This document shows positions 1-49,206 of a stretch of 49,206 nucleotides of DNA, piece after piece. Position numbers and translations under genes: made by a program. Within the stretch, counting starts at the first letter, position 1. Every line of letters starts with the position of its first letter. Below the pieces are notes generated by a model. That model ran no database searches, was not told the DNA's origin, and saw nothing but the letters and a program-made list of their open reading frames with translations. Origin of the DNA: Deltaproteobacteria bacterium (GTDB taxonomy: Bacteria; Desulfobacterota; DSM-4660; Desulfatiglandales; Desulfatiglandaceae); contig JAFDGR010000026.1 in assembly GCA_019309145.1 (NCBI GenBank), positions 1 through 49,206 of the forward strand. Reading direction: 5' to 3'.

Positions 1-1
1 G

Positions 2-640
2 GCAGACCCTTTTGACCTGGACCGGGTCAAGGCCCGGTTCAACAAACACCTGGAGACCATAGAGAACATGCTCAACCAGGCCAACGAGCACAGGGTGGAC
101 AGCGAGGAGACTGTCCAGCAGGCCGTTGCTATGGCCGGGGACTCGAAACGCCTGGGAAAGGACCTGGAGGCCAAGAGGAAGGAAATAGTGAAGGCGCCGA
201 ACCAGTATGTACGGTCAGTCAACGCCTTCGTAAAGAACTTCACCCGGCCCCTAAACAAGATCGAGGCGGTCCTGAAAACTAAGATCGCTCACTATCAATA
301 CCAATTGGAACTTGAGCGCAGGGAGCAGGAGAGGAAGGCGAAAGAAGAAGCCGCCCGCCTCCAGGTGCAGCTAAAAAAGGAGGCCCAGGAAAAAGGGGTT
401 GAGCCCGCTAAGGTGGTCCCTATTGCCGTACCAGAGGCTGACAAGGTGGTGCGGAGCGGTGCAGGCGCCTCAGCCCACACCCGGCGGGTATGGAAGGCGG
501 AAATCGTGGACCCCGATGCCGTCCCAAGGGAATTTTGCTCCCCTGACATAAAAAAGATCAACGAAGCGGTTAAGGCCGGTATCAGGGAGATGGCCGGTGT
601 CAGGATATGGGAAGATGTGCAAACAATTTTGAGGACATAA
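2..640 (+). CDS. Phage coiled-coil protein upstream of RecT (5'-truncated at window edge)
   Basis: Frame is open through the window start (ADPFDLDRVKARFNKHLETIEN-MLNQ...); charged coiled-coil region; directly upstream of the RecT-like gene. Confidence 0.6.
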   Translation, partial: ADPFDLDRVKARFNKHLETIENMLNQANEHRVDSEETVQQAVAMAGDSKRLGKDLEAKRKEIVKAPNQYVRSVNAFVKNFTRPLNKIEAVLKTKIAHYQYQLELERREQERKAKEEAARLQVQLKKEAQEKGVEPAKVVPIAVPEADKVVRSGAGASAHTRRVWKAEIVDPDAVPREFCSPDIKKINEAVKAGIREMAGVRIWEDVQTILRT

Positions 641-652
641 GGAGGAAAAACG

Positions 653-2032
653 ATGGAACAGGTACAGGCGTTGCAAAAGCGGGAGCCCCTCAACATAGAT
701 TTCACGAGGGGCATTGTCCCGCAGAACTACAAGGAGGCCATGCAGATGGCGGCCCTCCTGCACAAATCGGGATTGGCCCCCAAGAGCCTCGATACCGTGG
801 AGAAGGTCGCCGTAGCCTGCTTTATGTGTCTGGAATTGGGCAGGCCAATTATGACGGGCATCCAGGATATCGGGGTGATCAACGGCAGAGCCGGGATTTT
901 TGGGGATGCGGCCCTGGCCCTGGTAAGGGCCTCCGGTAAGCTCGAATATATCAAGGAGACCGAAAGCGGTACCCCCTACACTGACGATTGGACCTTTAGG
1001 TGTGAGATTAAGCGGAAAGACAGCCCGGTTCCCAGGGTGGGGATCTGGACATGGGTGGATGCCAAGCGGGCAGGGTTGGACGACCCTAAGACCCGCCAGG
1101 GCGGAAAGGATATGTATAGCCCCTGGCGCCGGTTTACCCGCCGTATGATGCAGTTTAAGGCCAGGAATTTTCCTCTGAGAGACGAGTTTGGAGACGTGCT
1201 CAAAGGCATCCGGCTGGCTGAAGACAACATAGACGCCATTGATATGTATGAGGAGGCCCCAGGGGCCTATCAGCCCTCAGCATCCCTTCAGCCTGCAACA
1301 ACGGGCACCCCTGGCGACGAGATCGATCTTGTAGCCAAGCAGTTTGCGGAATTTGCTGAAACCCTGGATGCCCCACTGAAAAAGGTTGCCAGGTTCGTTG
1401 AGATGACCGCCGAGGCAAACGGAACAACGGCATCCGAAATCCGTAAAAGCGCCCTCAAAAAGAAGGAGAGTTTTGCCACTGCCGTTACGAAGTGGTGGGC
1501 ACGGGAGCAAGGGAAAAAGCTCAAGAAGGAGGCCCCGGAGGCGGCCCCGGCTTCCCTTTTCTCCACCCTCAAGGCCATGCGCCCGAACACCTCCGACAAG
1601 AACAAGAGGGTCTTCCGGGCGAAGGTCCTCGATAACCTGGACGAAATCCGGGAATGGCCGGATATGCAGCAGGACTTTCTCCGAGCGAAATGGACTAACA
1701 CCTTCCCCGAGGAGCCGTTCTCAGACATCCTGAACCCGCCCCCTCCTCCGCAAGAGGAAGAAGAGCCCGAGCCCCAGGGCGGAGAAGAGCCCCCGCCGGC
1801 ACAGGAGCCCCCGCAGCAGGAAGAGGCAGGCGAGGAAGAGCATCAGCCCCCCTGGGAGCGCCGTAATGCGTGGCTGAAAAAGATGGAAGCCGTCTGGAAC
1901 CACAACCCCCCGGTGTATCTGACAGCCCTTGGTGATGCTGGTTACGAGCGGGCCGTTCAGGTGCCCGATGATCCAGAAGTAGAGGCAAAAGTCCTGGCCG
2001 CCGTCAGGGAAGCGGTCGGGATCGAGGATTAG
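653..2032 (+). CDS. RecT-like phage recombinase (ssDNA-annealing family) with Pro/Glu-rich C-terminal linker
   Basis: ORF 459 aa; RecT-like pattern (GRPIMTGIQDIGVINGRAGIFGDAALALVRASG ... FTRRMMQFKARNFPLRDEFGDVLKGIRLAED); RBS aaggagg before ATG. Confidence 0.65.
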   Translation: MEQVQALQKREPLNIDFTRGIVPQNYKEAMQMAALLHKSGLAPKSLDTVEKVAVACFMCLELGRPIMTGIQDIGVINGRAGIFGDAALALVRASGKLEYIKETESGTPYTDDWTFRCEIKRKDSPVPRVGIWTWVDAKRAGLDDPKTRQGGKDMYSPWRRFTRRMMQFKARNFPLRDEFGDVLKGIRLAEDNIDAIDMYEEAPGAYQPSASLQPATTGTPGDEIDLVAKQFAEFAETLDAPLKKVARFVEMTAEANGTTASEIRKSALKKKESFATAVTKWWAREQGKKLKKEAPEAAPASLFSTLKAMRPNTSDKNKRVFRAKVLDNLDEIREWPDMQQDFLRAKWTNTFPEEPFSDILNPPPPPQEEEEPEPQGGEEPPPAQEPPQQEEAGEEEHQPPWERRNAWLKKMEAVWNHNPPVYLTALGDAGYERAVQVPDDPEVEAKVLAAVREAVGIED

Positions 2033-2040
2033 GAGGCCCG

Positions 2041-2490
2041 ATGGATAAGGAATATCAAGAGCAGGCCGTAGCAACCCTGCAAGCATGGGCATATAAACCA
2101 GCGCCAGCGGTCAAGGTTGAGCCAAGCGGGGACAAGAGATTCTTAGTTCTCAAGGTGGACCTGAGCCATGGCAGCAATAAAGTATTGGGCCGCCTCCATG
2201 AGATCGTAACGCATGGAGGTATGCGTAGGCGGATGGACCGGGAGTCCTTCTGCTGCCGGTTTAAGCAGTATTGGGCCACCAGGATTGATGATTATCTCTT
2301 CTACCTTGAAGTCTTTAACCGCTGGAGTGAACTAAGGAAGGAAGGCAAGGTGAAAGGGGATGCGCTATGGAACAAGGTCTTGAAGTCCATGCTGCCAAAG
2401 GTGGACTTGACAGACAAAGAACGGCTTCGTTTTCGGCAGTACAAGGCGGCTGCCGAGACGATAACAGAGATTCTTAACTCCTGCGAATAA
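2041..2490 (+). CDS. Hypothetical phage protein
   Basis: 149-aa ORF, tightly spaced after recT-like gene, RBS aggaggcccg. Confidence 0.6.
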   Translation: MDKEYQEQAVATLQAWAYKPAPAVKVEPSGDKRFLVLKVDLSHGSNKVLGRLHEIVTHGGMRRRMDRESFCCRFKQYWATRIDDYLFYLEVFNRWSELRKEGKVKGDALWNKVLKSMLPKVDLTDKERLRFRQYKAAAETITEILNSCE

Positions 2491-2609
2491 CGGGGGCCGC
2501 CCCTCCCCCGCCGATGGGCAAAAAAGGGGTCGAGTCTCTTTTCATACCTCCTTTTGATTGAGCGGCCCGCCCCGGCCCCGCCTGAGAGCAAAAACGGGGC
2601 ACCTAAACA

Positions 2610-2852
2610 ATGCACCCAAAAACAATAGAAGAAGCCCGGAAACAAAGATACGGCCAATGGGCGGGACAACCCCGTGGACAGACGTATTGTGAAGAGCAAT
2701 GTGCCTACGAGGTTTGGCTTCGAGAGGGCATTGGTTCTTATCAATGCAACAGAAAAAAAGGGTACGGTCCGTCAGGGCTGTACTGCAAACAACACGCAAA
2801 GATCGTTGGGCGGAGGCTTGAAACATGGATATCTACACCCCGCCAGGGGTAA
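2610..2852 (+). CDS. Small Cys-rich (putative zinc-binding) phage protein
   Basis: 80 aa, CxxxC...C...CxxH arrangement. Confidence 0.45.
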   Translation: MHPKTIEEARKQRYGQWAGQPRGQTYCEEQCAYEVWLREGIGSYQCNRKKGYGPSGLYCKQHAKIVGRRLETWISTPRQG

Positions 2853-3076
2853 AAGTCAGGTTTGACGGGAATGTGACCAAGGATCAAATCCGGTGGGGAT
2901 GCCATACCGACCCAAGTAGCCTATTACACGAAGGGGAAGAGTATGTCGTTGACCATACTGAAGTCAGGTCTTCACATACGAGAGTCTTTCTCAAAGAATT
3001 TCCAGGGAAACACTTCAATTCTGTGTGGTTTTCAAATGTGGTAAACGGAGGGGTAAAATGGCGCAAACATCAATAA
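2825..3076 (+). CDS. Hypothetical small phage protein
   Basis: 83 aa, overlaps previous ORF slightly, same strand and operon. Confidence 0.45.
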   Translation: MDIYTPPGVKVRFDGNVTKDQIRWGCHTDPSSLLHEGEEYVVDHTEVRSSHTRVFLKEFPGKHFNSVWFSNVVNGGVKWRKHQ

Positions 3077-3369
3077 AAGCAACCTGCGCCAGGTGCGGTA
3101 AATCATGCACACAGGGAACGCCTAAAAATCGAAAGGCGCGGCCATTCCGGAGGGCAAAAAAGGGACTGTGCGAAAACTGCGTCGTCACACAGTTTCTGCT
3201 TTGTGACGATTTAGAAGCATTGCGGGGGGGGCTATTAACAAACGGTATAGAAGTATTGAAGGCACCGGCTATCCAAACCCAATTTGCGAAAATATTGGAT
3301 GCCGGAGGGTCAGAATTATCACAATGGGACTTACCGTTCCCAAAAGGATACGAACCATCAAAAACATAA
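3058..3369 (+). CDS. Small zinc-ribbon-like protein
   Basis: RBS ggagggg then ATGGCGCAAACA; CARCGKSC...CENC. Confidence 0.5.
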   Translation: MAQTSIKATCARCGKSCTQGTPKNRKARPFRRAKKGLCENCVVTQFLLCDDLEALRGGLLTNGIEVLKAPAIQTQFAKILDAGGSELSQWDLPFPKGYEPSKT

Positions 3370-3424
3370 CCTGCACCAGACAAGCTGGTGAAGCCCACGT
3401 CATCTTCTTGGAAAGGAAACTGCT

Positions 3425-3580
3425 ATGAATTTATACTTTTGGAAAATTAGGAAGTGTGGCCCTTGGTGGGAAGTCAGGGCGAGAGGACCAAATTGGCACA
3501 TCCACGGAAGTCGGTCTTTAATTAAGGCGTTTATCCGTTGCTTACAGTTTACACCGATAACCAAAAGATTACTTGAGTGA
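3425..3580 (+). CDS. Small hypothetical ORF (51 aa, below track cut-off)
   Basis: ATG at 3425 preceded by ggaaaggaaac; MNLYFWKIRKCGPWWEVRARGPNWHIHGSRSLIKAFIRCLQFTPITKRLLE*; same strand as neighbours. Confidence 0.4.
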   Translation: MNLYFWKIRKCGPWWEVRARGPNWHIHGSRSLIKAFIRCLQFTPITKRLLE

Positions 3581-3625
3581 AAAGCACAAGTTATCCTTAA
3601 TCGTTAGTTCCTTGGAGGTAAATTA

Positions 3626-3880
3626 ATGAAGCTATCAAAATACATCCCCGGACGGACAAAGACTATCCAGTTCAACTGGTGTAAAAAGGATTGGATGGAG
3701 ATGACCCAAAAATATAGGGACATCAGAGCAAAAATAAAGAGGCCGAAAGACAAATGTTTTTGGTGCGGGCATGCGTTTTTAGATGGCGAAATGATGGCAC
3801 TCGCACAACCTAAAAAAGGGCGGAACGAATTACTGTGCCCGAGTTGTGCCGATGAATTATTGAGATCAGGAGGATCGTGA
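3626..3880 (+). CDS. Small zinc-finger-like protein
   Basis: 84 aa; CFWCGHAF...LCPSCADELL; RBS ttggaggtaa. Confidence 0.5.
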   Translation: MKLSKYIPGRTKTIQFNWCKKDWMEMTQKYRDIRAKIKRPKDKCFWCGHAFLDGEMMALAQPKKGRNELLCPSCADELLRSGGS

Positions 3881-3920
3881 TGAACCTGGACAACCTCAAC
3901 AAACGCACAGGAGGAACCAA

Positions 3921-4385
3921 ATGAACACGGAGCTTGAAGTCTTAACCGATACCCTGATGCATATATCAGAGGTACGGGAGAACCTGGCTGAAATGACAGC
4001 AGAATTAACCAGACGGGGCATAGCGCATGACAGGTCGAAGTTGGAGGCTCTGGAATTTGACGCCTTTGTGTCAACCAGGCCAAAGTTCAAGAAGGCCAAC
4101 TATGGGTCCCCGGAGTATCAGGAGTGTGTGGACGCCATCAAGCCGGCGGTTGACCATCACTACTCTGTCAATCGGCATCATACAGGGTTTCATGTGGTCG
4201 GATTTGCGGGGATGAACCTCTTCGATATCCTGGAAATGCTGGCTGACTGGAAGGCGGCGGCCCGCCGGAGTCCAGACCTATCCTTTGAGGATTCTCTGCC
4301 GAAGGCATTTGAAAAATACAACATACCTCGCAACATGCAGAGGCATATTATGACGACCCTCAGAGACCTCGGGTGGATTGAATAA
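3921..4385 (+). CDS. DUF5662-like phage protein
   Basis: AHDRSKLEALEFDAF...HHYSVNRHHTGFH... pattern recalled for DUF5662; RBS aggaggaacca. Confidence 0.6.
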   Translation: MNTELEVLTDTLMHISEVRENLAEMTAELTRRGIAHDRSKLEALEFDAFVSTRPKFKKANYGSPEYQECVDAIKPAVDHHYSVNRHHTGFHVVGFAGMNLFDILEMLADWKAAARRSPDLSFEDSLPKAFEKYNIPRNMQRHIMTTLRDLGWIE

Positions 4386-5619
4386 AAAAATGTTGACCGC
4401 CTCCCCTCAAACATGCTATGCCCCCGGCAGGGGGGCTATTGTCATGTCAGGTATTATCTGGACATACCAGAAATGTCCGGGGTGCGGGGGGAGATTTCCT
4501 TCTTCAAAGGGCGGGTTTCCGATTATCTGCGCTGCCTGCAAGACCCAACCTACCAAGTTTCAAATCAAAATTCCCTGGCAAAAACAGCGAATTACAATCA
4601 GCAGGGATCGAGATGGACGAACCCTGCATGACTTCAATCATGCCAACAACCTGCTTGGGCAGATTAGATCGGAAATTCAGGCGGGCATCTTCGACCCCGA
4701 GATTTACAAACGCCAATCTGCCACGGCTTTTCGGGCTTTCTGGTTGAAATTCCAGGAGACATACCGACATTCCCCATCAACCTATGCCAAAGTTACAGCC
4801 ATAGGGAAACACCACCTGGGCTCCTTGCTGACCTATCAAATGAGAGATATCCGGGCCTATCATATAGCTGATTGGTGGCAGGAGTTACAAGGCAAGGGAC
4901 TGTCGGCGCATTACCTGAATGATATCCTACAATGGGTTAAGAGGTTCTTCGGCGAGGCAAAGGATTTGGATATCATCGAGAAGGTCCCACGGTTCCCCAG
5001 GGCGAAGTCCCTCCCAAAGCAGGACATCCAATGGTACACGGAGGCCGAACAGGTGGCGGTGTTGTCCCACCTGCCCGAATACGATCAGCCCATATTCGAC
5101 TTCCTATTCCTGACTGGCGTGAGGGTAGGGGAGGCAATCGGCCTGCAACGGTCGGACGTTGATATGGTACGGGGCAGAACCGTCATTCAGCATACCATTA
5201 AAAGAGACGGTTCCCTGGGGCCAACCAAAAACCGAAAACCAAGGGTGATCCCCCATGTTCCGGAAATTCTGGACTGCTATAAAAGGCAGGCGGTCAAAGG
5301 TTTGAAATATATGTTTGTCAACAAGTGGGGGCGACGGTATTCGGATGACTACCTCAGAGACACTTTTCGGCGAGCCTGTCTGGATGCGGGGCTGGAACCG
5401 ATCAAACTGAAAAATGCGACACGCCATTCTTTTGGCATGGGTTTGATAGAAAACGGAGAGGATATCTGGACGGTCTCAAAGGCAATGGGACATTCGGATA
5501 TCCGTATGACAGAGCACTATGTAAAAGTCCTGGCGAAGAGAACCAGGGGCTTGTACGGGCGCAGAAAGTGCGCCAACGGGGAAAATGAGGGGGTGCTAAC
5601 CATCGGGAATAAGGGCTGA
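4378..5619 (+). CDS. int: Tyrosine recombinase/integrase with N-terminal zinc-ribbon-like segment
   Basis: Catalytic motifs TGVRVGEAIGL (R), ATRHSFGMGL (RH), GHSDIRMTEHYVK (H..Y); N-terminal CPGCGG...CAAC; start codon may be internal (4444). Confidence 0.92.
   Translation: MNKKMLTASPQTCYAPGRGAIVMSGIIWTYQKCPGCGGRFPSSKGGFPIICAACKTQPTKFQIKIPWQKQRITISRDRDGRTLHDFNHANNLLGQIRSEIQAGIFDPEIYKRQSATAFRAFWLKFQETYRHSPSTYAKVTAIGKHHLGSLLTYQMRDIRAYHIADWWQELQGKGLSAHYLNDILQWVKRFFGEAKDLDIIEKVPRFPRAKSLPKQDIQWYTEAEQVAVLSHLPEYDQPIFDFLFLTGVRVGEAIGLQRSDVDMVRGRTVIQHTIKRDGSLGPTKNRKPRVIPHVPEILDCYKRQAVKGLKYMFVNKWGRRYSDDYLRDTFRRACLDAGLEPIKLKNATRHSFGMGLIENGEDIWTVSKAMGHSDIRMTEHYVKVLAKRTRGLYGRRKCANGENEGVLTIGNKG
5565..5576. 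promoter_or_regulatory. Putative integrase arm-type site (left arm)
   Basis: aaagtgcgccaa matches the unit of the triple repeat at 5743-5775. Confidence 0.5.
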
Positions 5620-5639
5620 TTTGGGATTAGCGTGAGAAT

Positions 5640-5690
5640 GCCATCCTCACACGGTGGAAGCCGGGGGTTCAAATCCCCCACCGCCCACCA
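5640..5690 (+). other. attP: attP-like core: 3' part of tRNA-Val(CAC) including encoded CCA
   Basis: gccatcctcacacggtggaagccgggggttcaaatcccccaccgcccacca: anticodon arm CCATC-CTCACAC-GGTGG, T arm GGGGG-TTCAAAT-CCCCC, acceptor 3' strand ACCGCCC-A-CCA; the matching 5' half (GGGCGGT...) is absent; 21 bp after the integrase stop. Confidence 0.8.
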
Positions 5691-5742
5691 TCCAATAAAA
5701 CCAGTCACTTACATCATACCCTTAAACACCTAAAACCCCCTA

Positions 5743-5775
5743 AAAAGTGCGCCAAAAGTGCGCCAAAAGTGCGCC
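5743..5775. repeat. Three tandem 11-bp direct repeats (aaaagtgcgcc), putative integrase arm-type sites
   Basis: aaaagtgcgcc at 5743, 5754 and 5765, perfect copies. Confidence 0.75.
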
Positions 5776-5890
5776 AAAAACGGAGTTGTAAAGTTATGCC
5801 TAATACATGACGGGCTGTTTTGAGGATAAAGATGATGCGTGGGAAGCATGGAATAATCGTAGGTACATAATTAGGGGAAAGGGGATAAAA

Positions 5891-6094
5891 ATGCGGCAAA
5901 AATTAAATGCTAAAAAAACATTAAAAATCCGAAAAGAAACTGGGTTACCTGTGATAGCTGTCTTAGTGCGTGGTAATACGTGTCACAGAAAGGATCTGTG
6001 TTTGGAAGATGGCACAATTGCATGTTTATGGCCCGATGGGTCTATTGAAAAAACGGATTATAAACATAATGTTAGATCTGTGCTGGAAAGCTAA
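5891..6094 (+). CDS. Hypothetical protein (first cassette-like ORF); longer form starts at 5807
   Basis: RBS-like aggggaaagggg before ATG 5891; the upstream in-frame DDAWEAWNNR resembles the C-terminus of Lar-type restriction alleviation proteins; stop lies inside an attC-like element. Confidence 0.5.
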   Translation: MRQKLNAKKTLKIRKETGLPVIAVLVRGNTCHRKDLCLEDGTIACLWPDGSIEKTDYKHNVRSVLES

Positions 6095-6148
6095 CGACAC
6101 TCATCACCCGTGCCGCTTTTTGGCGTCAGTTGCATGTGTTGGTTGTAT
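6090..6148. repeat. attC-like element 1
   Basis: taacgac-N3-catcacc left arm and ttggcgtcagt...GTTGTAT right arm; shares sequence and spacing with the element at 6919-7054; overlaps the upstream ORF stop. Confidence 0.5.
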
Positions 6149-6205
6149 TCGTTTTCCTGCGCTTCAATTTCTTGATCTGAAAATTGAAGTTATGAGGGAT
6201 GGGCG

Positions 6206-6466
6206 ATGGGTAAAAAACGCAACCTCAAAATCCTAACCTACCGCGACAAGGCCGGCATCCGAGCGTGGCTTAAATGCACACCATGGGAGCAAGAAGGGTT
6301 TTGTCCGATAAGAGGCGGGTGCTCTACCTGCAAGGCCCTGTTCCCCAACATCCCTATGGTTGCTGACAGCTATTCTTACGGTGGGTTTAGGCCAAGATGC
6401 CCATGTAAATCCTTCCCGCTCCCCTACGTGCGGAAGGTGGCGAGGTTGGCGGTGGGAGGAGGGTAA
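6206..6466 (+). CDS. Hypothetical Cys-containing protein
   Basis: 86-aa ORF; CPIRGGCSTC...CPC. Confidence 0.5.
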   Translation: MGKKRNLKILTYRDKAGIRAWLKCTPWEQEGFCPIRGGCSTCKALFPNIPMVADSYSYGGFRPRCPCKSFPLPYVRKVARLAVGGG

Positions 6467-6469
6467 GAA

Positions 6470-6925
6470 ATGACCGGCGTTAAATTATGGGAACTGGTCC
6501 GGCAGCTTGAAGAGCATGCAGAAGAGAGTATGGCGGACTATGCAATATCTGTTGCCACCATGTTATTGAATTATGGTGAGGAAGGAAAGACGAAGCCTGA
6601 TCTTGTGAACAAAAAAATGTCCCTACTCCAGATGATTATGGCAGTGTGGACATATTATGATGTTATACCGCCAATTGTACGAGAACAATTGGCTAATTAT
6701 GCACATAATTCTTGGGCTGGGTGGATGGAATATTTATTTGAAAAATCAATTTCATATAAGCCTGGTGAAGTACAAGCAGAAGAAGGGGCTATTATTATTC
6801 CAAAATGGGCAGTTGAACGATGGAAGAGACAAATGAACACAAAATATAACGACTTACCAGAAAGCGAAAAAGAAAGCGACCGCCAAGAAGCGGATAAAAT
6901 AATAGCAATAATTAAGGCGGCATAA
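6470..6925 (+). CDS. Hypothetical phage-type protein
   Basis: 151 aa; ...VERWKRQMNTKYNDLPESEKESDRQEADKII resembles a recurring phage motif; RBS ggaggagggtaag. Confidence 0.6.
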   Translation: MTGVKLWELVRQLEEHAEESMADYAISVATMLLNYGEEGKTKPDLVNKKMSLLQMIMAVWTYYDVIPPIVREQLANYAHNSWAGWMEYLFEKSISYKPGEVQAEEGAIIIPKWAVERWKRQMNTKYNDLPESEKESDRQEADKIIAIIKAA

Positions 6926-7054
6926 CGACCGGCATCACCTGCGCCAAAAGCAGATTTACCAACCAACCTGGTAGAGACAGGAGCGGTTGATTTACCGATG
7001 AATTTGGAAAAAACGGCAGGGTGCTTGGCGTCAGTGTGAATGCCATTGTTAGCC
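6919..7054. repeat. attC-like element 2
   Basis: Arms GGCATAACGACCGGCATCACCTGCGCC and GGCGTCAGTGTGAATGCCATTGTTAGCC are imperfect inverted repeats with single extrahelical bases; ends in GTTAGCC; overlaps the upstream ORF stop. Confidence 0.6.
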
Positions 7055-7074
7055 GAACAATTTTGTGTTATGAT
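7046..7074 (+). promoter_or_regulatory. Sigma70-type promoter for the toxin-antitoxin-like operon
   Basis: TTGTTA - 17 bp - TATGAT, ~48 bp upstream of the DUF4065 ORF start. Confidence 0.55.
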
Positions 7075-7121
7075 ATTCATTTATACTTTGCATATCTTTT
7101 ATGGCGTAAAAATAATACATC

Positions 7122-7919
7122 ATGGATAATACCAAGATTGATAAAATATTGCAATATGCCTTGCTGGTTGCTGGTGACGAAGATGATTTTCGTGATCGTC
7201 AGCTTGGGCCTATACATTTGATTAAATATGTTTATTTAGCAGACTTGGCTTATGCAAAGACTAATCAAGGTGAAACTTTTACTGGTGTTAATTGGCAATT
7301 CTATAAGTTTGGCCCTTGGTCACAAGCTGTGAATCAGAGAATTGAACCCGCACTATTAAGTATTGGTGCGGAAAAACTTACATTTCCAAGCGACTATGAT
7401 GATAAAGATGACTGGGTAAGGTGGAAACCTGTTGGCAGTGAACAGCAATTAAGCATAGAGAGAGAGTTGCCTTTTGTGATCACATCAACTTTGAGGCAAT
7501 TTGTCCATAAGTACGGGCAATCAACTCCAGATCTTTTATCATATGTTTATTCAACCGAACCAATGCTCTTAGCTGCTCCAAATGAACTCCTTGATTTTAG
7601 TTTCCTTGCTCAACAGCAGCAAAAACATGAAAAAAAATGTGAAGCCCCTAAGGCAACTTTGAGCAAGAAAAAACAAAAATTACTTAAAAACAAAATTCGT
7701 GATTTGAGATTGAAGAGCAAGCAGAAACTCAATGAGAAAAAAAAGCAATCGCTTGTTCCGCCGGTTATTTCACCGCGTTATGATGATGTCTTTTTTGACG
7801 GTATAAACTGGCTTGACTCTTTAGCTGGAGCACCTGTCGAGCAAGGAGAAAAAGAGGCTGTTTTTTCAAAAGACATTTGGAAATCCCCTGCAAGAAGCGG
7901 TGAAAATGTACCAGATTGA
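7122..7919 (+). CDS. Panacea/DUF4065-domain protein (putative antitoxin)
   Basis: LGPIHLIKYVYLADLAYAKTNQGETFTGVNWQFYKFGPWSQAV pattern of the Panacea domain; overlaps the downstream ORF. Confidence 0.75.
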   Translation: MDNTKIDKILQYALLVAGDEDDFRDRQLGPIHLIKYVYLADLAYAKTNQGETFTGVNWQFYKFGPWSQAVNQRIEPALLSIGAEKLTFPSDYDDKDDWVRWKPVGSEQQLSIERELPFVITSTLRQFVHKYGQSTPDLLSYVYSTEPMLLAAPNELLDFSFLAQQQQKHEKKCEAPKATLSKKKQKLLKNKIRDLRLKSKQKLNEKKKQSLVPPVISPRYDDVFFDGINWLDSLAGAPVEQGEKEAVFSKDIWKSPARSGENVPD

Positions 7920-8610
7920 TTCTATTCAAAATATTGTAGATTCGTGGTGGGAGAAAGATTCTCATGTGAATCTAAAAAGAGGAGCTTTAGTTTATGCATT
8001 TGTTCCGCATGTAGATCAGGTTCCGATAACATTAGTTCCAAAAGGCCGAAAAGAAGCGACTGCACATGAGAATGCAATAATTTCTATTACTCCTTTGCGC
8101 ATTAAGGACCATAGACCAAAAGAATCGTTGCCTGTAGCAGCTCTGTCTTTGCACGAAGGGGAATTATGGACTGCTTTTCGAGCAAAAAAGCGTCCATGTT
8201 TAGTAATTGGAACAAAACAGCCAGATGTGGAAAACGCATTCCGGCGTAACATGCCAAAAAAATTAACCTCACCAACTGTTTTGGTAGCACCATATTACGG
8301 CGCAGACAAAGATGGTAAGCGTGCTGGGTATAACGAGCAGTTAGTAGAAAGAATAAGGCACGCAGAATATCCACAATTTATGTTGGATAGTCTCCCAATA
8401 GGTGGCCCCAAAAATTCAATACTGAGACTTGATCATATACAGCCAATTGGATTTCATTATTATGCTTATGAACATTCAGGTTACAGCTTGAGTGATGAAG
8501 CTGTAGAGTTGATACTTAATGATTGGATTCAATGGCTTTTTTATGGTGGCCTTCCAGAAGATAGTTTTATCTTAGATTTTCAAAAAGAGATCACTTCTAT
8601 TTACGGCTAA
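7900..8610 (+). CDS. Putative toxin partner, PemK/MazF-like fold suspected
   Basis: RGALVYAFVP...KKRPCLVIGT...SPTVLVAPYYG...NSILRLDHIQPIG order resembles MazF/PemK; overlaps antitoxin end (GTG 7900 or ATG 7906). Confidence 0.5.
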   Translation: MKMYQIDSIQNIVDSWWEKDSHVNLKRGALVYAFVPHVDQVPITLVPKGRKEATAHENAIISITPLRIKDHRPKESLPVAALSLHEGELWTAFRAKKRPCLVIGTKQPDVENAFRRNMPKKLTSPTVLVAPYYGADKDGKRAGYNEQLVERIRHAEYPQFMLDSLPIGGPKNSILRLDHIQPIGFHYYAYEHSGYSLSDEAVELILNDWIQWLFYGGLPEDSFILDFQKEITSIYG

Positions 8611-8639
8611 CATCTCAATAGCCGACAGCTTAATAAAAA

Positions 8640-8665
8640 CCCCGCCGGATCGCAACCCGGCGGGG
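8640..8665 (-). terminator. Rho-independent terminator of the - strand late block
   Basis: Perfect 9-bp stem CCCCGCCGG/CCGGCGGGG, 8-nt loop; - strand continues GTTTTTATT. Confidence 0.85.
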
Positions 8666-8694
8666 GTCAGGGTATTCCTTGGGGATGATTAAAA

Positions 8695-8922
8695 TTAGGA
8701 TGCTTCGGGCTTCTTTGCGTTCCGTATCAGATAGCCAAGGAACCCACCGACGATTGTGCTAATGATCGTCTCAGCCTTTATACCAAGCCATATCAATGAG
8801 CAGATTCCAAGGGCAACCAACGCAAGGATGGTTAGCTCTTCCGACCAATCTGTATCCCACCAAGGACGTTGACACTGCCCAGCTTTAAGTCCAAGCTCAA
8901 GTTTTTCAGGTTCTTCACTCAT
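8695..8922 (-). CDS. Small membrane protein in lysis-like cluster
   Basis: 75 aa, hydrophobic segment ELTILALVALGICSLIWLGI. Confidence 0.55.
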   Translation of the reverse strand: MSEEPEKLELGLKAGQCQRPWWDTDWSEELTILALVALGICSLIWLGIKAETIISTIVGGFLGYLIRNAKKPEAS

Positions 8923-9086
8923 TTGAAATACTCCTCCGGGTCCTCTGGCAGGCGGGCCACCAGGGCCGTGAAGTCCTCCGGCGTAGGGTCTTCAACATTC
9001 CAGTCGTTGATTACCCGCATGGCCGCAGGGACACCATATTTCTGAATCAATTCCACTATTGCCGAAATAATAACCAATGCTTCCAT
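8919..9086 (-). CDS. Small phage protein
   Basis: MEALVIISAIVELIQKYGVPAAMRVINDWN...; strong RBS gaggaggattgac before ATG 9086. Confidence 0.55.
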   Translation of the reverse strand: MEALVIISAIVELIQKYGVPAAMRVINDWNVEDPTPEDFTALVARLPEDPEEYFK

Positions 9087-9087
9087 G

Positions 9088-9192
9088 TCAATCCTCCTCT
9101 CTGTCAGTGTCATCACGGAATACTGTATAGCTGACAAAGATCCCGACAGCAGCCGCACAGCACACCATGATAAGATCAATTAAAAAGTCCAT
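9088..9192 (-). CDS. 34-aa single-TM small protein (not in the ORF track)
   Basis: MDFLIDLIMVCCAAAVGIFVSYTVFRDDTDREED*; fits the gap between the 9194 stop and the 9086 start. Confidence 0.4.
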   Translation of the reverse strand: MDFLIDLIMVCCAAAVGIFVSYTVFRDDTDREED

Positions 9193-9193
9193 G

Positions 9194-9589
9194 TCATTTG
9201 CCTTGTGCTTTCTGTATGGCCGCTGTAATGTACTCCATTACCTTGCCCAGAGCCTTACTGTACTCGATCAGGGCCGCCGTCGCCTTATCCCTGTTTGTGT
9301 CTGTTTCCACCTGGGAGTAGGCGTTCATGGCCTCAACAGCAGATTTCAAAGCCGCCTGATAGTACCGGCCAAGCTCTACCGCCTTGTCTTTAGTCTCTTC
9401 GTCCACCATGTCTTTCTTGTAAAGGTCCCCAAGAGACTTCATCGCAGCGTCATAGCTTTCCGTGCTAACGCTCAAAGTCCGATAAACATCTTTGCTGCTG
9501 AAGGTAGCACATGACGATATCGTCAAAATCAAGAAGAAGAAAATCAGCAACGTCGTGCACAAGTTTACAACAGCTCTTCGTTTCATCAT
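9194..9589 (-). CDS. Putative lipoprotein in lysis-like cluster
   Basis: Signal peptide with lipobox-like LTISSC. Confidence 0.6.
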   Translation of the reverse strand: MMKRRAVVNLCTTLLIFFFLILTISSCATFSSKDVYRTLSVSTESYDAAMKSLGDLYKKDMVDEETKDKAVELGRYYQAALKSAVEAMNAYSQVETDTNRDKATAALIEYSKALGKVMEYITAAIQKAQGK

Positions 9590-9629
9590 TGTTTTGCCCT
9601 CCTATAAATAATATAAGGTTAAAGGTTTT

Positions 9630-10034
9630 TCATGGCAGCTTCTCCCATTCTTCTCTTTCTTGGAAAGCTGTCCTGGCTATTTGTCTAAGCCTGTCTGCAT
9701 CTACAGGCTTCGCCATTACCGAGTCTATTCCAGCCCCCCGCAGGTATGATGCCTCAAACATCGAGAGCATCCCCGAAAGCGCAAAAACTATGGTTAGTGG
9801 ATTTGTCATTTTCATTTTCTGAGCCATCGTTACGCCGTCCATAGCTGTCTTCAAATTCAGATCAGCCAAAACAACCTGCGGATGTTGAGTTTTGAATAAG
9901 TAAAGGGCGTGAATAGGATTATCTGCGATGATAACTTCAACCCCCGTGTCTTTGAAGATGTCTTCAATCGTCTCCAGAATTGATACGTTATCATCAACAA
10001 CAAGCAATTTGCGTGTCGGCCCGGTCAATTTCAT
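9630..10034 (-). CDS. Stand-alone response-regulator receiver (REC) domain protein
   Basis: From MKLTGPTRKLLVVDDNVS: DD pair, phospho-Asp VVLADLNL, ALSG, AKPV lysine, all in REC order. Confidence 0.85.
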   Translation of the reverse strand: MKLTGPTRKLLVVDDNVSILETIEDIFKDTGVEVIIADNPIHALYLFKTQHPQVVLADLNLKTAMDGVTMAQKMKMTNPLTIVFALSGMLSMFEASYLRGAGIDSVMAKPVDADRLRQIARTAFQEREEWEKLP

Positions 10035-10036
10035 GC

Positions 10037-10417
10037 CTACCCACCCCCTCCCAACCTCTGGACAAGTAAATTTAAGGTTCCTTCGATTCGTCCCAAGGTT
10101 CCCGCTGTTTGCTGTTGATACCGATTTAATTTCTCTTCGTTTGCCTTGAGGTCCACCTTGATTTCCTTTACTTCGGTCTGCAACCCATCCATTTTCCCAG
10201 TCAGGTGTTTGACCGTGTCGAGCATTGATTGAGAGCAAGAATGTTGTTTTTTTTCACATTTGTCGGGGGTCATAATCTCATTCATTGAAGATGCCTCCAG
10301 TATTCGAGTATGGTCCGCTACCACCTGTTTTAATCTACCGTAAGCAATTCCGACGGCCACAATTAACCCTAAAACGGATAAGGTAGTCCCCATCCATTCG
10401 ATAGCGGATAGGTCCAT
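10037..10417 (-). CDS. Membrane-anchored coiled-coil protein (holin/i-spanin-like candidate)
   Basis: N-terminal TM (TLSVLGLIVAVGIAYG) followed by coiled coil. Confidence 0.5.
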   Translation of the reverse strand: MDLSAIEWMGTTLSVLGLIVAVGIAYGRLKQVVADHTRILEASSMNEIMTPDKCEKKQHSCSQSMLDTVKHLTGKMDGLQTEVKEIKVDLKANEEKLNRYQQQTAGTLGRIEGTLNLLVQRLGGGG

Positions 10418-10422
10418 TTTTC

Positions 10423-10827
10423 TTAATAAACCTCCATAATTGTCAGGTGGGCTGATATATCATTCCCCATGAACTCCAGAAAGGAAGCCACGGCGTGCCT
10501 GGAATGGAGGATCGCCCGTTCACCATTCAAAAAGCCCCATTTCTCCCCGAGAAGTATGCACCCGGTTGTGTCTCGGACTGTATTTCCCGCATGGAATAAG
10601 ATATTTGTCCGCCCAGGCACATCTAAAAGGGAATAGCATTTCCCAAATCTGGCTGACTCCCAAGAATGAATCTTGTATTGTCCCGCAGGAATACAGGATA
10701 CATTTCTCTCGTTCATCTTCCAGGGAGGTTCTAAGGTCACGCCGAACAATTCCTTGCCCACCCTCAAAGCCCCTCTTGTGCCCTGGTGAATATCCGTTTC
10801 AAGGCGTATGAGTTCAATGGTTTTCAT
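10423..10827 (-). CDS. DUF5675-like phage protein
   Basis: GTRGALRVGKELFGVTLEPPWKMNERNVSCIPAGQYKIH...ILFHAGNTVRDTTGCILLG pattern. Confidence 0.75.
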   Translation of the reverse strand: MKTIELIRLETDIHQGTRGALRVGKELFGVTLEPPWKMNERNVSCIPAGQYKIHSWESARFGKCYSLLDVPGRTNILFHAGNTVRDTTGCILLGEKWGFLNGERAILHSRHAVASFLEFMGNDISAHLTIMEVY

Positions 10828-11195
10828 TACTGGACCGCAAGCGTTACGGTACCGGTGATGGAATCCAATCCGCCCGTTTCGCTAATTTTCAGCTTCAAAG
10901 CTTTCACCAGGGATGGACTGAAAGAATAGATGTGCTTTCCATCCGATCCCGGCCCGCTTGTTTTCGTGAATCCTGTGACGATCTCAGATGCACCGTTCGG
11001 CACAAGGAAATTCTGGCCGTCCAGGGACCCTAACCATTCCAGTTTCATGGTTCCGTCTCCCGTGAGGGCCACCTGCACGGAGAAGGACCCGCCGTTTTGC
11101 CCCACGTCTATCGCATCCGAAAGCGCCGATCCATTTGCGGCAACTTCTTCCGAGTCAAAGACGGTCATTATTGATGTCGTTTTTGAATTGTCCAT
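10827..11195 (-). CDS. Hypothetical phage structural protein
   Basis: 122-aa beta-rich ORF; tightly packed. Confidence 0.5.
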   Translation of the reverse strand: MDNSKTTSIMTVFDSEEVAANGSALSDAIDVGQNGGSFSVQVALTGDGTMKLEWLGSLDGQNFLVPNGASEIVTGFTKTSGPGSDGKHIYSFSPSLVKALKLKISETGGLDSITGTVTLAVQ

Positions 11196-11218
11196 GATGA
11201 TCCTCCCTTACTTCGTTG

Positions 11219-11938
11219 TTACTGGTTTGCTACACGGCGTCTCAAAAGCTCCTTCTTGCTTGCCTTGAAATACTGCCGTAAATTTCGCCTGATTGACTTT
11301 TTGGTGATAAATGGCACGATCCCCCTCAACCCTTGCATTTTCACCAGGGCGTTATACTCTCTCACGTCGTTCAAGAGGTTTAGGTAATCTGCCTTGAGTC
11401 GCTTCACCTTTGGTCTCAACCAAAACCGGCTAAGTCTACGGTAAATATCGTTCCTCATTGCCCGGTATTTTTCTTCTCGTTTGCGCTCCGCCCACTTGAT
11501 CTCCCTAATCCTTGCGATATTTGCGGGGTTAAACGATAAGCCTCGGAGAATCGCATCGGTCAGGTCCGCCTTCACCCTGTCAGGTCCAAAGAAGATTGGC
11601 TTATTTGTCCGGGTGGTCAGTCCTTCAGTTGCCTCCCGATACCCTTTAAGCGGCCCGGACAGGGCCAGGGGGAGCAGTCTCTCAACTCCTTTGGAAATAT
11701 CCCCCTTGGCTATATTGACACCACCCTCCCAAAGATCCCCTATTACGCTGCCGGGGGCGCCCAGAACATCCATCCAGGATGTTGGCAAGTCGGTAATGCC
11801 TATCTCCAGGGAACCCTTGAGGTTGACCCCCACGAGCCCAAAGGCGCCATACCTACCGAATTTCTCAGCATATTCCCCGAAATTTGCCATCAGCCACTTG
11901 TAGAAGTCTTCTTCAGGGTCGTCAGAATCCGGTAACAA
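11219..11938 (-). CDS. C-terminal portion of the giant polyvalent protein (same frame as 12281-24070)
   Basis: Starts only at TTG with no RBS; same frame as the giant ORF; continues the LPD38-like region in sense. Confidence 0.5.
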   Translation of the reverse strand: MLPDSDDPEEDFYKWLMANFGEYAEKFGRYGAFGLVGVNLKGSLEIGITDLPTSWMDVLGAPGSVIGDLWEGGVNIAKGDISKGVERLLPLALSGPLKGYREATEGLTTRTNKPIFFGPDRVKADLTDAILRGLSFNPANIARIREIKWAERKREEKYRAMRNDIYRRLSRFWLRPKVKRLKADYLNLLNDVREYNALVKMQGLRGIVPFITKKSIRRNLRQYFKASKKELLRRRVANQ

Positions 11939-12284
11939 TGCCAGCGCCGGCCAGCGCAGCCGGAGCCAGGGCCATATACAGAAATGCTTTTCCGTGGCGG
12001 GGTTTCCAGCCCGACCCCCACAGGTCTTTCATGGTGAGCAAGTAATTATGAGAGAACGTCCTGAAGACATAGAAGGATTTCATTGCGTGGGCTGTCAGAT
12101 GTTGTCCTCTCGCCAAGGCCGGGTAGTTTGCCTTGCCATAGGTGGCATGAGCCTGGTCTGAAATGCGTTTTGCCAGGCTAAGCATGTCGTCATATCCAGC
12201 GGGCTTATGGTTTTTCATGCCCATATACGCCCCGAGGATGGTTGCAACCCTGTTAAGCTGTTCCGTCACGCCGAACCCGATCAT
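11922..12284 (-). CDS. Middle portion of the giant polyvalent protein in a shifted frame
   Basis: Coding sense extends upstream of the ATG (..GKAWDKVIDYS-MIGFGVTEQLNR..), overlapping the end of the giant ORF. Confidence 0.5.
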   Translation of the reverse strand: MIGFGVTEQLNRVATILGAYMGMKNHKPAGYDDMLSLAKRISDQAHATYGKANYPALARGQHLTAHAMKSFYVFRTFSHNYLLTMKDLWGSGWKPRHGKAFLYMALAPAALAGAGIVTGF

Positions 12285-15200
12285 TGAGTAGTCGATAACC
12301 TTGTCCCATGCCTTGCCTGCCTGAGGACCTTTACAATTTCGGGATCGAGCTTCGTCTTATCTTCAAACCTCCATTCCCAGTAAGCGTCCATGGCCTGACC
12401 AAGGTACTTGAGAGTCTTATGGAGCGGTATGTCTCCAAAGCCGTTCATACAGGCTGGGACACTGGTGGCAAGGGCGGTCAGGTTCACCAGGGGCGCCGAC
12501 ACCCGGCCCCCCAGGTACTTTAGAACGGCTACGCCTTTAATCGTCCCAATAAGGCGGTCCACCGCTTCGTCATTCCTCAGCATTTCGGCCATATAGCTCT
12601 TGCCGTCCCGGAAGGCGTTTTTTTGATCTACGGCATCAACCCCCCGGTCTTTTACGAATTTTAGATAATCTTTGTATTCCGCCTCCGGGTTATCCTGCTT
12701 GAATTTGCCCCAAGAGATGTCTGTTCCGGTGAAATGTAGTAGCATGTCACGGGCCATAATCTTTTTCGATTCACCACCCGCCAGCCCCTGGGCGTACTTG
12801 GCAAGGGCGGTTGTCGGGTCTTCCTCGTAGCCTTCCCATACGTCAGTCCCCGTAGCCTCCACCCGGCGGATCATGTGCATCCTGACTCCACGGCCCTTAA
12901 TAATGTTTGCGACCTGTTCCACCAGGCCCTTGGCAAAAAGGACCTTAGCCCCCTCCGTTATTTTCTTCAGCTCCTTATCGTCAATTTTCTTGTGCGAACG
13001 GTCCATCCTTTCCAAGGCTTCGTTGATTATGGCCTGTTGCGCTATGACCTCCTTTGCCATTTCAAACACGTCTTCCGGCATATCTCTTGACTTCTCAATA
13101 GAGACAACAGTATAGCCCTGGCTCTTTTTGCGTGCGGCCCATATTTCAGCAGTCGTCTTGAGGTCGAACCTCCTCAGAATCGGGTTAGCCCCCTTCTTCT
13201 TGACTCTTACGGTGTATCTGCCGGGCTTTCTAATCCGGGGCATATAGTACCCCCTCATGTCTCCCATTTGGGCGAGTGCTGTCTTCAGATTAACCTGCAC
13301 AGCCTCTCCCTGGACGTAGATATAATCCGAGGGCAACTCCATGTTCGCCTGCTGAAAATCCTCGATCAGGGTCCTCATTGACTGGATCAAGATATTAAAG
13401 CCGTTAGTGGTGATTCGCCGTGCGGCCCTCAACGCTTCTGCCGCCTGTTCCGTCCGGCCTGATTCCCGGTAGTCGGCCACTTCCCGGTCTATCATTGCAT
13501 CCACCGCCGCCTGTTCGGTCTTATAGGTTCCCAGGATTAGCTCAGGATTTTTCTTATCGTGGAGCCTCCATGCTCCGCTCTCCTCATCCTGGCTGATTCT
13601 ATACCCGATCTGGTTCTGATCGCAGTGTTTCAGGTATTTTTTCAGCTTCTTATATTCTGCCGGGTCCTGCTTTCTAAGTTCGTCCAGGATGGTGGTGTAG
13701 TAGTCTCCGTCGGGCGACATGGTAATCTGGTCCAGAATCATGTGCTGGTTGTCTGCTTTCCGCAGGGCATCCTCAAACACCCGGCCCAGGGCAGGGACCC
13801 TGTGGAAATAGTGTGAGGGGACAGACAGGAGGCGCTCCCATGCGGTGGTATCCGGCCTCCCTTCCTTATATGCACCCTTGACCGCCTTAAGGTTTCTAAT
13901 GGTATCCCAGGCGTCGAGGGCGTCCTTCCGGTGGGCCTCGTCAAACCTGTCGGCCTCCTCCTCAACATCCGCCCGGAGGTCGTCGTCCCCCCCATGCTTG
14001 GCGATAAAGGCGTCGAGATAGGCCCTCGCACGGCGTTCAGCCTCATCATTAGACGCCAGACTAAATGCGGTATGTTCCTCAATGGTCACTGCATTGGGGT
14101 CAAACACTACATAGTTTTTCGCATCGGTCTCCATGCCCGACAACGAGCCGGCTGGGTAACGGATACCGTCTATGCCCGCACGGAGGAGGAAGAGGGAGGC
14201 TTCCTTGTAGCTTGGTCGAGTAATGTCCACCCCTGCTTTTCGGTTATAAGCATCCGCAATTTCTTGTGTTAGATGATAATATAAACTATGGCCATCTAAT
14301 CCACGCAAATCGAATTCATCTATAGTAAGTTTTTCACCAAACTCCGTTTTTGCTTGAGACAAAACCTTCTGAATAATGTTGTCAGGTACTTTCTTATCCC
14401 AATCCAGCCATGTATACTCTGAGGGGTCCTTTCCCTTGTGGATCGTGACCTTGTGGAAGTGGCGTGGTTTGCCGGCCACGGTGATTCTTCCATTTTTTAC
14501 TTTCTTGGCAATATCCAAAATCTTGTCTGCATAGTCCTTGTCTATATCTTTCAATTTTCCGTAATCACTATATAGGCTACGCACAACATCATCTTTCGAT
14601 GTTGCATCCCTGAAAAGGTCTGGCAAAATGGCAGAGTACGTACCGTTATTATACGGTTCCCCGTCCAACAGTACCTTTGGTTTTGGGGCCAAAGCTGTTG
14701 CATAAAATTTCGCAATATCCTCCAATTCCGAGAAATAATGCCCCCACCCGAAGGCGTGGACACCCTCGCCCGTGCCTAAAAACTCGTTGCTATACCCGCC
14801 GACAACCTCCCTGGGTCCTCCCTGCCATGCGGCTACCTGGTATCTGATATCCGGGCTGCCCCCAACGTGCCTTGCAATCCTCTCCCCTTCCGGGAGCATG
14901 GCGTATTTGCCGCCCAGGAGGTCCCTGAAGACGTCTTCAGCCACCCTGAACCCTTTCCCCTGCAAACCTGCCCGGACACGCTTCAGGGCCAGCCTCAGCC
15001 TGCGGAACAGCTTAATAACTGCGGCGCTGAGACCCTTCTTGTTATTTGCAATGGCAAAGTCCGCAAAGGCTTCGGCGGCGGCTTCTTCGTTTCCGTCAAA
15101 CGCCTTCAAGATAAGCTGATAGTCTTGTTCCGGCAGCAGCCATCTCATAGCTAAATGGAACAGTTCATGGCGGGTGGTCCGCTCTATGGTGGGATCATCG

Positions 15201-18200
15201 AAATTGTAGGAAAGTTCAATTATCGCCTGCAGGGGCGTAATCGTGGTGGCCCCCATGATAGGTGCATTGGAGCCGACGTTCAATTTGCGCCAATCCGCCT
15301 TCGTCTTGGCCACTGACCTGCCCTTAATGGCTATATCCGCAACGAGGTGGGCGCTTAATCTTTCCAGGGCTTCTTTGGGCAGAGGGCCTTTCAGCCAACT
15401 AAGGATTTGTTTTCGCAGCCATTCCAGGCCCTCCGGGTTGGCCTCCCTGACCTTTGCAATGAAGTTGCCGTAGTTAAAGAACACCTCCCCTTCCGGCGTC
15501 TCCCACGCATTCATGTCAGGGGTCTTAATGGGGTTCTTCGCCGTAATAACATTCCCGGACCGACTGACATCGGCAAAGCGTGTCTTCACCTCGTCCAGGT
15601 ATTCAGCGGCCTTCCTGTTATTCTGCCATCCCTTCGTGGTGGCTTTCCCCTTGCCTGATCCATTCCCCTCATGGATCTGGAAGTACGCCACACCGTCAGG
15701 CTTGAGCCCCTTGGCCGTCTGCCTGATAACGTCCAGCCGGGCGGGCCTTTCAGCGATCACATTGAGGACATTTGCAACCGTGGCCGTGTCTGCCAGACGG
15801 TCCCTGAGCTTCTTTACCACGTCCTCGTTGAACTCCGGGGACCTGTTATAAGGATCGTAGACCAGGTTCGTCACGCCACGTTCTTCGAGGAAGTTTGTGG
15901 CCTTGTCATATCTCCCGCCGCCGATGTCGATATTGACGGTCCCAGGAGCCCACCTGATCCGTTTGAAGATGCCAGGAATTTGGTTGAGAGATGTCCAGGC
16001 CGAGCTTATGGCCTGGCTTATGGCGGGTCGGTTTATTCGTAATCCTGAAGGAGCTTGTCCGCCAGGAGGGAAGACTGCTTCATATCCTTCTTCAACAATT
16101 CGATTTCGGAGGTTGTTAAGAGACGAGAATTTAAGGATTTGCTGCGCCTGTCCCTGGGTGAGGGCTTCGAGGGCACCTGCAATGTCATACTCTCTGAGGA
16201 GGGCTTCTGTTTCGGCACGGCCAAACCTCCTTTCAATGGCGGCTATACTCTCCGGCGTGACTGCCAGTTTAGCGCCATATTGTGCGGTCCCGAAGGACGT
16301 TGTGGCGACGACCTTGCCGCCGTCATTCTCAATGTAATGACGCTGTTCGGCGAATGTTCCGCCCTGAGTCACAACATCATCGACGAGAATGTATTCTTTA
16401 GCCTTAACCTTACCACCAAACTTAACGATTGTCAAGAGTCTTTGCAGGCCCGTCTTCTTTGTCCGCCCCACAAAGTTCGCCTGATAAAGCTCCAGGTCCA
16501 CGGGCAGACCGGACACCTTGCTAATGGCCTTGGCAAGGAGGAGAGGCAGCTTGTTTATTCCGCCTTCCTCCATGGCAATGACCGGGGCCAGTACAGCATT
16601 GGGGTACTTTCTGCCAAGCTCTTTTGCCTTCTCCTTGTTGGTAAGGTCCATGGCGACCCGGGCCGCCGCCTCAGTATCTCCGGCCTTCGCAGCATCATAG
16701 TCTGGGTGCCGTTTTAACTTTGCAGCGGTTGTATGCTGGAGGACATGAGGGAAATCTTTAGGCCAGGGCCTCACATTGGCGATGGATAGCTTCGTTATCC
16801 CAGGAGCCACGGCCGCCTCTAATGCCTCCGCTTCCCGGTCCTGGGCCTCTCTGTTGAGCTTGATGAGTTCTGCGTCGATCTCCCTGATACGCCGACGGGT
16901 TTCATTAAGCTCTTTTGAATACTTGAATTTTTGTTGTACTATGTGCTCCAGTTCCTTGAGATATTTGCGGGCGTCTTCGATGTCAGCATTCAACCTTTCG
17001 ATGGTAGCGGAAACTCTCCCCACAGCCGTATTCAACGCCTTGGTAAAGCGGGCCGGGATGTTCTGCATGGCTTCCCAATGTAGAAATTTGCCGTTCAGGT
17101 TAAAGGCGAACCTTGGTAAGCGGATTATCGGAGGCGCCGACTGTTCGGCGTTGGTCCTTATGAACTCAATCTTAGCTGAGGGCTTGGCTTCTCCATCGTG
17201 ATTAGTCGCCAGTTGCAACGTGATTTCAATATCGATCGGCCCCGCCTTAGCGAATATACTGTGAGCGAACTCGGCCCAACTACTGAGACCTTTTTTTTCG
17301 AGGATCTCCCGATATTTCCCGAAGGTCATACCCTCAAATCGCTTCTTGAGACGGGCCTTTTCGCTTTCGATGTCTTCCTGTATCCTCTTGAGGAACTCTT
17401 TTTTGGGAAGGTCGGAGCCTTTATATGTGATGGTTTCGGGTGTCCCCTCGGGGAAGGCTTTGTTAAGAATGCCCCGCAAGTCCTCCTGTTCCCTGCGCCT
17501 CGCCTCCTTTTGTCGGATCTCGTCCGGGATTCGCTTGATATCCCTCCGGGCTTCTGAAATCTGCCTGATGTGTGCAGACTCCGCCACCCTGTATTTATGC
17601 TCCTTTGCGATCAAGTCATTCTTCTCAAATAGCAGCTTGCCCGCCTCGCCTGACGCAGCAGCGGCAAATTCGGCAAAGGACGCTTGTTCTTCGCTGAACG
17701 GATCGTCAAATTCCCGCCCCTCTATATCTCCGCTCAACACCTGGTCGGCAAACCGCTGTTTCTTCCCAAGGCGGTCAAACATTACACTGTCCAATGTGTC
17801 CTTGGTCATGTAGTGGAATATGCGAACCGAGGAATTTTCGTTGCCCTGACGGATAATGCGCCCGTTCCGCTGTTCAATATCCATGGGCCTGTCCGGGACA
17901 TTCAGGTGGTGGGCCGCAATCAGCTTCCGGGCTATGTCAACGCCTATGCCAAGTTTGCCCGTGGAGCCGATCACCACCCGGATTTCACCGGACCTGATCT
18001 TGTCTTTCACTTGCTCCTGCTTCTTTTCCGATATCTCCCCGAATAGCACAATTTCATTTGCGGGGATGCCTTTCGCTATGAGGCGATCCCTTATGTCCCT
18101 ATGGAGATTGAACCCTTTAGTGTCGCCGCTTTCGTGGAAAAGGTCCAGGAAGACAATCTGTGTACTTCGCCGCTCCTTGGTTTCCTCCCAAACCTCGGCG

Positions 18201-21200
18201 ATCTTTTCTACGGCCCGCCCTACTTTACTGTTCGGGTCGAACTTGTAATAGTCGGGGTCGATCAATCGCAGATCAATGGCCGCCTTCTTTGCCAAACCGT
18301 AAAGCTGAAGAGGAACATGGCGCTGCCTTGCCTTTTCCCTCCCGCCCAAATTTTCCCATGCCCTCCACCGTTGGACAATCTGGTTGATCACCGCACTCAA
18401 TTCGGGGCTTTTCTCCGTCACAACAGGCGTGGGCTTCCCCCCCTCCACCTTCGGAAGATTCAACCCGGCGTCTTTCGTGAGCCGCACATCGGCCCCGGAA
18501 AAGAACATCGTAAGCAACTCAGGGCCGTTGACGTATTTAGCAAATCTTTCAACCTCCTTGAAGCCGGAGGCGGTTTCTTCTATCCCCTCTACTACTTCCC
18601 CGAAGGCCCCGGCAAAATCGTCAAAGCGTGAAACGCCGTACTCCTCAAGCAGGTCGGGGCGGACATACCTCGTCATAGTCCATAATTCGGCCATCGTGTT
18701 CGATATCGGTGTGCCCGTTGCCAGTATTATATTCTTTCCCCCCGTCTTTTCCCTGATCCAGCCTGCTTTGAGGAGGAGGCTTGTGCTCCTTTGCGCCGAT
18801 CCGGTGTCGATGCCCTTCAGCCGTGACAGTTTCGTAATAAACTCACTGCGTTTATAGGCGTGAGCCTCATCAATAAGGAGAGCGTCAACCCCTAACTGTT
18901 CAAAGTAAAGCTCCTCATCCTTCGCCCTGTCCAGAAGGGCGTCAAGCTGTTGCCGCTTTTTTTCAACGAGGTTTTCAACATCCTTTACCGTCCACTCGGA
19001 GTCATCCTCCTCCCTGGCCCGCTCGATTTCGGCCTCAAGCTCCGCAATACGCTCCTCCACATAGGCCGCTTCCCTCTGAGGATCGTTTGCGATACGGTCA
19101 AAGAACGATTGAGGAATTACAACGGCATCCCAATCGCCCGTCGCTATGCTTGCCAGCAGCCGCTTCCTTTGGGCGCTGTTTCGCTCGTCCGCCGCCGGGA
19201 TCAACACTTTCGCTCCAGGGTAAAGCGTGGCGAAGGATTCACGGTACTGGTCAATCGTGGAGTTATGGACCACGATCATAGGTTTTCTTGCCGTTCCTAT
19301 CCGCTTCATTTCCTGGGACAGGGTGATGTAGATGAACGTCTTACCTGTGCCAACGCCGTAGGCTAATAAAACTGATTCTTGAAGCCCCCTCGAAACAGCG
19401 ATTTTCTGATGCGACCGGAGCTTTACGGCGTGGGAGGCGTTTGGGTAGTAGTCAATGTTAGGCTCGGTTCGCTTCTGAAGAACGGTCCCGTTTTTCTCTT
19501 CGTTGTAAATGGCGGCAAGCTCATCGGCCCAGCGCTCATGACTTTTCGCCCACCTGACAAATTCGGCATTAAGCTCTTCTGATTTCAGCCGGGCCTCTTT
19601 GGATCTTTCCTTGTTTTCGTACTTCTTCTTGGTGTCCGGGTCCTGTTCCATCGCCTTCGGGCGTTTGAAATTGAGAGCCGCCTCCACCAATTCGGCGCCG
19701 GTGAAATGGTTGGGGACGCCCCAAGTCCTGGTGTTCTTCGCATTAGATGTATTACCCACATTGGTAATATGCCATCGGCTCGTTTCGTCGGTAACTACTT
19801 GCTCAACCGTCAGTTTTCCGGTCGAAGTTGCGTCGGTTAAGTCTAAAACATCCCGAAGGAAATCTGCTACGCACTCTCCCGGCAACCACGTTGACCCAAG
19901 GCGGAAGTTGATAAACTCTATATCCAGATCGGCGGGAATGACCTTCTCAAGGGCCTTGATGTTTGGCTTGTATTGAGGGTTTTGTGTTGCCGCAGCTTTG
20001 GCGATCCGAAGTTTGCGCTTAACGTTCCCCGAGAGATATGCGGCGGCCGGGACCACCATGCCCGTGTCAGGGTCAACAAAACCGTGGCCGCCCTCAACGA
20101 TATCCTGGACAACCTTTTTGACATCCATGCCGCCAAGGAGCGTTGCAATTCGGGCGGGATCTATCTTGCCACGGTAGATGATTGACTGGCTGACGGCATC
20201 CTCAAGGTTCTTGGCGGAGTCCGGTTCCACGAAAGGGTATATTGTCCTTTTGGTGAAGATGTCCGCCTTCTTAACCGTTGTGGTTTTCAGCCCAAGGGCC
20301 AGATCCTTCTTTCGCACTATCTCCAAGGAAGAGACGATTGCAAAATCGTTATCGGTCTTACGGATAAATGAATTGCCTGGTGAATGGAAATGTTTGTACT
20401 TGGAGGTAAATCTGTCATAGGCTCGATTTAGTTCTCGTTGTAGAGATGCTATTTCCTCATTGGTGGCGTCAGGCTCGGCCATCCGATCTATGAGGGTGCG
20501 GGCGGTCTCCCTCACCGCTAAATAATGCCTTAGCCTGGTTAGCCTCTTGCCGGCAACCACCATCTTTTTGCCGGCAGAATTACGGTAATACGGGGCCACC
20601 AGGCGCCCATTCTTTACCAAGAGAACCTCGCCGTCTTCGATGGTGAGGGTTCCTTCCTTCGCTCCTTCCCCTGCCCACCGTTCAGGTTGGGGCGGGGCCG
20701 TAAGCTCAGCGCTTGTATTGACAACGTTTTCCGGGAGGGCGTCCTTAGCCTTCTTCAGTTGCTCTTCAAGATTGCCGGTCGGCTCTACTGTATAGGTGTT
20801 CGCCGCCCACATTGATCCGCCTTTGGAATGTTTTCCTAATACCATCTCGGGGTGAGCGACAAAGTATTCGTTTACGGCGTAGAGTTCACCGTAGGCTTTC
20901 CGGGCCTTCGCCAGTTCCTCCTTGGCGATAGCCTTCTGCAGCTTGATTTCGTCCTTCTGCTTCTTTGTCATTGACCTGGTGGCCTTGAGCCGATCAGCCA
21001 CTTTCTTGGCTTCTCGGGCGTCCTCATACTTCTTGACCACCTGCTTGTCTTCAGCAGTAATAATCAGCTTTTCCGTCGTCCTGAATGGATTTGATAAGCC
21101 CTGTTCGCCGCCAGCTTTCTTTCTTAGGATCACGATGTCCGTAACCACTTCAGTTCCGGCATTGGCTTTGAAGGCGGTGTTTGGAAGTCTGATAGCCCCC

Positions 21201-24070
21201 AAGAAATCGGCTTTATTCCCGATGTACTCCCTCACCTTTCCGTTTGTCTGAGCATCAAGGGACCAGGCCGAAGTTATGGCTATTACTAACCCCCCCGGCT
21301 TGACTGCACTAAGAGACCGGCCAAAGAAATAATTATGGATGCTCCATTTTGAATAGTCGGGGTGGGCCTTATCAGTGATGGGTACATTCCCAAAGGGAAA
21401 GTTGCTGATTACAAGATCCACAGAATTATCGAGCACTCGCTTTGACCGCTCAAAAGGAGCTACCTCAATCTGAGCTTGAGGATAGAGCTTTTGAAATATC
21501 CTGCCGGAGACAGAATCTTTCTCAATGCCATGGAGAATGGATTTGGAGGCTATGTCTTGAGGCATTAAGCCGAAGAAATGACCGACACCCCCGGCTGGCT
21601 CCAGGATCGTGCCGCCCTTGAAGCCAAGTCTGCGGGCAATGTCCCACGTCGCTGTTATAACCGGTCTTGAGGTGTAATGGGCGTTTGTAGTTGAGGCGCG
21701 GGCGCTTTTCCATTCCTCCGCTGTAAGGGCGCCCCCGAGATTAGGATGGAGCTTGTTGCCGTACTTGGCCTTCCACTGGTGGAATCTCTTTAAGGTATCC
21801 GGGGTGAAATACCTGTCTTCGGGTATGTCGCTATGCTTCTCAATGTAGTCGGTGAAGTCCCGGTTGAATACTTTTTGAGCGAAGGCCCCCCACCCAACAT
21901 ATTGAGCGAGGACCTTCTTTTCTTCTCTGGTGGGATTTCTGTTTTCGCTTTCGAGCTTTTTGAGGAGGGCAATGGCCTTTATGTTGGCCTTAATCTTGGA
22001 TTCTGCGCCAGCAGGGGCTAAAACGTCCCCTGCTTCGATAACATGGTTTCGATCTTCCTCCGGTACTTCCTGTTCTCCGGCGGGTCTTCCGCCCAGGCCC
22101 TCACCTTCATTTCCTGCCTGTCGCTCAGGGGCTCCCTCGCCTCCACGTCCCTCGGCGCCACGAGGTTCGACACCAGTTCCTCTATCTGATCCCGTGCCAG
22201 GTTCCCTTGGGCCTCCAGCTTGTCCCAATACTCCTCCGCCTGTTCCACCTTCTTCCTGATCTCGTCGTACAGACCTTGCCGGTCGTCCTGAAACTTCTTC
22301 CAGGTCACCTCCGGTCTGCACATCAGAAGGAACTCCACCCTCTGATTCCACCACGGCCATTCTGTCGGGTCTGCCAGGCTCAACTTCTCCATTGTTTATC
22401 TCCTCTCTGACAAACTTCTCAAAGTACGGCCTACCCTTGGGGGATAGGGCCTTTATAGCCAGCTTGACAAATTCGGCCCCGGATTTCCCCGCAGCCACCA
22501 CCTCGTCCCAGGCTTCTTTCAATAAGGGCCGGATCAGTTCCCACTTTCCTGGGTCAACCTCCTTATCAGATATCGCCCCTTCTTCCCCTAAGATCTGGTT
22601 GATCTGCTTGAACTTGTCTAAGGCGTTGGCGATATGTTGGGCAGCCTCTTCGGCTTTCTGCTTAGGCGCAGCCGGGGCCGCTTCAGGGGGAAGCTCAGGT
22701 GGGGCAGCAGGCTCAATCTCTTTCGCTTGGCGGTCCCATTCGGCAAGCAGATCATCAGCACTCATTTCGACTGCTTTTTTGGGCGGCGCCTTTTCTTCTA
22801 TTTTACCACTTTTCTCGGGAGATGTCAAGAACTTCTCGGCATCCTTGAGGGCTCTGTCAATCGCTTCGGCCCGTGTCCATCTTGCCGGGGCGTCTGGGCC
22901 TTTTTGGTGTCTTACCCCGCCCTCGACCTTCTCAAAATAGAAACCCCCGTTGTCTGCCTGAAGGATTTTATAGTCCACATTCCCGGCCCTTGCAGAGCCC
23001 TTGGTGGTAAGCCCTCTTATAAACTTATCACGGAGCGTTTGGGCAGGCTTCGCCTCGGCCTTCTTTTTAACGGACAGCCCCGCCTTGAAAAACCTGTCTG
23101 CTTTTCCTGCGACCACTCCCGCAACATCGTAATAGGCGTCACTCCCTTTTTTGATCTCGCCTATGTCATCAGCCCATCCTATTTCAAATCCTGCGTCTTC
23201 AAGCTGCTTGACCTTACCGCCTGACAAAATTCCTGTGGCCGCAACCCTTGGGTCTTCCCTGGGGGCTTCTGCTTTAGCCTGTGGCGCCTCCTTCTTCTGT
23301 GAAGCTGTATTTATGAGGGCTTCATCAAAGACAACCGCCCCGTCGTCGGTTTCCACTACGGTCCATCCGTTGGGCTCCATCACCTTATCCCAAACCAACT
23401 GGACAAGGGGCATGTCGTCCCATAGCTCTGCAGAATCCACAATACTGTCAGGGTTGGCAGCTTTTACAAGCTCATCAACATTGCTTTCGCCTTCTTCCTC
23501 CAGGGCGCTCTTTAGGGCTGCCTGGAATTTGGGAGACCCCGCATAAACAACCTTTTCCTCTGGAATTGAGTCTACATCCACCGTATGGTGAAATGCCCCG
23601 TAGGTCCCCTCGTCAACCTTCGTCTGGTCTTCCGCAAACATGGCGAAACCCGCATCGGACATAGGGGATTCGGAATTCGTATATCTATGGTAAACCCTTT
23701 TCGTTTCGGGTTTAGGCTCTTCCTTAACGCCAAAATCCTGTTTGTATCCCTCCCATCTCTTTTTCGCCTCGTTCTCCGAGAATCCTGTAAGCACTTTTTC
23801 ATGTAGTGGACGGCCATAACTCTGGTATCCCTTGCTCTTCACCCTGCTATGGGCAAAAATACCCCATTTGTTACCTTTGGCCTGCAATGAGTAGGTGGTA
23901 TTGGTCTTGGGATCGTAAAAAGTGTCTACTATCTCACTGCCGTAGAACGGCTTTGCCGCAACCGGCCTTTGGGCCAGTGCTTTCTCTGACGAAGGGGCCT
24001 CTTCTCCCCCGCTCAACAACGCCGATATTTGGCTGTGGTATTCCTTGGCGGCCTTGAAATCCTGTTTCAT
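12281..24070 (-). CDS. Giant DarB-like polyvalent protein: N6A methylase-like, SF2/SNF2 helicase, PRTase, second methyltransferase, HExxH metallopeptidase-like, ART-like and LPD38-like regions
   Basis: 3929 aa; motifs ILEPAGGVGHFFGL / ISNFPFG, YGVGTGKT, LIDEAHAYK, NGRIIRQGN, YILVDDVVTQGGTF, VNIDIGGGRYD, TRHELFHLAMR, GIDGIRYP...NYVVFDPNAVTI. Confidence 0.85.
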   Translation of the reverse strand: MKQDFKAAKEYHSQISALLSGGEEAPSSEKALAQRPVAAKPFYGSEIVDTFYDPKTNTTYSLQAKGNKWGIFAHSRVKSKGYQSYGRPLHEKVLTGFSENEAKKRWEGYKQDFGVKEEPKPETKRVYHRYTNSESPMSDAGFAMFAEDQTKVDEGTYGAFHHTVDVDSIPEEKVVYAGSPKFQAALKSALEEEGESNVDELVKAANPDSIVDSAELWDDMPLVQLVWDKVMEPNGWTVVETDDGAVVFDEALINTASQKKEAPQAKAEAPREDPRVAATGILSGGKVKQLEDAGFEIGWADDIGEIKKGSDAYYDVAGVVAGKADRFFKAGLSVKKKAEAKPAQTLRDKFIRGLTTKGSARAGNVDYKILQADNGGFYFEKVEGGVRHQKGPDAPARWTRAEAIDRALKDAEKFLTSPEKSGKIEEKAPPKKAVEMSADDLLAEWDRQAKEIEPAAPPELPPEAAPAAPKQKAEEAAQHIANALDKFKQINQILGEEGAISDKEVDPGKWELIRPLLKEAWDEVVAAGKSGAEFVKLAIKALSPKGRPYFEKFVREEINNGEVEPGRPDRMAVVESEGGVPSDVQTGGDLEEVSGRPARSVRRDQEEGGTGGGVLGQAGGPREPGTGSDRGTGVEPRGAEGRGGEGAPERQAGNEGEGLGGRPAGEQEVPEEDRNHVIEAGDVLAPAGAESKIKANIKAIALLKKLESENRNPTREEKKVLAQYVGWGAFAQKVFNRDFTDYIEKHSDIPEDRYFTPDTLKRFHQWKAKYGNKLHPNLGGALTAEEWKSARASTTNAHYTSRPVITATWDIARRLGFKGGTILEPAGGVGHFFGLMPQDIASKSILHGIEKDSVSGRIFQKLYPQAQIEVAPFERSKRVLDNSVDLVISNFPFGNVPITDKAHPDYSKWSIHNYFFGRSLSAVKPGGLVIAITSAWSLDAQTNGKVREYIGNKADFLGAIRLPNTAFKANAGTEVVTDIVILRKKAGGEQGLSNPFRTTEKLIITAEDKQVVKKYEDAREAKKVADRLKATRSMTKKQKDEIKLQKAIAKEELAKARKAYGELYAVNEYFVAHPEMVLGKHSKGGSMWAANTYTVEPTGNLEEQLKKAKDALPENVVNTSAELTAPPQPERWAGEGAKEGTLTIEDGEVLLVKNGRLVAPYYRNSAGKKMVVAGKRLTRLRHYLAVRETARTLIDRMAEPDATNEEIASLQRELNRAYDRFTSKYKHFHSPGNSFIRKTDNDFAIVSSLEIVRKKDLALGLKTTTVKKADIFTKRTIYPFVEPDSAKNLEDAVSQSIIYRGKIDPARIATLLGGMDVKKVVQDIVEGGHGFVDPDTGMVVPAAAYLSGNVKRKLRIAKAAATQNPQYKPNIKALEKVIPADLDIEFINFRLGSTWLPGECVADFLRDVLDLTDATSTGKLTVEQVVTDETSRWHITNVGNTSNAKNTRTWGVPNHFTGAELVEAALNFKRPKAMEQDPDTKKKYENKERSKEARLKSEELNAEFVRWAKSHERWADELAAIYNEEKNGTVLQKRTEPNIDYYPNASHAVKLRSHQKIAVSRGLQESVLLAYGVGTGKTFIYITLSQEMKRIGTARKPMIVVHNSTIDQYRESFATLYPGAKVLIPAADERNSAQRKRLLASIATGDWDAVVIPQSFFDRIANDPQREAAYVEERIAELEAEIERAREEDDSEWTVKDVENLVEKKRQQLDALLDRAKDEELYFEQLGVDALLIDEAHAYKRSEFITKLSRLKGIDTGSAQRSTSLLLKAGWIREKTGGKNIILATGTPISNTMAELWTMTRYVRPDLLEEYGVSRFDDFAGAFGEVVEGIEETASGFKEVERFAKYVNGPELLTMFFSGADVRLTKDAGLNLPKVEGGKPTPVVTEKSPELSAVINQIVQRWRAWENLGGREKARQRHVPLQLYGLAKKAAIDLRLIDPDYYKFDPNSKVGRAVEKIAEVWEETKERRSTQIVFLDLFHESGDTKGFNLHRDIRDRLIAKGIPANEIVLFGEISEKKQEQVKDKIRSGEIRVVIGSTGKLGIGVDIARKLIAAHHLNVPDRPMDIEQRNGRIIRQGNENSSVRIFHYMTKDTLDSVMFDRLGKKQRFADQVLSGDIEGREFDDPFSEEQASFAEFAAAASGEAGKLLFEKNDLIAKEHKYRVAESAHIRQISEARRDIKRIPDEIRQKEARRREQEDLRGILNKAFPEGTPETITYKGSDLPKKEFLKRIQEDIESEKARLKKRFEGMTFGKYREILEKKGLSSWAEFAHSIFAKAGPIDIEITLQLATNHDGEAKPSAKIEFIRTNAEQSAPPIIRLPRFAFNLNGKFLHWEAMQNIPARFTKALNTAVGRVSATIERLNADIEDARKYLKELEHIVQQKFKYSKELNETRRRIREIDAELIKLNREAQDREAEALEAAVAPGITKLSIANVRPWPKDFPHVLQHTTAAKLKRHPDYDAAKAGDTEAAARVAMDLTNKEKAKELGRKYPNAVLAPVIAMEEGGINKLPLLLAKAISKVSGLPVDLELYQANFVGRTKKTGLQRLLTIVKFGGKVKAKEYILVDDVVTQGGTFAEQRHYIENDGGKVVATTSFGTAQYGAKLAVTPESIAAIERRFGRAETEALLREYDIAGALEALTQGQAQQILKFSSLNNLRNRIVEEGYEAVFPPGGQAPSGLRINRPAISQAISSAWTSLNQIPGIFKRIRWAPGTVNIDIGGGRYDKATNFLEERGVTNLVYDPYNRSPEFNEDVVKKLRDRLADTATVANVLNVIAERPARLDVIRQTAKGLKPDGVAYFQIHEGNGSGKGKATTKGWQNNRKAAEYLDEVKTRFADVSRSGNVITAKNPIKTPDMNAWETPEGEVFFNYGNFIAKVREANPEGLEWLRKQILSWLKGPLPKEALERLSAHLVADIAIKGRSVAKTKADWRKLNVGSNAPIMGATTITPLQAIIELSYNFDDPTIERTTRHELFHLAMRWLLPEQDYQLILKAFDGNEEAAAEAFADFAIANNKKGLSAAVIKLFRRLRLALKRVRAGLQGKGFRVAEDVFRDLLGGKYAMLPEGERIARHVGGSPDIRYQVAAWQGGPREVVGGYSNEFLGTGEGVHAFGWGHYFSELEDIAKFYATALAPKPKVLLDGEPYNNGTYSAILPDLFRDATSKDDVVRSLYSDYGKLKDIDKDYADKILDIAKKVKNGRITVAGKPRHFHKVTIHKGKDPSEYTWLDWDKKVPDNIIQKVLSQAKTEFGEKLTIDEFDLRGLDGHSLYYHLTQEIADAYNRKAGVDITRPSYKEASLFLLRAGIDGIRYPAGSLSGMETDAKNYVVFDPNAVTIEEHTAFSLASNDEAERRARAYLDAFIAKHGGDDDLRADVEEEADRFDEAHRKDALDAWDTIRNLKAVKGAYKEGRPDTTAWERLLSVPSHYFHRVPALGRVFEDALRKADNQHMILDQITMSPDGDYYTTILDELRKQDPAEYKKLKKYLKHCDQNQIGYRISQDEESGAWRLHDKKNPELILGTYKTEQAAVDAMIDREVADYRESGRTEQAAEALRAARRITTNGFNILIQSMRTLIEDFQQANMELPSDYIYVQGEAVQVNLKTALAQMGDMRGYYMPRIRKPGRYTVRVKKKGANPILRRFDLKTTAEIWAARKKSQGYTVVSIEKSRDMPEDVFEMAKEVIAQQAIINEALERMDRSHKKIDDKELKKITEGAKVLFAKGLVEQVANIIKGRGVRMHMIRRVEATGTDVWEGYEEDPTTALAKYAQGLAGGESKKIMARDMLLHFTGTDISWGKFKQDNPEAEYKDYLKFVKDRGVDAVDQKNAFRDGKSYMAEMLRNDEAVDRLIGTIKGVAVLKYLGGRVSAPLVNLTALATSVPACMNGFGDIPLHKTLKYLGQAMDAYWEWRFEDKTKLDPEIVKVLRQARHGTRLSTTQ

Positions 24071-24081
24071 CAGGCTCAGGA

Positions 24082-26859
24082 TTAGCGGAGGTGTTCGTAT
24101 TGGCTAATCAGGCGTTGAAGTTTTTCGGGAGCGTATTTAACGGCGGCTGCTATGGAATCATCGGGGTGGACCTTACCGGAAAGCTCGCCTGAAATCAGCC
24201 TCCCGACACGATCCATTTTCTCCTTAATATATCCCCAATCGGGGTCTGACTTCTGAAACTCCCGTATGATGTCCCCGGCCCCTTCCAGGTCGTAGCGTGG
24301 GGAATTTGCCCGGTCCCAATCCTCATGCACGGTCTTTTCCGGGTAGGCGTCCTGGTAGTCCCTCGGCTTTAGCTTGCCTGCGTCCTGACGCCAGGGTTCA
24401 GACTGCCGACCTTCAACAAATTTACCCTTTTTTCCATGCAGAGCCCCACGGAGACGTTGAAACGGTGTTGGCCCCATATCAGGTGTTGGTTCTGGCTTTT
24501 CAACGATCCTGGACGGCCTGACGCCCTCCTGCGGGGTGCCTTCGGCAAGGGTTTCTACCGTTCCACCTGACCTGGGTTCGCCAGGCATCAGTCTTTTAGC
24601 CTCACGGTCGGCCCGTTCCCTGTCCCACTGGACAAGGAAATTCTCGTCTTCCTGGGAAAGCTCCTCCCAGGCCCGCTCAATATCTACTTCGGGGATGTTT
24701 TCGTCTTCGAGGATGGCCCGGAACTCTTCTTCTGAGATTCCAAGCTCCTCTGATACTGCGCCAATAGCTTCTCCTTCAGCCTCTTTGCGAAAAAGGGCCG
24801 CAGCTTCCGTAATTGGTCCGGCGTATACGTCTTCATCCTTCAGCACCTCCAGCATGATCTTGTATTCTTCAAGGGGCATATCCTTAATAAGGGATGGGTC
24901 AGCCTCAATCTGGGCGGCGTACTTCATGTAATCGGCGTTGCGCTGATCTTCTGCGGCGATTAGGGCATCGTGCCACATTGCAGCCATGCCGGTCCCGGCC
25001 CCTATGTCGCCAAGGTCTGCCCCTGCAAGCCCCCGCTCAATGGCTTCGGCGGCTTTGTGGCGGTCCCAGCCATATCTTTTCTGGTTCTCCCTAAACCAAT
25101 CGGGAAGGTCGGCAGTCGCACCAATGACACGCCTGGTAGTCGAATCGTAATCCGGTTCGAGCCAATACCTCCTACCCCTTTGGCCGTAGTGCAACTGGTC
25201 TGCAAATTGTCTGAGATACGGTGCAAGGCCCTCTAAGCCGTACACCGCTGAAAGCTCGCTTCTTTCCTGGAGATCTCGCTTGAAGGCCTCCTTGAACTCA
25301 ATAGACCGTCTATATCTCTCCTCAAGATTGGTCTGGGCTATTCGCTTTTGCTCTTCGTCCTTAGCTGCCTCGATGAGTACCTTTGCCGATTCCCTTGCGC
25401 TGTTAAGCGGCGGGGTGGCTATATCTGTCAGCGGGATCGGTTCGCCCTCTCCCTGCGGGGCTTCCATCCGGTTTTTCTCAGCGTCCCGTAGATATAGGCC
25501 CTCTTCCGTTTCCCAAGGAGGCCCTTCCGGGCCGCCCGTCGTTTCAGTTCCTTCTCCAATTCCTCTGGCATCTTGCATACTCCTTTCCGCCCGCCTTATA
25601 ACATGCTCAGAAATAATATGGTTGAGGTCCGGCGTAAGCTCCGGCCGGAGCTTCTTCATGGCCTCCACGTCGGCAATCCCGAGCGTGCCGTCAGCCAGGT
25701 CATTACGGAGCGAGTCGAGCAACACGGGGCGTAGGATATCCACCCTCTTTTCCCCTGCCCGCTCAGGCATGTTTACCTCTGTCAGACCTGCCATGCCGCC
25801 GCCGGTCACTGCGGCAGGTCCCATGACCGTTAAGGCCGATTTCAGGGAGTCAATGAACATCTCCTTAACATTGCCCGGAAGTTCCTGCCCTGTAAGAATC
25901 TTGGCAAGCAGTTTCGCAGAAACCTCCGCCGGTTCCTCAGCCCCTTCCGTGATTCCCTCGGTGAAGGCTGCGCCGCCCACCTTCATCAGCTTCGCAACCA
26001 ACCCTTCCCCTGCCTTTGCAAGGATTTTTTCCATTGATATAGTGTTTAAGGCTATCACCGCCCCAAACATGCCTTCGGCTGCACGTGCCGCCTCCTCTTC
26101 GTTACCGGTCTGCGCTAAAACGTCCTGGTACGTCTGCGTGGCTTCGAGACCTGAACCTATCGCCCCGCCAACAAGCGCAGCCCCTATTTCCGACAGACCT
26201 TCCAGGATATGAGGGGCCAATTTCGCAGCGGACCCGATCTGCCTTATCATGTTCAAAGAGGTCATGCCTGCGCCGGCCTGGACCCCCAATTGAGTCCCCA
26301 TGCGTCCTATCTGGAACAGCCACCAGACGGGGTCCTTTAGGATCTCGGGGTTATCCCATACGTTCTTGCCACGATATTCCGGCGCTTCCTGGAACGGCTG
26401 CCCAACCTCTTGCCAATAGGAGTAGGCTTCACGGCCCATGCGCTCCCATTCGGCTCCCAGGTCTGCCATGGTTTTTCCGCCACCAATAGGGATGCGCTTC
26501 TCAAGCCAGCCGCCTTTCATCCTGGCCCCGAGATATTGCAGCCCGGTCCCCACAGACCCGGCCATTTCGGGAAAGGCCCCTACAACGCCCTTGCCGAACT
26601 CCTTCGCACCCTTCTTGCCCGCCTGCGACAGCCAAAGGGCAAGGCCGCCAACGCCCGGAACACGATCAGAGAAGGGGGGCGGTTCGGGGACCTCCTCTAC
26701 GGCGGCTATACTCTCCCAGGTCAACCCGTGGGGCAGTTCCGGCTCCTCCGTCGGCGGGGCGGTCGGCCCACGGTCGATCATGGCGATATCGTCCCATGAT
26801 ATCCCTTCGGGGAGACTGAGCCGGTCCTTCTTGTCGTCCTCTAACGCCGAGAAACCCAT
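24082..26859 (-). CDS. Putative internal virion/ejection protein
   Basis: 925 aa; Gly/Ala-rich hydrophobic stretches; between the giant protein and other virion proteins. Confidence 0.5.
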   Translation of the reverse strand: MGFSALEDDKKDRLSLPEGISWDDIAMIDRGPTAPPTEEPELPHGLTWESIAAVEEVPEPPPFSDRVPGVGGLALWLSQAGKKGAKEFGKGVVGAFPEMAGSVGTGLQYLGARMKGGWLEKRIPIGGGKTMADLGAEWERMGREAYSYWQEVGQPFQEAPEYRGKNVWDNPEILKDPVWWLFQIGRMGTQLGVQAGAGMTSLNMIRQIGSAAKLAPHILEGLSEIGAALVGGAIGSGLEATQTYQDVLAQTGNEEEAARAAEGMFGAVIALNTISMEKILAKAGEGLVAKLMKVGGAAFTEGITEGAEEPAEVSAKLLAKILTGQELPGNVKEMFIDSLKSALTVMGPAAVTGGGMAGLTEVNMPERAGEKRVDILRPVLLDSLRNDLADGTLGIADVEAMKKLRPELTPDLNHIISEHVIRRAERSMQDARGIGEGTETTGGPEGPPWETEEGLYLRDAEKNRMEAPQGEGEPIPLTDIATPPLNSARESAKVLIEAAKDEEQKRIAQTNLEERYRRSIEFKEAFKRDLQERSELSAVYGLEGLAPYLRQFADQLHYGQRGRRYWLEPDYDSTTRRVIGATADLPDWFRENQKRYGWDRHKAAEAIERGLAGADLGDIGAGTGMAAMWHDALIAAEDQRNADYMKYAAQIEADPSLIKDMPLEEYKIMLEVLKDEDVYAGPITEAAALFRKEAEGEAIGAVSEELGISEEEFRAILEDENIPEVDIERAWEELSQEDENFLVQWDRERADREAKRLMPGEPRSGGTVETLAEGTPQEGVRPSRIVEKPEPTPDMGPTPFQRLRGALHGKKGKFVEGRQSEPWRQDAGKLKPRDYQDAYPEKTVHEDWDRANSPRYDLEGAGDIIREFQKSDPDWGYIKEKMDRVGRLISGELSGKVHPDDSIAAAVKYAPEKLQRLISQYEHLR

Positions 26860-27681
26860 TTATCTACCTCCAGCCATTTCCCTTGCCCTACGCCTGTATG
26901 CCTCCTGCTGTTCGGGTGTGAGGCTGTTCCACCATTGAATTTGTGCAGGGGTCCAGCTTGAGGGGACGTTGAAAGTCTTCCGTTTTGGAGGAGAGGTGGC
27001 CCCCTCATTGGAGGAAGTAGGCGCCCCAGGGACACTCTGGAACTTCAGCGGCTTTCCACCATAGAATGTCTGGACCCCTCTCGTTTCGCCCATGTCGTCC
27101 TCAATCGGGACGTAGTGGTACATGCCGGCCTTTGCCGCTGTCATGGCGGGGCCTTCCGGCCCAAACCGGAGGGTAGCCTCTTTTTCCCTGGCTGCTGTTT
27201 GTAACTTGGTGGCATCAAGGAGACCTCTGGCCCTGATACCGGCCGCCTTTGTGGTTGCCCTGGCACCTATTTTCGCAGCCTCTTTTGTAGCTCCCGCCCT
27301 GATCCTGGCGGCACCAGTAGTAGCGCCAGCGCCTATCCCCGCCACTTTCTCAGCGGACCTATAACCCTCTTTCCTCATCAGAACGTCAGACCTTAATCGT
27401 TCCCTTTCAAGGCCGCCCTTCCCGTACTTCCCGTATAAGGCACGGGCAGCCTTCTTTTGAGTCATAGCGTTCATGTCCTGCGCTGTTGGCTGTGAACCAG
27501 ACATCACACCGAAACGCCCTGCGGTCGGCCCAGGGGTATAGTCAACAACCGGCTGCGCCCTTGTTGCAGCCTGCACCCGCTTTAGCAGTAATTGACGGGC
27601 CTTTTGACGGAACCCCCTGTCTTCCAAGTCCTGCAATGGGGACCGTCCCATTCCATAATTTGTTGGCAGCGTCATGCGCAT
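26860..27681 (-). CDS. Ala-rich virion-region protein with hendecad repeats
   Basis: Strong SD ggaggtgatc before ATG 27681; GIGAGATTGAA/RIRAGATKEAA/KIGARATTKAA/GIRARGLLDAT. Confidence 0.6.
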   Translation of the reverse strand: MRMTLPTNYGMGRSPLQDLEDRGFRQKARQLLLKRVQAATRAQPVVDYTPGPTAGRFGVMSGSQPTAQDMNAMTQKKAARALYGKYGKGGLERERLRSDVLMRKEGYRSAEKVAGIGAGATTGAARIRAGATKEAAKIGARATTKAAGIRARGLLDATKLQTAAREKEATLRFGPEGPAMTAAKAGMYHYVPIEDDMGETRGVQTFYGGKPLKFQSVPGAPTSSNEGATSPPKRKTFNVPSSWTPAQIQWWNSLTPEQQEAYRRRAREMAGGR

Positions 27682-27696
27682 TACGATCACCTCCAA

Positions 27697-29064
27697 TTAT
27701 TGTATGTAAGGTTTCATCTTACTGGTCGAACCGTCCCCGTAGAAGTCCACCGGGACAATAACCCACTCTCTTGTCAGGGTATCTCCCGTGCCGAGATTTT
27801 TCAGGTCTTCAAAAGAGAACGAAGGGTTGCCGCCATCCCATTTTTTCAGTAGGCCCACCCTTTCCCCCTCCTCGTATTCCAGGAAATCAGAACTCTTACA
27901 CCAGATAGTCTCCGTCTTGACCCTGACCTTGTATCTCGCCCCGACTTCGCCACGATAGGCCGCAGCGTAGTCGCCTTCTTCAACGATTTCGATTATTACA
28001 CCGCTCGTATAGTAGGCCGTCTCCACCCAATGCCCGGCAAACAACTTGGGAGCGTTGACATTGTGCCACCAGGCATGAAGCAGCCATGGCTTTGCAAGGA
28101 GGGCTACAAATTCCCCGGGGACTATCAACGTAGAGTCCTCCGGTATCCAATATCTTAACCATGTTTGGATCTTTATTTGCGGATCTTCATCGCCAAAGCC
28201 TGCAGAAGGATACTCCACATTGTCGGATACAATCTTGTAAGCCTTGTCAACCAATAATTCCCCAGGGATATCAAGCGACGAAGACCCCGTAGCATACGGG
28301 GGGACCAGTGCGTCTCCAACTTCAGGCGGTAAGGCCGGATGGACGCTGCCCGCCACAGGCGACTTTACAGCGGATTCCGTAGTAATGGTGATCTTCCACA
28401 TCACGCCAAACGGGCCGCACGGGAAAGCGATATAACCTATACCCCCAGAAAAACCGTCAACCCCTGGATTGACGGCGCTGCCAGTGTCTGAGCGGTAAAG
28501 CTCATATCGGGCTTCTTTCACAGTAGGCTCTTTTGGCCCCGGCTCCGTTTTCGTCAGTGGCCTTACACTGGGTGTGTCGCCTGCGCCTGCACTCGGAAGT
28601 ACGTCATCTATTGGCTGGTCAAGGGGGACTATTCCAGAATATACCCCCAGGAAATCGGAGAGGCTATCTAAACCGTCGTCCACGCTAACGTCACCAAACT
28701 TGAGAGTATTTCCGGCCTTGGCCAAATACCAAACATCGTATGCTATCGGGGCGCTCACTTTCAGTCTTACCGGATCATCGGTGCCCATATTCATTTCAGC
28801 GCCAAACCCGACGGCGCCTTTCCCGTCACCCATTCCGGCTATATCTATCACGGTTTCAGCGGGCGCAAACATGAGGCGGTCGGCCCTTATATGGGCGCCG
28901 ATTACATCTAAAAGGGCCTGCTTTCTGGCGACAGTCATGCCAACAATATCAGTGCCCATTGCCGGTTTATCAGCAAGCCTCTTCAGTAGGTCCTCATACT
29001 CATTGAATGAGCCAAGAGCCTCTCTCAATTCTTCTTCTGATACGGCAAGAAATTGATACGCCAT
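27697..29064 (-). CDS. Hypothetical virion-region protein
   Basis: 455 aa; contiguous with the structural operon. Confidence 0.55.
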   Translation of the reverse strand: MAYQFLAVSEEELREALGSFNEYEDLLKRLADKPAMGTDIVGMTVARKQALLDVIGAHIRADRLMFAPAETVIDIAGMGDGKGAVGFGAEMNMGTDDPVRLKVSAPIAYDVWYLAKAGNTLKFGDVSVDDGLDSLSDFLGVYSGIVPLDQPIDDVLPSAGAGDTPSVRPLTKTEPGPKEPTVKEARYELYRSDTGSAVNPGVDGFSGGIGYIAFPCGPFGVMWKITITTESAVKSPVAGSVHPALPPEVGDALVPPYATGSSSLDIPGELLVDKAYKIVSDNVEYPSAGFGDEDPQIKIQTWLRYWIPEDSTLIVPGEFVALLAKPWLLHAWWHNVNAPKLFAGHWVETAYYTSGVIIEIVEEGDYAAAYRGEVGARYKVRVKTETIWCKSSDFLEYEEGERVGLLKKWDGGNPSFSFEDLKNLGTGDTLTREWVIVPVDFYGDGSTSKMKPYIQ

Positions 29065-29068
29065 TTTC

Positions 29069-31768
29069 TTAGCTCACTGAATGAAGCAGCCTCGTGTCTA
29101 TCTGCGCCGTTGCAAGCGTTTGCGCCGCCAGGATTGCAGCAGTAGCGTACAACTCGGCTGCCACGGCCCTCGCTTCGTGGATGTTCGCCTCAAGGTCCGC
29201 CAAGTCCATTTTATGGAGATACTCAACAGTCGCCAGATTAATTTTCTCTGAATCCTCGGTTTTAAGAAGCTGTTCAATGCCGTCTTCAACCATAGTCCTC
29301 GCCTTGCTGAGGGATATCTGACTGTCAACCTCGGCCTGTTCTTGCTCTTGCCGTGTCTGAGCCAAACGTATGTCGTCCTGAGTCGCATCCTGAACCATCC
29401 ATTTCTCTCTATGCAGGAGCCTCATGTCTTTAGACAGCCTTCTGTATTCAGCATGTAAATTAGATATCTCATTTCGCAGTAACGATTTCTCTAATTCCGT
29501 CTCCTCTTTCTCCAAATCAACGAGGGATAGTTGGAGGATGTCCACCCCCAATTTTGCAATGGCGGCCTTATATTCCTGTTCCTTGATTTCAATCTCCTTG
29601 ATGGCGAGTACGGCTTCTCTCGTTTCCATCCCGACCTTTTTGGTCTTCCCTCTAAGTTCTTTAATGTCAGCATCTATCTGGGCCTTTTGCAGTTTGATTT
29701 CTTCCACCTTCCGCTTGGCTTCATCAATATCAAGCCTGATCTTTTCACGGTCCAACTTGGTCTGACTTTTATCAAGGTCGATCTCTGCGATCTTCAAGTC
29801 GATCTCGTCAATATCAGCCCTGATAGATTCTTGAGTCAACTTCTCCTCAACATCCTTGAGTTTCTCGTTGGCAAGCCTAACAGCTTCAACTTTTATGTCT
29901 GCCTCAAGCTGCTTGTTCTTTGCGGTGGCTTGACTGGTCCTAAGCGCCTCCTCCCTCACCTCGATTGCCGCCTCTGTCGCCCGTGCCTGGAGTTTTTGGA
30001 TTTCAGCTTTCTCAAGCTCAATTTGAGTCCTAAGATTCGCTTCCTTCACTCTCTCCCTGGCCTGGTCAACCTCTATTTTTCCTCTGTCAAGCTGGGCCTG
30101 GCTTATAGCCAGGTCGATTTCCGAGGCGTCAGTTTTGAGTTTTGCAGTCTGAAGGTCAATTTTAGCCGCATCTATATCGACTTGCTGGATTTGAGCTTCG
30201 GTCTCTATGGTCCTGGTTTCGGTGTTGACCGTTTCCAGTTCTGTTTTTCGACCGTCCAGCCGGATATCGGCCTCCTCGACATCGGTCTCAATAATTTGAA
30301 GCTCAACCTTGCTTGTATCTGCGTCAATTCTCTTTCCTTCAAGCTCTATCTTCTTCTTTTTTACCTCCGTCTGACCTATTTTAAGATCCACGCCCGCAGC
30401 TTCGATCTTGAGCTTTTCCCCGTCGTACTCAGCTTCTTTTTTGCGTATACCCTCCTCTGTAATGTCAACATCTATTTTGGCTATATCAGATTGAACTTTC
30501 TCCCTATCAATGACCGCAGTTGCCTTGGCAACCTCAGCTTCCCTGGTTCTTGTGCCGACCTCAATCGTGTCAACCCTGATTTTATCTCCATCGAGTCTGG
30601 CCTGCATCTTGCGGACGCCCTCTTGAGCAATATCAACATCGGTTTTTTTAATGTCGGCCCCAATCCTGAGCTTATCAATTTCGGCCTTCTTCTCCCGTAG
30701 GCCCTCCTCTTCGATTTGAATGTCAACCCTCCGAGTGTCGGCCCTTATCTTCTCCTTTTCTATCTCCGCCATTTCTACTGCGGTCTCAGCTTCCGTTTTT
30801 CGGGCCAGCACCTCCACCCTGTCAGCTATCAACTTTTGGCCGTCAAGCTCAGCCTGCGTTTTGGCAAGCTCCGCCTCGGAGACTTTTGCGCCTTCCATGA
30901 CGGTATCGGCCTCCACTCTCCGCCCATCCAATTCCACCTTTGCCGCCTGCACTTCGGCATCAACAACCTGAGCCGCAACGTTTCCGGTGTCCGCCAATAT
31001 ACGTTCGCCCTTCAACTGTGTTTCGGCTAAGAGGACCCCCTCACCCTCAATATCAACCTGTGTTTGGGCCTTCTGATTCTCAAGATTCGCACTATCAACG
31101 GCCACTTCCGCAATTCTGGTCTCTGTTTCTGTCTTCCTCAAGGCGCTCTTGGAGAGATCAATCCCGGCTTGCACGATGTCCAACTGGATGCCAAGGCCCC
31201 TGATTGTAGCGTTGACCGCATCAAGCTCGGCCCGTGCCTGCCTCAACTCCTGTTCGGATATATCAACCTCCACCATTGAGTAATTCACGTCTTCCAACTC
31301 TGTTTGGATTTCGAGCTCTCTAATCTTATGTTCAGCCCGCTCTCTTGCCATTTGAAGCTCAACGGTCTTAGTCTCCAGGGCCGCTCTGTCGGCAGCGAGG
31401 GCGTCCATTTTGGCCTGGTACTCCTCCTCCATAGCGCCTATCTTTTTCCGCCTGGTTCCCATCTCAGCATCGTGTATCTGGCCTTCAATCTGGTCGAGAT
31501 ACCTCTTGGCCGCCATTTCAAGGACCAATCGTTGCCTTTTTGCGTCCAACTCAGCCATGTTGTTGTTGTAAACATCAAGCAGGATCGTCAGTTCGAAATC
31601 CTCTATCAAGGATAGGTAGCCCGTTCCAAGAAGATAGTACGAGGCATAGATTCCAAACATTGTTTGCCGTTCCACAGCATGCGCCGCTGAAAATGAGGCA
31701 TTATAGGTGAATGAAGGCCATATTGAACGCTCTCTTGCCGTAGCCCGGTCAAAAATTTCCTGTGACAT
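29069..31768 (-). CDS. Giant coiled-coil protein, 28-residue repeats (19 in-register copies)
   Basis: 899 aa; repeats LDGDKIRVDTIEVGTRTREAEVAKATAV / IDREKVQSDIAKIDVDITEEGIRKKEAE / YDGEKLKIEAAGVDLKIGQTEVKKKKIE ... Confidence 0.8.
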   Translation of the reverse strand: MSQEIFDRATARERSIWPSFTYNASFSAAHAVERQTMFGIYASYYLLGTGYLSLIEDFELTILLDVYNNNMAELDAKRQRLVLEMAAKRYLDQIEGQIHDAEMGTRRKKIGAMEEEYQAKMDALAADRAALETKTVELQMARERAEHKIRELEIQTELEDVNYSMVEVDISEQELRQARAELDAVNATIRGLGIQLDIVQAGIDLSKSALRKTETETRIAEVAVDSANLENQKAQTQVDIEGEGVLLAETQLKGERILADTGNVAAQVVDAEVQAAKVELDGRRVEADTVMEGAKVSEAELAKTQAELDGQKLIADRVEVLARKTEAETAVEMAEIEKEKIRADTRRVDIQIEEEGLREKKAEIDKLRIGADIKKTDVDIAQEGVRKMQARLDGDKIRVDTIEVGTRTREAEVAKATAVIDREKVQSDIAKIDVDITEEGIRKKEAEYDGEKLKIEAAGVDLKIGQTEVKKKKIELEGKRIDADTSKVELQIIETDVEEADIRLDGRKTELETVNTETRTIETEAQIQQVDIDAAKIDLQTAKLKTDASEIDLAISQAQLDRGKIEVDQARERVKEANLRTQIELEKAEIQKLQARATEAAIEVREEALRTSQATAKNKQLEADIKVEAVRLANEKLKDVEEKLTQESIRADIDEIDLKIAEIDLDKSQTKLDREKIRLDIDEAKRKVEEIKLQKAQIDADIKELRGKTKKVGMETREAVLAIKEIEIKEQEYKAAIAKLGVDILQLSLVDLEKEETELEKSLLRNEISNLHAEYRRLSKDMRLLHREKWMVQDATQDDIRLAQTRQEQEQAEVDSQISLSKARTMVEDGIEQLLKTEDSEKINLATVEYLHKMDLADLEANIHEARAVAAELYATAAILAAQTLATAQIDTRLLHSVS
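29672..31267 (-). repeat. 19 x 84-nt coding repeats (28 aa)
   Basis: Hand-segmented, no register slip from VDISEQEL.. to LDREKIRLD.. Confidence 0.75.
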
Positions 31769-31777
31769 GCTTCACCC

Positions 31778-34534
31778 CTATGACAAAACGTGAGTAAGGT
31801 TTGAAATCAATTTTGCGTTTGCCGCAGCCGCAGCCGTTCCCTTCTTTTCGTTTACCCTCGCAATCGCAATTCTAATCAGTGAGCGGAGATGGGCATAGGT
31901 TATAGTCAACTGTTTTTCGTAGGTCCCTTCAAGGTCGATTCGCTGCACTTCCTGCCTGGTAGCAATCTCGGACGAAATCCGTTCTGTGCGTCTTGACAAG
32001 TCTGCGTTAAGGCTGGCCTCCTTCTCCGACAGAAGCAGGCCCGCATTGATTAAGCGCTGCGTCAACAGGGCAATTTCATTTTGAAGGTTAGTCTGGCGCC
32101 TGACAAATTCGGCTTCTTTAACGTCAAACTCTGCGTCCTTCAGGTCCGATTTGTAGTCCTGAATGTCAGTCAAGAGATCAGCCCTGGTTTCTTTTAGCTC
32201 CATTATGGCCCGCTTAACGCCCATGATCTCATTCTTGACCGACATCCATCGCCGCAACTCCTCGACATACTCCTGCATTTTACCGGCTTTTTCCGTCAAG
32301 TGCGGGAGTATCCGGGTCTCTTTCGCCTGTATCACCTCGTCCTTTTTCTCAATGAGTTCGTCAATAGCTCCCAGGTAGATATCCAATTCGGGCAATAATT
32401 CCATCCGCTTGTTAAGAAGTTCCTGTTGGGCGGAAGATACAACTTTCATCTCGTCAATGTATTGAGAAAGAAGATCCATGTTTAAGGTCTTCTCTGTCAG
32501 TAATTCCTGCTTGGCCATCGTCAACCGTGGTATCTGATGTATGTAGTCCGCCTTAACGTCAATCGTCTCGTATTTTGAGTCGATGAAGGCGGTTTTTGCC
32601 GCATTCACAAGATCAATCGCCGCCAAGAGGGCCGTGAGCAGCCCGAACTCTTCCTCCTGAACGCCTATGGTCAGCTCCTTTTGGGCCGACAGGTCCGCCA
32701 GGTGCCCTATGTACTCCAAGACCGGAGCTATCTCCCCGCTCTTTATTGATGCAAGTTCGGCTTCTGTACCTGCGACTATTTCAATCAGTTTCATTAAGGC
32801 GTATGCGTATGCGATGTTTTTGCTCTTTTCCGTAACAAGCGTTTCCCTTTTCGTGATAACTGTTTGCGATTCGGTAAGTTGCTCCTGCATTTTCGGGATA
32901 AGGTCTTCTTTTGCACTTGCAAGATTCCTCCTGGCCTCTGAAAGACTCAGCATGGCCGTTATTTGGTCATCTATTAGCGGGATATTGTCCAATTTCTGCC
33001 CAGCAAGGGTTTCCCGTCGCCCATACAGCTCAGCCAGACGGTCAAGCATTGCTTCCATTTTCGCTATGTTGATATTGTCAGCGTCAAGTAGGCCCCGCTC
33101 TGCATCCTGTAAACCCGACAGCTTATCAAGGTATGCGGCCAATAGGTTTACATTCGCCTCTTTGACTGCGGCTAAGTTTCTCCGGGCCTGATTAAGTTCC
33201 TCCAGTTTCCCCATGTATTCCCGGAGCAGGTCCGGTATTTTCAGCTTTTCGATTGCAACCTGGTCTCTCATAGCAGCCAGATCCTGGAGGGCTGCCATGT
33301 AGTCGGACATGAGAGGGATGTTGTCTGAGATAGCCGCCTGGGTCTCCTCTTTAGCCTCAGCCAGCCCTATCAATCTATTCGCATGTTCGCTTAATAGTTC
33401 CAGCTTGTTAAGTTCAGCGGCAATAACATCCTCTTTTGCAAGGGCGAGGTCCCCGAGGCGATCCGTATACGCCTTGACAAGCTCAAGAGTACCGTGCTTC
33501 GCATCGGCGGCGGCCTGTCTTGCTTCAGCGAGATCGCCAAGGGCCTCAATATAATCCTCCATCTTCCCTGTATTCAGGCCCTTCGCTGTAACTACATCCC
33601 GTCTTGCCTCCGCCAAGTCTTCTATGACTGATATATAAGCTCCAATCTTCTCAAAGTTCTCCTGATGTTTACCGGAAATCTCCTGCCTTTTCTGACTAAG
33701 GGTTTTCAATGCCTCAATATACGGCCCCATCAGCGTTACATTGGCGTCCGAGGCGGCGACAACAAGGCGTTTGGCATCCACAAGCTGAGACCGTAAAGCA
33801 GCCAATTCAGCCTTCTGGTCTGCAAGGCTGGAGATCTCTGAGGCGAGCGTTTCCTGGACCGAAATTAGTTCCCGCTCCGCCTCTGTCAGCTTTTCCTTTT
33901 CAGTTATCAACGCCCGTTGCCGGTCAGCATTCGCCGTTTCCGCTGCAATCACATCTTGCTGGCTCGCAATCACCGCCTGGATAACCGGGATGACATCGAG
34001 CTTCCTCTGCGCCGTTCGCAATTTGGCATTGAGCAGGGCGGCCTGGGCCGGGAATACTATCGAATCAACACCGGCAAGCTGCTGGCGGATGGCCTCCGCT
34101 TGCACTTCAATGTCAGTCTTCGCAGACAACACCAACAGGTCTTTGAGGCTTGTTGTAATTTCGAGGCAGGCCAATTCTTCCTTATCCAAGGCCCTCAGCC
34201 GTTTGTTGTCAGCGAGTTCCCCCTGGAGGTCCGTCAGTAATTGGGTCTTTTCAGTCTCCCACTGGATTTCAGCCGTCCTGTACGCCTGGTCATAATCGTG
34301 CGCCGATTGCTTGATACCTAAGTCAACGGCTTCCTTCGTGATCTGATGGTTTAACTCTGATAGCTTGAATTTAGCCGCCTCTTCAAGATCGGTTATGGTG
34401 TCATTCAAGAACCCGGGGCGGGAGCAGAAACCCCTTGAGGCAACAGCAGTCTCAACCTTTCGGTGGTTTTCAAGGTATTCTTTGAGAACCGGATGCTTTC
34501 CTTTCCACCATCGGTAATCTTCAAACGTCGCCAT
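31778..34534 (-). CDS. Giant coiled-coil protein, 28-residue repeats (18 in-register copies)
   Basis: SD gaggtga before ATG 34534 (track start at 34543 is GTG); repeats IEDLAEARRDVVTAKGLNTGKMEDYIEA / LGDLAEARQAAADAKHGTLELVKAYTDR ... Confidence 0.8.
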   Translation of the reverse strand: MATFEDYRWWKGKHPVLKEYLENHRKVETAVASRGFCSRPGFLNDTITDLEEAAKFKLSELNHQITKEAVDLGIKQSAHDYDQAYRTAEIQWETEKTQLLTDLQGELADNKRLRALDKEELACLEITTSLKDLLVLSAKTDIEVQAEAIRQQLAGVDSIVFPAQAALLNAKLRTAQRKLDVIPVIQAVIASQQDVIAAETANADRQRALITEKEKLTEAERELISVQETLASEISSLADQKAELAALRSQLVDAKRLVVAASDANVTLMGPYIEALKTLSQKRQEISGKHQENFEKIGAYISVIEDLAEARRDVVTAKGLNTGKMEDYIEALGDLAEARQAAADAKHGTLELVKAYTDRLGDLALAKEDVIAAELNKLELLSEHANRLIGLAEAKEETQAAISDNIPLMSDYMAALQDLAAMRDQVAIEKLKIPDLLREYMGKLEELNQARRNLAAVKEANVNLLAAYLDKLSGLQDAERGLLDADNINIAKMEAMLDRLAELYGRRETLAGQKLDNIPLIDDQITAMLSLSEARRNLASAKEDLIPKMQEQLTESQTVITKRETLVTEKSKNIAYAYALMKLIEIVAGTEAELASIKSGEIAPVLEYIGHLADLSAQKELTIGVQEEEFGLLTALLAAIDLVNAAKTAFIDSKYETIDVKADYIHQIPRLTMAKQELLTEKTLNMDLLSQYIDEMKVVSSAQQELLNKRMELLPELDIYLGAIDELIEKKDEVIQAKETRILPHLTEKAGKMQEYVEELRRWMSVKNEIMGVKRAIMELKETRADLLTDIQDYKSDLKDAEFDVKEAEFVRRQTNLQNEIALLTQRLINAGLLLSEKEASLNADLSRRTERISSEIATRQEVQRIDLEGTYEKQLTITYAHLRSLIRIAIARVNEKKGTAAAAANAKLISNLTHVLS
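32282..33793 (-). repeat. 18 x 84-nt coding repeats (28 aa)
   Basis: Hand-segmented, no register slip from RSQLVDAK.. to IDELIEKK.. Confidence 0.75.
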
Positions 34535-34539
34535 TAAAC

Positions 34540-37500
34540 TCACCTCGCTAAAATCACCGGAACAAGGTTGATGAAGCTCACACTTTCAAAGTCCTGGAAT
34601 TTAAGGACCCATTTTCGGCCCACCATGTCCCTGGTCATATTCGCCTTGGAATCAACGATCGAATATATTTTACTCCCGGAGTCTGTCTCTACCTTGAGCC
34701 CGGGGGTTGTGCCCCCAATCAGACCGAAGTAGGCCTTTCTGAATCGCTTACGCCGGTCTGTCCCGAAATATGTTGACGGCAAAACGATCCCCGGGACGAA
34801 GGCCGCACCGTTATCCGTGTCCCCTGATAACTTATAGATGCCGTCCGGCTTGCATCCGAAGGCCTCATTATTATAGACAGCGTAAGAGTTGAAATTAAAT
34901 CCGCTGTAAACAGAAGCGTGGAAAGCGTTTGTGTTCAGGACCCAACATTCCCACAAGTCGTCTCCGAACTGAACCATAATGTTGAGGTTCAGTCTGTCAA
35001 CAATGGATGATGTTGCAATCTGGTTTAGGGCCAGCGAGGCCGCAAATTCCAGTACGTCCGACAACTCACTTTCTACATGGAATTCCTGCAGGACCTCCTC
35101 AGTAATTTCAATGGAATCCGTGAGGATATTAAGGCACAACGCCACCAGAATAAGGGAGTCAGCCAGGCCGAGGCTTTCAATGGCCACCCCGTCCCATCCA
35201 AACCCTGCCACGTCAGCGACATTGACAGCATCCTGGTTTAATTGAAAATAGTTTGCCAGGACACTCACGGCCCCGGCCACCGCCACGGTTTCGGTCAACG
35301 TTGGATTGTAATCCACATTTGAGGCCAACAGCCCTGAGAGACCAAGTTCCTCCACTGCAACAGATATCATTTGATGCAGATAAGAAGTGGTGTCCGTGGC
35401 CTCTATGCTTGACGTGGCGGTCTCGTTAAAAATCTCTTGGATTATCGCTTGACCAACAAACGCCCGAAGGTCGGATTGGACAGCCCTTGTCCCGGTCCAG
35501 TTCGTAATCAGGGCCTCAAGTAGCTTGACGACATCCCTTGCGAATAATCCCAGGGCAGGAGAAAGCGTGTCTGCAAGGCCAATGGCCTCAGCGGTAAGCA
35601 CTGCCCATTCAGTACCAACCTGCGGTCTGAATGTTATAGGAGATTGGACCGCTTCCGTCCCAGTCCAGTTAACGCTTTCGCTTGCCGCCAGGTTGAACAG
35701 GTCTTCAATGACAAGGAGAAGTTTCTCAACTTCTGTATCGGCAAAATCTACTGTCTCAGAAACGGCTATCAACCAGCCAACAAGGAGATTTGAGGATAAC
35801 CTGATTATAGATAATGCAGTCTCAGTCCCCTCCCAATTAGCCTGTGTCTCAGCCCCGATGATTAACAGTTCCTCCAGCTCGCTAAGGAAAGCCTGACCAA
35901 GGGTGTCATGGAGACTTATTGTTTCCAGGACTGCTTTCAGCCAACCAACAATGCCTGAGTCTACAAGCCGAATATCACCCTGAAGGGCCTCCGTACCTTG
36001 CCAGTTCTCAAGAATAGAGACGGTCAGGCCGATGGCATCCTGGACAATCAATGTCAGGGTGCCACCCAACCCGTCTGCCATATCTATTGAGTCGAAAACA
36101 TCCTTACCCCAGGCCGGTATGACCTGCCCCGTCCATTCCGCCGTGCTTTCAACCGCTTCCTTTCCATGCCATACCGTTGCATCGGAATCAGCGAGGGTGA
36201 GGACCTCCATAATCTCCCAGGCGGCCACATCCTCTATGATTTCAGTAAATGTTATGTCGTCAGTGATATCTACGGCGATGCCCCATTTTGGAGCGAGTTC
36301 ATACAGGAAAAGCCCGTCTTCAACATTGGCCGTCTTGGCAATTTCCGCTTGAAACGAGTCGCTTAGGATGAAAAGGGACTGAAAGCTATCCTCAATTTCT
36401 CTGCCAATGGAAAATTCATCGTCTTGGCTGAGATTTTCTTCAATGGATAGATCGTAGTACAATCCAAATGCATCGGAGATTTGTATATCTTCGCTAATTT
36501 CAATTTGGGACAGGTCACGTTGAACTGTAATTGAAGCATTAAGCGAGGTGCTTTCGGTAAGATCCAGGTATGACGAATCTAACTGAAAAGCGTCGCCAAG
36601 CGCGATAGTCTCAGATATATCGCACTCAACAACGCCACTATCCCCCACCCAAGCGTCGCCAAGCGCGATAGTCTCAGATATATCGCACTCAACAACGCCA
36701 CTATCCCCCACCCAAGCGTCGCCAAGCGCGATAGCCTCAGATATATCGCACTCGATATTGGAGCTTTCTTCCGTTCCGAACGCAATCAGGTCGTCCCAAA
36801 GGCTGGTGTATGTGGCTTTTATCCAGGCGGCAGAGCGGGCTGTGGAGGAGATGCGGACTTCATCGAGGACGCCATTGAATACAAGGTTTGAATTTGTCTC
36901 ATCGTCCTGAGCACCAAGCCATAATGGCGCTGTTGAACTATAAAGGGAAGAAATAACGGAACTGGTTTGCTCCCCATCTTGAGATCCATCCAAATAAATT
37001 GTGGCCGATGTTGAGGGGATGTAGGTTGCAGCAGCATAATGTAAAGCGTTATCTGATTTCGCAGTATCAGCTTCAAACGAAACATAATGACCTACATCTG
37101 TTGTTCCATCATCAGATAATGTTATTTTAAGTTTTTCATTGGAAGTAAAAACTAACCGGTAACTTTTTAGCCCTCCCTCTCCTTCATATTTGGCTATTAT
37201 CCCCTCATCGGCAGAAGGGGTGGCTACGCTTTTGAAAACTGCCTCAAGCGTCAACTGTCCCGTGACATCCAGGCTGGTATCATCAGCAGCCTCTATGAGA
37301 TCATCGCTTCCATCAAGTTCTATCCCCCTCCCCACCTTGGCATCAACCAGGTCGTCGGATGTCATGGAGCCGGTGGAAGTGCCGTGGTTGGCATTACTCG
37401 TACTGTCCTTTATGGCGTCCGTTCCACCGGAAGGATCTTGAGCAAGATGGTAGACAGCCTTGAAGTTGCTATCCCACACATTCTGTGCAGCCGTGTCGCC

Positions 37501-38937
37501 GGTGTCACCCACATAGGTGGTGTTGTCCGCTTGACTTGAATCATAATACAGGTAGAGATCGGTATCAGCGGAAGAACTTACAGACGGGACTTTGACCCAC
37601 AGCCAAGCTTCTTCGTTGGCATCGTCCCATTTTTCTACTTCAACATAGCATTGTGTAGTGCCGTTAGACGTGGTAACAGCTATTTTTTTACGGTTGGCGT
37701 CAGAACCAAGTTCATCAAATACGCAGGAGACGTCAGTACTCCCCGTGCCAGAGGACGTTGAGAGATGAATGAGGACGGGGAAATCGGACAGGTCTGAATC
37801 AACATTCTCGTTGCTGATAGTCAGCTTGATTCGTTTGCTCCAGTCAGAAAGCCAGCCCTGGAAGCTTTCCTCGGTTCCGAACGTAATCAGCGAATCCCAA
37901 AGGCTGTGATATGTGGCTTTTATCCAGGCAGCAGACCGGGCCGTGGAGGATATGCGGACTTCATCGAGGACGCCTTTTCCATGCCTGCCCGAAATAGTTG
38001 GATTAAATGATAGCCCTAAATTATTAGAATTTGTATTTATTAGATAGGTGGCTAAGCCAGATAAAGTTTCCGATCCAATATCTACACCATCTCGATAACT
38101 AATAAGTTTTTTGCTGGATGAATCATAAGTGTGAGCCGAATAATACCAAGTATCTGAAGAGGGGTTAAATTCTCCTGCACCACCCCTCCAAACTCCATCA
38201 ATATAAACATTAAACCAGTTTTTGATAGCAGAATCACTTCTGGCCCCTATCAAGTAACACTGTTCCTTACACAACCAATCCGCCCAATTATCATTCGTGC
38301 CAGTATCTTTGAAAATTGTCTCAAGCGTTAAAGCTGACGAAATGTCCAGCGACGAAGAATCATCAATTTCGACTCCATCGTCAGATCCATCAAAATCCAA
38401 CCCCTTATCTACCTTTGCATCGACCAAATCCCCCGATGTCATGGAGCCGGTGGAAGTGCCGTGGTTGGCATTACTCGTACTGTCCTTTATGGCGTCCGTT
38501 CCGCCGGAGGGGTCCTGGGAAAGATGATAGACAGCTTCGAAATTACTATCCCACACATCTTGGGCGGCTACATCCCCGGTATCACCAACATATGTAGTGT
38601 TATCCGCATGGTCAGAGTCGTAGTAAAGATACAATTCTGTATCCGCACCACTTGCCACAGAAGGTACTTTAACATGGAGCCATGCTTCCTCATTAGCGTC
38701 GTCCCATTTCTCAATTTCAACGTAACATTGCGTAGTGCCGTCTGAAGTAGTGACCGCAATCTTTTTGCGGTTGGAATCAGAGCCAAGCTCGTCGAATACA
38801 CAGGAGACGTCGTCGCTTTCTATGCCGGAGGATGCGGAGAGGTGTACGAGGACGGGGAAATTGCTAAGGGCGCTATCAACTTTCGTGTGGTCGATAGTGA
38901 TTTTGATTCGTTTTCCCCAACCGGAAAGCCAGCCCAT
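34540..38937 (-). CDS. Tail fibre/adhesin-like protein: two DUF2341 + LamG-like modules, 21-aa repeats, 56-aa repeats
   Basis: 1465 aa; GWLSGWGKRIKITIDHTKVDSALSNFPVLVHLS repeated as GWLSDWSKRIKLTISNENVDSDLSDFPVLIHLS; ALTLETIFK/LTLEAVFK LamG-like regions. Confidence 0.8.
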   Translation of the reverse strand: MGWLSGWGKRIKITIDHTKVDSALSNFPVLVHLSASSGIESDDVSCVFDELGSDSNRKKIAVTTSDGTTQCYVEIEKWDDANEEAWLHVKVPSVASGADTELYLYYDSDHADNTTYVGDTGDVAAQDVWDSNFEAVYHLSQDPSGGTDAIKDSTSNANHGTSTGSMTSGDLVDAKVDKGLDFDGSDDGVEIDDSSSLDISSALTLETIFKDTGTNDNWADWLCKEQCYLIGARSDSAIKNWFNVYIDGVWRGGAGEFNPSSDTWYYSAHTYDSSSKKLISYRDGVDIGSETLSGLATYLINTNSNNLGLSFNPTISGRHGKGVLDEVRISSTARSAAWIKATYHSLWDSLITFGTEESFQGWLSDWSKRIKLTISNENVDSDLSDFPVLIHLSTSSGTGSTDVSCVFDELGSDANRKKIAVTTSNGTTQCYVEVEKWDDANEEAWLWVKVPSVSSSADTDLYLYYDSSQADNTTYVGDTGDTAAQNVWDSNFKAVYHLAQDPSGGTDAIKDSTSNANHGTSTGSMTSDDLVDAKVGRGIELDGSDDLIEAADDTSLDVTGQLTLEAVFKSVATPSADEGIIAKYEGEGGLKSYRLVFTSNEKLKITLSDDGTTDVGHYVSFEADTAKSDNALHYAAATYIPSTSATIYLDGSQDGEQTSSVISSLYSSTAPLWLGAQDDETNSNLVFNGVLDEVRISSTARSAAWIKATYTSLWDDLIAFGTEESSNIECDISEAIALGDAWVGDSGVVECDISETIALGDAWVGDSGVVECDISETIALGDAFQLDSSYLDLTESTSLNASITVQRDLSQIEISEDIQISDAFGLYYDLSIEENLSQDDEFSIGREIEDSFQSLFILSDSFQAEIAKTANVEDGLFLYELAPKWGIAVDITDDITFTEIIEDVAAWEIMEVLTLADSDATVWHGKEAVESTAEWTGQVIPAWGKDVFDSIDMADGLGGTLTLIVQDAIGLTVSILENWQGTEALQGDIRLVDSGIVGWLKAVLETISLHDTLGQAFLSELEELLIIGAETQANWEGTETALSIIRLSSNLLVGWLIAVSETVDFADTEVEKLLLVIEDLFNLAASESVNWTGTEAVQSPITFRPQVGTEWAVLTAEAIGLADTLSPALGLFARDVVKLLEALITNWTGTRAVQSDLRAFVGQAIIQEIFNETATSSIEATDTTSYLHQMISVAVEELGLSGLLASNVDYNPTLTETVAVAGAVSVLANYFQLNQDAVNVADVAGFGWDGVAIESLGLADSLILVALCLNILTDSIEITEEVLQEFHVESELSDVLEFAASLALNQIATSSIVDRLNLNIMVQFGDDLWECWVLNTNAFHASVYSGFNFNSYAVYNNEAFGCKPDGIYKLSGDTDNGAAFVPGIVLPSTYFGTDRRKRFRKAYFGLIGGTTPGLKVETDSGSKIYSIVDSKANMTRDMVGRKWVLKFQDFESVSFINLVPVILAR
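35503..36174 (-). repeat. Four 168-nt (56-aa) coding repeats
   Basis: VWHGKEAV / NWQGTEAL / NWEGTETA / NWTGTEAV start exactly 168 nt apart (36174, 36006, 35838, 35670); a fifth NWTGTRAV starts at 35502 and then decays. Confidence 0.85.
36588..36753. repeat. 2.6 copies of a 63-bp tandem repeat
   Basis: Unit starts 36588, 36651, 36714; encodes ECDISE(T/A)IALGDAWVGDSGVV. Confidence 0.9.
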
Positions 38938-38950
38938 TGATAGCCCCCTT

Positions 38951-39565
38951 TTAGGTGTGAGTTGCGATTAAAAGAGTGTCGTCAAGACTGATATTATCGC
39001 CTTTGTCGTCAGGGTTCCAGGTGCAAACGTCAACAGTGGCCTGGGCCGGGTCCCACGCCACGGAAAGAGTAGGCCTGTCTGTTTCATCGGTGCATTCGTA
39101 GGCCTGGAACGACCTCTTGTAAGTCGAGGTTGAGTCAATTATGATTTGTAGCGCATTGCCAGAAGCCCAATTAGTCCTGTTCACTATCTCTTGAATGATT
39201 GCAGAAAGATCGGGAGAAGTGTATTTAGTGCCTTCTACCCATGCCGACAGAGTCCATTCGACCGACGCTTCGGTTTTTGCAAGGTTAACCGCTTCCGTGT
39301 GGTTAGTTGGAGCTACGGCATTGTCAACGTCATTACCATAAAAGGTCCATGCACATCCCCCTGAGTCCGACCAACCCGAGATGAACCGGATAGACGCCGA
39401 GGAGATAATGGCTCTCTGCGGTATCGTTACCGCAGAGAACCGGATAAATCCTGAGTGTTCAAGTTGTCCCACTACTATCGACGAATTTGAGACCCATAGC
39501 CCTGATGAGTGGTCAAATTGGCCGTCATCAGATCCGGCAGCCACATAGAAAGTTCCGCTTCCCAT
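38951..39565 (-). CDS. Tail-region protein, DNRLRE/galactose-binding-like
   Basis: FIRFSAVTIPQRAIISSASIRFISG...AIIQEIVNRTNWASGNALQIII pattern. Confidence 0.55.
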   Translation of the reverse strand: MGSGTFYVAAGSDDGQFDHSSGLWVSNSSIVVGQLEHSGFIRFSAVTIPQRAIISSASIRFISGWSDSGGCAWTFYGNDVDNAVAPTNHTEAVNLAKTEASVEWTLSAWVEGTKYTSPDLSAIIQEIVNRTNWASGNALQIIIDSTSTYKRSFQAYECTDETDRPTLSVAWDPAQATVDVCTWNPDDKGDNISLDDTLLIATHT

Positions 39566-39571
39566 GTCTCG

Positions 39572-39799
39572 CTACACCTTTTCCTCGTCAAGTTTATGGT
39601 CTCCACACCAATCACCACTGAACACTACAGGGTATCCGTTCATGGTGGGAGCGTGGCGACGGCAACGGCCAATAGGACCCCTGCCGTCAGTTTCGGGTGT
39701 GGCGTGCTGCACGGCAGACGAAACCTTCTCAACAAACCACATGCAGGACGCACACCTCATGCCTTCGCCTCTATGTTTCCAGGGATCGGGATTTGCCAT
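39572..39799 (-). CDS. Small Cys-rich phage protein
   Basis: RCASCMWF...GRCRRHAPT...DWCGDH. Confidence 0.6.
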   Translation of the reverse strand: MANPDPWKHRGEGMRCASCMWFVEKVSSAVQHATPETDGRGPIGRCRRHAPTMNGYPVVFSGDWCGDHKLDEEKV

Positions 39800-40365
39800 T
39801 ATGCGTCAGCCCCCGTAATCGTTACCGTTACCTTTAAGACGTCTCCGCTCTCCACGGATTTGGAGGAAGAGAACTTGGAAGCGCAGTACATAACCCCGCC
39901 TCCTGCCGTGTCGCCTTTGGTGCCTGCAGTGGTGCCTCCACCTACCAAGGCCCCGCCATAGATCGTCTTTGAGGCGTTCATGGTGAAGGTGGCCTTGTTG
40001 GCTGAATTGGTAATAGACTTAGCGGAAGCGGCCGCCTCAACGTATTCCGGCCTGTCGGACTCATTGTAGGCGGAGCTTTCTGTAAATACTGGGGTGGCAT
40101 AGGTTGTTGAAGCCTCCGGGACGGTATCGCTCTCAAATATCAGGACGTACCAGGTTGTTATTTGGGTTGCTCCGTGAAACATTACGTCCAGGAGATTGTT
40201 AATGCCCTCGTCCGTACATATGTTGTGATCCCTGGTCCGGCTTAACAACCGGCCTTTTTGCCAGTGCTCCACATCCCAGATGCTTTCAGCCAAGAAACGA
40301 GGCTGATAGATAAGAGGTTTTTCAATCTCGGCTGCTATATGCACTCCAAAATGCTGTCTTTCCAT
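39799..40365 (-). CDS. Tail-region protein, paralog of 41654-42271
   Basis: ggag RBS before ATG 40365; shared GINNLLDVMFHG...TWYVLIFES and CASKFSSSKSV. Confidence 0.65.
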   Translation of the reverse strand: MERQHFGVHIAAEIEKPLIYQPRFLAESIWDVEHWQKGRLLSRTRDHNICTDEGINNLLDVMFHGATQITTWYVLIFESDTVPEASTTYATPVFTESSAYNESDRPEYVEAAASAKSITNSANKATFTMNASKTIYGGALVGGGTTAGTKGDTAGGGVMYCASKFSSSKSVESGDVLKVTVTITGADA

Positions 40366-40471
40366 TTCTGTTTCTCCTTGCTCCGGCCAATAAAAAAGAC
40401 CGGTGTAGGGACTGCCATACCAGCCCTGTTTTTTGTTGACCAAAGAAGGGATCAGGTTCTTTGGGATTTTG

Positions 40472-41647
40472 TTAAATATATTTGTCTTGTATTGGAATCA
40501 TCGTCCAGACCCACACTCCGGCTTCAGCTAAGCTCCCTTCACCCTCACAAACAACCGTACCATGCGGGGGGTCATCATCAACATTATTATACCATTGTTG
40601 CCCATACCAATAACGCCACCAATCAACTGAAATTGTTGCGGGAGCGAATGAAGCATTTAAACCATCTTCATCGCTACTAATATAAGCAGCCGGTACATTT
40701 GCTGAGCCATGTGTTCTGCCTATATCGTAATACCCCCCCGTCCCTTTGTCTTCATCTCCGGAACAATGAATATATCCACCATGGTGAAGCCTTGTGTCCC
40801 CCGGAAACCCACCACTAATGTTAGTAATTTTAGAAGAGGAGAGAGATGGCCCTACTGCAGAAAGAGAACATCCGCAGAGATCAATGGCGATCCCTGTAAA
40901 ACTGCTTTGCAGAGTATAAACAGTGAAAGATGCGCTCATTTCAGGGTGGAACTCATCATAAACGGCCCCGAGGGTCCTGCCCACGGGAGTAGCCCTTTCA
41001 AAATAATCGTAATCGTCGGGGTCAGGGGGGAACTCCTCGTTGTAGACCGCCCTGCCTATGTAATATGTCGTGTGACCATTTTCGTCGGGTTTGGATTCCC
41101 CCCCGTGGAAAAAAAACATCCCCCCCGGATCAGGACGAAAATACTCTACCAAATCTGTTAGATAGATCTTTATTGGAAAAACGAAACCAGTAATTTCTAT
41201 GTCTCTGACAGCTCCAGGCTCTTCGGGTGTTGAACTCCCGCCGGTCACGAGGGGGCCATCCTCTTCCTCTGGAGTGGAGTCTACAAGCTGTATAGAGTGT
41301 ATCTTAGTCGGTACTTTGCCGTTTATCGTAAAGATAACATCTACTGATGTGGTACACTGCTTTATCCCATCCACAAACCCAACAACCCGCACCGGCACAT
41401 TACCATCGTCTACCATCACAATAACCCTGTCGCCCTCATGAAACGCACTGGACGCCCCAAGCAAGGCACCGTTGCCCCTCTTCTCAGCGTCGGGGGTGCA
41501 ATGGTAAAATATGGGGATATTGTCCCACTGACCACCATTGAGTTGAATGTCTGCCGTATCGTCACTGGAATGGACGGCCTCAACCACAGCATTGCAATAA
41601 GCGTGGTTGAGAACGTCCCCAAGGTTATCGTGTGTATATCGTGGCAT
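40472..41647 (-). CDS. Tail fibre/baseplate-like protein
   Basis: 391 aa; N-terminus VLNHAYCNAVVEAVHSSDDTADIQL...HEGDRVIVMVDDG resembles an OB-like phage tail domain. Confidence 0.5.
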   Translation of the reverse strand: MPRYTHDNLGDVLNHAYCNAVVEAVHSSDDTADIQLNGGQWDNIPIFYHCTPDAEKRGNGALLGASSAFHEGDRVIVMVDDGNVPVRVVGFVDGIKQCTTSVDVIFTINGKVPTKIHSIQLVDSTPEEEDGPLVTGGSSTPEEPGAVRDIEITGFVFPIKIYLTDLVEYFRPDPGGMFFFHGGESKPDENGHTTYYIGRAVYNEEFPPDPDDYDYFERATPVGRTLGAVYDEFHPEMSASFTVYTLQSSFTGIAIDLCGCSLSAVGPSLSSSKITNISGGFPGDTRLHHGGYIHCSGDEDKGTGGYYDIGRTHGSANVPAAYISSDEDGLNASFAPATISVDWWRYWYGQQWYNNVDDDPPHGTVVCEGEGSLAEAGVWVWTMIPIQDKYI

Positions 41648-41653
41648 CCCGTG

Positions 41654-42271
41654 TTAACTGGTTGTTGCGCTGATGGTGTAGGTCACATAGAGGACGTCAT
41701 CGTCAATGACCGCCCTGGACGAACTGAACTTCTTGGCGCACATCAAATAGCCGGTTGTAGCGGTCTTGGCAGCTTCCGTGCTGAGAAAAGCCCCGTAGAT
41801 CGTGATGCTTGCGGCCATGGTGAATTCCGCCTTCCCTGCCACGCTGTTTGTTATGCTTGCAGTTTCGGTGTCCGCCGTGGTGTAGGCCGGTTTGTTGGTA
41901 GCCGGATTGTCATAGTCTGCGTCCTGGCATTCCCCGTATGTCCCAGCCGCACCAAGACAGGTGGCAGCCGTGTTCCCGACAGAGGGTGTAATGTTGTTTT
42001 TGTAGATCCCCACATACCAGATTTCCGATGCGGGCTTACTGATATCGTGAAAGATGATATTCAGCAGCCGGGCCATACCTTCAGTAGTGAAGGTGTTTCT
42101 TGTTTCGGGGTATCCTCCGCTGATAAGTTCGCCGTTACGGTATTGATCGCACTGCCATATCCCCTCAAAGCCAAGATGGCTTTCAATGGGGTATTTGGCC
42201 GCATATCTCAGTTCAGGGTTGTCTCTCAGCGATTCAATCATCTCTCTGCTTGGTATTGCTATTCTACCCAT
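41654..42271 (-). CDS. Tail-region protein, paralog of 39799-40365
   Basis: GMARLLNIIFHD...IWYVGIYKN, CAKKFSSSRAV. Confidence 0.65.
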   Translation of the reverse strand: MGRIAIPSREMIESLRDNPELRYAAKYPIESHLGFEGIWQCDQYRNGELISGGYPETRNTFTTEGMARLLNIIFHDISKPASEIWYVGIYKNNITPSVGNTAATCLGAAGTYGECQDADYDNPATNKPAYTTADTETASITNSVAGKAEFTMAASITIYGAFLSTEAAKTATTGYLMCAKKFSSSRAVIDDDVLYVTYTISATTS

Positions 42272-42303
42272 TTTTTATCTCCTTTGTTTTTTGGCCGGGG
42301 CGT

Positions 42304-42351
42304 AAAAAAAGGCCTACACGGAGTGTATGGCCTCCATACCGGCCTTTTTTT
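42304..42351. terminator. Bidirectional terminator/attenuator candidate
   Basis: AAAAAAAGGCC ... GGCCTTTTTTT with two overlapping inner hairpins. Confidence 0.75.
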
Positions 42352-42435
42352 CTTCCGAGGGTGATCAGCCCTTGAAAGTGCCCCGGAAATTGTGTTTACG
42401 GTTTTAGATTACTTGCCTGTATTGAAACATCGGCA

Positions 42436-43695
42436 TCATATTACCGCCCCGTTTCGGATAACCTCCACGGTGGCATCATCACTCATTCCAAGGCCTTCTT
42501 GCTCAGGGCCTTTCTTGAATGACGTTAGATACTGGAATTGACCGTTATACCTGCGATAGAGGGCCGCCCCTCTTTCCCCAGGCGTAAACCTCACATTCGG
42601 CTGGCTTAGGGCAAAGAGCCTGCCCACAGGGTTTCCGATTACAATGCCCTCTTGAGACACCCACACCGGAACAGATACGTGGCGCTTCTCCGTAGGGGAA
42701 ATAGTGTCGCCCAGCTCTACCAGGTCGTTACAATATGCAAGCGTCCCCGGAATCGCTCCGCAACCAACATCGCTTTGCTGCATTTCCTCTGGAGTAGTGC
42801 CCATGAGAAAAAAGGTCCGTGTCTTACATCCCACAAAGAGGCCGGTTTTCACCCTGGCAATCAAGGTGATCTGATCCGAAAACTCAAAGTAGGCTGTTCC
42901 AATTTTCCACCAATCGAGGCGGAACGGCTCTGAACAATAGAGACGCCTCCCACTTGCACCCCACATGCGCCCAAAAGCGTAGGTGATGAACTCCATAAAT
43001 GGGGGCGGTTGACACCACAACGAGGGGAGGGGTTCAACAGACGGCACATTAACAATCGTGTTTACAGGGCCGACGTTGTAGAGGATGTTCCCGTTCGGGT
43101 CCGTACACCATACAATGTCTGTTGGAGAACGGTTTGCAATGGCAATAGCTTTGCCGTCAGAAGTGATTTCAATCCTGGATATCGGTCCGTTCCCGCTGAT
43201 AACACTCCCACGGGAAGCGGTAAGACAAACCTGGTAAGTCCCTTTAGCCAACCCCCCGGATGTGGCCTCAGACACCATGGGACCGGGTGGCAGGGAGATT
43301 CCCCACTGGCTGAGTATATTGGTGGTCGGATCAAAAACCCCTGTAAACGCCTTATTCGCAATATAAACTATGCCGTCAACCTCAGCGTAATATGTTGGTG
43401 TCTCAAACGAGCCCACACTACCTATCGTGATGGCCGTATCCCCTTCAATACGCTTAAGGGTCGTCCCATCAACAACAAGGTGGCATAAATTGCAGGCCCA
43501 CTCCGAATGCCCGTTTGTAAGCGAGACGGTTTTGGTTACACCGTCCCTTTTGATTATTTCACCGTCCGCTGTAACATTGGCATTAAGGATAATCCGTGGC
43601 CTTACAGCACGGTTTTTACCCGCAATCTCACGTGAAATATCGAGGTTGTTCATGCCTGCAAAGGCCGGGATAGTTATTTCGCTCTTACCAGGCAT
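42436..43695 (-). CDS. Tail nozzle/stabilisation-like protein
   Basis: 419 aa beta-propeller-like; follows the adaptor gene. Confidence 0.55.
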   Translation of the reverse strand: MPGKSEITIPAFAGMNNLDISREIAGKNRAVRPRIILNANVTADGEIIKRDGVTKTVSLTNGHSEWACNLCHLVVDGTTLKRIEGDTAITIGSVGSFETPTYYAEVDGIVYIANKAFTGVFDPTTNILSQWGISLPPGPMVSEATSGGLAKGTYQVCLTASRGSVISGNGPISRIEITSDGKAIAIANRSPTDIVWCTDPNGNILYNVGPVNTIVNVPSVEPLPSLWCQPPPFMEFITYAFGRMWGASGRRLYCSEPFRLDWWKIGTAYFEFSDQITLIARVKTGLFVGCKTRTFFLMGTTPEEMQQSDVGCGAIPGTLAYCNDLVELGDTISPTEKRHVSVPVWVSQEGIVIGNPVGRLFALSQPNVRFTPGERGAALYRRYNGQFQYLTSFKKGPEQEGLGMSDDATVEVIRNGAVI

Positions 43696-44411
43696 CAGTC
43701 ACACACTCCCAGGTCAATAAAACCTTCCTGGCCGTAATACTCCGGCGTCCCGTCGATTCCGATGAAGTCTATCAGTTCGGTCATGGCCTCATAGAACCGT
43801 GCCGTATGGTATTTATAGCCAATGCCAAGGCTGTCCTCGCCATCCTCTAACTCCCCGAATACTTCACGGGCCACATAGTGCTTTATTAGCCGTTTCTGAA
43901 GGTGATCCGGTAACCCGTCCACTTCGTCGTCGTCTGCGGCCATGGCCACAGGTTTACGGTAATAATGGACAGGCAGTGTCATTGCAGAGGCGGGGATACC
44001 CTGGTAGTACAGTCTTTTGCCCCGAATTACGGCAACATGAGGGTATCCTGCTTGTGACAGGTCTTTTTTGCCCGCTTGGGACATGAACAGGGCGAAATCG
44101 TAGTAATCACCCCCTATCGGTGGCGGGATACGCCTTCCAACCGTGTCAACTACAAGGAACAGATGGCGCTGATAATCGTCTGGTAAGTCGGCGTAATAGG
44201 TTGGCGTTGTCGTTACAGACCCGATCTCATGGAGATCCGGAAGTGGCGGGGATATCATGCCGTCAGGCATCCTTATCCCCGCAGCAATCGCCGTGACAGC
44301 ATCGTTGATCCTGTCGGTTATGCCGCTATAATAGGACGCATCCTGTAACACTCCCTGCGTCCCATCGCTTCCGCACAGAACCTCCTTCAGGGTGGTCAGC
44401 GTCTCGCCCAT
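43695..44411 (-). CDS. Head-tail adaptor-like protein
   Basis: 238 aa; position between capsid and tail genes; LPDDYQRHLF...DGLPDHLQKRLIKHYVAREVF. Confidence 0.55.
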   Translation of the reverse strand: MGETLTTLKEVLCGSDGTQGVLQDASYYSGITDRINDAVTAIAAGIRMPDGMISPPLPDLHEIGSVTTTPTYYADLPDDYQRHLFLVVDTVGRRIPPPIGGDYYDFALFMSQAGKKDLSQAGYPHVAVIRGKRLYYQGIPASAMTLPVHYYRKPVAMAADDDEVDGLPDHLQKRLIKHYVAREVFGELEDGEDSLGIGYKYHTARFYEAMTELIDFIGIDGTPEYYGQEGFIDLGVCD

Positions 44412-44500
44412 GGCATAAAACTCCTGTTATGGGCTTCTCCCCCAGGGTAAGGAGGATGGCGGATGAAGACCATAAAAAACCCCAGGGGAGAAGCGTTGGT

Positions 44501-44878
44501 TTATGCCTCTAAGGGCGTTTCCTTCACAGCCGCAGAATCGTCATACTTGATCCAGATACCAACAAGGGTGCTGGCACTCTCAAGCGCTGATACCTCGATT
44601 TTCAGCATCTTGTTTGCCTCGGTGCTGTCGTCCGGGTCGAAAATAAGGTCCTTGTTGGTGGCATCAGGGGTCCCCGTATAGACCTTGCCAGCGGTTGTGG
44701 CGCCGGTCGTGATCTTGTTTACACTGGTGCTGCCCCTCTGGATATCCACGGTATCCGTAGCGGCGACCGTCTTATTGAAAATAGCCTTAAGCTCCTTGAC
44801 AATGCCCCTGCAGGGCACAGGCAAGTAATGAGTCAGGGCCGAGGTGCCACCGTTGAGTGAAACAAATATGTCTTTCAT
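44501..44878 (-). CDS. Capsid-associated/decoration-like protein
   Basis: 125-aa ORF in head module. Confidence 0.4.
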   Translation of the reverse strand: MKDIFVSLNGGTSALTHYLPVPCRGIVKELKAIFNKTVAATDTVDIQRGSTSVNKITTGATTAGKVYTGTPDATNKDLIFDPDDSTEANKMLKIEVSALESASTLVGIWIKYDDSAAVKETPLEA

Positions 44879-44892
44879 GTCAAAATCCTCCG

Positions 44893-45348
44893 TTACCAGG
44901 CCAGGAAGTAGTAAAGAGAAACCACCATGGACCCGGCGCTTATGTTTCCGAAATCAGACCCCCCGGTGACTGTTACCCTGGGAGTCTTTGCGGTTGTTGC
45001 CAGTGCGGTGTCAACATTTCCCAATGCCCCTACCGTTGCAGCAGCCAGACAAGAAACTGTTGTAATCGCTGAATACTTGTTGAGGTCCCCGGAAACGCCA
45101 ACCTGCATTACCGCCGTTGTGTCCCCGCTGAAACCCTCGGAAATGACAGCCTTCCACCCGATAACGATGGTATTAGCCGGGAGATCGGAATCAAAGTCGA
45201 TATATCCCGTAGCGTCCTCATTATCGGTGAAATCAGCAATTGCAAGGGTCTGACTAACGAGCTTGTTCAAGAAAACTTCGCTGCACTTTCTGTAGGCATG
45301 GGCGTTGTTTACATTCACAGTGTCGTATTGCCCGACTATTCCAGACAT
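44893..45348 (-). CDS. Capsid-associated/decoration-like protein
   Basis: 151-aa beta-rich ORF directly after MCP. Confidence 0.4.
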   Translation of the reverse strand: MSGIVGQYDTVNVNNAHAYRKCSEVFLNKLVSQTLAIADFTDNEDATGYIDFDSDLPANTIVIGWKAVISEGFSGDTTAVMQVGVSGDLNKYSAITTVSCLAAATVGALGNVDTALATTAKTPRVTVTGGSDFGNISAGSMVVSLYYFLAW

Positions 45349-45441
45349 TTAGCTGCCCTCCGTCTTGTACCCCTTAGCGCATGGCAGGGACGGGATATCC
45401 ATAAGGCCCCCGCCCTGCCTGCTCTGCCAAGAGGGGTGTTA

Positions 45442-46419
45442 TTAGCTCGGCTCAGTCAGGTTGGTATGCCTGACGTGCATTTGCCTGTTTGTGCAAAACA
45501 GGTTCCCTCTCCATCGGGTGTTGGCCGTGATAGTATCCGGCTGGCCTCCCTCTTTCTTTGCCACCCATTCAGGCGTGGTGAAATTGTAGTCCTTATGGGA
45601 CCTGAGATAGAGGAAGTTGAGGTTTAAGGCATCTAAGACACCCGCTGAGTAATACGGATCAGCCACGATAGGCGCCCCCTTGTGGAGGATGTTGTCCCAG
45701 CCGGCCTCTACCATGGCCCCTTCCTTATACCGCTGTTGCGGATGGAGAGACCTTTCATAGCCGTCTACAAGGACCTCCGTAGTACAGCAAAAGTTCGGCC
45801 TGGTTCCTGCATACCCGCCGAATCCCGGCTGACGGAAAATCTTCTGCATTACCGCAAAGCTGATGGCTTCGGCATCAGTGATGACGTTGGCCTTCCACTG
45901 CGGCATATCATCCTCAGCGATGGAGCCGTACTCGGTTGACGTGGTGGTGTTGAACAGATCGCCAAGGCCGTTGATGGAATCATCATCCGCAGCAGCAGCG
46001 ATCACCTGCTGGGCCATATCAACCCGAACAGCCTTCTTGATGTTCGCCATATACAGCTTGGTGAGCCGGACAACAGCTTCATCCCCGCTGTTCTGGGTAA
46101 GATCATCGAGGTTCAGAGTGTTGGCCCCGTAGGCGCCAGCCCACCGGAACCTGGCGGCATCCACCAGCTTCTTTTTGGACTGTTCAATAACGGTGTCCTT
46201 ACCGTAGGACCCATGGTGAGAGAGCTGGTATTCGAGAGCGACCTTAACCATCAGGCCCCCATCAACGGTCTCACCGGGCTGAATCTCCCAATTACCCAGG
46301 CGGATAGCCTTGTCCATGAGTTTCCACAACAGGGCGGAGGCCTTGTTGAGGATGTCCTCGGGCTCCACCTGAAGCCAATAGTATTCAGTTGCTGCGTTTA
46401 GCTGGTCTATCAATCCCAT
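45442..46419 (-). CDS. Major capsid protein
   Basis: SD aggaggtg before ATG 46419; follows scaffold gene; AATEYYWLQVEP...VKVALEYQLSHHGSYG...CCTTEVLVDGYERSLHPQQRY. Confidence 0.75.
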   Translation of the reverse strand: MGLIDQLNAATEYYWLQVEPEDILNKASALLWKLMDKAIRLGNWEIQPGETVDGGLMVKVALEYQLSHHGSYGKDTVIEQSKKKLVDAARFRWAGAYGANTLNLDDLTQNSGDEAVVRLTKLYMANIKKAVRVDMAQQVIAAAADDDSINGLGDLFNTTTSTEYGSIAEDDMPQWKANVITDAEAISFAVMQKIFRQPGFGGYAGTRPNFCCTTEVLVDGYERSLHPQQRYKEGAMVEAGWDNILHKGAPIVADPYYSAGVLDALNLNFLYLRSHKDYNFTTPEWVAKKEGGQPDTITANTRWRGNLFCTNRQMHVRHTNLTEPS

Positions 46420-46483
46420 GATATGCACCTCCTATGCGTACATTTTTTGCGTGACACCAGCGCATAGGGGGCCGTTAATCGTG

Positions 46484-47317
46484 TTAAGCTCCCTTGGCCC
46501 TTCTAAGGGCTTCGAGCATGCCCTTGTCCAGGTCTGCGCCCGTCACTTTGGTTTGTTTTGTCTGTTGCCCGCTCGGGCTTTGTCCTTTGGTTACGACCGT
46601 TTCCGTTATGTCTTCACCCTTTTTCAGGGCGAGTAGCCGTTCTTTCTCTTCGAGTTCCGCCTGAAGCCTGGCCTTCTCCGCCATGGCGTCGTCCCGCTGA
46701 ATCTCCCGGTATGCGACCATAGGGTCGCTCATCCCGGTGGGATCTTTCGCCATGTACTCTTGGATGCGCTGCTGCATTTCAGGGGTGTTGAAGTCCGGGT
46801 TTTCCCGGTAAAACTCCTCCTGCATCTTCTGGATGTCCCGCTCCTCCAGGACCTTCTGAAATTCGGCCTGGGCCGCTGTAAGGGCCTCCTGCTTGGCCTG
46901 TTGCGCTACCAGATCGAGGGACTTCTGATGGAGCTTGGCGAAGGTAGCTCCGTAATCCGGTTCGTCCGGGTCCAGTTGCGCCATTTCATCCTGGATCTTC
47001 GCTATCTCTTTGGAGTAGTCAGGGCCTTGAGGCTTACCGCTCTCTTGCCTCTTCCCTGATGCGGCGGGCTGTTGCTGGCTGGTCAACGTCTGAAGCTGTT
47101 GCTGGAAAAAGTCAGTCTGCTTACGGAGCAAACCAAGTTCGTTCCCTTGCCTGTCAAGCAGTTCCTTCATGCTTGCAAACCCTTTTTCAGCTTCCTCTTT
47201 CGTCTTCCAATCCCCCAGGTACGTTTCTCCTCCCTGCTGTCCTCCCTGGGTGCCCCCAGTCTGTTGTTCCCCGCCTTTCGGCTCAGGTTGTGCGTTGGCG
47301 TTTATCGTTTTTGACAT
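46484..47317 (-). CDS. Scaffolding protein
   Basis: MSKTINANAQPEPKGGEQQTGG..., Gln/Glu-rich coiled coil immediately upstream of MCP; start 47317 with gagag RBS, not 47437. Confidence 0.7.
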   Translation of the reverse strand: MSKTINANAQPEPKGGEQQTGGTQGGQQGGETYLGDWKTKEEAEKGFASMKELLDRQGNELGLLRKQTDFFQQQLQTLTSQQQPAASGKRQESGKPQGPDYSKEIAKIQDEMAQLDPDEPDYGATFAKLHQKSLDLVAQQAKQEALTAAQAEFQKVLEERDIQKMQEEFYRENPDFNTPEMQQRIQEYMAKDPTGMSDPMVAYREIQRDDAMAEKARLQAELEEKERLLALKKGEDITETVVTKGQSPSGQQTKQTKVTGADLDKGMLEALRRAKGA

Positions 47318-47418
47318 CACTTCTCTCCTTCCCGGGCCGCTGCAATTCGGGTTGCCCTCCCCTGTGGAGGCCCTACACAAACGGTTGTCCCGAGGTCTAA
47401 AGGGTGAAAAACAAAAAA

Positions 47419-47471
47419 AGCCCGGATTGCGTGGCACCCCACAGGGGGATGTTCTCCACTCAATCCGGGCT
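47419..47471 (-). terminator. Terminator-like hairpin upstream of scaffold gene
   Basis: AGCCCGGATTG/CAATCCGGGCT 11-bp stem; - strand T-tract TTTTTTTGTTTTT. Confidence 0.75.
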
Positions 47472-47515
47472 TCGGTTAATCTCCGATCTGTATCGGAGGT
47501 ACTAAAGAATCCGGG

Positions 47516-47746
47516 TTACAGGTTTTCGGTTGTCGTGACCTTCGGTTTACCTCTTAGTCCACCCTGGTTCACATCGAACCTGATAGTCAGGCTCCCGGTG
47601 GGCTTCTGGTCAAGCCATTCGGTCAATCTCACCCTTATCCTTTCAAGGATGACGTCAATAGCCGCCTTCTTAGGGTTGAATTGGCTATCCTGCCGCAATG
47701 ATGTTCCTCTCCTTGAGATAGCGGTTGTACTCCTGCCTGGTCTCAA
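47516..47746 (-). CDS. Small hypothetical protein (start uncertain, TTG 47697 possible)
   Basis: Partial overlap with the upstream gene end; operonic. Confidence 0.4.
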   Translation of the reverse strand: MRPGRSTTAISRRGTSLRQDSQFNPKKAAIDVILERIRVRLTEWLDQKPTGSLTIRFDVNQGGLRGKPKVTTTENL

Positions 47747-47966
47747 TCGGTCTTTCGTGATCCGGTTGGAGGACTTTCCTTGCCGAAGCTAACCATGGCA
47801 CATCAACCCCGCTATCGCAGAACGCGCCACCGTGCCCGACGGCGATGATCTTCACGGCTGGTTCCTCGCAGACAGGGCACCGAACACTTTCCGGGCACTT
47901 GTCAACGGGAAAAACCATCTCATGCCGTTTGCCGCACCCAACACATTCAAAATCGTAAAGGGGCAT
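47685..47966 (-). CDS. FmdB-like zinc-ribbon protein
   Basis: MPLYDFECVGCGKRHE...CPVCEEPAVKII. Confidence 0.7.
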   Translation of the reverse strand: MPLYDFECVGCGKRHEMVFPVDKCPESVRCPVCEEPAVKIIAVGHGGAFCDSGVDVPWLASARKVLQPDHERPIETRQEYNRYLKERNIIAAG

Positions 47967-47967
47967 C

Positions 47968-48258
47968 TCAATTCACCTTCATTATCGGGTTAGGCGGCAT
48001 TACCGCCCCCGGCCTGATGATCCTTGAGGGTTCAACCTTGCTATTCGCCTTGTTAGCGTAATGGCTCGCTAAGGCCTTCAAGCCGCCTGCAAGCATGTCA
48101 AAGACGATCTCCGGGTGGTCTATGGGGCCATGGACATTCACCGCCCCATTATCGAGCACGTTGATGTTGAGGGTTGCCCGCACGTTCACAGGGGAGGCCC
48201 CGTTGACGGCCTCCCGTTCCTTCTGTTTCCTTAACTGCTTTACTTTCTTCTCGCTCAT
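47968..48258 (-). CDS. Hypothetical phage protein
   Basis: 96 aa; operonic. Confidence 0.45.
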   Translation of the reverse strand: MSEKKVKQLRKQKEREAVNGASPVNVRATLNINVLDNGAVNVHGPIDHPEIVFDMLAGGLKALASHYANKANSKVEPSRIIRPGAVMPPNPIMKVN

Positions 48259-48282
48259 CCTGTTTATCCTCCCTTCCTATTA

Positions 48283-49206
48283 TTACATCATTGATCTGCC
48301 TGCCGCCCTTGACGCCGCCGAGATAGCAGCCGTCGGGGGTGCAGCAGCGCCGCCTTGGCCTCGGTTAATGCCTTGCCCTGGGCCGCCCTGGGGCGTAAGC
48401 AGGGCGTTTTTCAATGCCATGGCCTCCTCTTGAGACATACCCGCCTCAACCAGGATGGTTAACGCTTCATCCAACCTGGTCTCGCCCATGCGCTCTATTA
48501 TCCGGCGGTGATCGGGGAAATTGATAGCTTCGAGTAGGGCTTGCCTGTCTATGGCGTTCATCTGGTAAAGCGCCTGCGCCATCTCCTGTATCTGGAGCGA
48601 TGTCCTTGGCGTTGTGGACCCTGCTTCGACAACGTAGGAGAATCGCCGGTCAACAAAATCGGTTGCACGGAACAGCACCGGCTCATCATCAATTTCCATG
48701 ATCTCGTTTTCGGTATGGTAGTTCTGCCATAGACCTATGGCCCACCGGCTCCGCTGTTCGGCGATATAGTCGATGCTGGTTGTCTTGGCCTTCATGAGGA
48801 CCTGGTTTCGTTCCTGCAACGCTATGATGGCCGCTGCCGCCGTTATCTGCTTAGGGGCCTGGCCCCTGTCAGCATCCTCAATCTGATACACCCGATCAAA
48901 CATCTTGATGATAAGCTCTAAGACCTGGAAGAATGTCGCCGGCAGGTTAGGCACCTGCATAAACTCAATGCGGGCGTTAGGGGTTGTGGGCATTAGAACC
49001 AGGCGACCCGCCTTGGTCAGCGAGTTTTCAATCATGGCCCTGGTTATACCGCAGTTCTTTTGAATAATGAGGGGAGGCGTTATAACATTGATAACGTAAG
49101 AGATAAGCTTTGTGATGATCTTGTTGATCTTAACGATCAGGTCCCCCACCTGTTCAGCGGCGGAAAAACCCCATATCGAGATCAGGTCACGGTAACTGTT
49201 GGCCGT
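48283..49206 (-). CDS. Portal (head-tail connector) protein, C-terminal part, truncated at window edge
   Basis: Frame open to window end (TANSYRDLISIWGFSAAEQVGDL...); QITAAAAIIALQERNQVLMKAK...ENEIMEIDDEPVLFRATDF; upstream of scaffold/MCP. Confidence 0.7.
   Translation of the reverse strand, partial: TANSYRDLISIWGFSAAEQVGDLIVKINKIITKLISYVINVITPPLIIQKNCGITRAMIENSLTKAGRLVLMPTTPNARIEFMQVPNLPATFFQVLELIIKMFDRVYQIEDADRGQAPKQITAAAAIIALQERNQVLMKAKTTSIDYIAEQRSRWAIGLWQNYHTENEIMEIDDEPVLFRATDFVDRRFSYVVEAGSTTPRTSLQIQEMAQALYQMNAIDRQALLEAINFPDHRRIIERMGETRLDEALTILVEAGMSQEEAMALKNALLTPQGGPGQGINRGQGGAAAPPTAAISAASRAAGRSMM

Follow-up and report, generated by a model that had tools for sequence, protein, structure and literature searches.

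Matched 28-residue repeat arrays in two adjacent genes of a short-tailed phage

What would lead two neighboring genes in a phage structural block each to carry a long, regular run of 28-residue repeats, and do their products belong to one structure or to two? The question is raised by a contig of 49,206 nucleotides, analyzed here at its full length (JAFDGR010000026.1; hereinafter the window), in which gene A (29069–31768, minus strand; an ORF of 899 aa) and gene B (31778–34534, minus strand; 918 aa from the ATG at 34534, or 921 aa from an alternative GTG start at 34543) lie side by side. A sequence-only reading of the window had described 28-residue arrays in both genes and assigned them to a phage tail module. 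Both ORFs were recovered at these positions and the period was confirmed, and we used the gene neighborhood, relatives and profile-profile comparisons of A and B as a gateway to the structure that they might form.

A structural block of a short-tailed phage

The block is transcribed from the minus strand, beginning with a P22-type portal (PF16510), a major head protein (phrog_9953), an SU10-type adaptor (43695–44411; PF24175) and a nozzle or head closure Hc3-like protein (42436–43695; phrog_8040; PDB 26fb_K and, weakly, 8jov_A). These are followed by a gp80-like protein (41654–42271; phrog_8123), a 391-aa protein, a GP4 fibre I gp80-like protein (39799–40443; PF23140), a 204-aa protein, a 1465-aa protein (34540–38937), B and A, and then by proteins of 455 aa (27697–29064), 278 aa, 925 aa and 3929 aa. 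The P22-type portal, SU10-type adaptor, nozzle and GP4-fibre-I-like genes identify the phage as a podovirus, and no tail tube, sheath or other long-tail gene was found in the window's structural block. The proposed tail module is accordingly a phage structural block, but one of podovirus type (portal, adaptor, nozzle) rather than that of a long tail. The phage is a relative of Methanosarcina virus MetMV, and a distant one of the Pseudomonas phages KPP25 and F116.

In having gp80-like genes upstream of A and B in the same block, the window resembles the Ralstonia podophage GP4, whose fibre I consists of gp80 dimers linked by an elongated rope protein. No sequence link was found between this rope protein and A or B, and a literature search for the GP4 and KPP25 structures returned nothing usable. 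The two gp80-like genes of the window are diverged copies of one fibre protein type (phrog_8123). The 1465-aa product is a LamG/DUF2341 adhesin-like protein with a C-terminus homologous to KPP25 gp06 (PDB 26gp_Q), and is a likely partner. It contains two tandem LamG plus DUF2341 units and is about three times as long as its MetMV homologue, the conserved portion being the C-terminus. The 3929-aa protein (12281–24070) combines DarB-like antirestriction, helicase (ResIII/SNF2) and methyltransferase-like stretches, and is probably a packaged polyvalent protein that is injected. A tyrosine integrase (PF00589; 4378–5619) suggests a temperate phage.

Two arrays in uninterrupted register

Self-comparison of A and of B yielded peaks at lags of 28, 56 and 84 residues. 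The lag-28 score over the central 500 residues was 1.05 in A and 0.66 in B, against maxima of 0.78 and 0.32, respectively, among 500 heptad-preserving shuffles; hence, the signal exceeds plain heptad repetition, and the four-heptad period suggested earlier is supported in both arrays. The array in A (29588–31015, minus strand) keeps one register over residues 252–727 for 17 units, 2 of which are slightly negative in leave-one-out scoring, while a weak earlier unit starting at residue 196 (position 31183) is an outlier ahead of it; 19 copies had originally been counted. In B, 18 rows stand in register (32273–33784, minus strand). Leave-one-out scoring supports one register over residues 254–729 (921-aa numbering), with 17 units of which 2 are negative, but not the final row (32273–32356), although 18 copies had been counted. 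There is no indel between units in either array, as had been claimed, and the arrays begin at nearly coincident places, residue 252 in A and residue 251 in B (918-aa numbering).

The description of the repeats as exact holds for their spacing but not for their sequence, mean identity between units being only 23% in A and 20% in B. Identity at third codon positions is about 0.28, i.e., saturated, and the maximum DNA identity among units is 0.6. The low identity of the units together with this saturation argues that the arrays are old and that the length match between A and B is long-lasting rather than a product of recent copying. The same high divergence of the units (DNA identity ≤0.6) speaks against an assembly artefact as the source of the arrays, and we rejected it on this ground. 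All 18 rows of B have L or V at position 1, and at fixed positions Tyr is frequent and Pro occasional; the recurrent Pro noted before is real (13 Pro in B versus 1 in A) but does not occur in every unit. Antisense to A lies a 389-aa open frame (29531–30700, plus strand), which is probably a by-product of the regular codon pattern in A.

AF2 models of A and B are 86–91% helical, with helical runs of up to 197 residues that continue unbroken at the repeats; these models have low confidence (pLDDT 55–57), do not give the oligomeric state and are too poor to infer a fold. Foldseek searches with them against the PDB retrieved generic long helices only, all with E >0.001. The hydrophobic periods of B are 7.0 and 3.5, while the strongest in A is 2.34 (7/3), which fits two opposed hydrophobic stripes on a helix and is also present in 5 of 6 relatives of A. 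A β-solenoid for A, considered on account of the 2.33 period, was rejected as the AF2 model and the E/K/A-rich composition indicate helix. The predicted helicity of the arrays is compatible with the long helical rods and appendage role proposed from the sequence, and their estimated span of 75–80 nm agrees with the 75 nm (504 × 0.1485 nm) of a continuous helix. The slip-free four-heptad period recalls the 28-residue zones of myosin rods, by analogy only; unlike those zones, A has two opposed hydrophobic stripes (7/3) and B has recurrent Pro.

Unrelated chains with a common C-terminal motif

The flanks of the arrays comprise an N-terminal region of about 201 aa in A (31166–31768, minus strand), conserved in the MetMV group, a 131-aa N-terminal domain in B (34142–34534, minus strand) with an RGF..PG motif, and a C-terminal motif common to both proteins in their last 19 residues (LLHSVS in A, 29072–29128; LTHVLS in B, 31781–31837; both minus strand). 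The similarity of these tails is real and is kept in relatives. It had been taken to suggest paralogy, which our comparisons do not support: BLASTP of A against B gave no similarity, profile-profile comparison matched the C-terminal 19 columns alone (ITAxLTHLI versus ITTxLxHTI), and the repeat consensuses did not match at any phase. The other suggestion, that of a shared docking motif, is possible.

Relatives of A and B and their matched lengths

Searches of viral contigs with single proteins as queries recovered no relatives of A or B, whereas N-terminal alignments as queries did recover them. The only annotated phage match was MetMV (MK170447), which has the same gene order and in which B (401 aa) and A (386 aa) are hypothetical or unannotated; the other pairs came from IMG/VR, MAGs and genomes of the same phylum. 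In the window, as in this group, adjacent B and A genes are bounded on one side by the gp06-like fibre gene and on the other by the gene for the 455-aa protein, a putative product encoded next after A throughout the MetMV group. Neither Pfam nor PHROGs yielded a family match for A or B, and no homologue of A was found outside the MetMV group.

The B/A lengths are 401/386 in MetMV and 401/386, 402/385, 403/385, 402/385, 424/391 and 405/385 in the other relatives, against 918/899 in the window. Each protein of the window is thus about 515 aa longer than its counterpart in every relative found, while B minus A is 19, as compared to 15–33 in the relatives, which hold this difference despite having diverged to about 20% identity. 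Since the window's A and B retain the conserved N-terminal ~200 aa (37–40% identity with MetMV) and the C-terminal motif, and stand at 918/899 versus about 401/385, we consider them a lengthened variant of the MetMV-group pair. MetMV A and the window's A also have the same 7/3 hydrophobic pattern; unlike the window, the MetMV pair has a period of 14 and no 28-residue array. Across the relatives, the coil period of 14 is clear in A and marginal in B; alignments over all seven are too diverse for pattern scans. Two broken copies among the relatives, one of B and one of A, retain the C-terminal motif in another frame. No other lengthened pair occurred among the sampled genomes of the window's phylum or order; with the long form in one phage only, the length match depends on one lineage. 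The new element is the 28-residue arrays together with the matched lengthening of A and B, and a literature search found no published description of either 28-residue phage repeats or such lengthening.

The N-terminal domain of B and the KPP25/F116 coil family

Profile-profile comparison of the B family with the coil family of the KPP25/F116 type gave a strong match (hhalign, 95%, E 1.7e-8), which persisted with the N-terminal 131 aa of B alone (94%). Controls with reversed or heptad-shuffled B did not exceed 0.7%, and the value for the A family was 1.5%. The RGF..P.G motif forms part of the core common to both families, and by this comparison we assign the N-terminal domain of B as a remote homologue of KPP25 gp04. 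The link appears in profile-profile comparison only: a HMMER search of the PDB with the B profile missed 26la_X, the chain that KPP25 gp04 matches over its full length, and B did not match the curated PHROG profiles phrog_10969 and phrog_36971, for which reason B is regarded as a remote relative of the KPP25/F116 family and not a member.

Like B, members of this family, such as KPP25 gp04 (318 aa), F116p57 and the ctwe8250 protein (619 aa), have an RGFxxPPG-type domain followed by a helical coil and are encoded near a gp06-like gene: the coil gene immediately follows it in ctwe8250 and in Acidovorax phage AP1, and one gene separates the two in KPP25. Unlike B, they have a proline-rich N-terminal segment (B begins at the domain itself), no partner A and no 28-residue array. 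They differ in length from phage to phage, and some show a period of 14 or 42: the coil proteins of Pseudoalteromonas phage Y7 (893 aa; 2590–5271) and Shewanella phage Y11 (901 aa; 5572–8277), at about 900 aa, have a 42-residue period, so that periods of 14, 28 and 42 all occur across the wider family, which also changes length by tandem units. The gp80-like and 1465-aa proteins of the window match chains of the entries that contain gp04 (26la/44nx), and these chains have the lengths of KPP25 gp08 and gp06. As read from these shared PDB entries rather than from their titles, the models that contain KPP25 gp04 also contain proteins of fibre type. Close homologs already characterized as a tail component would have spoken against the earlier reading, and this objection applies by half: homologues exist, and B's remote one occurs in solved virion entries, but none is annotated with a function.

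Possible structures formed by A and B

We favor, with about an even chance of its being right, the reading that A and B supply the two kinds of subunit in a single structure, long, thin and largely α-helical, which this short-tailed phage would carry most probably as a fibre or rod on its tail vertex. The matched lengthening of unrelated chains and the near-equal array starts point to side-by-side packing in one rod; the chains would run parallel, their N-terminal domains together at one end of the rod and their C-terminal motif at the opposite end, such that any length change in one chain would call for a matching change in its partner. Judging by the homology of B and by the gene neighbors, the rod would lie outside the head, at the tail-vertex fibre complex, with the N-terminal domain of B probably docking it to the complex of the 1465-aa adhesin with the gp80-like proteins. 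The shaft would have grown by about 75 nm in this lineage via tandem 28-residue (four-heptad) modules in both genes, a likely use being to hold the adhesin or the host-surface contact farther from the capsid. We propose more tentatively that the non-homologous A and B form a two-component rod, co-assembling in register over their full length and gaining modules in pairs; on that proposal, fibre length might be set by agreement between two genes, an idea to be held just as loosely.

A and B are also highly helical and charged, and their genes stand between that of the fibre protein and that of the giant, probably packaged and injected 3929-aa protein, the same relative place as that of T7-type internal proteins. 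They might be ejection (internal virion) proteins, which would be carried inside the head and, once released, build a conduit or scaffold across the envelope of the host; the long form would then span a thicker envelope or an S-layer. We consider both parts of this account unlikely, if worth keeping in sight: KPP25 gp04, the remote homologue of B, occurs in PDB entries with fibre-I-like and gp06-like proteins; the added 75 nm exceeds the need of a Gram-negative envelope; and A and B showed no profile or sequence match to described internal virion proteins.

Were A and B instead separate structures, such as two homo-oligomeric fibres or whiskers, their equal length would be a coincidence or reflect a common distance constraint. 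The maintenance of B minus A within 15–33 in diverged relatives, and again after the gain of 515 residues, speaks against this, as do the common C-terminal motif and the constant adjacency of the genes. Their lack of homology beyond that motif, their differing coil hydrophobic patterns (7/3 in A versus mainly 7 and 3.5 in B) and the single long example are what one would expect from it; we deem it rather improbable. Long helical repeat proteins within a structural block could also be tape-measure-like rulers of a long tail, tail length in long-tailed phages tracking that of the tape measure; given a podovirus-type portal, adaptor and nozzle, and no tube or sheath gene found in the block, we give this very little credence.

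Under the favored reading of one A/B structure, the matched lengthening amounts to a prediction, made from sequence alone, that two unannotated podovirus proteins contact each other along their entire length, and this prediction offers a concrete and inexpensive way to test how fibres of this kind are put together. The A/B pairs would also represent one putative rod in naturally occurring long and short forms. Through B, uncharacterized MetMV genes become linked to the structurally solved KPP25 complex.

Host assignment

The phage contig is assigned with an anaerobic bacterium, in a MAG of 404 contigs with about 6% contamination, and its place in this bin is putative; a search of the MAG for mcrA gave no match. 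The phylum of this MAG (Thermodesulfobacteriota in NCBI usage) appears to include also the Syntrophaceae MAG with the broken copy of A, since two genomes, with identical contigs and coordinates, turned up in the samples of both groups. The Methanosarcina host of MetMV was published on in silico grounds only (PMC7164591), and this assignment deserves re-examination. Genes like those of MetMV also occur in other genomes of the bacterial phylum to which the window is assigned, and in MAGs that bear the labels Peptococcaceae, Methanoperedens and Syntrophaceae.
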